Part shown: positions 1 through 64,000 of the stretch, piece by piece
How the letters are laid out: every line of letters starts with the position of its first letter
Position numbering within the stretch: position 1 is the first letter of the stretch
Source: Symbiodinium sp. CCMP2592
Taxonomy: Eukaryota; Sar; Dinophyceae; Suessiales; Symbiodiniaceae
Direction of reading: 5' to 3'
Length of the DNA stretch: 64,000 nt
NCBI GenBank assembly: GCA_905221615.1
Contig: CAJNDT010000003.1
Coordinates: 532,640-596,639 of the forward strand
The notes under the pieces: generated by a model
Database searches by the model: none
What the model saw: the letters and a program-made list of their open reading frames with translations, nothing else
What the model was told of the DNA's origin: nothing
Program-made: the position numbers and the translations under genes

Positions 1-636
1 GGTCCACATGATCAAATGCACCCGCAACATCCAACTTGCATAGCACAAAGGGGAGCTTCCATTCTTTCGTTGTATCTCTGATCCTCGAGATACATCCGAT
101 TAGATCGGCCGCTTGTCGCCCCTGCCCACAACATGAGATGCGGGATCCTCGCCTCATGTGTGGCATCGCCCTACTGCAGACCATTTTGCTGATGAGTTTC
201 TGAAATGCTGAGGAGACGCATATCGGCCTCAGGTCCTTGGGGCGTGTAGGAGATTTACACTTTGCGAGGAGCGCGAGGAAGCTGGTCTCCCATATTTCTG
301 GAAGCTCCTGAGTGCGCACAATGTGATTCACGAGATCAAGGAGCCCATAACAGAGAGTATCATGGTTTGCAATTTCACGCAGTAGATGTACTCCAACGAG
401 ATCTGGTCCAACCGCACTCTTGCACTTCATGGACTGGAGCTCGGTGCGCATGTCAATCAACTGGAAAGGTTTAAAGTCACCCTCTTGTTGATTCACCCCT
501 GCCACAAGCTGATAGAGTTCTTGATTCCAGTTGTCCTTGGTCTGGTCACACATTTTCTCCTCAAGATGGTTCACAATTTCCGAGGCCAGCTGTGCAGAGG
601 AGCGTTCGGCAAGAAGTTCACCCCACCATCCACGGT
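1..636 (-). CDS. Non-LTR (LINE-type) reverse transcriptase fragment, open at the window edge
   Basis: Reading the minus strand from about 636 down to base 2 gives roughly 210 residues with no stop. The product is the N-terminal half of a LINE-type reverse transcriptase, which copies element RNA at a nicked target. Visible landmarks in order are KSAVGPDLVGVHLLREI (the GPD block before the fingers), ELPEIWETSFLALLAK, LRPICVSSAFQKLISKM (the LRPI block) and CKLDVAGAFDHVD, which is RT motif A with the first catalytic aspartate. The FADD-type motif would lie beyond base 1. No start codon is claimed: the open frame begins where telomere-like heptamers start (about 636), so this looks like a 5'-truncated insertion. 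An endonuclease domain is not present in this window. Order and spacing of the blocks make the family call firm; the clade is not determined. Confidence 0.86.
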
Positions 637-950
637 TTAGGATTTAAGGTTTAGGGTTTAAGGTTTAGGCTTTAGGGTTTAGGGCGTCAGGGTTTTGCCC
701 AAGAGTTCCGCAAGGGTTACAGAGGAGCTCGGCGGAGTTTCTCGGCCCATTTAGGGTTTAGGGTTTTTTTTTTAACTCCTTTTTCCAGGGGGCGACAGTT
801 TGCTGCATCCTAGAAGGCCAGCAGGCCAGGAGAGAAGGTTTAGGGGGGTTTAGGGTTTAGGGTTTAATTAGGGCCCCGAGAAGAAGCTGTTTTCTAGGCG
901 TCTTACGTTTGCAGGGTTTTAGGGTTTAGGGTTTAGGGCTTCAGGGGTTT
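635..950 (+). repeat. Telomere-like TTTAGGG repeats, degenerate
   Basis: Short runs of TTTAGGG and one-base variants (TTTAAGG, TTTAGGC) occur at 635-690, 740-760, 838-870 and 914-950, separated by unrelated sequence. They begin directly at the 5' side of the reverse transcriptase fragment. The heptamer is the plant/algal telomere type. Confidence 0.85.
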
Positions 951-1738
951 AGGGGCAGTTTCAGTGGAGCTTTCAGCGTTTTCGATACGATCCCTGTCCT
1001 CTTCAGGGTCTATAGCTAAGCGATTGAGAGATCTGGGCTTTGGGGTCCACGGGATGCTTATCGTTTTGGTATCAACATCATATGATTCATAGCCGTGTGA
1101 TGTAATGATACTTTTGGGTCAACGCTTCGGAATCTCACGAATTTGGGCGCAGAGGCTTCGGTATGGTTCAGGTTTGCTTTTCCCCAGTCCAGAACAACCC
1201 TCAGTAGCCGGAACGAGTCGAAGACTCACAGACGCGCCAAAGAAGAAACGTGCTAGCAAACTAATGCGTGCATATTCACACACTAGCCTCCGAAGTTCCT
1301 ACAAACCTCCACCACAGAGCCCTAAATACAAACTCCTCACGTCAAGACAAGGGAACTAGAAAGCCGCAAACTCTCAGCCCCAAACTCAATCCCAAACCCA
1401 GCACCCCTGAAACACCTCAACCCTCAACCCGGACTCAGCCCCACAACACCCTGAACCTTTACAAAAACGCTCCCTCGACTCCTTATAGAACCCTCAGCAG
1501 GCCCTTGTGGGACCTTTATAGAATCCTTGTAGGACCCTATACCGCCAACCAACCCTGACTAGTTATGGACCCTTCTCCCTGCCTTTTTGGGCAAAAGCTG
1601 GCTTCTTGCTCAAGACGGGCACCGTGCCTGGACCAGCATGTGGGGATTTCGTAACAGTAGGGCAACAGGAGTCGAAAAGAAGGTCCATGCTTCGTGGGGA
1701 ACTGTCAGTAGGAGCATCTCGCTGTGACCACTGCATAA
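951..1738. other. No gene recognised
   Basis: This stretch holds C- and A-rich decayed heptamer-like text (CCCAAACCC, ACCCTGAACC) around 1370-1560. The short open frames show no recognisable domain. Nothing else is supported. Confidence 0.6.
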
Positions 1739-1848
1739 CTTGGAGGTCCATGGGTAGTTATACGTGAGGTTATAAGTAAGATAACTACAATTATGACCCA
1801 TATTAGGGGACTTAAAACTCTACTTATGACTACCCATGAACCTCCAAG
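1739..1848. mobile_element. Palindromic MITE, family A, copy 1
   Basis: The ends are inverted repeats: CTTGGAGGTCCATGGGTAGT at the left matches ACTACCCATGAACCTCCAAG at the right with one mismatch. The centre is AT-rich and carries ACTACAATTAT. There is no coding capacity. A second copy lies at 3755-3868. Confidence 0.8.
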
Positions 1849-2424
1849 AACCTGCGCTTGCTTGTCATGTCCTGCTACAAGGAGAAAACAGGAGACGTGG
1901 TGGTCGTTTTGAAAGAAGGGGGTAGCACATTTAGCTTCTTGTCTTGCTGGTGACTAAAACCCTCGTCAAACAAGGAACCCTGAGGAAAAGGATAGTAAGT
2001 TGGCGATTCCTTAGTACTTCGGGACGAAATTCCAGAAATTCCATAATGGTAGTAGATATGGACCACTATAAACTTGAAGACCACAAGCGCATTCGTAGTG
2101 GCGGAGACAAGAGCTCGGACGATATACTAGAGTAAATAGCTGTGTACGGACTATGTAGGTCCCTCTACCGGTTGGCAGAGACCCTTCCCTAAGCTCTTGG
2201 AATACCAGGCGCAAATGAAAGTGCTTTTGCTGAAAGCATCCGCGGAGTTTGAGCTGAATGCGCCACCAAGCTGCCGCTGCACGTTCCGCCGCTGGAGGTG
2301 TCCTCCTTGTCGCTATCTGCACTCTTCCAGTATGGACCTTGACAGATGCTGCAAGCTGCAAGCAAAAGATGAGGAGCGCGTGGTCCGATCAGTTCGAACA
2401 GATGGGCCCTGAACCTTCTGCCAT
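1849..2424. other. No gene recognised
   Basis: Overlapping open frames on both strands (longest about 116 codons) have no recognisable domain and mutually shadow each other. I see no repeat or signal here. Confidence 0.45.
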
Positions 2425-2529
2425 GTGGGAGTTTCCGAAAATAGGGGTACCTTATTTAGGGGTCCTTGTAATAAGGATCCTACTATTTAGGGTACTATAT
2501 TTGGGTCCCCTATTTTCGGAAACCCCCAT
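2425..2529. mobile_element. Palindromic MITE, family B, copy 1
   Basis: Terminal inverted repeats read GGGAGTTTCCGAAAATAGGG on the left and the complementary sequence on the right (2503-2527). The interior is AT-rich with TTTAGGG-like blocks and is itself largely self-complementary. A second copy is at 24244-24347. Confidence 0.82.
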
Positions 2530-2655
2530 GTCACCCGATAGCTCCCAGACTCAACCTGGCCTAGGCGCCCTAAATCTGAAACCTGAGCACCAGGCAAATC
2601 GGGTTCTTAAGGTTCACCCGGAACAGACGGAAGAAGGTGGTGTTCACCTCGGCTC

Positions 2656-2760
2656 TACGGTTTAGGGTTTAGGGTTCAGGGTTTAGGGCTTAGGGCTTAG
2701 GGTTTAGGGTTTAGGGTTTAGGGTTTAGGGTTTAGGGCTTAGGGCTTAGGGCTTAGGTTT
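2656..2760 (+). repeat. Interstitial telomere-type array (TTTAGGG)n
   Basis: About 14 consecutive heptamers of TTTAGGG with TTCAGGG and CTTAGGG variants. One of the longer and cleaner interstitial arrays in the left part of the window. Confidence 0.92.
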
Positions 2761-3234
2761 CTTGATGTTGAGGTTCTTCTCAGCTGCACAGGCCTCTGAC
2801 CGTAGGACGCGGCCTCGCTACCACATGAAGGCCCAAGAGAATGCACACGTTTAATCACTACGGCTGATCCACAAAATCCGCATCAATGTAGGTGTCCTAA
2901 ACGACACAATTTCTGGTGTAAGCCTGTGTTATGGATGATGCAGGACTTTGTCCATCAGGTGCAATCTCTCAGGCAAGCCTGATTCCGAACTGCCGCAGCA
3001 TGCCCAACTTCACTTGCCAAGCCATGCAAATCCAAAACTCCAAGCAAAGGCGTCTAGAACCCAAATGCCGTCACACCCACCCCCCTGCATCCTGAAGCCC
3101 CAACGCCAAACCACCCTAGACCCTTCAAAGCCAAAAAAAACGTGAAGACGTCATCCCCTCCCATAGCGCACCCCCCTGGCCTGGCCAGCCGTAAAGCAAC
3201 TGCAATAGGGTTGTGTTGTATACTCTAGTACAAT
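2761..3234. other. No gene recognised
   Basis: No domain, repeat or RNA gene is visible. The 2948-3145 open frame is rich in Pro, Lys and Thr, as expected from C-rich decayed heptamer DNA. Confidence 0.5.
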
Positions 3235-3360
3235 CAAAGGGGAAAAGGAGGGACCCTTATTGGGGACCCCTACCCTATAATGGGCTATATAATGGGTATA
3301 TAATAGCTATATTAAGGGTATATACCTAGGGGTCCTTATTAAGGGTCCCTCCTTTTACCC
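3235..3360. mobile_element. Palindromic MITE, family C, copy 1
   Basis: The left end AAAGGGGAAAAGGAGGGACC is mirrored by GGGTCCCTCCTTTTACCCT at the right. The interior is an AT-rich run with repeated TATAAT/TATATAATGGG. It is nearly identical to 38595-38718 in the same orientation. Confidence 0.83.
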
Positions 3361-3573
3361 TCGGATACAAGTACACACGGACTATGATTCCATAAGGAGG
3401 CTTCTTGTTGAAATTGTTCAGACATGTGCCTCTGTATTTGGCTGACACATTGGCATACGGGTTTGATTGTCCTGTAAGGTCTACTGGGGGTTTTGGGGGT
3501 TGAGCGGAATTGAGTTTATGATTATGCAGAAGTCCCCAATACTGACCAACGCGTCCGTTTCCCGTCACAGCGC

Positions 3574-3665
3574 CAACCCTAAACTAAACCCTAAACCCCA
3601 AGCCCTAAATCAACCCTAAATACCCTAAACCCTAAACCTAAACCCTACATCAAACCCTAAATAAT
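3574..3665 (-). repeat. Interstitial telomere-type array (CCCTAAA)n, degenerate
   Basis: CCCTAAA heptamers with single-base changes and short spacers, in the opposite orientation to the array at 2656. Confidence 0.85.
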
Positions 3666-3754
3666 CTAAACTGTCCAGATCTGGGGCACCAGGTCATGCA
3701 AGATCGGGTGCAGCTGCCTCAGATTCGCCACCTGCTGCAGACAGACGTGCCCTT

Positions 3755-3868
3755 CTTGGAGGTCCATGGGTAGTTATAAGTGGGGTTATAAGTAGAGTAA
3801 CTACAATTATATTTATAACACCATATTACGGGACTTATAACTCCACTTATAGCTACCCATGAACCCCT
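3755..3868. mobile_element. Palindromic MITE, family A, copy 2
   Basis: It shares both ends and the central ACTACAATTAT block with 1739-1848. The inverted ends are TTGGAGGTCCATGGGTAGTT and GCTACCCATGAACC. It sits close downstream of telomere-like DNA. Confidence 0.8.
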
Positions 3869-4024
3869 GAATGGAGGTAAGGGGGAGGGGGGTAGGGGAC
3901 TATACTTCCTTAAATTTAAGCCTTTTTGGGGTCCTTGTTATCCGACTGAATCACACACACACACACCCCCCGCTGAAAGCTCCCAAACTCTAGATCTTGA
4001 ATTCCGAAACTCCGAAACCGAAAT

Positions 4025-5391
4025 CCTAAACCCCAAACCCTTAAACCCTGAAACCCTAAACCCTTAAACCCTAAACCGTCCTCCAGCCTCCGGCCGAACC
4101 CCAACACCACAAAGCCCAGCGGGAAGAAAACCCAAATGAGTCCCTTTTTTTGGGGGGTTGAGGGTTCCCGGTTTCAGGTTTAGGGTGCACTGTTTAAGGT
4201 GTACAGGGTTCAGGGTTTTCAAAATTTTGAGTTCAGGGTTTAAGCTGTATAGGGTTCAGGGTTTAAGGTTTAGGGGTCACGGTTCAGGATTCCTGTCTAA
4301 GGGCGCAGGCTTGAAGGCTGAAGAAGCAGGCAAAGATCTCTGATGGAAGGCCCAATCGGCCGTGAGTTTGCATTCGGCTCTTATCCCCCGACAAGCCTTG
4401 AATCGCTGCTAGGTTTAAAGGTGTTTAGGGTTCAGGGTTTAGGGTTTAGGGCTTAGGGTTTAGGGTTCAGGGTTTAGGGGTCTAAGGCATCCGTGCGAGC
4501 CTGCTTCTGAATGCAACACACTAGACCCAAGACTCTAAACCCTACAGACCACAAACCCTAGGGGACCTCACAAGTCTATCCTGGTTTCGGGCTTGGGGTC
4601 TAGGGTTTGGACGACAGGGTTTAGGGTATATAGGGTTTAGTTTGGGGGATAAGGTAGAGTTCGGGTTTAGAATGCAGAGTTAGGGCATAGGGTTTTGGGG
4701 ACCTGGACAGCATCCACATTGCATGTCTGCGCGGTGTCTCCGAGATCCTGGAGGAGTCAGCTTCGGGCTGTAGGGCTTGCGTCTTACTATCGGGGCCTTA
4801 ACAATTAGAATAGCGTTTTGTATATCGTAGCATAAGGTAAGTCTTCAGGCCCCTGTATTGGGATTGAAGGTTTCAGGTCTGCAAAAACCTGCTGATTCCG
4901 ACAGAACCACAAGCCATCCTATTCTGATAGCCCTCCTAGCTGAAACCTACCGGGTCGGCTCTTTAGATACCCTAAACCCTTAAGCCTAAACCCCTAAGCC
5001 CTTGAGCAGGCTCTACCCTATCTTGGGGCTCTGCGACTGTCGGCTGCTCTGATCCGGCTGCAAGCTGCGCCCGAAGCCCCACACCAAGAGCCCGAACCAG
5101 TTCTTCATGGAAAACGCCCTACCTACCATGCTCTTGAGTCGGCTGTATATTATGGTTTGGGGATTCAGCCCTAAGCCGCACCAGAGGGGGGGGGGGCTTC
5201 ATGCGAAATTGGCCAGGGCTTCGGGCTCAGGGGCATTTATGTAGGGAACATAAGGGAGATACTAGTACGAGTCCTTTGGTATCTAAACCAAACCTGCAAG
5301 AACCCTTACTTCTCCAGGCTGAGTTTGATTTGAGAGGTCAGGGCTGGAAGGCTTTCCAAGGCGAAAGCTCTGATTCACGGATCCTTCACTT
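4025..5391. repeat. Telomere-heptamer-rich non-coding DNA
   Basis: CCCTAAA units lie at 4025-4077; TTTAGGG/TTCAGGG units at 4150-4290 and 4425-4475; mixed degenerate units at 4540-4710 and 4970-5000. A truncated family F MITE lies within it (4789-4855). No gene is recognised. Confidence 0.8.
4789..4855. mobile_element. MITE family F, truncated copy 1
   Basis: It begins CGGGGCCTTAACAATTAGAA, matching the left end of the copies at 21096, 22223 and 23941. The matching right end is reduced to CAGGCCCCTGT. Confidence 0.6.
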
Positions 5392-5493
5392 GGGTAGTTG
5401 TCAAAATCATGGTCCCTAATTGGGTACCCTAAATAGTAGGTGCCGTATTATAATCGGGAACCCCCAAAAAGGGACAGTAATTTTCACAACTAC
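5392..5493. mobile_element. Palindromic MITE, family D, copy 1
   Basis: The left end GGTAGTTGTCAAAATCATGG pairs with TAATTTTCACAACTAC at the right. The interior reads GGTACCCTAAATAGTAGG. The right end abuts a CCCTAAA array directly. The better preserved copy is at 36870-36975. Confidence 0.78.
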
Positions 5494-5537
5494 ACTAAAC
5501 CCTAAACCCTAAACCCTAAACCCTAAACCCTAAACCC
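5494..5537 (-). repeat. Interstitial telomere array, six clean CCCTAAA units
   Basis: Six consecutive perfect or near-perfect CCCTAAA heptamers directly following a family D MITE end. Confidence 0.93.
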
Positions 5538-5630
5538 AACCACCCACTTGAAACACGAATTGCTGGCCAGATTCGGCCGGCGACCCAACAAAAGCTCCGC
5601 GCTTTGGAGTTTAGGGCTTTGGGCCCTTAG

Positions 5631-5742
5631 GGCCTTACCTGTAGTCTCCATTGTCGTTCCTTTCTGGGCTACCTTATAGGATCCTTAATATATACTTGGT
5701 TAAACCAAAAACAGGAACTACAATGGAGACTGCAGGTAGGGC
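5631..5742. mobile_element. Palindromic MITE, family H
   Basis: Arms of about 29 bases, starting CCTTACCTGTAGTCTCCATT on the left and ending AATGGAGACTGCAGGTAGGG on the right, enclose an AT-rich centre. Only this copy was seen in the window. Confidence 0.75.
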
Positions 5743-7185
5743 CTTGGGGCTTGGGAGGGCTTAGGCTCGGAGTCCTCGCTGCCAATTAGGAAGGGCTTCC
5801 CGGCCAGGGCAGAAGAGCAGAGTAGCAGGAGGAAGCATCGAGCCATCATTTCCCAGCGCATGGCCGTGGCCTAGAGACCCTCTAAGCTGCGGTAGGTGTG
5901 GTTGCAGTACGAAGTACCCTAAACCATGGCCTGTAACAAAGTCGGCTCTTTTCTTGTGGACTTCGGGTTGGGAGGTTGCTGCCTGCAGGCCAAACGCCTA
6001 ACTGTCACACACGTAGGTCGTGGGGGGCTGCAGCTGGAATTTGGAATGGGTAGGGTTCCCGGATACACTCAACTTCTTAACCTACCTCGTCCAACTGTTC
6101 ACGTCTCTGTTTCGTGTTCTTCAAAAAACGCCATCAGGTAGGCTGTCTGCCTCAGCTTCATGTTCCGGCTGTGGTGCACATTGAATCCGAAGCTTGAGTA
6201 AAGATCATTTGCGGGGTTCAGCCATCGAGCTGCGACATCGAACCGCTCAAGGTCCAGCTCTTTAGTCCAAGATTTCGAATAGTAGCAACAATGAAAAGAA
6301 TCTTTATGATAACAGTAACAACAATGATAGCAACAATGACAATTATGGTAGTAGTATTCATGATACCTATATTATAGACTACGGATCACTCCTAGACCAA
6401 CAGACTACAAAACTTTCCAGATCCTTGTCGAAGTCTTATGAGAGGACACGGCCAGCTCTTGGAAAAGTAACCAACAAGCTTGGCAAGCTTGAACAGATGC
6501 TATACATTGCTCCCTGAGATTGAAACCCGCAAACCTACGCCCTGCATGTGAATCACACACCCCTCTTTGGCTTTCAGGGAACGCTCGGTGTAAGGCAAGG
6601 CTCTGTTAAGGTGAGGGGCAAGGACTTGGGAGTATGCACTGAATTTAACCTAAATCCCCTACTCCCTACATCCTGCCTTGGCCTGGTGGAACTTGTTGCC
6701 GGGCACCCAAGACCCTAGTTGGATTCCTTAACCCCCAAAGACCATAGACGAGTCCCACACCCTAAACGTCCCTAAAACCTCTTATCTTCTAACACCCAAA
6801 ACCCCCCGGTCGCATCGCGTGATGCACCAAGTCGACCCACAGAGGAGGCAGTTTGGGCTTGGTTCTTTGGTTTCGGGTCTAGGGTTTTTTTTACAGTATG
6901 GTACGCCCTGGCGGCGTGTATTTTCGTGTGTTCATGTTTTCACCTGCGTTCGCAGATGGCAAGCTTAGCAAGCTTTTCACTTCCAACCACATTGTTTTAG
7001 ATGCATACAAATACGACGTGTTGTGAATTGTTACTTTGAATTTCCACGAAACCATTGACATGACCTGACCGAATACTTGTCCGAGAGATAAAGTACAGGA
7101 CAATCGTTCAAAAGAGATCCCGAAGGTGGAGCGCATAAGGGCACGGCCTTAAGGTGTGGCTGTGGGCATGGAGGCCTGGAGGCCT
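5743..7185. other. No gene recognised
   Basis: Non-coding DNA with a degenerate trinucleotide stretch (ACAATGATAGC-like) at 6285-6370. No open frame shows a domain. No RNA gene is visible. Confidence 0.5.
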
Positions 7186-7186
7186 C

Positions 7187-7284
7187 GGGGGGGGGGGGGG
7201 GGCGAAAAAAAAAAATTAAAAAAAATGGTGGGCTGCTCTCTGGTATTTTTTTTTTTTTTTTTGGCGCCCCCCCCCCCCCCCCCC
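7187..7284. repeat. G-tract/A-tract ... T-tract/C-tract inverted element, copy 1
   Basis: Sixteen G residues, then an A-rich tract, a 20-30 base spacer, an uninterrupted T tract and 18 C residues. The two halves are complementary in layout, giving a homopolymer hairpin. A second, unrelated-spacer copy is at 16778-16882. Confidence 0.85.
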
Positions 7285-7860
7285 GCAGGCAGGACCTTAT
7301 GGACGGAGATCCGGAGGTAAGCAGGGTATGTCTGGGGCCTTCGGCCTTTGGCATTCCAATTCCCGCACTACGCGATCATCTCAAGCTTTCCAGTGTGCCA
7401 CCAATCCTGTCCTATCAAATGAAACATCCCTCCATGAACAAGATTACACGTGATATTCTTGTCCACCACTGGGAATGCGGCTCCCACACCTGAAAACGGT
7501 GACATTACTTACGGATGACACTTATACATGACAAAAGTATGATGGGTAATACATTCTACACGTTAAAAAATGGGAATGACGTCCTTGTACCGCGACTCAT
7601 GGTGACCTGGTCTCGACACCCCCAATTATGATGGTCCAAACCGTCTAAGAAGATGATGGGTGGCGAACCCACAACCCGACACTGAGAGTCGTGATTGGCT
7701 TCCAACATTCCAAAACATCGTACAAAATGTTGGGCCCTCATCCGCAAGCTCGGACAATGAAAGATAAGTTGCGAGCCACAACATACTTGTGACATTTGGG
7801 GTGGAACATAGGTACTTACCTACAAGCCAACCTTGATAGACAGATGTTAGTTTATACCTA
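7285..7860. other. No gene recognised
   Basis: Short overlapping open frames on both strands without domains. Nothing further is supported. Confidence 0.45.
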
Positions 7861-7947
7861 CATATATACATATATATATATATATATATATCTATCTATC
7901 TATCTATATATATATATATGCTCACCCCCCCCCCCTATGACAGACCG
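7861..7947 (-). repeat. AT/TATC microsatellite plus poly-C dispersed element, copy 1
   Basis: (AT)n and (TATC)n are followed by GCTCACC, a C run and CTATGACAGACCGTC. The same block occurs in reverse orientation at 18612-18672, so this is a dispersed repeat rather than plain microsatellite. Confidence 0.75.
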
Positions 7948-8139
7948 TCGTGGGGAAGGGGAAGGGTGGCGTGCGTCCCCAGGCAGGATCTGTCAACGGA
8001 TAGGCGACAGACACTTCTCCCAAACTCAATTCCAAAATGTTCTTTTAGATGGTTTGCAATTTTTGGAAATTTCTTCACACGCATGCAGCGCTCCTAGTCC
8101 CAATCTTAATCTCAATTCTGCTCTTCGTACCACTATTAC

Positions 8140-8434
8140 TGTTTGTAGATCTTAATTCTTGTATCAGTGTTAGCATTAGTATTAGTTTTGTGGTAGTATT
8201 GATATTAGGATGTTTAGTATGAGTAATAGTATTCGAATTAGTATTACTCTTAGTATTAGCATTAAGTATGTGTATTGATGTTAATAGTAGTAGTCGTCGT
8301 ACTAGCAATAGTTGTCGCACAGCAGTAGTAGTGGTAGCATTAGTATTGGTATTTGTATTAGTATTAGAATGAGTATTAGTATTAGTATTAGTGACTAGTA
8401 TGAGTATCAGTATTAGTTTTAGTATTAAGTATGT

Positions 8435-8484
<50 letters not shown>

Positions 8485-8595
8485 CGTAGTAGTAGCAGTA
8501 GTAGTAGCAGCAGTAGTGGTGACATTAGTATTGGTATGAGTATGAGTATTAGAATTAGTAGCTAGTATTAGTACTAGTGTTAGTGTTAGGATTAG
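8140..8595 (+). repeat. TAG/AGTATT-type microsatellite
   Basis: A long degenerate array of AGTATT and TAG units with a pure (TAG)n core at about 8434-8485. Related text recurs at 17140-17480. Confidence 0.9.
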
Positions 8596-9121
8596 AGAGT
8601 GCCACGGAATACGGGCCCGTGTTTTCCGACAGGGCTTTCAGTTATCTTCGTGTTTTGCTGTAAACCCGTGTTGCAAAACACAGGCATCAAAGACAGCAAC
8701 TGACAGCCGAGCGTTTGAAGAGGCTGAGGTCGTGACCTCATGCAGGTCATATTCGTCTCATCGCGTACGACATGCCGCATATGTAAAACGGACGTTGCTG
8801 TGCAAGCACCTAGCAATACTTTTCCTTCGCAGTACGGACGTCCAGGCGACAGAAGTCGTCGCGAACTCTACTCATCGTCAGACTCCACATATGTTGTATT
8901 CTTGTTACTGTCGTTACTTTCAAACCACCCGACATGGCAGCACTACTACGCATGAAGTTGAAGCATACACTGGAACATGACTAATTACCGATGCGAAGAC
9001 ATGCCCTACTTCACATAATCGCATGCATACCTGTGTGGAAGTCGCTCTGACATACATGTGAAATCAGTCTGGAGTCTGTGATCATATGACACAGGAACAA
9101 AACAATCTGGACAGCACTATT
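8596..9121. other. 3' flank of the KDZ-like element; small hairpin, no gene
   Basis: A perfect 9-base inverted repeat, GTGTTTTGC and GCAAAACAC (8650-8658 and 8673-8681), has a 14-base loop. No terminal inverted repeat matching the right flank of the element was found. No gene is recognised. Confidence 0.5.
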
Positions 9122-10195
9122 CTACTTCTTCATGGCCTTGGACTTCAGATGGATTTTCCTGACGGAGCGGGACTTATTCTTCTTGGCAGAGGACGACGTA
9201 GACGAGGCGGGGCGACGACAGACATACTTGTGGGAAGTGGGCTTTCGCAGTACGCGAGCAGCCCGTGCGATTTTGGCCTTCGCGCTGAAGGCGTTCAAGT
9301 GCTTCATGTAGTTGCGTCGCATGAGAAGGTTATGCTTCTTGACGTAGACCAAGACAAAGAACATGTGCGAGTTCGTGGCCTTGGTGTTGAAGGAAGAGGC
9401 GTAGTTGCGGAACCAAGAGAAGGTTTGCTCGGCAATGGACGAGTTGACATTGCGAAGACGTAGATCCAGGCGCCGATGCTGCAGAGGCGAACATTCGCAC
9501 TTCGGAGAGTGGGCCCTGGCGTGGAAACGATCAATGCACCAGTACTTGATTTGCTTTAGTGGCTTTTGGGCCGTAGCATGCTTCAAGCAGGCGCACATTC
9601 TATCGTATATCACGCAATCGATCTCGGAGCCTCGCGAGACCACGTCGAGGAGCACGTTGGTGGCTGTCTCATTATTTTCCGGGTCTTGCATGGCAGACAC
9701 GGACAGGACGAGTCCGGTCGAAGGATCTACTGCCATAAACCAGCCGTTCTGTCGAAGAGGAGTCTTTCCATCCTTCCGTGGTCTGCCTGCATGTGCTGGA
9801 GGCGTCCCGGAGCATTTGGCAGCCACCTTCTGGTGCCCATCCATAACAACCTCCTTCACCAGTCGCCATTCTCTTTTGTTGAGCTGGTTGTCATGCCACC
9901 ATTTCCTGTACGTTTCCAGAAAGCCGTTCGACAGGGGGTTCACTATGTCGATGTTACACAGCTTCTTCTGGCAGGCAGCTTTGCCTTCTACGGCCCACAT
10001 CTCAGAACCTTCCTGTAGTACTGCGTAGTACAGTTGTACAGCACAGTACTCCTGGTCCCATCTGTGATGTTGGTCCGCATCGTCCCACAGAGTCTCAGCC
10101 TGCGCGAACGCAATGGCGTTGCTGCTTAGATTGTAACTGCGCATGGTAGTCCAAGAACTTTCTGCAGAAACCAACCTTGCTGTTAACGAAGACAT
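9122..10195 (-). CDS. KDZ-like DDE transposase domain (C-terminal part of the element protein)
   Basis: This 357-codon frame encodes an RNase H-fold transposase that would cut and join the element ends. Visible catalytic candidates are D119 in VVMDGHQKV, D198 in VIYDRMC and E256 in NSSIAEQTFSW. Between the last two is CIDRFHARAH (D222, H225, H229) followed by C233 and C235, a His/Cys cluster. This layout (DG..., YDxxC, FHxxxH...C, N-S-[I/V]-x-E-Q) is what I know from KDZ-superfamily transposases with CxC5/CxC6-type cysteine clusters. The C-terminus is strongly basic (KKNKSRSVRKIHLKSKAMKK), consistent with nuclear import. The natural protein does not start at its first Met: similarity carries over from the upstream frame (FCRKFLDYHAQL) into SSNAIAFAQAETLWDD, so a frame change lies near 10100-10150. 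Confidence 0.75.
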   Translation of the reverse strand: MSSLTARLVSAESSWTTMRSYNLSSNAIAFAQAETLWDDADQHHRWDQEYCAVQLYYAVLQEGSEMWAVEGKAACQKKLCNIDIVNPLSNGFLETYRKWWHDNQLNKREWRLVKEVVMDGHQKVAAKCSGTPPAHAGRPRKDGKTPLRQNGWFMAVDPSTGLVLSVSAMQDPENNETATNVLLDVVSRGSEIDCVIYDRMCACLKHATAQKPLKQIKYWCIDRFHARAHSPKCECSPLQHRRLDLRLRNVNSSIAEQTFSWFRNYASSFNTKATNSHMFFVLVYVKKHNLLMRRNYMKHLNAFSAKAKIARAARVLRKPTSHKYVCRRPASSTSSSAKKNKSRSVRKIHLKSKAMKK

Positions 10196-12488
10196 ACTCC
10201 ATGTCCTCCAGCGGCATGGTGTGGAACTTGTGACCCTCCACTGTGCGGAAGTTGTAGTGGTGCGTCGTTCGACAGGACTTGGACGAGCATCTCTTCGACG
10301 TGGTAACCACGGGTTGAAGGCCTTCTAGCGTGTAAAGACGACCAGTGACCTCGTCCCGACGAGCCAATGGAGCTCCACAATCACAACATTCTGTGAGAGA
10401 TGTCGTGATCTGCTTTCTGCTGGCTGAGGCGTCCTTCGATCTTGCGTTGGCTGGTCCTTTTCCAGACAAGTGGTACTCGGCACCGTTGGGAAGCTCAGTG
10501 GATGTGTCAATGTGCAGCACCTGGAAGTAATATAGATTTGTCGCCGTGTCGACACCTTCCATGAAAGTCTGAATGGACGCCCAGAGCATGCAGCCTCCTG
10601 TGCGGCTATCCGCAATCAGAACGCCACCGGTCTCTGGGAAGAGAACGCCCCACCAGTGATATTCTTCGTCTCCGATCAACTCCAAGCACATCCACTTGCT
10701 CATTCCAGACTCTTGTGCATCCATGGTTTGCTTGCTTACGAGTGTCATGCCACTGGCTATGCCGTCGGATGCATTGTCACGCATGTAATCATTGAGCCTT
10801 GCTGCTGAAAGTCCAGTTTCATCTACAACGAGCTTGTCGAAGAAACATGGATCCAGGTCATCGAACAAAGCAAGCATGGCGTGCACCAAGCAGTTTCCAT
10901 GTAGAAGAGCACGGTCGCCGGATTCGGGTACAGCACCTTTGCGCAATAGTAATCGAGTGAAGCCCATGTTTACTGAGTTCCGCGGCCAGGACTTGATCTC
11001 CACCTCGTGCAAATCATCAGAAACGGTCTCACACATCTTGGCAATTTCAAGCTCATGGTAGAAGCCATCACATCGAATGTACGCTCCATCGAAGATGAGA
11101 ACATTTACGCGATTTCCGAACGGCGCAATGATTTTTTCCAAGAGCTCGGCCTCATCGAAAGACAGCATAGCGGACAATCTGCTGAATTCTGGGTTTCGTC
11201 TGTCTGCATATAGCGTCGACCACGTCTTGGCAGAACCGTGACCGAGAAGTAAGTCTGCAGCCCTCTGAACCTCGTCGCAGAGTTTCAGAAGGAACGGTGC
11301 TTCCACGGAGGGTCGGCCGCCGTAGAAGACGCGGATCAATTCTTTCTTGCCGAAGTCCATGGTCTCCTGAGTGTAGTCCGCAAGGCACTTCCGCCAGGCC
11401 CGATAGTTCTCCGTGAACAGACTGAGCATGACAAACTTGCGAGGATCCCAGAAGCCGCACTTCTGCAGTCTTGCCACCAAGAGACGTGGATGGCAGCAAG
11501 CTACATCCACTTCGGCACAGAATGATCCAAAAGCTGCGTCTCTGGCTTCCCGCGTCAATTTTTGTCCTGCGGGACCTCGGGCCATGCATCGTCCGTAATG
11601 TGCTTGCTGATAATATTCTTCGTGTAACACAGAAAGATGCTCGACACGGTCGCCATCACGTTCATGGCGCTGAATATATACTCGGAGAAGATCTTGTCGG
11701 CGATCAGTACCTCCATGAGCATAGTCAACAAGCGACATCATGTCTGCCGTTTCACTTAGAGAACAGCAGGTTCGACTAACAGACGAAGACATGGTCAGAA
11801 GGTTGGCACTGTGCTGCTCCATATAGCGATGTTCTGTCTCATACGTTCCAGGCTCCCATTTCTCTTGAATGTGCAGAAGATCGAAAGGACACCCCCAATC
11901 ATTGAACGTGCCGAATACGGTCGCCCCCCCGTACCTTTCCATGCATTGCGTGAGCAAGTTCCAATCCACCAAGAGCTTCTCGAAGCAACCCGAGTCCAGC
12001 TGCCGCAGGAGTCTAAGGGACGCATAGTCGACGGCCTCAACCAGTGTGGACATCTTTGTGCGACGGCCCTTACTCGATGAAGCGGCACCCGGCAGATCTT
12101 GTATCTTCATGATGAGATACTGCTTGACAAGGCGCTTAGCTGGTGTATTGGAATGAGCTATCTTCACCAAGTCATTCGCTTCGTCCACCTTGACATCCCC
12201 GGATCCGGGCGGCAAACAGGCATTGCCCGAAAGACATGTAGCGAGCCAGTCCGTATCGGTAACGAGGTCGGTGTGGACAGAACCAAGGTCCTGGATCATC
12301 GCCAAGCACTCATTCATGCTGTTTTCCTTGAAGAAAGGAATACACCACTCACGCAGAAACAGCGCAGCCGTAATGGGGTGTGACAGGTAGTATGTGAGTG
12401 TGTCTTGTGGAAGAAGCTTGTAGATACCCTTTGTGTGATCAACACATTTCTCATCTGTGGTGAAAGTGCTTTCCCCAGACGAACACAC
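10095..12488 (-). CDS. Polymerase-A/TV-Pol-like region, cysteine peptidase domain and zinc cluster
   Basis: This 797-codon frame continues the helicase reading frame upstream. Residues 1-60 (DTLTYYLSHPITAALFLREW) resemble the tail of SF3 helicases. Residues 310-475 carry three palm-like blocks: EVDVACCHPRLL (D328, H333, P334), KKELIRVFYGG (381-391) and VNVLIFDGAYIR (D467, G468). Their order fits polymerase-A-related TV-Pol enzymes of mobile elements and the Sputnik virophage. Residues 531-630 look like a papain/OTU-type peptidase: C533 in HGNCLVHAML, H611 in EYHWWGVL and D627 in IADSRT. Residues 701-744 form a cluster, CCDCGAPL then RCSSKSCRTTHH, typical of the region before a KDZ transposase. 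The polymerase call is by motif order only and is tentative; the peptidase triad is a sequence-pattern inference. Confidence 0.62.
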   Translation of the reverse strand: MCSSGESTFTTDEKCVDHTKGIYKLLPQDTLTYYLSHPITAALFLREWCIPFFKENSMNECLAMIQDLGSVHTDLVTDTDWLATCLSGNACLPPGSGDVKVDEANDLVKIAHSNTPAKRLVKQYLIMKIQDLPGAASSSKGRRTKMSTLVEAVDYASLRLLRQLDSGCFEKLLVDWNLLTQCMERYGGATVFGTFNDWGCPFDLLHIQEKWEPGTYETEHRYMEQHSANLLTMSSSVSRTCCSLSETADMMSLVDYAHGGTDRRQDLLRVYIQRHERDGDRVEHLSVLHEEYYQQAHYGRCMARGPAGQKLTREARDAAFGSFCAEVDVACCHPRLLVARLQKCGFWDPRKFVMLSLFTENYRAWRKCLADYTQETMDFGKKELIRVFYGGRPSVEAPFLLKLCDEVQRAADLLLGHGSAKTWSTLYADRRNPEFSRLSAMLSFDEAELLEKIIAPFGNRVNVLIFDGAYIRCDGFYHELEIAKMCETVSDDLHEVEIKSWPRNSVNMGFTRLLLRKGAVPESGDRALLHGNCLVHAMLALFDDLDPCFFDKLVVDETGLSAARLNDYMRDNASDGIASGMTLVSKQTMDAQESGMSKWMCLELIGDEEYHWWGVLFPETGGVLIADSRTGGCMLWASIQTFMEGVDTATNLYYFQVLHIDTSTELPNGAEYHLSGKGPANARSKDASASRKQITTSLTECCDCGAPLARRDEVTGRLYTLEGLQPVVTTSKRCSSKSCRTTHHYNFRTVEGHKFHTMPLEDMEYVFVNSKVGFCRKFLDYHAQLQSKQQRHCVRAG

Positions 12489-13345
12489 ACGACGCGACGC
12501 TTCAATTGCTCACAGGAACGGCGACGATCGCCACTTTCCTCAATTGTCGGTATGTTCTCATAGTTGAGTTCCTGCACTTTCATGCTAGCGCCGAAGGTTC
12601 GCTTCACTGTAAAGCCATAGTTCACTCGCAGGTCGAGCTCTTCATTGACTACGAAGCGCTTCCATATGTCGGCTATGAAGCGTGACTTTTCGTCCATCTC
12701 CTGGATTCGAATGTTCGCCTTGTTCCAGGACAACCCTGCAGACTTCCGGAATTCTGAACGGTCTAGAAACACTCCACAGTCCAAGGTTGAGCTTGCTTCG
12801 CTGCCAAACAAGGCCTTATCCAGGATGGCGTCCATTCCCTTGCCGCTGCCGCCTTTCCCCACCAAGAAGAGAATCCTGGACGTGCAGACTTGTGCAAAGG
12901 CTGCTTTCATGAAGCATAGCTTAAGCTGCAGAGCGTGCTCGTTGTCAAAATAGACAGACTCCAGGAATGTTCGGAGTACATTGCGAAACTCCTGAATCGA
13001 GATGCCTGGGTGATTTTGCAGTGTCTTCTCGTAGAAGTACGGATAGCCAATGCGAAGGTAACAGTCATTTGCCGGACTTTTCGTGGACACCTGCCACTTC
13101 GCGTTGAGGTAGACGTCACTAAAGCATACTCCTTGTGAGCGAGGCAAGGCCGTGTCCCACTCTACGAGGAAGAGCTTCGAAAGCGGGGTGATAGTGCTGC
13201 AGTCATCATCCCACTGCTTCCTATACGACGCGATCATTTCTGCCACCCGTCTCGACCACTTCGCTGTCCATACCTTGTTGGAAGTTGTCACAGAGCTAGC
13301 TTTTGTTTGTTGGACATAAGGTAATTGGCCATGTGCGCTTCGCAC
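12314..13345 (-). CDS. SF3 (D5-like) superfamily 3 helicase domain
   Basis: This frame encodes a replicative ATP-dependent helicase of the SF3 type found in small DNA viruses, virophages and mobile elements. Walker A is FLVGKGGSGKG (residues 160-170), Walker B is IRIQEMDE (212-219), and motif C is VQELNYENIP with N261, followed by the arginine-rich GDRRRSCEQLKRR (272-284) where the arginine finger is expected. The spacing is normal for the family. Residues after about 287 are read in the wrong phase: the helicase tail continues in the frame ending at 10095, the switch lying in a short GTGTGTGT run at 12483-12490. The N-terminal 18-25 residues are likewise a phase artefact; the real upstream sequence is in the frame ending at 13288. 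Confidence 0.83.
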   Translation of the reverse strand: MRSAHGQLPYVQQTKASSVTTSNKVWTAKWSRRVAEMIASYRKQWDDDCSTITPLSKLFLVEWDTALPRSQGVCFSDVYLNAKWQVSTKSPANDCYLRIGYPYFYEKTLQNHPGISIQEFRNVLRTFLESVYFDNEHALQLKLCFMKAAFAQVCTSRILFLVGKGGSGKGMDAILDKALFGSEASSTLDCGVFLDRSEFRKSAGLSWNKANIRIQEMDEKSRFIADIWKRFVVNEELDLRVNYGFTVKRTFGASMKVQELNYENIPTIEESGDRRRSCEQLKRRVVCVRLGKALSPQMRNVLITQRVSTSFFHKTHSHTTCHTPLRLRCFCVSGVFLSSRKTA

Positions 13346-13512
13346 AGGAACCTTGCCATGTTCACAAGCTTCCGCACATCATCCTGGTACATGGAGTAGT
13401 TCTCGTCTGACCATACAAGATAAGCCTCCACCTTCTCCTTCATACCATCTCTTGGCTGGACGTCCGGTAGAACTACATCAGGGGGAGCTTCGTCAGCATT
13501 ATCCAACTGCAT
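13288..13512 (-). CDS. N-terminal piece of the helicase protein
   Basis: Seventy-four codons containing KEKVEAYLVWSDENY and VRKLVNMARFLCEAH, a helical region. It overlaps the helicase frame, and the most natural continuation passes from MSNKQK into TTSNKVWTAKW with a one-base phase change near 13290-13310. The frame stays open upstream of its first Met to about 13577 (protein text RFRAFSDMQLDNADEAPP), so the true start is uncertain and an intron or an upstream start is possible. No domain is recognised. Its role is inferred only from continuity with the helicase. Confidence 0.5.
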   Translation of the reverse strand: MQLDNADEAPPDVVLPDVQPRDGMKEKVEAYLVWSDENYSMYQDDVRKLVNMARFLCEAHMANYLMSNKQKLAL

Positions 13513-13604
13513 GTCCGAGAATGCTCGAAACCTTGGTGTGTAGGCAACAGAAACACTATTCTCAAAACATCTTCACTGCATCACTGCATGACTGACCGCA
13601 GAGT

Positions 13605-13805
13605 TTAAGGACACAACAGATTGCGACCACGCAGGCGCTTGGCAGGTGGAGGAGGGGCTTCCGGCGACGAGATGCCTGCACCCTCCGCAGGGTTTTGGGG
13701 AGCAAACTCAGGAAACTCTTCCTGCAGGATGTGCTCCAACTCGCCTGCCATTGTATCTGGCTGAGAAGGACTGGCCATGATGACAGCAGAGTGACGCAGG
13801 GACAA
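13605..13805 (-). CDS. Short acidic leader with NLS-like PAKRLRGR motif
   Basis: A 66-codon frame; an internal Met gives a plausible product starting MASPSQPDTMAGELEHIL. It is acidic (EHILQEEFPEF) and proline-rich, and ends PPPPAKRLRGRN, which resembles a monopartite nuclear localisation signal. It lies in line with the downstream element genes, 93 bases before the next frame, so it could be a first exon or a separate small protein. I do not recognise a family. The neighbouring plus-strand frames look like shadows. Confidence 0.4.
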   Translation of the reverse strand: MSLRHSAVIMASPSQPDTMAGELEHILQEEFPEFAPQNPAEGAGISSPEAPPPPAKRLRGRNLLCP

Positions 13806-14036
13806 GAGCGATGTGCAAGATTTGAGCTATCGTGGCAACTTCAAAGCAAGACAACATGGAAAGACAGCACTTCAGCATGGTGATCGCACACGGCTAGGGT
13901 CCGCATGGAAAACACGGCAGGCATGCAGACTATTGTTTTCTATCCAAAACCAAGCTGTCATGGGTGGTACCACGACTTGCAAAGCTTGCCGTCCACGTAC
14001 AATCCGATGTCCTGCCAACTCAGAGATAACGACCCT

Positions 14037-14447
14037 TCAAGCCGCCCAGATTATCGTCTGGACAGCAGCGACGAGAGCTTCCCCCCATTCCTGGTCGGAT
14101 AGGGAGTCTTCAGCGGGATCAGGGAGAGCATCGCGTAAATCTGGGCGACGTCGCAGAAGTTGTTCGTAATGGCGTAGCAAGAAGTTATGGGCCTCCTTCC
14201 GAGCAGTGTCCTCCAGTTGACGAAGGACTGTTCGGACCACGAACAAATGAGTCTCCCATGCACGTTTGCTAAGCATACTGCTCACAGGATCAGGCAATAG
14301 CCGATGTAGTTCTGGATATTTGTCGAACATATAGGCATTGTTTTCCACGAGCCGCCATATTGCCGTCCTGCGAGCATAAACACGCTCTGCTTGGGTTCTT
14401 GGAGTGTTGGTCGCTTGGAATCCACCATCTCTAGTAGGAAACGACAT
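14037..14447 (-). CDS. Uncharacterised protein with two internal helical repeats
   Basis: A 136-codon frame starting ATG AGC, product MSFPTRDGGF... onwards. Two copies of a roughly 55-residue unit are visible: the first contains FDKYPELHRLLPDPVSSMLS followed by a Trp, the second LRRRPDLRDALPDPAEDSLS followed by a Trp. The shared pattern is [KR]xP[ED]L[HR]xxLPDPxxxxLSxxxW, and both halves look fully helical. I do not recognise the family. It is co-directional with the helicase/transposase genes and lies just upstream of them, so it may be the first gene of the element, for example a DNA-binding or regulatory partner. That association rests only on position. Confidence 0.52.
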   Translation of the reverse strand: MSFPTRDGGFQATNTPRTQAERVYARRTAIWRLVENNAYMFDKYPELHRLLPDPVSSMLSKRAWETHLFVVRTVLRQLEDTARKEAHNFLLRHYEQLLRRRPDLRDALPDPAEDSLSDQEWGEALVAAVQTIIWAA

Positions 14448-14879
14448 CGGACCGGATCGCTCAAAGCGATTGCTACTTACCCTCAGCTACCTTGCATAGA
14501 GCGCGCTGCGGGAAGACATCCAATGCAGCAAGCTCCACTGAACATGCCTCAAGAAACTCAGGCCATGGCGGTACGGCTGTGGACCACGGCATTCATCTCG
14601 CGTCGCATCCGCCACATCTTGGAAGTATCGCATCACAGCAACTATAATGTTGCTGCTGCCTACAAACATTGAACGACCAACTTGATTAACGCAGAGTATA
14701 CTCCAGTAGCCATTTGCTGCTGAGGCATGTGTACTGACTCGAACTCCTTGTGCTTGTAATGGCTAGGAGCGTGTTAGGTGCAAAACGGAACTATTCGGTG
14801 GTGGCCGTCGTATCTCCAGGATACAATGACCTTATAGGCAGGATTCTGAATGGCGGCATACTCCGTATCGGGACCTCCT
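14448..14879. other. 5' flank of the element; no gene
   Basis: No domain-bearing frame, no clear inverted repeat and no promoter element can be named. This is where a right-hand terminus of the transposon would be sought. Confidence 0.45.
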
Positions 14880-14885
14880 TCTTGC

Positions 14886-15227
14886 ATGTGTTACAGAACT
14901 CGATGAAGCCGGAAGTTCTCTTAAGACAGCCCGCTGTGATATCACCACAGGCAAGCACGCAAACCATCTCCTGTTAGGGTTCGAAATCACATGCCCTCAA
15001 TTCCCGCATCAAGCATGAGACAGAGGACAACACGGGATGAACAGATTCGATTTCGATAGGGGACAGCTTGATTTTTGCGTTTGTTACGGAACCCAAGGAA
15101 ACTGGAAGTTCCATCAAGCCCGCCCGCTGTGATATCATCACAGGCAGACACATAAACCGTCTCCTGTTAAGATTCGCAATCTCACGCCCTTGATTCCCAC
15201 ATCGAGCGCTGGACAGAGAACGGCCCG
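14886..15227 (+). repeat. Diverged tandem duplication, period about 193 bases
   Basis: Two copies of one sequence lie head to tail. Matching landmarks are CCCGCTGTGATATCA at 14930 and 15123, CATCTCCTGTTAGG at 14967 and its counterpart CGTCTCCTGTTAAG, and the ATTCCC[GA]CATC[AG]AGC blocks. Identity is roughly three quarters by eye. There is no coding capacity. Confidence 0.75.
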
Positions 15228-15483
15228 GTGTTCCCAGACCCTGCAGGGGTGAGCCGATACACCCCTTTAGGGTTACTCCTGTGGGAGTGTATAGACCAGT
15301 TCAGGCCCGTGGGATCTAAGGCAACGCCCTGCACACGGACAGCAAGTGTTTTGTTCTGCAACGAAGAGAGAGCTTGTGTCAAGTCGGTAAAACCACTTGA
15401 GCTACTGAGCAACAGACATATATACATGTGAGCATATAGCCATGCCATTGCTGAAAGTACCTACCCCGTTGGGAGTTTAGGCA

Positions 15484-15655
15484 AACAAGGAACAAGGGAC
15501 AGGGGGGACAGGGGGGACAAGGGGACAGGGGGACAAGGGGACAGGGGGACAGGGGAACAGGGGGACAGGGGGACAGGGGGACAAGGGGACAGGGGGACAG
15601 GGGGACAGGGGGACAGGGGGACAGGGGAACAGAGGGACAAAGGGACACGGGACAA
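15484..15655 (+). repeat. G-rich minisatellite (ACAGGGGG)n
   Basis: About 18 units of GGGGGACA/GGGGAACA of 8-10 bases on a G-rich plus strand. It yields artefactual Pro/Ser/Cys frames on the other strand. G-quadruplex formation is plausible. Confidence 0.93.
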
Positions 15656-15983
15656 CGTATCTGTATTTATTCGGTATGTTTTAATACACAAACCATGTGA
15701 TGTTTCGCATGTGCATACGTGCATATGTAGTCCAGCATGTGTGTACAGCTGTCTTGAAACATGTTCACACATACATGCTTATTCAATAGTGCGTGTCCGC
15801 ACGTGTATATATGTCTATTTGTTCGCTTTGTGTTATACTCGTACTGCCTCGTCTATACGATTTCTACTAAAGCTATCCAACATAACGTGGAGCTTCCAGA
15901 CACGGAAAAAGCACTCCACATAATGCGAAGTTTTCAGACACAGGAAAAAGCCACAAACAGAAAGAACTCGCGTTTATGATTTC

Positions 15984-16445
15984 CTAGTTCATGCCGTCAT
16001 TCCGTGCTGACAAGAATTCTTCATCTGGAAAGAGATCGTTGTGACAATGGCGCCAATGCCAATTCTTCGCATTCTTGACAGTCTTCGACTGTTTATGGTG
16101 TTCTCGCGAACGGTGAAACTTCTGCGAATGGCCCCAATACTGCCATTGATGCTCTTTGCGATACTCTTTATGTAACTTGATTTTCTCTTTTTCTTCCCGC
16201 GCGTGTGCTTCCGCTCGTAGACGTGCTATCTTCATTCTCTCAAGTTCCAATTCAAGCTGCTTCTTCTCAATGTCCTTGTCAGTGGAGCTGGGCTTCGAAG
16301 GCAAATCCTTCGCCGTCCTTTTGGCAGTGATTTTCTTTGTCGTCGTAGCAATGGAACCACTGCTCTGGTTGCTGCTTTTCGATTTCTTGCATTTGCATCT
16401 GTCGCTGCCCCATGCGCCACATGTCGAGCATCGGCGTCGAGCCAT
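15984..16445 (-). CDS. Small Cys-cluster, coiled-coil protein of unknown function
   Basis: The chosen start (base 16445) gives about 153 residues beginning MARRRCSTCGAWGSDRCKCK. Four cysteines in CxxC...CxC form a compact zinc-ribbon-like or knuckle-like cluster. A Lys/Ser/Thr linker follows, then a charged coiled coil (DIEKKQLELELERMKIARLR) and a His/Trp-rich tail (HQWQYWGHSQKFHRS). The frame extends upstream to 16529, but those residues are hydrophobic and Cys-rich and look like leader noise. The opposite-strand hydrophobic frame is its antisense shadow. I do not recognise the family. No introns or mobile-element context are evident. Amino-acid patterning suggests a real gene, but this remains moderate. 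Confidence 0.45.
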   Translation of the reverse strand: MARRRCSTCGAWGSDRCKCKKSKSSNQSSGSIATTTKKITAKRTAKDLPSKPSSTDKDIEKKQLELELERMKIARLRAEAHAREEKEKIKLHKEYRKEHQWQYWGHSQKFHRSREHHKQSKTVKNAKNWHWRHCHNDLFPDEEFLSARNDGMN

Positions 16446-16529
16446 TCTGAGAACTATCCCTACGGACGATGGCTGAACGTATACTTTTGCAAAACTGCAG
16501 CAGCATACACACGACGCATACGGTAACAT

Positions 16530-18018
16530 CTCAAGCTCACAGTGGAACCGTAATGAGAATAGAGACGTGTGTACAGTAGCAACGCATCGACAGCTTGTCT
16601 ATTGTAGGTTGTTGTTTTACTGACAATATTTGGTAATATGTATTACTGTATATACAGTACAAATACAAACATACACACTCCCACATACTGACGGCCGTGC
16701 ATCGCGCAGACGCTGAGGCCAAGACCTGCAGCGAGCAGTACCCAGCGTACAAACAAAGGAAAAGAATGCGCCCCGTGGGCGGGGGGGGGGGGGGGGGTCG
16801 GCCAAAAAAAAAAAAAAATATAATATTTTTTTTATTTTTATTTTTATTTCTTTTTTTTTTTTTTGGCCGGCCCCCCCCCCCCTCCACCTCCTCCGAAGAT
16901 CTCCTAGCGAGACTACAAATACACCCTGCACCGTGGCATGTTAACGAATTTAGTACCTTCATGGTTCGAATTCGATCGCAAAGGCTATGAATAAGGTAAA
17001 GTCCAAGCCAGTGAAGTTCCCAGCACGCCCGAAAGCGAAAGATGCATCAAGACCACGTGCCTTGTAACCCTAAAAACGCAGGCCCGTATTATGTTGTTTT
17101 CTGTAGGATTAATATGTATTGTTCTTGGTTCTATTCTTAGTACTGCTGTCATTGTTTGTAGTAGTCCTAATCCTGGTATCAGTGTTCATATGAGTAATAG
17201 TTTTGTGGTAGTATTGATATTAGGATGGGTATTGCTTTAGTACTAGTATTGGTATTGGTATTTAGTATTAGTATTAGCATCAGTATTAGTATTAGTATTG
17301 AATAAAAGTATACATATCAATAATAGTAAATATGAACTCGTGATTATGTTCGTGCTGGTGTTAGTGCCAATGTCGATGTCAATGTCAGTAATAGTACTCG
17401 TGTTAGTATTAGTATCAGTCTGAATGCTGGTTTTAGTATCTGTTTATTATTCACAGAAGTGCTGGTATTAGTATCAGTATTAGAAATAGTTTTGATATGT
17501 GAATATACTGATTGATTCGTACATTTTGAGCTTAATATAATAATACAGTAATGTATTCGAACAATAGTATATTTGCAGAGTTGAAGATTGCGCGAATATA
17601 TTAGTACGTTGGTGCATGAGTACATTAGTATATTGGTGTATCATGATATTCGTATGTTAACGTAGTAGTATATTAGTATATTATTATAGTGGTCTACTAC
17701 TACATTTACTATATTCGTATTTTCCCTAATAGCTTATAGGTATATCAATATGTTGGCATAATGTTGGAAACTGGGTATATGACAAATTAAATACGAATAT
17801 ACTACGTTAGTACACGAATGCATTGATATATTTGCTTTTCAGATAGTGGTATGTATATCTGCGGACATTAATATACGCAGGTGTCTGTTAGTATTGGCAT
17901 TAATATCAATATGAATATGACTATTGGTAGGCGTAGGAGTATTAATGTTAATAATAGAATTAGTAATGTGCATATTCGTAATAAAAGCATTAATATAAAT
18001 GTCAACGTTAGTGTTAAA
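16530..18018. repeat. AT-rich microsatellite region with one homopolymer hairpin
   Basis: AGTATT/TAGTATT text like that at 8140-8595 fills 17100-17480 and 17600-17990, together with ATATTAGTA-type degenerate repeats. No gene is recognised. The hairpin at 16778-16882 is listed separately. Confidence 0.8.
16778..16882. repeat. G-tract/A-tract ... T-tract/C-tract inverted element, copy 2
   Basis: Seventeen G residues, TCGGCC, an A tract, an AT-rich centre, a T tract, GGCCGG and twelve C residues. It has the same architecture as 7187-7284. The GGCC/GGCC boundaries also pair, giving a long hairpin. Confidence 0.87.
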
Positions 18019-18420
18019 AGCACTACACAGTAATCTTACTTGAGTCATATATAGAGCAGATTCCAGCATTTCCAAAATTTCCAAAATTTCCAAAATTTCT
18101 AAAATTTCCAAAATTTCCAAAATTTCCAAAATTTCCAAAAAGTCCGCCCTTATGTTTTGGAAAAATCCTGTCGACTAGGTCGGGAAATTTTGGAAATTTT
18201 GGAAATTTTGGAAATTTTGGAAATTTTAGAAATTTTAGAAATTTTAGAAATTTTGGAAATTTTGGAAATTTTGGAAATTTTGGAAAATTTGGAATTTTGG
18301 AAATTTTGGAAATTTTGGAAATTTTGGAAATCTGGAAAGTTAGGGGAGAGAATTTTGGAAATTTTGGAAATGCTGGAATCTGCTCTATATATGACTCAAG
18401 TAAGATTACTGTGTAGTGCT
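18019..18420. repeat. 402-bp palindrome with unique arms and (GGAAATTTT)n core
   Basis: The outer 50-plus bases (18019-18072) are an exact reverse complement of 18367-18420. Inside, TTTCCAAAA units on the left and GGAAATTTT units on the right continue the pairing. The centre (about 18140-18181) is unpaired and contains GTCGACTAGGTCGGG. The whole can fold as one long hairpin. Repeat-encoded frames (EIL and KFP repeats) are artefacts. Confidence 0.95.
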
Positions 18421-20480
18421 TACTATGTAGTGTGTCAGCACAACCCTCATCCATACACGTGTGCTCTGTAATTCCTTTCTTGGTAGGACACCCGCGCGCC
18501 TTATCGTGCTGCTTTCTGGTCTCAGTCTTTTGGTGGTTCCAGGGATACGTTCGGAGGGCTCAAACTCCATACTCCGGAAAAAGCACGAACACGCCGGTGG
18601 GAGCGATGTTTTAAAGGGGATGGTCTGTCATGGGGGGGGGGGGGGTGACCATATATATCTATATATATATATGTGAGTATATACATGTTGATATATGTGT
18701 ATAGATTTGATATATACATGCAGACATACATACACACCTACATATGGATGTGTATGTCAACAAACACATGCTCATGCCTTTCCAAAGCTTATAAACACAT
18801 ACATATATGCATCCTATATATACATACATGGGTACATACATATATATATATGTATCACGGAAACATGTGCATTGTTTCCGGAATACACATGCAAACATAT
18901 GTATATGCAACGAGTAGGCATTTAGGCAGCTACAGGCTCAAACAAGAAAATGGACGGCCTCAGGCTCCTATCCCAAATCCCGCAGCGGCATGGTGGGTGA
19001 AGGATGGCGAATATCAAGTCTGTGCGTAAGCACAGCCTCCATATCTGTACATATATACAGCTACACACACAAATATACGTTTAGACAGAAACACACGATG
19101 CACTGTGGAAGCTCATGCATACCTGTACCATACGTATGCAGGTTCGTGCACTTTGGAAGCCCATGCATACATACACACAGATATATATGTATAAGTACAT
19201 GTCTTTATATATATATATATATGTATGTCGAGGAATATTATGTGATGTACATGCGAGTACCTGTGTATGTAACCGGGGAGCCTAATGCAGTTACACTTTC
19301 AATCTAAACTGGAACCTTGGAAGGGTATCATGGGCGGATGAGTTTACATACATACATTCATACATACATACACACACGACTTTCCGTGCATCACGGAGAT
19401 AGGTAATTTAATCGTAATTGGGTGAATGATCGCGAACAAGAGGTCTCAAATAGAACGACTGAAAAACATGCCCAATTACACCGTAAGCCAATCCCTAAAA
19501 AGTGTGGCTCCCTGCCAGAACTGCAAATCACAATAGGGACATCGGAAAAAAGAAGGACAGAGTCTGAAAACTTTGGCACATATCACGGGCGACATTTATC
19601 CAATAAAGATATATGGTGACTAGCAAACCCAAGTACCCAAAAGGATGATGTGTGTCCAGAGCATCCAAACTCTACTGGAAGATATTTGGCCGAAACCGAG
19701 GCCACACAAGGATGTGATGGGCCAATGCCCCTGAGGAGTTCGACGAGTGGCGGAACCACAACTGGATCCTCAAATCGGTCACTGCTTTCCCAAATACACG
19801 CAGCTTAGGAGATGTTGCACTTTCAATCAAATGCTTCAGTGAACTGAAGAAATGACGGGCGGCAAACCCAAAAACTCTTTCAAAGGTGGAAAGCCCCTTA
19901 AAGCTTGACACCTGTAGGAATATAGATATCCCGTTCCCCACGACTTCAGATGCGGTATGCTGCAGCCTATGCCACAATTTCATTCCCCAGTGCAAGACAT
20001 GATATATACAAGAAGTTGCAAATCAACATTAGTATGCACATACAAATATGGGCCTGTAATGGGTCCTACTCTCTTTAGATATATGTACGTATCTTATGAT
20101 TTTACATGCTCGTACAGAGTTAGAATCAGAAAAGTGGATGTATGGTTGCATCCATGCAGGAGCACACATGTACTCCTACGCGACATGTCAGTCTGCATAT
20201 ACACATTGACATATTGACATAATTACAAACCTATATTCATACACACATATGTATGGGCTAGGTTTGCATGTGGATAATATCAGCAACAAATGTTCTTATA
20301 ACCGTTTATCCTGATCTAGGGGCAAATGGTAGAGATCAAGAATTGCGTGCATGTCCTTTTCGGTCCTGAGTTTAGTGGAGCGAGACAGCTTTCGCAGCAG
20401 TAAAACCATCTATTAAAACTCGAGAAAAAACACGAGATTCCTCGAAAATGCACGCCGCCACGGCGTACCAGTCTCTTTTT
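18421..20480. other. AT-rich microsatellite DNA, no gene recognised
   Basis: TATATATG, TACATACA and similar simple repeats fill 18655-19260 and 19340-19380. A 107-codon minus frame at 19672-19995 has no recognisable domain and is not called. Nothing else is supported. Confidence 0.6.
18612..18672 (+). repeat. Poly-G plus TATATC dispersed element, copy 2
   Basis: GGTCTGTCATG, a G run, GTGACCATATATATC. It is the reverse complement of the block at 7915-7947, so the two loci carry one repeat in opposite orientation. Confidence 0.75.
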
Positions 20481-21095
20481 TTATGCGGTGGTTCGGGTTC
20501 GGGCTTCGTGGGTTTTGCCTGCTTGGAACGCCGCAGAGATCATGCCATGCGTAGAGAAAGGACTAGCAGGGTTCGCTAGCCTTGAGCCCCAAGCCCTTAG
20601 CCTTAAACCTCTAGCTCCTGCCACGCATCTTCATCATCCCCAATCTTCCCCCACATCTCACAAAGCAAGCAACCAAACCCGCCTACAGCAAACCCTGAAA
20701 TTCGACCAAGCCCCAAACCCTCAATGATTCATTTTGGGATCAACATACATAGGGGATCGTAGAGTAGTTATCTTGAAGCGGTGCAGGGTGTGCATGAATC
20801 TTTTTCTCAGACCAATCCGCTGGAGGTGGTCTCGAGAAAGTTGTCCTTGGTACAGTGGTTCGTATTTGTGTATGTATGTATATATATATACATATATATA
20901 TATATATTGTGTTTCGGGTTTGGGAATTTCGGATTTAGTCTGCGATAAGCTTTCGGAAGCAAAGCTGAGGGCTCAAAAAAGAGTTAGGGGTTTGGGGATT
21001 CAGATTCTGGCTTGAGGTAGGCTGTCGAATCGACAAGCTTCGTCCTTCCATGACTTCAACCGGAAACCTGTAGCCTCCAACCTAAGGAGCATTTC

Positions 21096-21199
21096 ATATC
21101 GGGGCCGTAACAAGTCCCTGTACTGTTTTGGGGGGGCTCCGTATTATAATTATAGTAGAATGGGCCCCAAAACCCTCTTCTAACCATTAAGGCCGGTAT
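21096..21199. mobile_element. MITE family F, copy 2
   Basis: The left end CGGGGCCGTAACAAGTCCCT and right end CTAACCATTAAGGCCGG are related to the family F ends; the centre holds TATAATTATAGTAGAATGGG. Confidence 0.65.
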
Positions 21200-22222
21200 A
21201 TTTATGAAGCTGCAGAGTGTCGCAAACTATGGAAGGAACGATCACTTCGATACAAACTGGGGACTCGTGCATAACGCAGTTCATAACGGCAGTGCACACT
21301 GTTTCATATAAGGGGCTCAACAATTAAGGGACGGCTTTGGTTCAAATCTACTGCTATTACGCGGGGAACCCTCAAGATTACTCATTGTCAGATACACCCT
21401 TCGCTACAATTCCCTAGTTCCTAAACGTCTAAGCCCCAAACCCTCAACCCTTAAAGCCAGTCAAACCCTACACCTCAAAATCTTTATATGCATCTAAACC
21501 CACCCCTGCCGGAAATTCAGTTCTCCTTTTCCGGCAAAGCTCCACGCGCAGGAACAGGGGAAGCTCTGTCCGCTCCTCGCCGTTTCGGGCAGCACCACTT
21601 GGCTTAAGTTTTCAAGGCTTCTGGTTTTGGAGTTTTGGGGCCTGGGGTTTCAAATTTCCAGGATTTTGGTGGGTATTAGGGCTTCGGGTTTCAGGGTGCT
21701 GGATGCTTCGTGGCTTTGAAAGCTTGGGATTCCAAAATCACCGGATCTTTGCAACTTTTGGGTTTGGCTTGGGATTGCAGGGTTCCATGTTTTTGGAGTT
21801 TTGGGCTGTTTTCTCAAGATTTCAGGATTGCGCGGTTTCGGGGGCGTTTTAAGACTCATCTTTCAGGGTGTTTGGGTGGTTTTCTAGGATACCCGGTAAC
21901 CACCTAAGAATAAAAAGGCATCTCTTTTTGGTACTGGGTAACTTTATAAGGAACCTAGGACTACAAAAAGGGAATAAGGGTACTACTGGGCATCCTAGTT
22001 TTTAAAGCCTTAGGAATACAGAAACTGAAGGTTTTGGAAGTGAAGGCTAAGGAAGTGGGTTTGTTCGGGGCTTAGGATCCAGCGGTTTTGGGTTGAGGCA
22101 TCAGCGTGATAGCCTGGGAGTTTAAAGACGACGGCCTACACATCGAACTCATCGATGGTCGGCATCAGGCATAAGCTTCCCCTGCAGCCCCAAGCGGCAA
22201 GCCCTCAGCAACCCCCGCAAAT

Positions 22223-22324
22223 ACAGGGGCCTTCATAACTAGAATAGGGTTTTGGGGCCCATTATACTAGAATTATAATAAGGAACCCTAACCATAATAT
22301 TGGTAATTATTTAGGCCCCTATAA
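22223..22324. mobile_element. MITE family F, copy 3
   Basis: AGGGGCCTTCATAACTAGAA at the left, TAATTATTTAGGCCCCTAT at the right, and a TATACTAGAATTATAATAAGG centre broken by one internal inverted segment. Confidence 0.7.
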
Positions 22325-22433
22325 AGTGCGCGCGGAGTGGTTGCGCCTGCCGCTTGCGCTCGTGCAGGGCGCCCCCCGAGAAGATCCCATGCCTGGAGTG
22401 CTCGACGACATCATCCCGGTATGCATGTACAAA

Positions 22434-22503
22434 TCCCTTAGTTAAGGAATATACTTAAACTATAGTAGGATCCTTAATATGATTTAAGGTATACCCCTTA
22501 ATG
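22434..22503. mobile_element. MITE family G, copy 1
   Basis: CCCTTAGTTAAGGAATATAC at the left pairs loosely with GGTATACCCCTTAATG at the right; TATAGTAGGATCCTTAATAT lies inside. The better copy is at 35645-35726. Confidence 0.62.
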
Positions 22504-23057
22504 CATACAGGTATATGTATATGTGCATACATACATACAGACATACCTACGTACATACGGACATACATAGATATATGCATCCGTACACGTAGAGACATGC
22601 ATACATGCATTGTACATGTATACAGAAGATGGTGTACAGCGTATAGTTTACTCTGCATGTACAACCACGCGTGGGTGTTGAGATGCTGGCTTGGCTTGCT
22701 TGGCTTGCTCTGTCGCTCGCTTGCTGGCTTGCCTGGTTCCTCGTTTGGATGATTTCAGTCAGAGTATCTTGATTACTTAGTTAGCTGTTGAAGTAGTAAG
22801 TCAGCTGCTTCGTCAGTCGACCGTCCATGCATCAGTCAGTCGGAACCACTCACTCACACAATCACTCCCTTGCTTATGCCTTCTCGCCTTCTTGCTCATG
22901 GCTCACGTATGTGTCTACCCACGCTCACCCACGTGCCGACTCACGTCAGAATGCCTATGGGTCCCGGGAAGCGTTGGCAAACTCACAGACACGGCTGGAA
23001 AGAATTGCCTTCAAAAAAGAGTCCTTTAACCAAAACTGTACACTACATCCAACATTC

Positions 23058-23342
23058 TGAACCCAATTCCGTGTTGAGGTTCAAGGTTGAACCCAATTCC
23101 GTTCAAGGTTGAACCCAATTCCGTGTTGAGGTTCAAGGTTGAACCCAATTCCGTTCAAGGTTGAACCCAATTCCGTGTTGAGGTTCAAGGTTGAACCCAA
23201 CTCCGTGTTGAGGTTCAAGGTTGAACCCAATTCCGTGTTGAGGTTCAAGGTTGAACCCAATTCCGTGTTGAGGTTCAAGGTTGAACCCAATTCCGTGTTG
23301 AGGTTCAAGGTTGAACCCAATTCCGTGTTGAGGTTCAAGGTT
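23058..23342 (+). repeat. 30-bp tandem repeat, about ten units
   Basis: The unit contains TTGAACCCAATTCCGTGTTG and AGGTTCAAGG. Two early units are shortened to about 22 bases by loss of the GTGTTGAG segment. One unit has a C for T change (CCCAACTCC). Both strands give artefactual repeat proteins. Confidence 0.95.
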
Positions 23343-23940
23343 TAGAGCTCAAGGTCTCAAGGTTGAGGGTTGCGGGTTAAGCATCAAAACCGCAAGCCCT
23401 CAGCCCTATGAAGCCCCACACCCTGTGAAGCCCTATACCAACATGGAACCGGAACCTGCAAAAAACCGCCATGCATGGACCTCTGTCGTCAAGAACCGGA
23501 CTTGATTCGTTGCTTCCGTGTTCAACTCTTCAGTTTCTCCGTGGTGTCAACAATCAGCAAAACCCTACGCCCAGGTTGACTCCGGAGTCGAAAACGCCTT
23601 GAGGTTGTGCTACAATTCTTGCGATTACTCTAAGTAGTAGTATAATTCGTCGTTAAATTCTCTATGTTTTGCTATTCGTGTGTGTTACCTTCATGTTGTT
23701 TGTGTGTTTAGTACTATTGTTTCTGCGACTACTCTGACTATTGCGATCATGGCTTTCCGGTTCAAATGTTCGGGGCTAGGGCCTCAGTGTTTGGAGTTGC
23801 CGTAGGGGCCTTTTGGGTTAAGGGGTTTAGTGTTGAGGTTACAAGGTTACATATGTTTATATGGGGGCGGTGACTTTCAGGGGACAGAATTGCTCATGAT
23901 TCCGAACCCTATGCTATCAGGTTTGAGATGGCACTCTAAT

Positions 23941-24026
23941 ATGGGGGCCTTAACAATCAGAATAGGGCTTGGGTGGGTATCTTATGCAAGTTGTAAAAAG
24001 GAGCCCCGAAACCCTATTCTAACTAT
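23941..24026. mobile_element. MITE family F, copy 4
   Basis: GGGGGCCTTAACAATCAGAA at the left and CCGAAACCCTATTCTAACT at the right form imperfect inverted ends. It directly abuts a family E element, suggesting a nested or adjacent insertion. Confidence 0.68.
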
Positions 24027-24113
24027 GACCTGGGCCCCAAATAACCTCCTTTTTAAGGACTCATATAAGGAAATCATATTAAGGAACCCTAAAAATGTAG
24101 GTTCCTTAGGGTT
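24027..24113 (-). mobile_element. MITE family E, copy 1 (reverse orientation)
   Basis: ACCTGGGCCCCAAATAACCT begins the element; TAAGGACTCATATAAGGAAA lies inside; it ends in TAGGTTCCTTAGGG. This is the reverse complement of the copies at 32690, 34895 and 35322. Confidence 0.72.
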
Positions 24114-24243
24114 ACAGATTCTGTGTCCACCAAGCTGCCAGAGGAGCTCCATGTAACTAGTTGCACAGTGCTCCCACGCAATGCCGTGTACAGCTGCCTT
24201 GACAGGGGCCAATTGCTTACGGGCTTCCCCATGGGCGTACAGT

Positions 24244-24347
24244 TGGGAGTTTCCGAAAATAGGGGACCCTAATATAGTACCCTAAATAGTAGGATCCTTA
24301 TTATAAGGACCCCAGAATAAGGCACCCCTTACTTTCGGAAACTCCCA
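24244..24347. mobile_element. Palindromic MITE, family B, copy 2
   Basis: Ends GGGAGTTTCCGAAAATAGGG and CTTTCGGAAACTCCC are the family B inverted repeats. The centre CTAAATAGTAGGATCCTTAT is shared, in inverse, with copy 1. Confidence 0.83.
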
Positions 24348-27031
24348 GTTGGTCTTATGGGTTTAGAGTTTGGGTCCTGCGACGAACAATCTTAGAGGCC
24401 TGTCGGGTTGCAGTGCGGTTGAGGTATATGCAACTATGAGCAAAATCTCAACGACATTGTCACCCTTAAACCTTTAACTTAAACCTTATCCTTACCTTCG
24501 ACCAAACTGGAACCCGGTAATTCTAAACCCCAGATTCTGAAACATGTGCCCTACATGACAAATGAGATTCGGGCCTAGTGAAAAAAAAACATACACCTCG
24601 ACGAAAACTTCGAATACCCTTATTCGGAGCCTCTTAGCATCCTTAGAGTATCCTTTTAACATCCGCATACCCTAAACATCCCTAAACCCCAAACCCTCAA
24701 CCCTAAACCCCAAAACCAATTTATAACATCCTTGTAGGACCCTTGACGTTCGCAGATTTTTCGGCCTCGTACCAGGATCGGGGTCGGCGGCGAACGGCGT
24801 CCCGGTGCACCAAGAACCTTGGGACATCAAAGTCTTCTGGGTTCAAGAGGATTAGGGTCCAGGAGGGTTTAGGGTTAGGGATGCTGGGGCTTTTGAGAGT
24901 CTGGAGCTTGCAATATTGAGGCCTTCGGCCGTCTTTGCGCGTGTGTGGTTTGCAAGATTTAGGGTCTGAGACTTGGGCTTTCGGGCTTAGGTTCAGGGCC
25001 TAGAGCTTCTGGATTTTGACGGCGAGGAGGCGGAGCTTTAAGTCACAGGGTCCGGAGCAAAGTCTCTTCGGGCTTGCCCTGTATCCTGAACCCTATCTCA
25101 GCCTATGACACCCTGAGTCTAACCCCTAAACAGACTACCCCCTCCAAAGCTGCCGGGGTCACTGGGAGCAGCAGTAGAAGCCGAAGTCCAGATCTTCCTG
25201 GGGCTCCAGTGGTCAAAACAGGAGTCTCTCTTCGACCTTGGGTTCCTTTTGGGGGGCTCTTAGGGTTTAGGGCTTCAGGGCTTTACGGGTCGAAGCTCTC
25301 TCCTAGGATTCCGGTCAAGATTCCTTTAGGGGTTCCTTTGAATCCGTTAGGGTTCGAACAAGACGTCTGGCTCCTGGGGTTTCGAGGCTCAGCCGGAGAG
25401 GTTCGGGGCTTGCCGGATTTAGGGATCCACCTCCATTGCTATGCCATTTAGACTTATGGATGTTGAAGGCGATGTCTTGGAGTGGCTTTCGTCTTAGGAT
25501 TCATGTGTTACCCCCCCCCTCAATGCAAAGGGGGCTGCTGTCAGCTACCAGAGGCCTATAAAACCCTGAAGCCTCAGACTTTCCCAGCCGAGTCTCTGTG
25601 AGGTTGCCCTGCAAGTCCCCGAAGAGTTGCCGCCAGAGGTCCTGGAAACCCAGATCCACCTCGGAAGCCGGGGAAAGGACTTGTCTGTTTAGGGTTTAGG
25701 GTTTGGGGTGTCTCGGAGATTCGGGGTTCAAGGCTTCGGGGGACAAGGCTTCAGGCTGCAGATGGCTACGGCTTAAGGTTCGGCATTTAGGGTGCACATT
25801 CTGGGGTTTAAGGTTCAAGGTCTGGAGTCTAGAGCTTAAGGCCCGGACGACGCTCTTTCCGAGCATTCTTGTATGAACGAACTTCTGACAAACAGCGTAA
25901 GACTGATAGCAATGTTCGTATCGCAAACGCGACACCGAAGCAGAGCAATGGATGTCATGAAAAGGAGTAATGATAGTGTGAGAATGCTTCGGAACATCAG
26001 CAATACTGCCCATTTCCCTCGTTCTTCTTGCTTTAGCATCATCTTCGCCTTCGGGAGTATCCGTGTGGGCTGAGCCATCCTGGCAAAAAAGTTGTATCCG
26101 TAGCCACTCTGTTGGAAACCCTGCCTTTAGCTATATTCCCTCAACCCTTAAAATACTACAGCATGAGTATAGTAAGGAACCCTGCCCTAGTGAATAACAT
26201 CATCCATAAGTCAGCCTCTTGAAGTGAAGCAGATCCCTTTCCTCATCATGCTTGCAAGACTCTCTGTTCAGGGGAGTTCGGATCGGATCGATGGCAAAGT
26301 GCGGTTCGGAAGGGTCTTGGTTGGTTCGGAGGGTTAGGGCCTAAAGTTGAAGGGTGTGTGTGGGCTCCTTGTTGCTAGTTTCCCAATCTCTCCCCCAATT
26401 ACCGGCGAGCGACATCAGTGCAGTTCGCCGATGCAAAACGCGCCCGCGAGGGGCGCATCCTCGGAGAGGCCACGCAAGTAGCTCAAGACCCTTTGTGAAA
26501 AAGGGGATGCTGTCTCTCTGTGTCTTTCTCGCAATGACCACGATCATGAGCGCCATGACGATTAAGGTCTTGATCAACACCATTAGATCATCATCGTCAT
26601 CTTCTTCAGCATCATCATGAGGCATCAACATTTTCATCATACGCATACGCATGCAATCTGGAGCTGAGTCCCCGGCAGGTAGTGGTGCGACAGAGACAGG
26701 TACCTGCGATGTTTGATTTGTGACCCTGAAACGGTCCCCGATGTAATGAACTACTCGGCACATAGGTGCCGTTTACAGTATAGGACACCCGAGAGACAAC
26801 AATCCTTCTTCACCTTGACTGAGCTTGGGTAAGGGCTCAACTCAGGGTTCAGGCTTTAGGTACTACAATCCCATGATGGCCCTCATTCGCACATGACCCC
26901 GAGCCCATAACCCAACAACCATCCCCCACAGCGATCTTAGCAGCCCTCGTTGCTAAATCAGAGCGTCCAAGCAGCTCATGCCAGCTTCCAAGATCCCCCG
27001 CCGCCTTTCGAAAGCCTTGGGATCTACTGCA

Positions 27032-27130
27032 CAGGCCTAAATAACTACCGATACTGGTTTGAGGGGTTCCTCATTTCAAGGGTAGTATAATGGGCCTCAA
27101 GAACCTATTCTACTTATCAAGGCCCCTATA
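27032..27130. mobile_element. MITE family F, copy 5
   Basis: AGGCCTAAATAACTACCGAT at the left and CTACTTATCAAGGCCCCTAT at the right; the TAGTATAATGGGCC block is inside. Orientation is reversed relative to copy 3. Confidence 0.62.
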
Positions 27131-27559
27131 GTAAGTTCTGTTTTCATAAGCGTGGTAGGCCGGCGAGACTGAAGTTGGGAGCTGGTGTATAGGACCAGGG
27201 AGACGCTGGGGAGACTTGCAAGGGAGCCTCCAGAAGCTTTTGGGGACTTAGCTTTGAGGCTGCGTTGCCGATTTTTCAGTTTCATATTTTTGGGCTGTAG
27301 GGTTTTAGGGTCTGCAGGATTTTGGAGTTCAGGGTTTTGGGATTCTAGAGTCTCTGGGCTTCCTGAGACGACCCACTTGCAAGCGTTTCCCGTTTACCAC
27401 CGGTGTGTTTTGCCTCTCATCGGACCATGGCAATGAAATCATGAAGCCCTCAGCCTACAGAAGAGCTTAGTAGAGCCCCCAAACCACCCCTCTCAGACAT
27501 TCCTGCGTCTCGCTCCTCAGACAAATCCTCTATCCCTTAATGCTACGTCGTAGCTCGAC

Positions 27560-27725
27560 ACCCTGCGCCACCCTTAACCCTAACCCCTAAACCCTAAACC
27601 CCAAAACCCTAAACCCCAAACCCCAAAACCCCCAAACCCCTCAACCCCCAAACCCCTAAACCCCTCAACCCCGAAACCACGAAACCCCTCAACCCCTGAC
27701 CCCTAAACCCCCCAAACCCCTAAGA
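27560..27725 (-). repeat. Interstitial telomere-type array, CCCTAAA/CCCCAAA/CCCCTAAA mixture
   Basis: About 22 units of 7-9 bases, alternating CCCTAAA, CCCCAAAA and CCCCTCAA variants. This is a decayed telomere-type array on the C-rich strand. Confidence 0.88.
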
Positions 27726-30700
27726 TAAGACCCCTTACACACCTCCACAACGGCTCAGAAGCTCCCCACACGCAGAGACTGCAGCACGTTGCGCAGCGTT
27801 CGAGGATTGACCTCGCCGGCGTAGTTTTTTGTTTTTTACCTGTGTGGGTTTTAGGGTATCGGGTTTCGGGTTTTGGAGTTTCGGGTTTAGGGCTCCGGGT
27901 TTCGGGTTTAGAGTTTCGGGTTTAGGGATTAGGTTTCCTTTGCACATGCATGTAGGTGTACACAGTTAGACATACCAACATGTCTGCATTGATTGCTCTT
28001 GGTTCGAAGTCCACGGCATGCAGGCCGAGTTGTTGGGATCGGGGTCGGGAGGTCAGTTTGTGCCATATATGGCACGCACATGGAGCTGCTTCTTCATACT
28101 CCTGTTCATTCATACCAAGGGCCCCTCCAAGTAAGCCCCTCACCGCCGAGTTCCCGAATCCAGCATGAGACTCAAACCTGCACGCTGCACCCTTTGCTCC
28201 GGACAAGAATCATGCTCGAAGACATCCGGATGTAGCACGATGGTGAAGTCTGCGAGGCTGTCGTACCTTTGCGCCATGTGCCTGACGGCACGAGCCGCTG
28301 AAATCTTCAAAGTGTTCGAGCTTGTCGGGTTTTGGTGAGAGAGAGAGACGTGGGTCGCTAGCTCTTCGACTACCACTCTTGGACAGCTTCACCCTCAAAC
28401 CTCCAGCCCAACCCCTAAACCCAAAGCTCTGAAGTCTAAGCCCTATAATCCCCAAACCCTGAACACTGAACTCAGTTTCACGACCCTGATCAGATACTCA
28501 CTGAAGCCCAATCCTTGCATGCTCAACCCAAGGAGAAACACCATGTTCAGGGCCTAGGCCTTGGGGTCTAGGGTTTAACTTTAGGGTTTGGGTGTAGGGC
28601 TTGCCCCCGAACCCCTGCAACAGGCGGTCGGGCGGCAAGAAGTATCTGGCAGCTTCCCAGGCTTTCGGACTTGCAGCGACCGGCACCACCTGGGCCATCT
28701 TGGAGGCGCAAACTGCAAAATCCCCTAAACCCCTAAACCCTAATCCCTAAACCCTCAACCCTTAACCCTTAACCCTAAACCCCTAACCCTAAACCCGTTT
28801 GCCCGAACCACCAGGCCCTTGGGGTTGAATCTGAAGCGGTTCACGGCTTCACGGTTTCCGTGCTGAGGGCTGGAGACTTTCGGGGAAGTCGGGGGATCGA
28901 GCCCTGCGTGACCCGATCGCCGGGACGTGACACAACCGGCGGGTATTGAGGAGCCAAGCCCCCATTCAGCCGGACCCTGATCTCTCAAGCGCTAAACCGT
29001 TCTGATCTTTCAAGCATGAGAGTTCGACTCTCAGGTCTCTTCGAACGACCACAACACGCACCATACACACCCGTTTTCCAAACCCGAAACCTCTTACACA
29101 CCAAACCTCGAACCCTAGGCCCCGGTCGGCGGAGATGATTATGACAATCATCATGACAATGTTGATGGCAGTGACAGAGACAGTGACAGTGATTATGGGG
29201 AACTGTTTGAAAAATTGAATGCCAATGAACATAGTACAGATAACTGAGAATGATAATGACAATGATCGCAACAAATCTTAACGATGCCAACAATCAACAA
29301 CAAGAACGTAACGACACCAATGTTACTCATAAAAACTGTGAGAGTGACACGAATCGTGATGAAACCATGACATTTTTCTTCAAACACCCTAAACCCCTGA
29401 ACCCAAAGCCCCAGAGCCCCTAAACCCTAAGCCCCTAAACCCCCAAACCCCTAAACCCCTAAATCCTATCAACCCTATCAGCCCTATCAGCCCTATCATA
29501 AGCTGCAGGCTTCGAACCTCCAGCGAGGCGAACAAGGCAGCGACCTTCGCAGCCCGCGGCGGCAGCGCGGCCTGGGAAGAGGAGCTCGGACCAGAGCCTC
29601 CCGAGGCCTGAAACCTACGGTTCATAAGGGGGCTCTAGAGTGCTAGGGTTGATGATACAAATCCTGGGGGGTTCCTCTAAAGGGATCTATAAGGGGTCTT
29701 GAAGGATTCCTGTAAGGGATCTATAGGGTTTCAGGGTTTAGGGTTTACGGACATGAAGCCTGCATTACCCATAATGGGGGAATATACCAGAACTCCCATA
29801 GTCTAGGGTCATGCAGGTAATGCAGGATTTAGATCATCAGCCGTAGGATTGAAGGATCGGGTTCCCTCAATCACTCCGAAAAGGAAGCAGGCACCTCAAA
29901 AAAAGAAAGTAATATCCTGCTTGCCCAAGTCTGCGTCTCAGCTCCCAAAACAAATGCGGCCTGGGGGTTTTGGGATGTAAGCTGGAAGTCTGGGTTTCGG
30001 GTCTGAGAGCCACTGCCCACTTAGAACAATAACTTCACGGCCTCTATGCTTAGAAAAGCCTGCTTTTCTTGTAGTATGCTTGTAAGAACGCACATCATCA
30101 GCCTCGGGACTACAAACAAGGTCAAGCTGCAGCATCCTCCTCCCGAATGCACCCCTGCAGGCGGTAGAGGAGCAGCCGCGCGTGTCTGCGGCTCTTCAGG
30201 GTGTGAGGAGCGAGAGATGAGGGGAAGTGAACTTGCGAATCCGATGTATACTGTATACAAGCAAACGCATATGTACATGTTTATGTACATAATTCAAAAG
30301 ATATACGAAAAACATAGTCTTTGTGTCAAGGAAGGGCATATACACATACCAAGCAAGGACAGACAGTAGAACACATGAACCCCACACCCTAAACAGCCTA
30401 AACCTTGGAACCTTTTAAAGCAAGAGCCCCAATTTGCTCATTCTCGAACCCTGCAACCGAAAAACCAACAATCTTCAAGCCCTACAACCTCCAATCATGC
30501 AAGCATCCATCCCTGAAGCCCGAACTCAACAACCTCCCACACTTCGCACCCAGAACACTGACAAGATCCTATATCAGCATCGAAAAGCCACAAATCAATC
30601 AGGAAACCTACCGCCCCAGCGCGAACAACTCGGAACCTAAAATTAGATTCAACTCCAGCACTAAACCCCTAAGCCCTAAACCTGAAACCCCAAACCCGGC

Positions 30701-30916
30701 CTCAGAGGCACCGGCGAAAGCAGCCACTCCTCCTGGCTCAAGGGCATTTGTTGGGGTCTGTGAAGGGGTTCCTTCAAAACTTCCTTTAAGGGTTCCGGTT
30801 TAGAATTTAGGGTTTATGGTTTGGGGTTTCTTGTAGGCTGCTTCGATTTTCTTCGCTTTTGTTTGGTGGCTTGTGAATTTGAGAGTGGGGGGGGGGGTCT
30901 GGGAACCCTCTTACAA
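27726..30916. other. Heptamer-rich non-coding DNA, no gene recognised
   Basis: CCCTAAA arrays lie at 28720-28797 and 29386-29465. A GACAAT/GATAAT degenerate stretch lies at 29130-29320. A C-rich decayed stretch lies at 30380-30690. No domain-bearing frame was seen. Confidence 0.6.
29759..29826. mobile_element. Small inverted-repeat element (CCTGCATTACC ends)
   Basis: Perfect 11-base ends CCTGCATTACC and GGTAATGCAGG enclose an imperfectly paired centre of about 46 bases. A CCTGCATTACC end also occurs alone at about 55287. Confidence 0.6.
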
Positions 30917-30975
30917 GGGTTTAGGGTTTAGGGTTTAGGGAACCCCTAAACCCTAAACCCCTAAACCCCTAAACC
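30917..30975. repeat. Head-to-head telomere-type junction
   Basis: TTTAGGG units up to 30940 switch directly to CCCCTAAA units from about 30943 with only AA between them. This is the arrangement expected when two chromosome ends or two heptamer arrays join head to head. Confidence 0.88.
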
Positions 30976-31090
30976 AGAGCTTCACTCCTCAGAGCAACTC
31001 CTGGGACTTTAGGGGCTCCGAGGCTCCGGGGGCCAGGGGCTTCCTTGAAGGGCTTTGTCTGGACTTGTAGAGAGCTTCAAGGGTGTGTGG

Positions 31091-31163
31091 TATATTCTAC
31101 CATAATTGTAGTAAGGAACTCCCATAATAGTAATTATTGGTAACCATTTAGGGCCCCTATAAA
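31091..31163. mobile_element. MITE family F, partial copy 6
   Basis: It carries the family F interior GTAGTAAGGAACTCCCATAA and right end CCATTTAGGGCCCCTATA; the left end is shortened. Confidence 0.55.
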
Positions 31164-32689
31164 AAGGCAGCTTCGGATCTAGAGCATTTGGGTCCCAGGC
31201 GCGGGAGCTGAGGTCAGCGAGCTTGGCGACTCGAACCCTAAGGCTTTTTGCAGCTGCAACCCTGGAGCTTCGGGGCTGCGCTCGCTTTGATATCTCAGAG
31301 CCTGAGGGCATGTCTTCTCCACCAACAGCAACACTTCGCCCTGCATCCCGAATATCGATCCTCCGACACCCCACCACTTTCAACACAAATGCCACAGCCC
31401 TAAACCGCAAGCTCGGACTACCCTCTCAGGCGTTAGGATTCACAATTCGGAGAACTTTGCACCTTTCAGAATCTAATCTTCGAGTGAATAGAGGCTTGCC
31501 TCGTATCCCGTCTTCTTGGAAAGGAGGTCATCTAGAGGCTCGTCGCAGTACCTCCGGCTTCTTTGAAAGCAGCACCCGTGACGAAGGACTTCTTTGAAGC
31601 CTCGTGTCTGGGATGATCTACACCATAAACCCTAAAAACTGAAAACGAAATCAATCCCCAAATTCTTCTATATGTATATATATATATATACCCTGATCAG
31701 CAACCCTAAACCAGCAAAGATTCAGATGACATCTGTAATTCGGATTTTGGGTTTGGGAAACGCTCTCCTTACGGTCCGGCCTCGGATATTGGGCTCCCCG
31801 TTAAGGGCTCCCCGAAGGAATCTCTCAGGGGATGATACGGAGCTTATACGGGTTTGGGGTTAGCTCGCTGAGGAACTTTGAATTTGGAAAGAAGAGACGT
31901 GAGAAATTTGGATAGCCCCTCGTTGAAACGAAAGGAAACGCTGGGACACAGGACCCGAGCACTTAAGTGCCTTAGCTTGGCTGCCTGTCGGTGGCTTTTT
32001 GCCGCCGAGCTGCGGCATGACGACGTCCACGGAGTACTCCTGTTAACAGTCTTAAAGGTCGGGTTTTCTTACAGCTTCCTAACGTCCAACGACGGGGTGT
32101 CGATGCAGGGCAAGCAAGGCCCTTCGCTGCAATTTTACAAAGAGGCCTCAAGTCGGGTGGCCTTTCACGGGAATCCGGAAAACTCGCTTGTTTTAAAATG
32201 GCTGAATGAATGAAAATTAGGGTGGATGGCTCAGGGCTTCTTGACGGTGTAAAAAGTATCTGCTCAAGGGCCACGATCTGACACTCTTCAGGGCTGGAGG
32301 CTGCAGACTCAAGCCACCAAGAAACTCAATGTCTCCCACCTGAGGACTCTTTGTGAAGCACATCCTTTCTTGCAGGCCAAAGAGTAGCTCCTTCGTTGAA
32401 AAATCTGAGATCCTTTGCCAAGGCAAAGAAACCCAGAGGCTTCCAAAAACCTGCACAGGAAGCGTCCTTAAGCTTTAGCAATAAAAGAGGGATGCTTAAC
32501 CCAGTCAGGGGTCCTTATCCCTCAATCCCTAAACACCACACACCACAGCCCTGACCCGTAAATCCTAAACCCTAAACCCCACAACGACTTACTAAGGGAC
32601 AAAGAAAGCTCCTCAGGGACCGCCATGGCCGCGGAGAGACCGCGCCTTGGGTTCTCTTTTTTGAAAGTAGGGTTGTATGAAAGGCCTAC

Positions 32690-32784
32690 ACCCTAAACCC
32701 TAAGGAGCCTACGTTTTTTAGGGTTCCTTTAATATGATTTCCTTATATGAGTCCTTAAAAAGGTAGGTTACTTGGGGTCCAGGT
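32690..32784 (+). mobile_element. MITE family E, copy 2
   Basis: CCTACGTTTTTTAGGGTTCC at the left, the shared core ATATGATTTCCTTATATGAG, and TAGGTTACTTGGGGTCCAGG at the right. Confidence 0.75.
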
Positions 32785-33023
32785 GGAGGCGACGATAAGG
32801 GATGCTATGAGGTTTACTAGCGAGGTTCGAGAAGGGTTCTATAAGGGATTTTGAGTGCAGGAGCTTCGGGGCTTTCAAGGGTTCTAGGTTTGGGCTTTGA
32901 GGTTTAGGGTCTGAGGCTTGGGGATTCTCGGAGTATAAGGTTCAAGGGCCTCCAAATCTGCCTGGATCGCCTTTATGCCTCCTAACACACCAAACCGACA
33001 CCTTGGGAACTGAAGGCCTGCCT

Positions 33024-33065
33024 ACTCCCCTAAACCCTAAACCCTAAACCCTAAACCCTAAATCC
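33024..33065 (-). repeat. Interstitial telomere array (CCCTAAA)5
   Basis: Five to six consecutive CCCTAAA units, clean except the last. Confidence 0.9.
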
Positions 33066-33202
33066 TACTCCCCAAAACCTGGACAGTTCCCATCTCCAGC
33101 CCTCCCGAACTGGAACTACGACTACGGTTCATGCGCCCCAGGGTTTTTCGTTTAGGCCTCTTTCTTCGGCTTAGGGCTCCCGTGGTTTTGGGAGCCTTTT
33201 AT

Positions 33203-33392
33203 AACCCTAAACCCCTAAAACCCAAAACCCTAAACCCTAAACCGCTAAAACCCAAAACCCTAAACCCTAAACCCCTAAACCCCAAAACCCTAAACCCTAA
33301 ACCCCTAAAACCCAAAACCCTAAACCCTAAACCCCTAAAACCCCTAAAACCCTAAACCCTAAACCGCTACAACCCTGAACCCCAAACCCCAA
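33203..33392 (-). repeat. Higher-order telomere-type array, about 33-base units
   Basis: A composite unit CCCTAAACCCTAAAC, then CCCTAAAACCCAAAA or CGCTAAAACCC, repeats about five times. A higher-order structure has been amplified on top of the heptamer. The plus-strand frame 33131-33355 (KPLKPKTLN repeats) is an artefact. Confidence 0.9.
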
Positions 33393-33482
33393 GGCCGGGC
33401 CGCATCCGCGAGAGCCCGAGGTCGATGGGCCAGCGCGCGCGAGCTGCGGGCTGCGGGGCCTGGGGTCCAGGTCGATGAGCAC

Positions 33483-33558
33483 GGTTTAGGGTTTAGGGTT
33501 TAGGGTTTAGGGTTTAGGGTTTTAGGGTTTAGGGTTTAGGGTTTAGGGTTTAGGGTTC
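33483..33558 (+). repeat. Interstitial telomere array (TTTAGGG)10
   Basis: Ten nearly perfect TTTAGGG units with one extra T in the middle. It is on the opposite strand to the array 90 bases to its left, with GC-rich spacer DNA between. Confidence 0.95.
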
Positions 33559-34010
33559 AGCTGCTCCGGATCGAGCAGTTTTAAAGTACAGCTATATCTA
33601 TGATTTCGAAATAACACCCACCCACCCATAGAATCCCATAACATTAGAAATATACAATTTCTCATTCAGAAAGGTTGTACCTTCAAGTTTGTTTCTTACA
33701 CCACTCGTTCAGAGATTTTCATGATACAAGGAAATAGATGCATTGTTTTAAGTTCAGTATATAGTTTCATATGTAATTGCTGTAACATCACTTTGTCGAT
33801 TGATATGTCGGCAACCTACATCACATCTGGCTTTCACATACACTTTGTTTGACATCATTTTGTCGTTTTATATGTTGACAACGTACACCTAGCTTCCGAC
33901 ACCACAGTTACAACGAACAACTTGAAATAGCTTCTGATGCGGTCACGTCTTCGCTTAATGGTTCCATAGCAGTAACCAGTATGAGATCTCTAGCTCAATC
34001 GAAAGTTGAC
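33559..34010. other. No gene; sequence unlike its neighbours
   Basis: An AT-rich, heptamer-free stretch with a diverged local duplication (ACATCACTTTGTCGATTGATATGT at 33785 against ACATCATTTTGTCGTTTTATATGT at 33852, compared by position). No coding frame was seen. Confidence 0.5.
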
Positions 34011-34822
34011 CTTAAACGACGAAGGGTAACCTTAAACGACCTGCCCTTAAACGACTAAGGTTTGCCTTAACACGACTAAGAGTTTGTTTGCCCTTAAACG
34101 AATAAGCCCTTAGTCGTTTAAGAGCAAACCCTTAGTCGTTTAACCTTGAAAGCAGGCCCCCAGCCCTAAACCCTAAACCTTAAAGCCTTAAAGGCAGGCC
34201 CCCAGCCCTAAACCCTACACCTTAAAGGCAGGCCCCCAGCCCTAAACCTTAAAGGCAGGCCCCCAGCCCTAAACCCTAAACCTTAAAGGCAGGCCCCCAG
34301 CCCTAAACCCTAAACCTTGAAGGCACAGGCCCCCAGCCCTAAACCCTAAACCTTGAAGGCACAGGCCCCCAGCCCTAAACCCTAAACCTTAAAGGCAGGC
34401 CCCCAGCCCTAAACCATAAAGGCAGGCCCCCAGCCCTAAACCCTAAACCTTAAAGGCAGGCCCCCAGCCCTAAACCCTAAACCTTGAAGGCAGGCCCCCA
34501 GCCCTAAACCCTAAACCCTAAACCCGAATTTGCCCTTAAACGACTAAGGGTTGGCCCTTAAACGACTAAGGGTTGGCCCTTAAACGACTAAGCCCTCAGT
34601 CGTTTAAGGGCCAACCCTTAGTCGTTTAAGGGCCAACCCTTAGTCGTTTAAGGGCCAACCCTTAGTCGTTTAAGGGCCAACCCTTAGTCGTTTAAGGGTA
34701 AAAACCCGAATTTGCCCTTAAACGACTAAGGGTTGGCCCTTAAACGACTAAGGTTGGCCCTTAAACGACTAAGGGTTGGCCCTTAAACGACTAAGGGTTG
34801 GCCCTTAAACGACTAAGGTATT
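34011..34822. repeat. Compound satellite: 22-base AGTCGTTTAAGGG units and CAGGCCCCCAGCC units
   Basis: Two unit types alternate in blocks. Block 1 (34011-34146) and blocks 3-4 (34533-34822) use a 22-base unit containing CCCTTAAACGACTAAGGG, present in both orientations, with a switch at about 34589 and back at about 34707. Block 2 (34147-34530) uses a 30-40 base unit AAGGCAGGCCCCCAGCCCTA plus CCCTAAACC. The 22-base unit itself contains a CCCTTA/TAAGGG inverted repeat. Confidence 0.93.
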
Positions 34823-34894
34823 AACATTTAAATTATCATATGAAAGAGAGGTTTAGGGTTTTAGGGGTTTAGGGTTTAGGGTTGGATGAGCACT

Positions 34895-34988
34895 ACCTGG
34901 ACCCTAAAGGAACCTACATGTTGTAGGGCTCCTTCATATGATTTCCTTATATGAATCCAAAAAAAGGTAGGTTACTTGGGGTCCAGGT
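34895..34988 (+). mobile_element. MITE family E, copy 3 (best ends)
   Basis: ACCTGGACCCTAAAGGAACC at the left pairs with GGTTACTTGGGGTCCAGGT at the right. Core CATATGATTTCCTTATATGA. It directly follows TTTAGGG repeats. Confidence 0.8.
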
Positions 34989-35321
34989 GGATCCTAAACA
35001 GGATTCGGGCTGATTTAGGGGTCGAGGAGGAGTAGATACTTATGACTTATGGGGCTTAAGGCTTAGGAGGGCTTGAAGAGGGGTGAGGAAGCAGCTTCCT
35101 CGGGTAGTGCATCCCTTGTAAGACGACCTTGCCTTTCTGATGCCATTGACGACAATATCGACGACTCCTGTGGCTGCTCCTCCTCCGGTGCCGTTTCTAC
35201 CACGACCTTCTATCTACGTTGTGATGCAAGTTGTTGGTTGTGCTTCCTCTTCCTGCTGCCTCTTCCCTAAATCCCAAAACCTAAAACCCCACGCCCTAAA
35301 ACTCCACCGATTTGTAGCTCA

Positions 35322-35412
35322 AACCCGGACCCTAAAAAACCCTACATTTTTAGGGCTCCTTCATATGATTTCCTTATATGAGTCCTTAAAAAGGTAAGTA
35401 TTTGGGGGTCCA
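35322..35412 (+). mobile_element. MITE family E, copy 4
   Basis: ACCCGGACCCTAAAAAACCC at the left, the core ATATGATTTCCTTATATGAG, and TAAGTATTTGGGGGTCC at the right. Confidence 0.75.
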
Positions 35413-35502
35413 AGGAAAAGCTTGAAGCGCCTGTAGCGCTGCCAGCTCCAGCAGGGGCAGGTCAGCTTCGCGCGACGGCAGGCGCTCCTCGCCAGGGCTG
35501 TG

Positions 35503-35620
35503 GTTTAGGGTTTAGGGTTTAAGGTTTAGGGTTTAGGGTTTAAGGTTTAGGGTTTAGGGATTAAGGTTTAGGGTTTAGGGTTTAGGGTTTAAGGTTTAGG
35601 GTTTAGGGTTTAGGGTTTAG
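35503..35620 (+). repeat. Interstitial telomere-type array with 21-base higher-order unit
   Basis: TTTAGGG, TTTAGGG, TTTAAGG triplets repeat about five times: every second or third heptamer has A for G at the same place, so a multi-heptamer unit has been amplified. Confidence 0.9.
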
Positions 35621-35644
35621 CGTACTATGCCCAGAGAAGCCAAT

Positions 35645-35726
35645 AACCCTTGATTAAGGAATATACATCAGATTATAGAGGCCTTAAAAATATGATTTAA
35701 GGCATATTCCTTAATTAAGGGGTATT
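35645..35726. mobile_element. MITE family G, copy 2
   Basis: CCTTGATTAAGGAATATACA at the left and GGCATATTCCTTAATTAAGG at the right are inverted ends; the AT-rich centre resembles copy 1. Confidence 0.72.
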
Positions 35727-36012
35727 GGGATCCCTGGGTGTGCTGACTACTGCAACAGCTGGATAAGGGCGAGCATAGGCAATCTGTAAGGGTTGGTGTA
35801 CGGGATCTATAAGGGTTTCTATAAGGATCGCTTCAAAAACGGCTACTAGCTTCCGAAGGCTTGCTACAAGGGTTCTGTCAGGATTTCTGTAAGGCCTGCT
35901 GTTGAGGCTCCTGAAGAGGGCTCGAGAAGGGATTGGGTTCAGAGGCTTAGAGCTTTTGGGTCGAAGAGCCAAACGGTGATGAGTAGCCCGAGCGACTCGA
36001 GATGCGATGATG

Positions 36013-36113
36013 TAGGGTCCTTCATAATTAGAATAGGGTGTTGGGGGGCTGCTTGTAGAAATTAGAGCACGGTATACTCCCAAAACCGATTCTACTTGTT
36101 GAGGCTCCTATAA
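36013..36113. mobile_element. MITE family F, copy 7
   Basis: AGGGTCCTTCATAATTAGAA at the left, CGATTCTACTTGTTGAGGCT at the right, with the GTATACTCCCAAAAC block inside. Confidence 0.65.
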
Positions 36114-36604
36114 CAACATCTCATGCTTCAACGAGCTTGGGGGGTGTGGTTGTTACGTGTACTGATACTGCAGAAGCCCCAGCTTTAGTCTGTAAAGCGC
36201 AGCCGCCCGACTCCCTCAAAAGAGCCTCAAAACAAAAGAAGTTTGCAAGAAGAATCTGAACTCCAAACCGCCAGACTCGAAACCCACAGACTACATACAT
36301 TACTGTCGACGTCAACATTGCTATCACACGACCACCCCATAAGGAAGCTTAAGGAAGCTTGCTTACAAAAAATGATTCATGGCAGTGGGTGGTGTTCTAT
36401 ACAGATCTTGTGCTCAAACCAGCTAAACCTCGGTCCTGAAATCTCAGCCCTTAACCCGCAGCCCTCCACCCTAAACCCCTAAACCGCTAACCCTAGACCC
36501 CAAAACCCTAAACCCTAAACCCAAGACGACCTCAACCAAACCTCAGGAACCGAAGGCCTCCGCGCGAAGAAGCAGAGCGGTGAAGGCGGCTTCCGGGCAG
36601 GCCT

Positions 36605-36700
36605 GATTTGTTAATTGGGGTTTGGGGGGCTTCTTATTGTAATTGCAGTATAAATAGTAAAATATACCCCCAAGCCCTATTCAATATTCTAGTTCTTAAC
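36605..36700. mobile_element. MITE family F, diverged copy 8
   Basis: GTTAATTGGGGTTTGGGGGG at the left and CCCCCAAGCCCTATTCAATA at the right with an AT-rich centre. The ends are more worn than in other copies. Confidence 0.5.
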
Positions 36701-36869
36701 TCTACCGAATCTACCAGCAACTGGGCTCGTGCTATTGTCAGGACTTGTGCCGAGGCTGCTATAATGAGGAACCAAGGCAATCCCTGGTGCCGTGACTTAC
36801 ACTAGGCTCCTCCACAACATTCATAATGTAAGCTTTTAACATCGAAGGGCGTGGGTGCGGCGGAAGTAT

Positions 36870-36975
36870 ATGGGTGGTTGTCAAAATTAGGGTCCCTTTT
36901 GGGGGTACCCTAAATATTAGGTGCCGTAATATATTCGGTACCCAAAAAGGGACCATAATTTTGACAACCACCCAT
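36870..36975. mobile_element. Palindromic MITE, family D, copy 2 (best ends)
   Basis: ATGGGTGGTTGTCAAAATTA at the left and its near-perfect inverse at the right (TTTTGACAACCACCCAT). The centre CCCTAAATATTAGGTGCCG is shared with 5392-5493. Confidence 0.85.
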
Positions 36976-38485
36976 ATGTTCATTGCTCTACGTTTTGAGT
37001 GCTCCAGAGCTCCCACCTCGAGAGAAGAAAAGTACAGACCCCCAACCTTACACCCTAAACCTTTAGGGTTTAGGGTTTAGGGTTACCCCCATGAACCCTA
37101 AACCGCGGGAGATCCTTCCAATCAGAAGTGCGCTTGGTCTAGTGTTGCAAGTAGTTTCTGGCGCGCGGGATTGTCGGGGCTTGGTCTCTCTGCAAAACGT
37201 GGGGATCAGATTGCCACAAGCTTTTACAGCACTTGTTGACAGCAGATCCACGCCGTCCCTTCATCTCCTGATGCTAGCGGGAAGTATTGCCACGGAAATA
37301 GAGACACTCAGAGTCAATTACCATCGTTACCTGTCCAAAGGAGACCCTCAAAATCCCGGCTCCTGCAGGCCTCTCTGAGAAAGTCAAGGTTTGCGTAGGA
37401 AATCGAATTCAGCCAGAGAAATGCCTGGCTGGAACATCCAGGATGCCACACACAAGGTGCGACCACCAACTGCCACACAACGAAAATGTCTGACAAGGCA
37501 AGAGGCATATGTTGTCTCGTTTGTGGCATAGTAGTGCCATGCCAGATTCCGGTAGTCGGTGAAAAAGCCCACACGTATGTACCTCGGATATGCCGTCCGA
37601 CCATGAAGAATCCGATTCTCCAAGCGCAGAAGCCGACTCCGAGCTGAACTGAAAGCCTGCATGAACCCCGAATTCCAGCTAGACCCTGACCCCATAAATA
37701 GAAAACCCCTAAAAACCCCAAAGATCTTGAAACCCAACAACATCCTAAACCATAAACCCCAAGCCTCACAACTTCAGAAAGGCCCGGGTGGCTGCTGCAA
37801 CCAGCCGAGATCTTCTCCCATGTGTTGATCGCAGGGGTCGGCCTCCTCAGCGAGGCTTTGATGTCGTGTTCCATGCATGCTCGCAATGTACGGTGTACGG
37901 TTGGAGGCTTTGGGATGAGGGCTTGGGGTTTGGGTTTTGAGTTTAGGGTTTGGCGTTTGGGTTTAGGGTGGTCAGTAAATGGTTTGCTGACACGGGGCAG
38001 GGAGCAAAACATGTCACACGGATGAGGGCTATAGCACACCGACATCTTTGCTTGAAGTAGGATGTCCGCGCCAGTATGAAGTCAGACCTCCGGTTTCCTC
38101 AAGTTCGTGTGGTGAGGCTCATGGACGGAAGCAACCCAACCCTGACAGTCGGCTCCCCTCAGCAGATACCCTCAACCCTTATACAATCTGCTCGAACAGT
38201 GTTCGCATCGATGGCTCCGACTGAACCGAGGCCAAGTTCAGAGTCCGCGAGTTTACAAGATTTAACTTAGAATCAGTGTTTCAGCCGGCTATCTCCTAAT
38301 CCTGTGTAACTCCTAATCCTAAACCCCAATATCGAACCTTGAACCCCAAACCTTGCAGAACCCTGATAGAATCCTAAGTGCACCCTTCTAACATAGAACC
38401 CAGAAATCACCTTCCCGCCGACACCTCATCCAGACGACCCACCACTGCCAGACACCGGAGGAGAGAGAGGCGGCCCTGGGCTGGT

Positions 38486-38720
38486 TCAAAGGGGAAAAGG
38501 AGGGACCCTTTAAGGGTCCCTTTAAAGGGATCTATAGGGATTCTATAAGGGTATAGGGTTTAGGGTTTAGGGGTTTAGGGGGTTTAAGGGTTTAGGGGAA
38601 AAGGAGGGACCCTTAATGGGGACCCCTACCCTATAATGGCCTATACAATGGGTATATAATAGCTATATTAAGGGTATATACCTAGGGGTCCTTATTAAGG
38701 GTCCCTCCTTTCCCCTTTGA
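38486..38720. mobile_element. MITE family C copy 2 within a larger, partly duplicated copy
   Basis: A family C left end occurs at 38486 (TCAAAGGGGAAAAGGAGGGA) and again at about 38595; only one right end exists, at 38698-38720. Between the two left ends is TTTAGGG-type DNA (38550-38594). The 38595-38718 part is nearly identical to 3236-3360. Confidence 0.78.
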
Positions 38721-40500
38721 CTGAAGTAACGAGCGAAGGCTTCTTTACTACGGCAGTGTGAGGAGCATCTTACAGCGGCTTTGAAGGGCCTTAGGAGGTG
38801 CCATAGGGCTTTAAGAGGGTTGAGGGATGGTTCTAGAAGTTTCGGATTCACACTCCAAGTTTTAGACTTAGAGTTCGGGCGTGTGGCTGCAATGGCTGCA
38901 CGACCCCGTCGAATCTTCACATAATGTCTGCGGGCATGTTGGGGGCGGCAGTGTAGGACGCAATGGCACGCAGGGCGGCATAAGGGCATTCTCTTGCGGG
39001 TCTGACATGTCGTGAGCTTTACTCTTTAAGCTTCAGGGTTTCTGGGCTTGCGAAGCAACCGAAGCTTTCGACCCCAGTCTGGAGTTTAAACGGAATCTGA
39101 ACCACACGATTTCCCCACGAGGAGTCCGGAGGGGTCGAGAACCCAGGATTTTGCGAAGAAGACTTGAGATCCAGGATTGGGGTCCAGTAGATACTTCGGG
39201 TTGTCGGATGCTCCGAAAACCGGTGGTCAAAACCAAACTTCACAACGCTTATGTGGAAGCACTGTGTGTAGATGGTGAAACCCGGCAGCAAATGCAAACA
39301 CACAAAGCCCGGTCCAAACCTTTTGCGGGCTAAGTCCGGCGCTGGACGAAATGCAGAACACGTGTCCTTCAGGTTTAGCACCTAATCAGAGGCCACGATG
39401 CGACGACACTGATCATCGTCGTCATGCAATGGCTCAAGTGCCCACTGGGACCCAATCCAGCAGTCGTTACGTTGTTTCAATCCTGCTGAATGCGCAAACT
39501 GGCAGTATTTCATGCAAAACTGACTAGGCATACGTTTGCCGTGGTGCATGCCATGTCGACACGAAGCATGGCCTAAGCTTCATGAATTGTAATACTCCGT
39601 TGAATCCTTGGTCTTGAACCCTCAAAAGCAGGTTCCGATGCATGTCCGACGGCAGGACTTCGAAAAGAAACAATACAGGAAGACAAACTTGCAGTTCGAA
39701 TCTAATGGAACTAAACGACTAAAATGCTTGGAATCGGGAACTTCCGCTCCTGCTGCCAGATCTGACCAGGTACGACGCTTCACGATTGAAAAGTAGTATG
39801 AAGCGACAGATACTAGGAGAGCTTCGACGCGTTTGTTCTGTGGAATAGGTCTTACAGCTTCTCTTGCGTCTCTTGCATTCAAGACAGAGCCAGCGGAAAC
39901 AGACACGTGTGGGCAATTTCCCCTGCTTGGGATCAAACACGTCACGCACGCCCCTGCTGAAACATGTGAACCAGATGGGTTAAGTGCTTTGCCACACGGC
40001 TGATGGATGTTAAAGTAGCCAGCAAGTCTATGCCTGTCACCCTTTCTCTCAATCCGTCTTCCTCTCTTCATCACTTTCGCCCTAAGTCTCTTTCACCTCT
40101 CTTTTTCACATGCCGTATGTTTGCTTGGCTTTTGCTGCAAAGACGGGGGCCTGTGGCACCAATGCCAGGTTTGACCCATCAACGGTCCACTTCACACCGC
40201 AAAGATTGAGGAACATGGTTAAAGCTCCATCAGAGCTGTCACAAGGATTCGCAACAATTCCCACTTTTCGAGCACGTATTTAACTATTCTGACCCAACTC
40301 GCAAGAGCATAATTCATCTCTTATTCGGCCAGAAGTGCAGCAGCTCTCGTCTGGTTCTCTGTTACCACAAAGCACAAACATGCTCATTCACTTGTGAGCG
40401 TGGGTTTTTGTGGAACGCAACATGATTTTCAGATAACCCGAACCTCAACCTTGGTTCATGGTTCGTTCACCCCAACTCTCACCGGAGGTTTCAAAGTACG
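38721..40500. other. No gene recognised; telomere-like repeats stop here
   Basis: Heptamer arrays, dense up to 38.6 kb, are absent. Open frames on both strands (for example 39622-40074 minus, 150 codons) have no recognisable domain. Confidence 0.5.
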
Positions 40501-40507
40501 CCCCGCA

Positions 40508-40702
40508 ATAGCGCACGTGTTTGAAAGGCTTTGCGCCTCTCGGCGATGAGCTCTTTAACAGCGCATTCGTGTTTGAAATGCTTTGCAGTGCGCCATGTTG
40601 CAGCGCACTTGCACCGCAGCGCATTCGTGTTTGAAAGGCTTCGCGTCTTCGCGGCGGCACGCCCTGTAAGAGCGCATGCGTGTTTGAAAGGTTTCGCGCA
40701 TA
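40508..40702 (+). repeat. Four-copy tandem repeat containing CGTGTTTGAAAGGCTT
   Basis: The block GCGCA[TC][TG]CGTGTTTGAAA[GT]G occurs at about 40508, 40561, 40619 and 40672, spacing 52-59 bases, with diverged spacers. Minus-strand frames give repeating KAFQTRMRC-like text, a consequence of the repeat. Confidence 0.8.
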
Positions 40703-43700
40703 CGCTGGAGTATGTAAGAAAGTCTTTGCAAGGGACAAATATCACCAGCCGCAAAGGTGGCTGAGAGGCGGACGCCGATATGGTTCTGGCGTCCTTCGTC
40801 GGCCGCCTGCTTCTTGGAACACCTCTGCAACCTCCAAGTGCGGGTAGGATTGCGGACGATCCACAAGTAGCCGGACCACCAAAAGCAGCACTTGCACCGG
40901 GAGAGGGGCGCTGCAATATTGTAGCGGCGAAAGATGCCGTCCCGGGCCACCTAATGCCATCACAATGAAGCTGCCGTCCCTTGCCATGGTATTGTCCAGA
41001 GTGGCTTGGTCTGCATGCTGCCACTGGGCTTTTTTTTGGCGTGGGCGGGCCTCGTTGACTACGGCTGTAGCACTCGGTCCCTACAAACCAAACAAACCAT
41101 CAAACGAACAAAAACAGCGGTGAGAGGCGGCTCGACTAGAAGAGGCAATAAGCTAGCTGCGACGCACGCTGCCACAGGGCAACCATGTCGTCCACCAGCA
41201 GCCACCACCACACACCACCAGACCTGTGGCCTTGCGCACGAGAAGTCACAAGCTTACCGCAAGGTGCAGAAGCGGCTCACACATCAGTGGCCGCCTCATC
41301 CCTGGTGAGGCCTGTGAGGGTGGGGCGATGTCGGGTGGCGCGATCATCCAGTACCTGAAGCAGTGCATTCAGGTCATCTTGCCAAGACGTGAGCCCTTGG
41401 CTCCTGCGTAGCCTTCTAGACCGGGGGGGGGGGTGAAGCCGAGAGCAATTCTGCCTTCGGGCCGCTGGCGTCTGTGGGGCATTTAGGGATTGCAAGAAGG
41501 CCACTACTGATGGCAACAGCTGGCATGAGCGATGATTTTTTGGCGTGGGCGGGCCTCACAGACAGCAGTTGCTGCACTCGGTCCCAGTAAGAACTACAAG
41601 AACACAAAGAAACCTAAAGAAAGCTGTACAAAAGAATCCTGTCGGGTGAAACAGGCCGCGACTTGCAGACTTAGCCAACAGGGATCGTTCGGCCTTTCAG
41701 GGGTGGCTTCTCTCAGTTGTCCTTTTCCAGAAAGAGCAGCTTGAAACATGCATCCATCAACCAGCACGCTTCATGGCCGACGCGTAGCGTAGAAGCGGCT
41801 CAGCTTCGACATATGCTCCAGCCAAAGGCGCCGCACTTGAGCAGGCACAGCCTCCCAACATGGGTCACGCAAGAGCGTCCCAGTGTGAGCACCATATGAC
41901 GGAGGCGCCTCGTAGAGGCAAACCAGCCCATTCTTGGCGTATCAATCGTAACAGACCCGGCATCCCAATGGTGGGCATCACACGGGTCAAGAAAGAACTG
42001 CTCTTCTTTGGTTCGGCCCAGCTTCCCAACATGTGGGTCTCGCAAGGGCAGCACACCAAACCGCAATGAAACCCAGTACCGCAGTCGGCTGGCCAGCCGG
42101 GTCATGGCTCCACTAGCAAGCCAGGCCCAGCTTCCCAGTGTGGGCATCGCCAAGCCAATGGATGACATTCGCGCTTAAGTAGTGCTCCCCAGAAAATGAC
42201 CGAAGTTTACGTAACCCCAAACCAGGAACACGAGGGGGCATACTGTGAGCATTGTCATGAATTGAAACTTGTACAACCTGGGGACCTGGAGCTGACCGAG
42301 TTGCTACGCACCAATTCTGTACGCCTGGTTTTCACACACCACTGACTATGAACTCTATATAAACATAGACTCGCGAAACGCCCAACTTTTGATGGACGAA
42401 ATTCTGCCAGAGCCGAAAACGTTGGCTGTGGCGGAAAAACAAAAAACGCAAAACATTGGAAAAACCATATTTTTTTCAAATTCGCCAAAATCGGTTCAAA
42501 CACCAAAAAAACCGTGGGAGCACAGGTGGGGAGGTGGCGGGGAGTCGGGGAGAGTCGGGGGCAGCCGGGAGAGCCGGGGAGAGTCGGGAAGAGTCCAACA
42601 ACAGCTCGCTTCCAACAGCAAAGCTGGACAAAGAAGTCGGAGAGAGTCGGGGAGAGTCGGGTCGGACGCCCCCGGCGCGCCCGGGCCCTCCCCGTCCCGA
42701 AATTCCGCCCCTTCCGCCGCCGGCAGTGTGTCGGACCGCGCCGCGGAAAATTTGGCAGACGGTGGCGAGTTTGAACATTTTCTGCGAAAATTCTGGAAAA
42801 TAGTCGGATTTCGGAAGGTGACGAGCTTGTCCGAAACCTGCCGGCTCCGCCCTAACCGCAACCATAACCTACATTTCGCAGTTTAACACGTAGCGCCACA
42901 CATAAACCTTCCACCACTCGACAACAAACCCCATAATTGGTCAGGCGTTCCCAGCCTCCCACCCGCCCAATGGTATGGTCTGCTAGGGTGGGGGGGGGCC
43001 TGGCGTGTGCGGAAAGGGGTCGAGGCCTTTGGAGCTGCCACTGGATGGTGGGATGGTGCTGGCGGCCATGCAGGGGCGAGCCCTTCGCAAGCAAGCCGTA
43101 AACCCTATGACGCAGCGCGTACCCTTGTTTTGAGTAACCTTCAGTTGTACTTCAAACCCTACACCCAACCATAAACCCCACCTAACTGTAGGCTCTGAGC
43201 CTAAAGCAGAACATACACCGCAAATCCTCCCTAAGCCCTTGTCGACTCGAAGCGTTATACCTTGTAACCGCAAACCCAACACTCAAAAGCTTATTTTTTT
43301 GGCGTGGGCGGGCCTCAAAGACAGCCGTTGCTGCACTCGGTCCCAGTAAGAACTAAAGAATGGCAATAAGACATTGTACAAAAAATCATGACTACGCATC
43401 TGCTGGTGAAACAAGTCGCGACTTGCAGACTTAGCCGGCAGTGGTCGTTCGACTAGTGTGTTCGATCCGAAACTACGCCCCTCGCTCAGGTGCCCTGCTA
43501 CTCAGTAATACTGAGTCGCGCAATGGCATCCATTCGCAATAGTTGCATTGGCGGCTGGTGCAGTGGCGGCAGGCCGGTTGACAAGCACACAAAGCCCAGC
43601 TTCCCAGTGGGGTCTCGCAAGGGCGGTGCACAGACAAAAAACTGGCGGCAGCAAGGCCCGAAATTAACCAGGTTCGCACAAGCAATGGCCACAACTGCAT

Positions 43701-43966
43701 CTGTAGCCCAGCTTCCCATCGCGTGGGCATCGCAAGGGCATCGTTTGCGGCATATTGTATCCAGGTTCAGCTTCCCACACACGTAAGGCAATAAGGCCCG
43801 CAAGGAACAGGGTACGTGCTAGCCATGAATGCAGCTGCCACCTTAGCCCAGCTTCCCACCCACATGGGTCTCGCAAGGGCAACATTTGTGGCACACGGGG
43901 CCAAAGTCCATCCTCCAACACGAGTGATCTGTACAAGGGCAGCACTCAATCGGCGCCCGCATCACT
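40703..43966. repeat. Dispersed-repeat region (two families), no gene recognised
   Basis: Family 1 starts with a T run and GGCGTGGGCGGGCCTC and continues through GCACTCGGTCCC; copies at about 41029, 41534 and 43291, the last two also sharing a downstream CGCGACTTGCAGACTTAGCC block. Family 2 is CAGCTTCCCA, 5-12 variable bases, GGG[TC][CA]TCGCAAGGGC; copies near 41850, 42020, 42127, 43597, 43708, 43767 (partial) and 43848. A GGGGAGAGTC minisatellite lies at 42538-42665. Confidence 0.8.
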
Positions 43967-44755
43967 CTAGCTCGGTAGGGCTGATACAGCAAACGGGGAG
44001 CGTAGGCGTGTAGTGGGTAGCTCACCCAACATGTCCACAGGAAAGTAGAGCCGGCCGGCCAGTCCCGGCCAGCTTACAGTCAAGGGCTGCATGGCTGTCT
44101 GAGCCGATCTGATGGCCACCTCTCCAAAGAATTCGGTGCCCTCGTATAATGCCAGGATAGCCCGGCAGACACGCCGTGACACCGGCGCTAGCTGGAGTAA
44201 GGCTTCCAAGTCAATTTGCCAGATAGTAGCACGTACCTGGAACCCCAGCCGCACAATTAACTGAAAGTTGGGCACCACATAAAAACCACGGAAGGCACAT
44301 CGCGCGAAGGCAGCCGAGACCTGTGCCTGGTATGCCGCCCACTGCTGCCGAAGGGCCCGGCCTGCTTCCCACTTCACTTGCGGATCGGTGGTAGATAGAT
44401 GCTGCCTGGAGATCTCCGACGGCGGGGCACCGAATAGCAGGCAAAGGGAGCGTCCAGAGATGTAGTGGATCATATTCTCCACATGAATGTCAGGGAGCAT
44501 GGTCATGGCCCGCCAACAGCCTACCCTCAGTGAGCTGAGATGCTGCGAGCCCTCGGCAAACAGGGCGCCGCTCTTTGCACATGCAAGCAGAGGTTCATCG
44601 CACATTCGGAAAATGCTCCCACGCTGACAACAGGACGCACTTTCTTCCACCAGCTTCATGTATGCACGGGGCACGTCCATGCGCGCAAGCTTCTCTCCTC
44701 GCTTTTGCAAGGTGAAGACGAGAAGCAGGAGCTCAGGGCCCGCATTTGGCAGTTG
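43967..44755 (-). CDS. Unidentified ORF, about 250-260 residues
   Basis: The minus frame is open from 44755 to the stop at 43967. The first ATG is at 44680, giving about 237 residues starting MDVPRAYMKLVEES. Composition is protein-like, with hydrophobic/charged alternation (HVENMIHYISGRSLCLLFGA, GFYVVPNFQLIVRLGFQVRA) and no low-complexity artefact. No domain is recognised and there is no clear neighbour. It may be a host gene fragment or part of a mobile element. A minus frame just upstream (44841-45104) might be another piece. The call rests on length and composition alone. Confidence 0.35.
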   Translation of the reverse strand, partial: QLPNAGPELLLLVFTLQKRGEKLARMDVPRAYMKLVEESASCCQRGSIFRMCDEPLLACAKSGALFAEGSQHLSSLRVGCWRAMTMLPDIHVENMIHYISGRSLCLLFGAPPSEISRQHLSTTDPQVKWEAGRALRQQWAAYQAQVSAAFARCAFRGFYVVPNFQLIVRLGFQVRATIWQIDLEALLQLAPVSRRVCRAILALYEGTEFFGEVAIRSAQTAMQPLTVSWPGLAGRLYFPVDMLGELPTTRLRSPFAVSALPS

Positions 44756-46897
44756 TCAAATTCTCACTTCGTGGTACACGCACATTCTGCAATCCAGTTT
44801 GCTGCGGTGCAGTGTTGCGTAAGCTAATGCACAGCTGCAGCTACAACTCTGCATGCATCTCAAGATCTTGAACCAGGAATACAAGGCCTGCCTCGGTCAA
44901 ATATCTCCACGAAGGTACAATCGCGTTGAAGCACAGAACATTTTCTGCAAGAACTCCCGGTCCCCGTGGCAAACCCTTGAAGGCACACACGGTATCCAGA
45001 CCCCAATTGGTTAAAGATGCCTCCCAATAAACCCTAAACCCGATAGCCGTGGCTCTCCTTCGCATCGCTTGCAGGATTCTGCCGTGCAGTGCTTGCTGTG
45101 GCATCGCTTGAACCGATTGCCGGCTCGGTCCTGGACCGCAACATGTTCTCTAAATTCTCAGGTACGACCTATCAGTATAACCTTCAATAACCTTCAAACA
45201 TAAGAGGCACCGATGCCTCGGCTCAGGTGCGGATTTGCTTGTTCTGGATGTGCAGTGCCTTGCAAAGAAGCGGAAGCCACAAAAAAAACGGTGCTGCACT
45301 GAGAGACACGACAGAAGAGAGCCGCCAGGAGGAGAAACCGCAGACGTGGGGAGGCTTCCGGCAATCGAAACTGTCATCGAGACGAATTAAAAAGCTGATT
45401 GGGGCCCCTGGGCTCCGAGCCTCCAGGCACAAGAGGCAAAAGCAATCACTTCAAGCCCGGAAGAGCATGGTGGCACTGGTGTAGAAGCAAGCCATGCGAA
45501 GTGATAACACCATCCTCGGCACTTGAAACACTGAAGCCGATCAACCCTATATACGAACCTACGCCTAGGCCCCGTAAACTTTCTTAAGTCTCTTCATTCT
45601 GCCTGTAACACTTCCAGGCCCGGAGCTGGCTTCAGCTCCAGAGCAGATGGAATCGCACAGGTCTCCACGCGAACCTTGCAAAAAGCCAGTTGTGCTTAGT
45701 ACGGCGTAAACATCAGCACTTACACAGATGACAACCTGCCTTGGCGCCGTCACTTCGCCAAGTGTATCCACGGATAATGCCGCAAGTGGTGTTCAGTTTT
45801 TGCTTTAATTGCATGTGTCAGGCAGCACAGCATGTCGAGAGTTCTGCAGCAGAAGGAACAGTTTTGCTCAGCTTTCGTCTGGCTCATGCCTGATACTGCT
45901 GATTCGGGCTCCTACAGATTCTGTAGTACATGCACCGTTCCGCAAGACTTCAGTCCGCAAGTGCTACCGGTCTGTAGCTAGAACGGAAGGCGGAGCAACT
46001 CAGCAGAGACAGGCACGCAGCCCTAAGCCCTAAGCATCACAGCGGATCATGCATGAATGGTGTTGGCAGACTTCATTCACGGGTGCCCTGTCAGGGCCAG
46101 GTGGCAAGTGCCCCCGGCAAGTGCCCAAACCAGGAGCTCCACACAATCAAACCCGACAGGCAACGCTTTCCCCTTCCCAGCAATGTTGCTTGGCCGAGAG
46201 CGCTTCCACGTAGCGCCAAAGCCATGTGACTCGCAGCTCGAGGATCCGAACGAAGTGCCCCTTCATCCTCAACGAGGCCGGCCCGTGCCATCCTTCATAG
46301 GGTCTGCGATGATACGGATTGCCGCACTTGCCGTGCGTCTCGGAGCTGCTGTCCTGTCGGCATAGAAAGGACTATAGAAAGAATGAGCGTATCGGACTGA
46401 CGGCTGCATCTTGCTCGACAGACTCTGACTTGTTGCAAGCAGAGGGGGTGCTGATCTTACCATGACGCGTGCTCATGTCAATGTGCGCGCTGTTGACTTT
46501 TGGCTCCAAGCAGCTCGTGTGCAGAACAAGGACCACGGAGTCATGGAGGTTGCACATGTATATACCATGTACAGGCTCATTGAGAGAATGGGCACTGTTC
46601 CACATCAAGCCCTGTGTATGGAATTGCTCCATGAGCCGTAGGGCCGCAGAGAGCATCTGCATAGCAGTTAGTCAGTTAGTCTCTCATACGAGTAGTCCAT
46701 GGCGGCCCCACTTGTTCAGTTGAGCGCTCTGCTGCGGGGAGTCGAGCAGCAGAGCGACAAATTGCAGGGCACTCGGGCATTGTCGGTCAGCCGGACTTGG
46801 TCCTGACGGAACTCTTTGCGGGCCGGGCAAGCATTATTGTCACAAGCGTAGCGACAAAGCGGCTCCAACAGGAGTCTTCGAGGAGAACGAAAGCAGG
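44756..46897. other. No gene recognised
   Basis: Several 60-100 codon frames on both strands; none has a recognisable domain or extends convincingly. No repeats stand out. Confidence 0.4.
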
Positions 46898-47712
46898 ATG
46901 GATGGGACAAAGTCGCTTCTGCAGATCCACATTCAATGCAAGGCCTGTGGGACCAAGTTGGCACGTGTAGTCGCCAGTGATACGATTGAGCGACTCTATC
47001 TGGACATGAGGTCGGTGTTATCCAACGACAAGGCTTCCACTCCTGTTCCAGCCGGGAGGGACGAACAAGCTGATGCCTGATGACGCAAAAGCCGTCTGCG
47101 AGCTTGCGCACCGCCCCGCGCTGGACCGATTCCAATCACAGCAGTTGCTTCAGAATGTGCGTACACCAAGTGCAGTGCCACGAGAAGCACGACTTCGCCA
47201 TGTCCGTCCACATCTACAAGAGCTGCACTGACGAGTTTGCTTTTGCCAAACCGTCAGGTGGCGGTCTTGCCAAAGGCTCTCCAAAAAACGACTTCTTCTG
47301 GAACATTGACTTGTCGGACAGCCATCCAAAGGTCCAAGAGGTGGGCACCCCGGAAGGGCCGAGGGATTTTGTGTCCGATGTCTTGCAGCTGTGCGCGGGC
47401 CATTGGACTTATATGGCCTTCCAGATTTGTCAGCAGCACAACGGTCGAAGGTTGATCGTGAAACGGCTTTGCTTTGCCGACAGATTTGGTTGCATGCTGT
47501 GGCGACGGCAGGTCGCAAGGTTAGGCCGCCAGCTGGAGTTACTAGGCTTGAGGTTGGCTTTCTGCTTGAGCACCCGATGCTTATTGATCGCTACGTGCCT
47601 CCTTCGCATGCCTTGTTTGGTCAGGTCCCTAGTTTTTGGAATACTGGACTTTGGAATTCCTATGCCGATGAAGCAGGGTTGTTTGAAGTTCATGTCTACA
47701 AGGGGGATTTAG
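46898..47712 (+). other. Possible decayed coding region upstream of the Copia fragment
   Basis: Two plus frames (46898-47080 and 47080-47712) have protein-like text: HIQCKACGTKLARVVASD in the first and FFWNIDLSDSHPKVQEVGTP, DVLQLCAGHWTYMAFQICQQ in the second. They are in different phases and I do not recognise a family. They may be remains of the gene into which the Copia fragment was inserted. Confidence 0.3.
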
Positions 47713-48400
47713 AGCATGTGATAAGTAGGCCTACGACCTTAGGCACGAACTATGGTGATTTGCAGTACCTAGAGACCCTAAGCCTTGACAAGGGTTTGCG
47801 TGGTGTCACTGTGCAGGCAGCCGCTGCAGAGCCTGAGAGTGAGAGCAGTGGCATGCCTCATTTGCATCGCAAGTCCCATGAGTCAGCTCGATGGGCCCCT
47901 GGTTTTGCCCAAGCCGTGAGCATGAGCATCCAAAACTGGTCTAGGTGGTTCCGCATTGCTAAAACAAAGGCAGACGAACAGGCTTGGAGGGATCATGTGA
48001 AGAATAATCACCAACCGTTTCGGAAGGACTGTAGTGTGTGCATCAGAACTGCCGCCTCAGGACGCCGCCACGTTGGTGTGACTCACCCCTCGCAGTTCAC
48101 TCTGTCTGCGGATGTCTGTGGACCTCTGAAGGTGCCAGCTGTTGACCCGGAAGGTAGGTCAAAGGCGCCGAAGAAGTTCAAGTATTTTCTAGCTGCTTCG
48201 TATCGCTTTCCTCGTTTGCACGGCATGCCCGAAATTTCAGACCCCTTAGATGAGGTAGATCTCTCCAAGGAGGAGCCGCTGGACGATTTCCTTGAGGGTG
48301 CAGGTACAGGGCTAACTGAAGAAGAAGCGAGGGATATCTTAGAGAATCTTAGTGAAGATGATGCCCCACCTCTTCCGCCTCCACCACATGCTCCGGACGA
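47391..48400 (+). pseudogene. Copia-type integrase N-terminal fragment
   Basis: The reading frame runs 47391-48656, but only the part to about 48400 is Copia-like. It carries the integrase zinc-binding HHCC in DHVKNNHQPFRKDCSVC (H202, H207, C214, C217) and the start of the catalytic core TLSADVCGPLKVP with the first catalytic aspartate D241, then KYFLAASYRFP. The second Asp, the Glu, the RT and RNase H are absent: the sequence turns into an acidic, proline-rich stretch (EEEARDILENLSEDD, APPLPPPP) and then into ankyrin-like sequence in another phase. This is a truncated remnant of a second Copia lineage, on the opposite strand from the element at the right end of the window and clearly different from it in sequence. 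Confidence 0.72.
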
Positions 48401-48759
48401 CAGGGCTTTGGCGAGCCTTGAAGAAGGGCATGGACGACAAGTACACCATGACTGGGCTGGAGCACTTCCATTCCAAGCTCGACCCCAAGACTGGCCGAGC
48501 ACTCTTGCACTTCGCTGCAGAAGGGGAGCTGGTCAACGGTGCCAGGAGACTGCTAGAGCTCCGGGCAGACATCCATGCCCAGGACAACCAAGGCTGGACA
48601 CCCATGGGCTTGGCCATCCACAAATCCGTGGAACATGGCCAGCAAAAGGGTCTTGACATGGTCAGATTCTTGCTGGAGCAGCGCGCAGATCCTAAGGGTC
48701 AAGCTCATGCGCTGCTGGGCGGCAGCCGGGGGGTTAGCTCCTTGCCAACACTTCAATGA
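48352..48759 (+). CDS. Ankyrin-repeat protein fragment
   Basis: The convincing part starts near 48410 (RALKKGMDDKYTMTG). It contains one ankyrin repeat, TGRALLHFAAEGELVNGARR followed by LLELRADIHAQD, and most of another, NQGWTPMGLAIHKS...GLDMVRFLLEQRADPKG. Ankyrin repeats mediate protein-protein contacts. Only about two repeats remain, with no start of their own that I can defend, and the frame ends at 48759. It follows the Copia integrase fragment on the same strand in a different phase. Either the retroelement carried a host ankyrin sequence, or both are debris of separate events. Confidence 0.6.
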   Translation: MKMMPHLFRLHHMLRTTGLWRALKKGMDDKYTMTGLEHFHSKLDPKTGRALLHFAAEGELVNGARRLLELRADIHAQDNQGWTPMGLAIHKSVEHGQQKGLDMVRFLLEQRADPKGQAHALLGGSRGVSSLPTLQ

Positions 48760-49660
48760 TTCAGATGCCGGAGCAGTGCTTCTGCACACAGCTTTCAAAA
48801 AATGTGTTCAATGTCTCTAAATTTATGCACTATGTATTTGTATACGCATACACCTATACGAATCTTCCGATTATCTCTATCTCTACGCCTACTGCTAGCT
48901 CCATGCAGACCTCATGGAAACAGCAGCAAGACTTCCCTACGTCTCTGTGCACCTGAGGACTTCCAAACGAAGGCATTGCGCAACAGGCTCCTCGACCAAC
49001 CTGGGCGCCAACTCGCAACCACGATATTCGCATTCGGTGACTCGCTGCTGGCTCATGTCATGTGGAATGTAGCTGTGAGCAGCAAGCAAGCTGGCGACGC
49101 CCAGCCTGTGTGATTCCAGTTCTGCATTTCGAGGGCAAAGAAGAGAGGGAACATCCAGGTCGTGGGTCGAGGGGAAGGTGCTTGTGATATTGCTGCATCA
49201 GAAGTTAATTCAGTACTGTTGGAGAAGAAATCTGCTCGTCTCCCGACGAAAACCGCGAACCCTCGCCCCTCCTCACTGAGCCATTTACCCCTTACGCATG
49301 GAAAAGCCGAAGCCCCACATCTCACGAGCCCAAAGAAGCTCACCCGTCTCCCCTTGAGAAATTCCTGTGGGGATGGCGAAGACCGCGCTCATGACACCGG
49401 GCCAGACACCCAGGCGATGATGGCGAGGAGTATCAGGACCATTAACCTGTTTAGGGTTCAGGGTTGCCTGCGGTTTCCATGAATAAGGAGATGAGACGAG
49501 GGGCGCCGTGCCGTCGTGTCACACGCAGCACCGCACACATGCAAGTGCGACGATATGCAGTTTACATGGTGCAGCTTCATCTCACATCGTGAATTCTGGG
49601 GATCCAGCTTTCAGGATCTCATCGAGGCCCGAACCTTCGGGCATGGTGATCCCACCCCCA
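48760..49660. other. No gene recognised
   Basis: Short frames only. A lone GTTTAGGGTTCAGGGTT heptamer remnant lies at 49448-49465. Confidence 0.5.
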
Positions 49661-49670
49661 GACATCAAAG

Positions 49671-49830
49671 TATATCTGTGTGGGCCACCATCTCGGAGAC
49701 CATGACTTTTTCACGATCATCAACACAGGGCCCAAAGTGTATCTGTGTGGGCCACCATCTCGGAGACCATCATATTCAGCTTTTCTCGAAGTAGCTGTGT
49801 GGGCCGACCATCTCGGAGACCATCATCTCA
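49671..49830 (+). repeat. Three-copy tandem repeat, period about 60-66
   Basis: TGTGTGGGCCACCATCTCGG followed by AGACCAT occurs at about 49676, 49743 and 49797 (third copy with one inserted G, GGCCGACC). Spacers differ. Confidence 0.88.
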
Positions 49831-51060
49831 ACCGATTTCTTCTGACAGGTGGGCCATTCGCGGACATTTCAACACGGTCCCCAAGTTCGTCCGCTTGACA
49901 AAACACTCCGATACTGCAGGTTTGGTATCCCATGATGTTATGCACGCAATAACCGGTACCAGAAGCTGAGCAAATGCAGGAAGCTCCGTCTGCAAGTTGC
50001 AGGATGTCAGCTTCTGTTGCAAGCAAAAAGTGGTCGCAGGTGCGCTTTTTCGACTTTGAAAGTGGGAGCTCGTCAGAAATTACAAATGACCTGGGAAGCA
50101 CAGGTGTTCCTCGGACAGTGCTTCGGCCTCGTTGCGCTTTTCCGGACGACGATTTCACGCGGAACGCTCGCGATCTTCGCCCAGGTTCCATGCCGGCACG
50201 GGCTTTTTGGAGGCGCCCCGCGACAACTAAGTTTTTCGAAACCGCTTCATGTATCATGAAAACTTTGAGCGAGGCGTCGGGTGAGGCCGGCCCCTCGGCG
50301 CCTGTGTGCACTGAGTGCCTTGGGCGAGGCACTTCACCCTCGGTTCTTCTTGCAGCGGATTGTGTGTTGTTTGACCCCGACTGTGGACCGCCGGGGCAAA
50401 CCTTCTACCCGGCTGGGCCCACTTCTGTCCGGGCCCGACAAGCCACGACCTCCGTTGGGTCGAATGACTTAGGGGAAATGGACTGAGCCTCCGGAGCCTC
50501 AGGCGCCGGCGTACCAGTGGCAAAATGCACCGTGCAGTTTCGCATGGTCTTGTGCCTTAGCCTCTCGGCCAAGAGCCGTTCGGGCGTGCCGAGGTCACTC
50601 ACTGCTTCGCTGACGATGCACGGGTGAAAGTTTAAACCCTTAAACCAGTATACTTGTCACAGCACGGCGCGAGCTTCGGATTCTTTTCACACTACTCGCT
50701 CTGCTGTCAGGCTGTCTTGAGCCTACGTTTGACCTACGGAGATACGCAGTGAAACTGGTGCTAAATCGGGCATGAGGGAAAATTGAACATTCTGTTACGC
50801 CCTCATCACGTACACAGCATTGTCGTGTCACGTGATTCTGTGAAACTTTTCCTAACTTTTGTACTACTCTTGCTTCTGTTTTCGCATGCTCCTGTGAGCC
50901 TTCATCTTCACTTCTCACACGCTTCTTTAAGCACTTGTGGGACATCTTTATCATTTTCTTCCTTTGGTCTTCATCCTCACTCTTCTGATGTCCTATAGCA
51001 GATTTGCGAATTGTTTTCCACACACATTTGGCATGGACTCACTCCACTCTACGTGCACAC
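49831..51060. other. No firm gene; one possible ORF at 49974-50486 (+)
   Basis: The 170-codon plus frame (text KKWSQVRFFDFESGSSSEIT) is overlapped by a similar-length minus frame, so neither is called. The rest (50640-51060) shows no domain. Confidence 0.35.
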
Positions 51061-53304
51061 TCACTTTTTCTGTACGTCGCTGTACGCGAGGTAGTCGTAG
51101 TCCATCCTTGCCCTTCGGCAATCTGGAAACTTTTGTCGGACTTTTGTCTTTAGTCCTTTCTGTAAACATTGGCTTTTGAATTCATCGTGGTGCTCGTAGT
51201 GACTTGACGTTGCCGTGGGACTTTCGTCCACGTGGCTTTTGTCGTTGCCGTGGGATTTTCTATCCTCGTGGCTTCTGCCTTTTGCTTTTGTGAAACGTTT
51301 GCCTTGGCTGTTCTCAGCCTCACTTTCGGGAACAACAAGTTCAACGAAGACCGCCAGGAAGTGCCCTTGACGGAACTCCATCCGCAGAAGACAACCCTCG
51401 GAGGGGGGCCGATTGCCGCTTTGACGATGCGAGAACCAGCCAGTGTCCTGCGATGGCGTAAAGCCCTCCGGACACGACAAGCCAAGCACGTATGTGCCAA
51501 AGCTGAGACAGTCCTCCACCTTCAGCACAACCGGCAACAGCGGGGAGAAGCGGCGGGTAGTGTCCTGATGCGACATCCGTCTGTTCTCCTGCCCAGTATC
51601 CTCAAGAGCAGCGCCTTGGCTGTAGACATGAAAGTGCACAAAATCCACGACACGCTCAAGCGACAGCTCGCCGAGGGAAGTCTGGACGGGAGCAGGCAAT
51701 GGCAGGCTGACCGACCTTTCCTCCTCATAACATCGAAGCCTGACCTCCTGAATGATCCAGGTGCGCAGCTCCGCGACACAATGTGGTAGAGAGGCTGCCG
51801 TGACGGTGCGGATGACCCCCAGAAGACGCGGGGGCAAGGAGTCAATGGCAACAAGCTGCTTGATTGCCTCCACAGTGACGCGGTGCGGGAAGAGCGCATC
51901 CATGACCTTTCCAACCTCGCTATCCACTAGACCCCTGCTACGGTAGAAATGGAGGGAGTGGAAGGCCCACTCCAGTTCTTTTTCCAGGTTGCGCATTGGG
52001 AGGAAGGCACGTACGGCAGCGACATCCACCTGGGCCGGCAGTGTGTGGTCAGTATGGGAGTAGTTGTGGCACTGAGGCCCGAAAAGCTCGTCCGGCACAT
52101 TGACTAGCCAATGCCTCCCGCACGAATACCTGGGGCGACCCGTATGGCGGCCCGAGCAAAGTCAGTGAGCATCCAAGGCACAAGAAGTCTTCGCTAGCAT
52201 GGATGATGCGTAGCCTACAGGGGAGGCGCAGGAGTTCATCAAACAGCCAGTCCGGCATGCCAACGGCACCAATGTCCACAGCTGCTGGCAGCGAAGCATC
52301 GTCCGGGACTCCCCCGGAGGCGGCGATCAAACCCACGGAAGGGAAGTGACTGCTGCCCCATAATTTGTGGAGGAGCACTCCCACAAGACCCGCAGTGTAG
52401 CTGCCTGCCGAGAATCCACGGACGGCAGGATCCTGCAAGTGGGAGCTGCGTCGAGCCCGCTGGAGCTGTGTGACGATCGTTCTAGCCTCCGGGCTGGAAG
52501 CAATGAACTTAACGTCCAACATAGCGTGCGCCAACTGGATAACCGGCAGGGGGGAAAGCAAAAGGCTGGTATACCGACCCGCCGAGCTGAGCCTCGCAGA
52601 AGCCGTCGCAGACAACTTGGAAAACGTCTCCGCAAGACACCCAGTGTGGCCGTAGCACTGCGTGGAGCACATGATCTGCCACGCGTCGTTGCGAGCCGGG
52701 GCGCGAAATGTACTGGCAACTGAGCATTCAATGCGCACCTCAGCGAACGTCGAGGGGCTGCCCCCCGGACGTTCGTCCTCATCCGCGTGCACCATGTCGA
52801 AGCCCTTGACCGCTCGGTAAAAATAGGTCGCCAGCTCCTGGTCGGAAACTTGCAGGGTCATCATGTTCTCCCCCGCGGGGGATGGGGTGGACGCCTCTGC
52901 CACCCGTTGCAACTCAGCCTCCGGCAGGAGAGCCCAAATTCTCCACCGAGCCCATGTGCGCATGTGGTACGAGAAGCGTGGCCGCGTCGTGCGACGAAAA
53001 GGGAGGACTCGTTTCGCCCCTGGTCCCTGGAAGTGCTCAGGGGCTACAACGCTGAAGCCCGGGGCGCCCATCAGGCCAAGACCCGATACGGCCCACCACG
53101 GAGGGGTTCCTCGCCACCCCAGAGCGCTTCCGCTAGGGTAGGCAGAGAGCGGAGACTCTCTAGTTGTGCCAGCGCGGCTTTGCCGTTAGTTCCATAGCCG
53201 TGGACAAACGCCGGTCCCACGCAGCTGCTGTCCGGGGGAAGCGTTTTGGCCATGAAGAGGTAGGGCCCCGGCAGGCTGCACACCCGGCAGAGGCTCGAGC
53301 TCAA
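51061..53304 (-). pseudogene. Alpha/beta-hydrolase-like gene broken by two frame changes
   Basis: Three minus frames in series appear to be one gene of about 730 codons: 53304-53071, 53071-52049 and 52098-51061. The middle part has a nucleophile elbow RGFSAGSYTAG (serine at residue 221 of that frame) and, about 75 residues later, RIIHASEDFLCLG with a candidate acid D295. The catalytic histidine candidate, PQCHNYSH, lies just inside the next frame, so the triad spans a frame change near 52110. The first piece ends GGPYRVLA and the second begins GAPGFSVV, a second change at about 53070. The C-terminal third is helical and ends in a His/Lys/Ser-rich low-complexity tail. Substrate is unknown. Triad order and spacing fit the fold; I do not recognise a named family. 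Confidence 0.5.
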
Positions 53305-53403
53305 GGCGAAAAGAGTGAATTAGCGCACTGTTCGTGGGCCCCTCTGGCCCAGCCCAAGGCCTCCTCGTGCGGCTGCAAGACTTCCCGCAGCGAGTCATCG
53401 GGA

Positions 53404-54770
53404 TTGGGGGTCTTCATGCTCGCGCTGAAGAAGCCCTGGTCGTTTGGGTACCAGTTCCACACACGCCATGTGGTCAGCGGCGTGGGCACGGACGTGCACC
53501 GGCCCATCTCTCTGGCTGTGGCATCCCTCCAACATGCCATCTCGGGGCTGGAACACATACACCTCCAAATGTACGAGGGGTACTTGCTGGTGCAGGTGCT
53601 CCCAAGCTTCGTGGATGCACCCGATAACTCGGAATTCCCGGCCTCTTGGCACTTTATGCATCAAGGTTCCCCGCTGCAACCGGACGATCATCCTTTTTCC
53701 ATTGTGGGTTACCTGGTGACGATTGCGGAGACCTTCGATTTCATGGCTCTGTGCTGTAATTTGCCGGTGATTGTTTGCTCACACGAACCCAGGGCAGGGC
53801 GCAGTTTGGTGGGCCTCCTGGTCAGCCGTCTGAGCATTCGCTCAGGAGGAACGAGACGCACCCCGATCGAGGAGAGCAGCGACACCATCAGCTCGATTTT
53901 TGGCTTCCAGGAGCTGCCAATTGTCGTGGACTTGCTCCCCTTTGCCCAGTCCCCAGAGGTTTCCCGCACTTACGACCCGACCGTGCCGGTCAACCTGGGC
54001 AGGCTTGCTCGCTACGCGGTGTGGCTCTGTACTGACCCTGCGGTCGTGCATTGTCACACCCTTTGGCTCTTCACTGATACAGATGCCTTGGAAGAGTATG
54101 ACCACACCCGCTATACGCTGCCGCACATTCTCAACCGCTGTTGCTGGACTGGCCGGCATGCTGAACGGCACGCCTGTGTCTTCTTCCCGCTACGGCGCGA
54201 GTCAGGCCTGCACAAGGCGGTGGTCTGGTGGGGCAAATTCTATGCGTTATGGGTGCTTATAGAGCCTTGCTCCCTGGCAAACACATCATTCTGTCTGATC
54301 ATGATGCGGCCCCTACTGCGCTTTTCGAGGTAGCTGACTTGCAGGACTTGTGCCTTGACACGCAGGATCTACAGGCTTCTTCCGGCGCTGGCCTGCCCGC
54401 CCCGGACGATACTCTGTAGTCATTCGCGCCTACTATACCTGCCCAAGGCAGTCCCTGCTGTCGGCGCTCGCGCGAATCCGTAGGGGTAATCTTTGTCACG
54501 GAGCCTTCCACGGATGCCCAGGGGGGATTCTCTGTTTTTGCTAAGGAGCCAGGCCGACTTCATACGGAAGTTGGCATCTTGCCACGACACATGCGCGGTC
54601 CAGGGTCTTGGCAGGCCTACGTGGACGCTTGTGAGTGCGAGGGCGAGTCGGGCCCGATTAGGGACTCGCAACTCTGCCGCCTTTATGGGATGTCCACGAC
54701 GGCACTGGAGGAGTGGGCCGCGGAGGTTGTCCCTCTCCTGCTGTCGAAGTTAGGGTTTAGGGTTTAGTAC
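53404..54770 (+). pseudogene. Glycosyltransferase-like gene with a frame change and an in-frame stop
   Basis: The plus frame up to 54333 contains LPHILNRCCWTGRHAERHAC and AVVWWGKFYA; after a phase change near 54240 the text continues YRALLPGKHIILSDHDAAPT with a DHD (DxD-type) motif at 54297-54305 and ALFEVADL. The same phase then meets a TAG at 54417-54419 but stays open afterwards (VGVIFVTEPSTDAQGGFSVF) to 54767, ending in TTTAGGG-like bases. DxD motifs bind the metal and nucleotide sugar in GT-A glycosyltransferases; the DHDAAP...LFEV context is what suggests that class. The start is uncertain: the first 80 residues of the longest frame (from 53164) overlap the divergent hydrolase-like gene and look non-coding. 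The combination of frame change and stop marks a pseudogene unless both are assembly errors. Confidence 0.5.
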
Positions 54771-55270
54771 ACAGCATCTAAAATCCGAAAAGCATGTGAA
54801 GGTTATATGAGCAAAGCCAAACGATGCTACTGCGAGGAAGCCTGGCAGCTGTACGATAACCCTAAAGCTTATAATATGTGCTCGAGCAGCTATTCGTGAA
54901 AATACTTAACCCGAAACCCCGAACAGGTCAATTATCCTGAAGCTCGTAAACTCTCCAAACCTCCCCCACAAGGCCTAGACCCTCAATCTATCCTACAGCC
55001 CCTCGACCCAATTCCTACATCCCTTGCCCCTGGAACACTTCACATTACTGTCCGTTTCATCTAGCATCTTTGAAACCTTAATCAATTCCCCAACAGTTTG
55101 GACAATCTTGTTGAATTCCCCGGCTCCGATACTGCGGTTTGAGGTTTAGGGCATTGGATGGCATGGTATGACAGTCTAAGGTTTCGGTTATTAGAATCAC
55201 CAGCTGGTAAATGGTAGCACAGGGTTTGAATGTCATTTAGGGCTCACAGTCGGCGAGAAGGAGCTACTAC
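54771..55270. other. No gene recognised
   Basis: Decayed heptamer-like text in places (54960-55000) and nothing else. Confidence 0.5.
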
Positions 55271-55304
55271 GGTTGATGATACAAACCCTGCATTACCTTA
55301 GCGG

Positions 55305-55590
55305 TCACAAGGTCCCGCTTTTTGCGAGGAGTCCCAAGCGGGTCCCACCGGGCCCATCCAAGTCCCACCTTCTGCGTCACCGAATCCCGTTTTTTTGCTC
55401 GCCGGGTCTTATCCGGGTGTCACCGGGTCCCATGTTTCCCACACAAGAAGTTTCATCTGGTTGTCACGTGTCCCATACTTTGCTAGCCAGATCGAATCCG
55501 GGTCCCACCGGGTCCCACCGGGTCCCATCCGGGTCCCACCTGGGTCCACCTGGGTTCCATTTTGTAGGGCCGGGTCCCACACCCCGTTTA
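55305..55590 (+). repeat. GGGTCCCACC-type degenerate tandem repeat
   Basis: Units of about 10-12 bases (CGGGTCCCACCGGGTCCCAT), densest at 55498-55560 and thinning to the left. The plus frame 55273-55665 (GSHRVPPGP-like) is produced by the repeat. Confidence 0.85.
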
Positions 55591-56034
55591 GGTTTTAAAA
55601 ATTTAAATGAACGGCGAGGAACTCATGCACGGTTTTTGTGCATGGAGCTGCCTTTAGCATTGTAGTCCAGGTCGTGTCCCAAACGGTGTCAAAACTTCTT
55701 CAGTGAAAGCATGCATGAATCAAAGCATGTTCTCGCGAAGCTCGCACTGTTTCAGCAGTTGAGGCACTCTCGTTTGCCGTGTGCTTTCCAAAGGTGGAGG
55801 AACGAGATAGAGAAGATTAGTATGGCCTCTGCGCAAGGATGACACGTGCAAGCCGAGAAATCTACCAACGTGAAGCACAAGATAGCAGAGACAGCTGCAA
55901 GATGCAGGAACTACAAGACTAGAAGGTGCAGAGACTACGGTAAGATTGTAAGTTCCGAATCGATGAGGGAGACTTTGGAAGGCTTCAGTTTCTGTCTTGA
56001 AACCCCACAAATGACGGTTCGAGAGGCTTTGCAC

Positions 56035-56520
56035 TGTTGGTGAAAACCGCAAGCTTCGCAACTCCAAATGTAGGGCTGGAAAAGTCCAGCAATTCTGGCT
56101 TCGCGTGAGCGAGTCTCTCTTGTAGGTACGCCCTTGTCGGGTAACCCGGCAGCCGCGAAGGTCCCTAAGATCCTAATCAAGCGCAGTCTCAACTCCAAAA
56201 AAGACACTCCGACAACTTCCGGCGTGAGGCTGGTACTGGAGGGTGGCTCAGCGCCTTGATGGCCATTGTGTCGGTGTCCAAGGCTGGACCACTGAACTGT
56301 GTGCAGTGGCCCATCCGGGAAGGTAGAGTGTACCAAACCACGCAGTGCAGCGGCTAGCCGCGGAGAAACGGGTTGATCATTTCAACATCCCCAGATACCC
56401 TCCGTGCGATTATGAGCGGGCGTCGCCATTCCGGGGCATCCGCCCAAAGGTTGGAAGCGATACGCACGACTGCGAGCGCAGAATGCTGCTGAGCTGTCCA
56501 AAACACTGTGTGCTCCAACA
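56035..56520 (-). repeat. Candidate 3' LTR of the Copia element
   Basis: On the minus strand this 486-base block starts TGTTGGAGCACACAGTG and ends TTTTCACCAACA, giving TGTTGG...CCAACA inverted ends. TGTTGGA is the classic start of Copia/Ty1 LTRs. It begins 31 bases after the stop of the RT/RNase H frame. A purine tract directly before it is weak (AAAGAAGCAAG lies about 20 bases upstream). The partner LTR would be outside the window, so the limits are unverified. Confidence 0.55.
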
Positions 56521-56550
56521 CAGCATCAATGCAGACCAGTGCTTGCTTCT

Positions 56551-59500
56551 TTAAACCGTACTCATCCTTGAGTCCTTTGCCTCTGTACTATCCGGTGTCT
56601 CCGGATCAACTGGTCCAGTCATAGTAGAACTTCGCCTTGATCTTGCTCTATCATCATTCACTTCTTCACTGTGGGCTCTGAACCGTCTTCCTTCACTTGT
56701 GCCTTCTCGCCTTTCTTGAGCAAGTCTTGCTCTTTCTTCAATTAACTCGTCGAGGCCTCGATCTTCTTCCTGTAGTTCCTGGGCCAGTACCGGAGCTAGT
56801 TCTTCTGCAGCTCGTCTGGTCCCCTCGAGATACGCCTCGTAGGTGAGGCGGGCTACTCCTTCGAGTTCTTGTTGGCCTCTGGTTTCCAACGAAGCTTTTC
56901 TTTCGCTGAACGTCATGTTATTCCATTGGTCTTCTGTGACATCTTCTGGTCTTGGATATAACACGTTCCTCTCCGGCTGGTTATCTTCTTGTTCATGGCT
57001 TTCTTGTTCTTCTTCACTTCCATTGCTGTCATACCTCTGTCGCCAAACACTTTCCGCATGATCTCTTATGCATTCCACACAACTGTGATTTATGTGGTTC
57101 CTTCTGCTTCTTGCGCAGCGGTTCTCATTGCACCATGTGCATATCTCACTGCACACTTCCGTGCTCGTTCTTCTTGTTGAACTGCCGCGGCTTTCCCGGT
57201 CCTCTGGGTGACACACCCAACATGAACGGCATCCCTTTTCTTTTGCAGCTTCCAAAGTCATCTCTTCTGTGGATGGTGGAGGGCTCCACCACTTGCAACA
57301 TCGTTTATGATACACGTGCCTTGTCGGGTAGACATATACTGGCTCGCCAGTCCTTCTGATCTTCAGCTTGTTGTACAGGACTTCATATCCTTTCACCACT
57401 TGTTGGATAAGAAAGATTATTCCCATCACACTTAACGTGATCATCAGGATATCCATCACTTCCTCCATTCTTATGCTTGTGGCTACAGCTTCCTGACTTC
57501 TCTTGCTGTGGGCCGAAACGTCTGCGGTCGCGGTTACTCCATGAATGTACAGCATCCATAAAACTGTGCCCACATAGGCTCCTGAAATTTCTTTGTTTGC
57601 CAGTCTTCTTCTAGCTTCTCCTTTCTCTGCTGGGTGCTCCATTTCTCGAGCCTCTTTTGCTTCTCTCTGGTCCACAACGGCGTCCACTTCTGCCGTAACT
57701 TCTCTTCTTCTTTCCTCGGCTGCTTCCTTCATCTCTTCCAGCTGCCGTACCTTCTCGGCCATAATTTCTCCTTGCTCTCTGATCTTTTCTTGGACGTCTT
57801 CAGGTATCTTGATGCTTCCTTGCCTTAACGCTGCGAAGTTAGCTTCTTGAGACTTCTTCAACCTTTCTGCTTCTTCTGCCAATTCTTCTGCAGTTTTCTT
57901 GAACGTCTCCAAATCTTCTTCCTTCTTGTCTTCCGGTGCTTCTTCTTCATCATCCTTTTCTGCTGACTCGCTTTCTTTGGATTCATCGGACTCTGGATCC
58001 GACGCTGCTTCACTTTCCTCTTTTCCCACTTTGGGATTCTCTGGCTGTTCTTCCTTCTTCTTTTCAACAGATCTCACTTCGTACTGCTGATTGATTGCCT
58101 CTACCTCCTTCCAGAGGTCTTCAGTGCTTGGCCTTTGTGCCTGATCTCTTTTAAGCACTTTTTCGAGGTAAGTTGTAGCTTCGATGCTTCTGCTACGTTC
58201 TGTGATCATATACTTGACTGCTTCGTCATCTGCCATTGCTCTTGTCCTATCTTCTTCTTTTTCTTCTTCCTTCAGGACTTCTTTCTTGAGCAAAATTGCT
58301 GCGCTTGCAACTTTATGCATAATCGCTGACATGAACATGCACAACAGTATGCAAACTACACTTGCTCTTCCCAGTCCTTGTTCTCCTTCTTCACCGAATC
58401 TTCTTGCTTCGGCCAATGATATCAGCACTGCGGTCGTAACCGTCTGGATAATCCTTGTAATCATCCTTTCATCAAATCTTGGAACACTTCTTGTTCTTGT
58501 TCTTCTCACTTCAGCTTCTTGAACTTCTTGTTCACTTGGCGTCAGAAATTCACCTGTATATCCTAGGCTTAGCATATACTTTCGTATCTTCTCCCGTGTC
58601 AGGGATTTGGTCCCTAGATCTGAGGGATTGTCCTTTCCTGCTATCGCCTTTATGATAAGCTTCGGAATTCTTTGGATCCATAAAAGGTCTACTTGTAAAT
58701 GGCGTGCTCTTCCTAAGCCTTTTCTTGAGATTAACTGTCTTGAGCTTGACGAATCAATGTATAACATCAGTCTTGGCTCAATTCCTAGGATTCTTGTCAG
58801 CAATCCTTTCAGGAATACACCTTCGCTTAAGATTGACGTCGCTGCGATTGTCTCAGCTTCGCAAGATGACAATGCTACGCTTTTCTGTCTCTTGCTTTGG
58901 AAATGAATCAAGTTTCCATTCACCATGATCACTCCGCATGAAACGCTTTGTCTTGACTCTCGGTCCGCTGCCCAGTCGCTGTCGCTTATCACTTCTATGA
59001 GTGCTGGCACTTTGTAGTTGTCCCTTTCGTTTCCTTTCTCACTTCTGTTCTTCACTTCGAGGAAACTTTTTCCAGGGTAACTTCCTTGATGTACCAGTGC
59101 GAGTTCTGGCGATCCTTTGAGATACTTTCTAACGTACCTTAACATTTCCATGTCTGCTTCAACGGGCGATGCGAGCTTTGTTGACAGTTTCTTCAAGACG
59201 TACATAATGTCTGGCCTCTCGGGCGCGAGATACAGTAAGATTCCTACTCCTTTTCTGAACGTGTGGTGATCTTCTGTACTCAGTGGTGTCATTCCACCTT
59301 CTTTTGTCTGAAACGATCTTCCATTGTCCGCTGGACACGGTAGTTTCTTAGGGTATGCTCCTTCCAGCTTGAGCACTTCTACCAGTCCTTCGATGTACTT
59401 TGAGTTCATCGTGATCTCTACGTTTCCATTTCCCATTGACTTGAAACTTCTCTTCAGGCAACTCATTGATCCTTCATTCTCATCCATTGGTCCTTCCACT

Positions 59501-60882
59501 TTGATCTTCAATCCTTTGCTTCTCAGGAATTCGACCAACTTCTTGAATTCTTCTTTTGACGCGTATAGCTCCATGTCATCTACATGACTCAGCACGATTA
59601 TTCCAAATCCTTCTTTGTCTGGCTTCCTTGAGAATAGTGCCGGGGGTCCACTATCACTTGCTAACCCATACTCTTCTAGGTAGCTTTTCAACTTCCCGAA
59701 CCAAGCTGCACTGCCGATTCGCTGTCCGGGCAACGTGTACCCGAGTTCATAAATTTCTCCATCGACTTCGACAATCGTCGGCTCTTCCTGCTCCACCATT
59801 AAATAGGCGTCACCTACATCAATACTGCCGAGTGTGTACCCTTCTGAAGATGCGAACAGGGCTGAAAGTAGCTTCACTGTGCTTGCTACGCCGGTTGGCG
59901 AAAACAAACTTGCAATGTCCGTATCACCTAACCACTTGAACTCTCTTGCTACTAATCGTCCTCTTCTTCTCCATTCTTTGTCCCTGTGCCTCCAATCGTA
60001 CACTATCTTTGTCGAGAGAAACTTGTACTTCGAAACATCTGTTCCTTTTGGCAACTTGTTCAGCACTTTCATCTTCTCAAGTCTTTCCAATTCGTGCTTC
60101 TTGGACACTCCTTCGACTTTCTCCATTTCTTCATCTGCTAGTTTTGGTGGTCCATTTTCGAAATCATTCGACCATTTTGGCATGTCTTCTGGTATCTCTT
60201 CTTCACCATCTGATTCTTGCCATTCTTCTTCTTCATCGAACTGTGCTTCCATTTCTTCAAATTCTTCCAACTCGACTTCTTCGTCATCGTGATATTGCGG
60301 AAGTTCTTTCCTCAGGAATGGTTCTATCTTCTTTACGCTTCTCATGTCGATGACTCTTCTTACCGAACTTGATGATTGTCCCGAGGATCCTTCACCAATG
60401 GCCACAAACTTTTCTGGCCGTTCTTCGGCTTGCGTTGTGCCTTCATCCATTTTCTGCCTCACCGCCTCTGGCTGCTCGCCTTTTTCAAGGTTCCTCTTGG
60501 GCGACGATGGCGGAGGATTCTCTCCTCGAATCAGCTCTTCAGAATCATCACTCCTTTCGCTTCTTCTTCTCGTGACTCCTTTTCCACGACTGCTTGAACT
60601 GCTGCTTGTTGATCCTGAATGTCCTTCACCTGGATCTTCATCCATGTCTTGTTCAGTCTCGCTTGGCGGATCTGATGCTGCCTCTTGGCTTGGGCTATAA
60701 TCCTTCAATTCATCTTCTTGCTCTTGACTTCTTTCTCTTCTTGGAACCAACTCTAGCTTGTCACCAGTTGCTATCTCGATTCCACTGTGTGGTGGCAATC
60801 GCTTCGTTGATTTTCTTCCTACCAACATATCTTGTGTGTAGTTCCACGGTGTCCCTGTCGCTTCTGCTAGCATCGACATCAT
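56551..60882 (-). CDS. Copia reverse transcriptase-RNase H with membrane/Cys-rich C-terminal extension
   Basis: 1443 codons. Residues 1-280 are an acidic linker. The RT starts near 290 (KIVYDWRHRDKEWRRRGRLV); motif A is SIDVGDAYL (D355) and the active site is LSHVDDMELY (D435, D436), with HVDD in place of the usual YVDD. RNase H has VISDSDWAAD (D634/D636), SSCEAE (E675) and LYIDSS (D710). After about 780 comes a 650-residue extension unusual for Copia: a hydrophobic segment near 841-865, a long charged coiled coil (870-1095), hydrophobic segments near 1101-1117 and 1143-1163, then a His/Cys module (YHKRCC, H1192, C1195, then GCRSCWVC) that resembles Ada-type zinc sites, more Cys (CTWCNENRC, CVEC), and an acidic tail. 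The extension could be envelope-like, membrane-anchoring or regulatory; that is inference. The first residues overlap the integrase frame, so the first Met is probably not used. Confidence 0.87.
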   Translation of the reverse strand: MMSMLAEATGTPWNYTQDMLVGRKSTKRLPPHSGIEIATGDKLELVPRRERSQEQEDELKDYSPSQEAASDPPSETEQDMDEDPGEGHSGSTSSSSSSRGKGVTRRRSERSDDSEELIRGENPPPSSPKRNLEKGEQPEAVRQKMDEGTTQAEERPEKFVAIGEGSSGQSSSSVRRVIDMRSVKKIEPFLRKELPQYHDDEEVELEEFEEMEAQFDEEEEWQESDGEEEIPEDMPKWSNDFENGPPKLADEEMEKVEGVSKKHELERLEKMKVLNKLPKGTDVSKYKFLSTKIVYDWRHRDKEWRRRGRLVAREFKWLGDTDIASLFSPTGVASTVKLLSALFASSEGYTLGSIDVGDAYLMVEQEEPTIVEVDGEIYELGYTLPGQRIGSAAWFGKLKSYLEEYGLASDSGPPALFSRKPDKEGFGIIVLSHVDDMELYASKEEFKKLVEFLRSKGLKIKVEGPMDENEGSMSCLKRSFKSMGNGNVEITMNSKYIEGLVEVLKLEGAYPKKLPCPADNGRSFQTKEGGMTPLSTEDHHTFRKGVGILLYLAPERPDIMYVLKKLSTKLASPVEADMEMLRYVRKYLKGSPELALVHQGSYPGKSFLEVKNRSEKGNERDNYKVPALIEVISDSDWAADRESRQSVSCGVIMVNGNLIHFQSKRQKSVALSSCEAETIAATSILSEGVFLKGLLTRILGIEPRLMLYIDSSSSRQLISRKGLGRARHLQVDLLWIQRIPKLIIKAIAGKDNPSDLGTKSLTREKIRKYMLSLGYTGEFLTPSEQEVQEAEVRRTRTRSVPRFDERMITRIIQTVTTAVLISLAEARRFGEEGEQGLGRASVVCILLCMFMSAIMHKVASAAILLKKEVLKEEEKEEDRTRAMADDEAVKYMITERSRSIEATTYLEKVLKRDQAQRPSTEDLWKEVEAINQQYEVRSVEKKKEEQPENPKVGKEESEAASDPESDESKESESAEKDDEEEAPEDKKEEDLETFKKTAEELAEEAERLKKSQEANFAALRQGSIKIPEDVQEKIREQGEIMAEKVRQLEEMKEAAEERRREVTAEVDAVVDQREAKEAREMEHPAEKGEARRRLANKEISGAYVGTVLWMLYIHGVTATADVSAHSKRSQEAVATSIRMEEVMDILMITLSVMGIIFLIQQVVKGYEVLYNKLKIRRTGEPVYVYPTRHVYHKRCCKWWSPPPSTEEMTLEAAKEKGCRSCWVCHPEDRESRGSSTRRTSTEVCSEICTWCNENRCARSRRNHINHSCVECIRDHAESVWRQRYDSNGSEEEQESHEQEDNQPERNVLYPRPEDVTEDQWNNMTFSERKASLETRGQQELEGVARLTYEAYLEGTRRAAEELAPVLAQELQEEDRGLDELIEERARLAQERREGTSEGRRFRAHSEEVNDDRARSRRSSTMTGPVDPETPDSTEAKDSRMSTV

Positions 60883-62608
60883 ACAGTGGTGTACACTGTC
60901 TTATCGTTCTGCTCTTGATGATTCCTTGTCTTGTGCTTATCAGATTCAGGTTGTTCACCGAGTCTTTTCCAACGAAGATTCCTTTTCTCCATGCCTCTCC
61001 CTTTTCTTTGACTTTAGGTACAGGCTTTGCCAATACTACGCTTCCCCATGGCGCTAATGTTCCTTTGTACTCTCTGTCGAATAATACTTCAAAAGGTGTT
61101 GATCCTTTCTTCACAACAAACCTATTCAGCAGGAATGCTGCATGTCTTGCTGCCCATGGATACAGCGTACTTTCTGAAGTGATCTTCACTTTCGCTTGTG
61201 ATTCAACTCCATACACCAGTGTCTTGGATAAGTTCCGAACTGTTTGAACCCATGTCTCAACTTGTAATCCTTGGTGTTCATCTGGTGCTACATCTTGTAT
61301 CTCTGTATCAAGATTCTTCATCTTTCGTATCCCCTGTACTTTCTTTCTCAGGGAAATCATTGCTGGTTCTGTGTCAGTTCTCAGAATGACCTTTGAATTT
61401 AACAGCATAAGTACTCTGCAAACTTCTTCGACAACGTCTGCCGTCACTTCTTTTGTCGCTACTGGAATGACATGTACGAACTTTGTTGCTTCATCAACCA
61501 TCACAAGTCCGATTGTCAATGCGTCCTTGTTGTCCTTTGTGTTCTCTTCATCTCGAGTTCCAGTGAACTTGAAATCCATTGAGACTAACGATGCTTCATT
61601 CTTCTTCTCAGGTACATCGAAATTGTCTTCTCTTGATCTTGTCGCTTGACAGCTTTCACACCAATCTGCTTTTGGTAGGTGCGTCAGTTCATGCTTCTTC
61701 CTTTCTTCCTCAGTTGGCATCTCTGGTCTCTTTTCTCCTTTTGGTTCTCTTGTGCATTCTAGTTCTAGTCCCTTGGAGATTTCAACCAATTCTTTCATCT
61801 TGTTTGCTGAAATAGCCTGCTTCAACCTTTGCCATATCTGAGTCTTGCTTCCAGTCTTTCCTATCTTCAGGAATTCACATGCTGTTCTCATCTCTTTGAG
61901 TGAACTTTCTGGGCTGAGTTCAACTCCTGCCACAATCATAGCTTCTTCCATCTTTTCTCCTAACTTTGGCAGTTGCTCTTCGATTTTCTTCCATTCTTTC
62001 ATTTCTTCTTCTTCAGGTGGTTCACTTGGAAACAAGTTTTCCATTGCTTCTGCTGCTTCCTTTTCCACCTGCTCCACGTTCTTCTTTGTATCTTTTACTT
62101 CTTTGTGAACCTCCATTTCCACGTCTGCTGCTTCCACTTCTTTCTCTTGTTCTTTCTTCTTCTTCTTTGAAGATGTTCTTTCATAATCACCATACTCTTC
62201 AAGTCCCAGAGACTTTCTCTCCAAGATCGTGATGATCACCGAGTTCTCTTCAACTGCGTTTATCGCAATCTCTTCTCGGTCTTCCCACTTCTCAGCACAC
62301 TCCACAAACTCCAGTTCGCTCCATACGATGTTGTCGCCATCGTACCTCGATACCAAAGTAGTTCTGAACTTGAATGCTTTCACATCATCATACGTGGGGT
62401 CATAAGTCACGTACTTATCATAATCGATCCTTGCTGGCTTCCCATCTGACATGAAAAACCATCCTTGATGATACTTCATCTTCTCGAAATCATCTTCCAT
62501 CTGCTTGATCAGCGTAAGCTTCCTCACTTGTGGTTCATCACTTTCAACCTTCACTTGTGCCCTGTAGATCTTGAGGTCCGTCACTGTTGAGTTTCTTGCA
62601 AACCTCAC
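60761..62608 (-). CDS. Copia integrase with upstream SAP-like DNA-binding module
   Basis: The frame is open from just after the TGA at 62666-62668 and its first usable codon (GTG) is at 62608. Residues 1-130 complete the protease-to-integrase linker; 140-220 are Lys/Glu coiled coil; 235-268 (SSLKEMRTACEFLKIGKTGS, KTQIWQRLKQAI) look like a SAP helix-turn-helix that binds DNA. The integrase zinc site is HELTHLPKADWCESC (H306, H310, C317, C320). Catalytic candidates are D345 (SMDFKFTG), D412 (ILRTDTEP) and E451 (LQVETWVQ). It inserts element cDNA into the genome in the nucleus. The real protein passes into the RT frame near 60880 (from TIRQCTPLYD into SMLAEATGTPWN); the last 25 or so residues before 60761 are out of phase. 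Confidence 0.87.
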   Translation of the reverse strand: MRFARNSTVTDLKIYRAQVKVESDEPQVRKLTLIKQMEDDFEKMKYHQGWFFMSDGKPARIDYDKYVTYDPTYDDVKAFKFRTTLVSRYDGDNIVWSELEFVECAEKWEDREEIAINAVEENSVIITILERKSLGLEEYGDYERTSSKKKKKEQEKEVEAADVEMEVHKEVKDTKKNVEQVEKEAAEAMENLFPSEPPEEEEMKEWKKIEEQLPKLGEKMEEAMIVAGVELSPESSLKEMRTACEFLKIGKTGSKTQIWQRLKQAISANKMKELVEISKGLELECTREPKGEKRPEMPTEEERKKHELTHLPKADWCESCQATRSREDNFDVPEKKNEASLVSMDFKFTGTRDEENTKDNKDALTIGLVMVDEATKFVHVIPVATKEVTADVVEEVCRVLMLLNSKVILRTDTEPAMISLRKKVQGIRKMKNLDTEIQDVAPDEHQGLQVETWVQTVRNLSKTLVYGVESQAKVKITSESTLYPWAARHAAFLLNRFVVKKGSTPFEVLFDREYKGTLAPWGSVVLAKPVPKVKEKGEAWRKGIFVGKDSVNNLNLISTRQGIIKSRTIRQCTPLYDVDASRSDRDTVELHTRYVGRKKINEAIATTQWNRDSNW

Positions 62609-62660
62609 GGGTACTTTTGCTGAACCTTTCTTCAGGTAAACATTGAACTGGTCTAGAGGA

Positions 62661-64000
62661 TCAAGTCACCATCCGACTTTCCACAACTTGCCTACTGCAA
62701 ATAGTGGTTGTGTTACATCTCCGAACACAGCTGAATCTCTTACCTTTATCACTCTTCCATCTGTTCTTTTTGCATTCAAACGTGATATTCGCTCTTGTTT
62801 CAGTGGTCCTTATTCTGTTGCCTTGAGCATCTTGAAGGACCATTCTCAAAGCTGGGAACTCAACTGTTCCTAAATCTTCACTGTAGTAGCATAGCGGAAG
62901 TACATGACAATCCGCTCCACTGTCTAACACGACTTCAACTAGTTCTGCGTAGCTTGAGTTGATAGCTCTTACTCGATGTACTTCTGGCTCTTCTTCAATC
63001 CTTCTGTAAGAACTGTAAGCTCCAAAGAGTCTTTCTCTTTCTCTTGCCTGATTGGCATTCTGCTTGTCCACTTGCAGATCTTCATACCACTTGTGAAGTT
63101 CATCCTTCTCATAATCTTCTTCATCACTCTCATCGACCATGCTTGACATGAAGATAACTGTGTTTACCTTCACTGCTCTTGCTGCATAGTCCATCACCAT
63201 CTCTTCAAACATTCCTACAAGATCGACGTACTCTTCTTCATCGTCGAACACTTCCTCAATTACTGGCATAGGCGTTGTCACCAACCTACGCACTTGCTCA
63301 TTTCCTTTTGCTCCTTGTGGTGGTCTTGCTTGTGCCTGTGTAGAAGAACTTGGTTGCTCTTCATACCATTCTTCCTCGCCTGTCTCTTGGACGTTGCGAA
63401 CTTTTCCTTTCTTTCCTTTTCCTTTCGGTGGTAACCAACACTCCGAAGAGTAATGTCCAGTCTTACCACAATTGAAACATACAGGTCCGTTTTGTCCACC
63501 TTTTCCTTTTCCTTTGTCACTCTCGTAGCCTTTCCCTTCAGCCTGCCTGATGCTTTTTCCTCCTTTCTTTCCATATCCTTTTCCTTTTCCAAAACCTCTT
63601 CCTTTTCCTTTTGATTTTCCTCTACCACCTTTTCCTTTTCCGTATCCTCTGCCCTTTCCTTTGTCCTTTCCTTTTCCATAAGGGCTTCCTTTTCCTCCTT
63701 TATCACCTTTTCCTTTTCCATCTCCTTTACCTTTCCTCATGTGCAATCTATCGAGTTCCATCGGGATTGGTCCTTGGTAAGTCTTGTTGCTTGAGTGCGA
63801 CGTTGGGTCTGGAACACTCAACGATCCTAAGATGTTTTCAGCTGACCATGTCTGATTGCTTCTTTCATATTGTAGCAGCTTTGCTCTTAACTCTTCATAC
63901 GTGGTCTTATCAGTGATATCAACCATCACATGCTGCTTGAGGTGCTGCGGTATTCCTTTCAGCAGTGTACCGATCTTCAAGTTTTCATCATACTTCTGGC
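62661..64000 (-). CDS. Copia Gag-protease, 5' incomplete
   Basis: The frame is open through the window edge (text QKYDENLKIG before the first listed residue), so the N-terminal capsid part is missing. Residues (counting from base 63980) 1-60 are the end of the capsid (LLKGIPQHLKQH, YEELRAKLLQYERS). Residues 82-165 are an extreme KGKG-rich basic stretch, then a zinc knuckle CFNCGKTGHYSSEC (C168, C171, H176, C181; CX2CX4HX4C) that binds RNA. The aspartic protease has VVLDSGADCHVLPL with D353. After about residue 405 the frame is wrong: protease-like text (DVTQPLFAVGKLWKVGW) continues in another phase to a TGA at 62666-62668. So the copy carries one frame change in the protease and a stop before the integrase. 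Confidence 0.88.
   Translation of the reverse strand, partial: QKYDENLKIGTLLKGIPQHLKQHVMVDITDKTTYEELRAKLLQYERSNQTWSAENILGSLSVPDPTSHSSNKTYQGPIPMELDRLHMRKGKGDGKGKGDKGGKGSPYGKGKDKGKGRGYGKGKGGRGKSKGKGRGFGKGKGYGKKGGKSIRQAEGKGYESDKGKGKGGQNGPVCFNCGKTGHYSSECWLPPKGKGKKGKVRNVQETGEEEWYEEQPSSSTQAQARPPQGAKGNEQVRRLVTTPMPVIEEVFDDEEEYVDLVGMFEEMVMDYAARAVKVNTVIFMSSMVDESDEEDYEKDELHKWYEDLQVDKQNANQARERERLFGAYSSYRRIEEEPEVHRVRAINSSYAELVEVVLDSGADCHVLPLCYYSEDLGTVEFPALRMVLQDAQGNRIRTTETRANITFECKKNRWKSDKGKRFSCVRRCNTTTICSRQVVESRMVT

Follow-up and report, generated by a model that had tools for sequence, protein, structure and literature searches.

A KDZ-type transposon in Symbiodinium with a predicted helicase–polymerase–peptidase–transposase polyprotein

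The 64,000-nt stretch of DNA analyzed here (the window), from contig CAJNDT010000003.1 of the coral-symbiont alga Symbiodinium sp. CCMP2592, contains a complete transposon insertion of 8,509 bp on the minus strand (8595–17103). We consider it probable that this is a KDZ-superfamily DNA transposon that has gained a replication module and is thereby self-synthesising, its domains being fused into a single polyprotein of some 1,600 aa in the order (N- to C-terminal) D5-like helicase, family-A DNA polymerase, Josephin/papain-like cysteine peptidase, cysteine cluster, KDZ DDE transposase. The reading frame, the terminal inverted repeats (TIRs) and the 8-bp target-site duplications (TSDs) are common to its copies, which have moved recently; the helicase, polymerase and peptidase folds are predicted. 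DDE transposons of the “cut-and-paste” kind are generally held to rely on host machinery for copying their DNA. If our reading is correct, a DDE-type element uniting helicase, polymerase and transposase in one protein would break this divide and provide a compact, testable model for the exchange of replication modules between transposons and small DNA viruses. It also offers work on dinoflagellate genomes a multi-copy element that has been mobile recently.

Borders, reading frame and mobility of the element

A previous sequence-only reading had confined the assembly to 9122–14447, which is too small a span. The same 8 bp, TAGGATTA, flank the element on either side (8587–8594 and 17104–17111), both ends are TIR-like, and a sister copy (C1046) has the same left border. 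The 3′ TIR (GAGAGTGCCACGGAATACGGGCCCGTGTTTTCC..., 8595–8630, minus strand) opens with the GAGAsTG start common to families A and B, and the 5′ TIR (CAGAAAACAACATAATACGGGCCTGCG...) occupies 17068–17103 on the same strand, both lengths being judged by eye; the first 31 bp of the 3′ TIR also stand alone at seven further places. A 5′ end at 16908, the point where window and sister diverge, was rejected because TIR and TSD were found at 17103/17104. Exact 8-bp TSDs of the Zisupton type, together with TIRs, were present in 12 of the 15 insertions tested (misses: L012, L037 and C1046). TIRs with 8-bp TSDs are equally expected under plain cut-and-paste. A GGGACAGG minisatellite lies between the two genes of the element (15496–15651), and the frames of L029, a family B element, read as a similar repeat. 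A G-run/A-run inverted-repeat unit lies at 16770–16890, and families A and B have comparable units.

The helicase, polymerase, peptidase and transposase parts, previously described as nearly contiguous, form one frame in relatives: 13 of 62 match rows carry a single uninterrupted frame of 1,566–1,680 aa, 12 of which we read. In the window copy, which is split into three frames, it is interrupted by the loss of 307 bp at 13292/13293 and by two frameshifts between the listed ORFs. Identical domain order was found in the long proteins P0050, P0052, P0055 and P0056 and in P0010 from Cladocopium goreaui, and partially in P0033 from Prorocentrum cordatum. Among 37 loci, all picked by the middle ORF, the KDZ part is present in 35, and the helicase (in some partial, as in L004) and polymerase in all 37. 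Genome-wide, helicase query matches fall within 4 kb at 41 of 44 middle-ORF loci, including two (C313 and C18) where it is confined to, or close to, the stretch common to both queries.

Towards its N-terminus, the polyprotein has a further coding piece (MASPSQP...KRLRG; 13608–13778, minus strand), for which tblastn gave correctly oriented matches in L022, L029, L031, L036 and L028 besides the sister (E 1.3e-8 to 1.7e-4; 12 sequences searched); an L033 match in the opposite orientation was discarded. The 136-aa ORF at 14037–14447, at the right edge of the originally proposed span, is probably not a gene, as it was found only in the sister among the 12 sequences. A second conserved gene (15984–16445, minus strand) encodes a 153-aa Cys-motif, charged-helix protein that may bind DNA or the element termini. 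In the same 12-sequence search, it matched the sister, L026, L022, L024, L029, L027 and L031 (E 5.4e-8 or better), L021/L034 weakly (E 0.012), and none of L028, L033 and L036.

Near-identical copies occupy separate sites (up to 99.89% identity, L011/L012), which points to recent movement. Inter-family dN/dS is saturated in all domain rows but one, so only close pairs are usable, and pairs with few changes scatter widely. For L005 versus L010, values were 0.12 (helicase), 0.17 (polymerase), 0.24 (peptidase) and 0.42 (transposase); some close pairs exceed 1, such as the peptidase of L005/L009 (1.71), on very few changes. Trees of the helicase–polymerase part and of the KDZ part disagree (AU p 0.006 and 0.0007), and the modules have therefore not always travelled together.

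Domains of the polyprotein

Every motif block highlighted by the sequence-only reading was found in its place, and the catalytic columns are kept in relatives otherwise 35–63% identical, which is more than chance. The KDZ-like D-D-E core was borne out by the transposase part (9122–10195, minus strand), which matches Pfam PF18758 at E 3.5e-6 with a score of 27.3 bits, above the cut-off (26.6). Other copies score 38.6 (L017), 32.8 (L021), 27.9 (L011) and 26.6 (L002, at the cut-off); L004 falls below it (22.7) and L005 gives no match. Among related proteins, P0051 is above the cut-off (29.5), P0050, P0055 and P0056 are below, and P0022 has no match. The candidate triad consists of D 9841–9839 (18/19 rows), D 9604–9602 (18/19) and E 9430–9428 (19/19); a further Asp, D 9532–9530, is conserved in 19/19, and the assignment of the catalytic Asp among these columns is putative. 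The upstream cysteine cluster (10284–10424, minus strand) was likewise recovered and has near-invariant Cys columns; 5 of 33 relatives match PF18717 (CxC4) there, though weakly (best E 0.04). A precomputed annotation assigns PF18718 to P0057, but our own scan gives only CxC4 at E 0.12.

The helicase part extends over 12314–13345 (minus strand; Walker A 12859–12836), its N-terminal portion being damaged by the 307-bp deletion. It had been read as an SF3 helicase, and the Walker A, Walker B and motif C elements are indeed present: GKGGxGKG in 21/21 relatives (1 gap), and Walker B QEM, motif C N..NxP and RR each in 22/22. The Walker A consensus is GxxxxGK[ST]; here the Lys is followed by Gly in 21/21, where SF3 helicases have Ser/Thr. 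In the model of the intact sister's helicase, which has a predicted D5-type fold, VIA rows 1–30 are all D5/E5/ASFV PrimPol/SaPI5. The AAA+ core of the helicase model has low confidence (341–429; VIA rmsd there 5.0–7.4), and the Foldseek match to the PDB is modest (best E 0.04). On the predicted fold, we filed it as D5-like, not as a canonical SF3 ATPase.

Family-A polymerases have two palm aspartates and the K-x7-YG of the O helix. In the predicted polymerase core (10935–11786, minus strand), the DV...CHP, K...FYGG and FDG blocks, earlier called palm-like, supply both: D301 (11507–11505) in 33/33 rows, K354 (11348–11346) and D440 (11090–11088) each in 32/32 with 1 gap, Y362 in 32/33 and G363 in 33/33. 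The predicted structure has a palm/fingers fold; its Foldseek match to the PDB is modest (best E 8.8e-4, TM 0.2–0.3). Among predicted viral structures, the closest is that of the replication protein of the Zamilon virophage (E 2.8e-12), followed by proteins of Qinghai Lake virophage, giant viruses and phages. R273 (32/32), at the turn preceding predicted strand 274–276, corresponds to the TV-Pol β-hairpin arginine before the palm. Helices 188–202 and 238–251, in part with pLDDT <50, are predicted N-terminal to the palm, where the TV-Pol thumb has two helices. For the TV-Pol RxxxK finger motif, no Arg was found four residues ahead of the conserved Lys in 13/13 aligned rows. An hhalign comparison of the helicase–polymerase alignment with phage T7 polymerase gave a probability of 0.2%, so the polymerase assignment rests on fold and motif pattern. 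The polymerase may also prime.

The predicted peptidase (10506–10901, minus strand) combines a papain/Josephin-like fold with the Cys-His-Asp pattern pointed out beforehand: C 10892–10890 in 30/31 (Ser in one relative, 2 gaps), H 10658–10656 in 31/31 and D 10610–10608 in 31/31. It is the least conserved part, with 24–31% identity between families C, D, A and B, and the window family's peptidase has tblastn relatives in only 15 of 37 loci. Profile searches identified the KDZ domain, while the helicase, polymerase and peptidase had no significant match in Pfam, PHROGs or PDB sequences, nor in NCBIfam (best E 0.015), and were recognized by structure only; palm and peptidase both found structural matches.

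Proposed mechanism and alternative explanations

Joined to a KDZ transposase, as the sequence-only reading had proposed, the predicted domains suggest that the element could replicate itself. The transposase would cut and join the terminal repeats, and the helicase and polymerase would copy the element, the template probably being an excised or circular form, with a gain of copies instead of mere relocation. The peptidase would either cleave the polyprotein into its enzymes or strip ubiquitin from host proteins. A 15-mer, CATACTGGAGACTGG, present in L012 and L037, two copies without a TSD, reads as a head-to-tail junction of the two element ends and may be a remnant of a circular or tandem form; the end junction reads CATACTG joined to GAGACTGG. 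More tentatively, and as a proposal we hold with somewhat less than even confidence, the element may add a third kind to the self-synthesising DNA transposons of eukaryotes, next to Polintons and virus-derived elements: one whose polyprotein would unwind, prime, copy with a family-A polymerase, cleave itself with a Josephin-like protease and insert through a KDZ DDE transposase, probably via an intermediate that is circular or concatemeric, while families would exchange their replication and transposase modules.

The strongest competing explanation, which we regard as unlikely, is an ordinary cut-and-paste KDZ transposon whose helicase and polymerase, instead of copying the element as a whole, serve in gap filling, donor-site repair or the finishing of joined ends, giving independence from the host in the unusual dinoflagellate nucleus. 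Its TIRs and 8-bp TSDs resemble those given for Zisupton and Cryptococcus KDZ1 in the passages cited (PMC12730594, PMC12810828), and gap repair is feasible for a processive polymerase with a helicase. However, gap repair should need less than a D5-like helicase plus polymerase, a pair that the cited sections describe as the replication module of virophages and polinton-like viruses (PLVs) (PMC3671162, PMC11071308).

Descent from a virophage or PLV, with loss of the capsid and with a KDZ transposase acquired to serve as integrase, would account for the Zamilon match, but we judge it improbable: no capsid-like long ORF appears in the ORF lists of two elements (window and L029), the domain order is opposite to that of virophages, and two viral-contig scans (with the window ORF and alignment A3) revealed no encoded relative, the second yielding 22 pattern matches and 0 confirmed. 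Such descent also bears on origin more than on present function. An artefact of nested or adjacent unrelated elements or of gene-model joins, to which the three frames of the window copy and the public gene model P0001 (shorter than the intact frames, stretches of which it skips) might point, has a very small probability given uninterrupted frames at 13 loci, shared termini with TSDs and the same order in long proteins elsewhere; these intact copies also speak against helicase and transposase belonging to separate elements.

Comparison with known mobile elements

Polintons/Mavericks are self-synthesising eukaryotic DNA transposons with a protein-primed PolB, a cysteine protease, a retroviral-type integrase and capsid genes. 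The Symbiodinium element, read as self-synthesising, shares with them a polymerase, a cysteine protease and an integrating enzyme, but its polymerase has a predicted family-A fold and its transposase is of the KDZ type. PolB, RVE integrase and capsid genes were not seen, nor any further conserved long ORF, in the ORF lists of the window element and L029.

With KDZ (Kyakuja-Dileera-Zisupton) transposons, it has in common the KDZ domain, an adjoining cysteine cluster (possibly of the CxC type), TIRs and 8-bp target duplications, the latter described for Zisupton (PMC12730594) and, with 241-bp TIRs and CxC1, for Cryptococcus KDZ1 (PMC12810828). The cited portions of the KDZ literature mention CxC domains in the transposases, with TET/JBP among the accessory genes, but no helicase–polymerase–peptidase fusion. 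Fungal Kyakuja elements are reported to have 7-bp TSDs and to lack TIRs, whereas the Symbiodinium element has 8-bp TSDs and TIRs that we judge by eye to be about 36 bp long.

PolA-S3H (TVpol-helicase) proteins of virophages, PLVs and mobile elements likewise unite a family-A polymerase and a D5-like helicase in one protein, but with the polymerase N-terminal and the helicase C-terminal in the accounts cited (PMC2579912, PMC3671162), in contrast to the order helicase, polymerase, peptidase, transposase seen here. The bacterial TV-Pol elements of Iyer et al. (2008) are similar as proposed replicative transposons pairing a polymerase with a recombinase, sometimes with an RNase H-fold transposase gene nearby; as presented in the cited part of that work, they differ in having separate genes and IS630/IS605 or resolvase enzymes, with no KDZ described (PMC2579912). 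Teratorn, a piggyBac–herpesvirus fusion, also couples a cut-and-paste transposase to replication machinery but, according to the section cited, is a 180-kb element of fish that contains an entire herpesvirus genome (PMC10175614).

Domain linkage within the polyprotein

The motifs claimed in the sequence-only reading, from the helicase through to the KDZ transposase, were all found on the minus strand between positions 9122 and 13345. Domain profile searches of the window proteins bore out the KDZ assignment (PF18758, E 3.5e-6, 27.3 bits, cut-off 26.6); the other parts had no Pfam match. We searched the genome (G000, 1.098 Gb, with the window on contig C3) for further copies. The middle ORF (12488-10095) gave at least 62 match rows at no fewer than 44 loci, and the helicase part of the intact sister copy on C1046 gave at least 85 rows at no fewer than 56 loci, both counts being lower bounds; helicase clustering used 68 of the 85 rows, the other 17 lying at loci already included. 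A helicase-query match lay within 4 kb at 41 of the 44 middle-ORF loci. The two queries share an overlap of ~75 residues, and because the helicase match on contigs C313 and C18 falls only in or near this common stretch, 39 of 44 is the more cautious figure. Among the matches listed, three middle-ORF loci lacked a helicase match and 15 helicase loci lacked a middle-ORF match. A single stop-free open frame of 1,566-1,680 aa was present at 13 middle-ORF rows, 12 of which were examined in sequence.

A domain census by tblastn with parts of copy L002, in 37 loci all picked via the middle ORF, detected the helicase (in some loci only partially) and the polymerase in 37/37, KDZ in 35/37 and the peptidase in only 15/37. 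The KDZ misses were L032, which is cut by a contig end, and L030, whose likeness to its own family ends within the polyprotein. Since the peptidase triad columns are kept in 31 of 33 aligned rows, the peptidase misses are attributed to divergence. From their co-occurrence across loci, together with the uninterrupted frames, the helicase, polymerase, peptidase and KDZ parts are encoded as one protein.

The polyprotein also has a conserved N-terminal piece (13608-13778). The product of a second gene (15984-16445, minus strand; 153 aa) has a charged stretch, with CxxC...CxC near the N terminus and NDGxN at the C-terminal end; among 12 sequences searched, seven matched it at E 5.4e-8 or better (the sister, L026, families A and B), L021 and L034 matched weakly, and L028, L033 and L036 gave no match.

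Element borders, target duplications and the window copy

Borders were set by near-identical copies at different sites (families A and B, mostly 93-99.9% identical) and proved sharp. Family B spans 7,051-7,232 bp (four copies measured), with ends CAGTATGGTACGCC... and GAGACTGGTACGCC...; family A copies measure 8,420 and 8,467 bp, with ends CAGAAAATAAGACATTACGGGCCCC... and GAGAGTGTAAGACATTACGGGCCCC...; the window copy extends over 8595-17103, with ends GAGAGTGCCACGGAATACGGGCCCG... and CAGAAAACAACATAATACGGGCCTG....

An exact 8-bp target-site duplication (TSD) flanked 12 of the 15 insertions tested (L011, L013, L014, L015, L016, L019, L022, L024, L027, L029, L031 and the window copy), that of L024 being weak, as it sits in a TA repeat. 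No exact 8-bp TSD was found at L012, where the 3' end is rearranged, at L037, where the flanks differ, or at the sister on C1046, whose 5' terminus was not located. The count leaves out L018, which has a flank in common with L014, L023, which is the same 9.8-kb stretch as L022, and copies with only one end in the data. In L012 and L037, both of family B and both without a TSD, CATACTGGAGACTGG adjoins the element 3' end; it reads as the 5' and 3' element ends joined head to tail and is a possible remnant of a circle or tandem junction, a lead and not proof.

The window copy is 99.46-99.47% identical to the sister in two long aligned pieces, and the sister keeps an open frame of 1,589 aa. The window copy is probably inactive by itself, because 307 bp are missing at 13292/13293 and its frame is broken twice more, between ORFs meeting near 12.4 kb and 10.15 kb.

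At seven places (contigs C5383, C5118, C4929, C3079, C302, C246 and C86) the genome has a 100% match to the terminal 31 bp of this element alone; these are perhaps short non-autonomous derivatives. Inverted-repeat units of the form G-run/A-run...T-run/C-run occur at 16770-16890 and, outside the element, at 7166-7284; family A elements have similar units in their 5' part. The telomere-type repeat TTTAGGG/CCCTAAA recurs in many short arrays scattered over 634-38598, and large ORFs at 56551-63998 (minus strand; RVT_2 E 1.6e-10, zinc knuckle E 2.8e-6) mark a probable Copia-type retroelement.

Selection and module history

For the pair L005/L010, dN/dS was 0.12 in the helicase, 0.17 in the linker, 0.17 in the polymerase, 0.24 in the peptidase and 0.42 in the transposase, the last possibly inflated by the early stop of the L010 frame. 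Other close pairs showed few changes and scattered ratios, some far below 1 and others exceeding it (1.74 in the linker and 1.71 in the peptidase of L005/L009; 1.61 in the transposase of L011/L022; 1.35 in the helicase of L021/L034). In distant pairs silent sites are saturated, and replacement changes are fewer than silent changes in every domain.

Trees of 10 proteins, with the long-branch rows B_L011 and E_L017 excluded, conflicted between helicase-polymerase and KDZ. For groups picked after the trees were seen, the six-row KDZ group including families C and D (support 100/99) was rejected by the helicase-polymerase data (AU p 0.006), and the helicase-polymerase grouping of C with P0055/P0056 (support 99/99) was rejected by the KDZ data (AU p 0.0007). 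Our reading of this conflict is that families have exchanged transposase modules.

Function, relatives and known systems

There is good support for identifying the element as a KDZ transposon to which a helicase-polymerase-peptidase is fused. We infer, with reasonable though not high confidence, that the helicase-polymerase module most likely serves the element in copying its own DNA; the closest alternative is that the element moves by cut-and-paste, with the module serving repair.

Protein searches returned 34, 27 and 14 matches, with overlap between the lists; where an organism was named it was Symbiodinium, Cladocopium or Prorocentrum, and further gene models were labelled Skav and s462. 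The viral_contigs scans gave no relatives among viral contigs. P0022 and the Prorocentrum cordatum protein P0033 are distant relatives in which the peptidase region is different or degenerate, and P0033, judged by eye, seems to lack the peptidase Cys. Among the open-licence papers covered by the literature searches, no title or abstract opening described the combination of KDZ with helicase-polymerase-peptidase. The element was compared with known systems on features taken from published sources: KDZ elements (PMC12730594, PMC12477816, PMC12810828), TV-Pol and PolA-helicase proteins (PMC2579912, PMC3671162, PMC4642659, PMC11071308) and Teratorn (PMC10175614).
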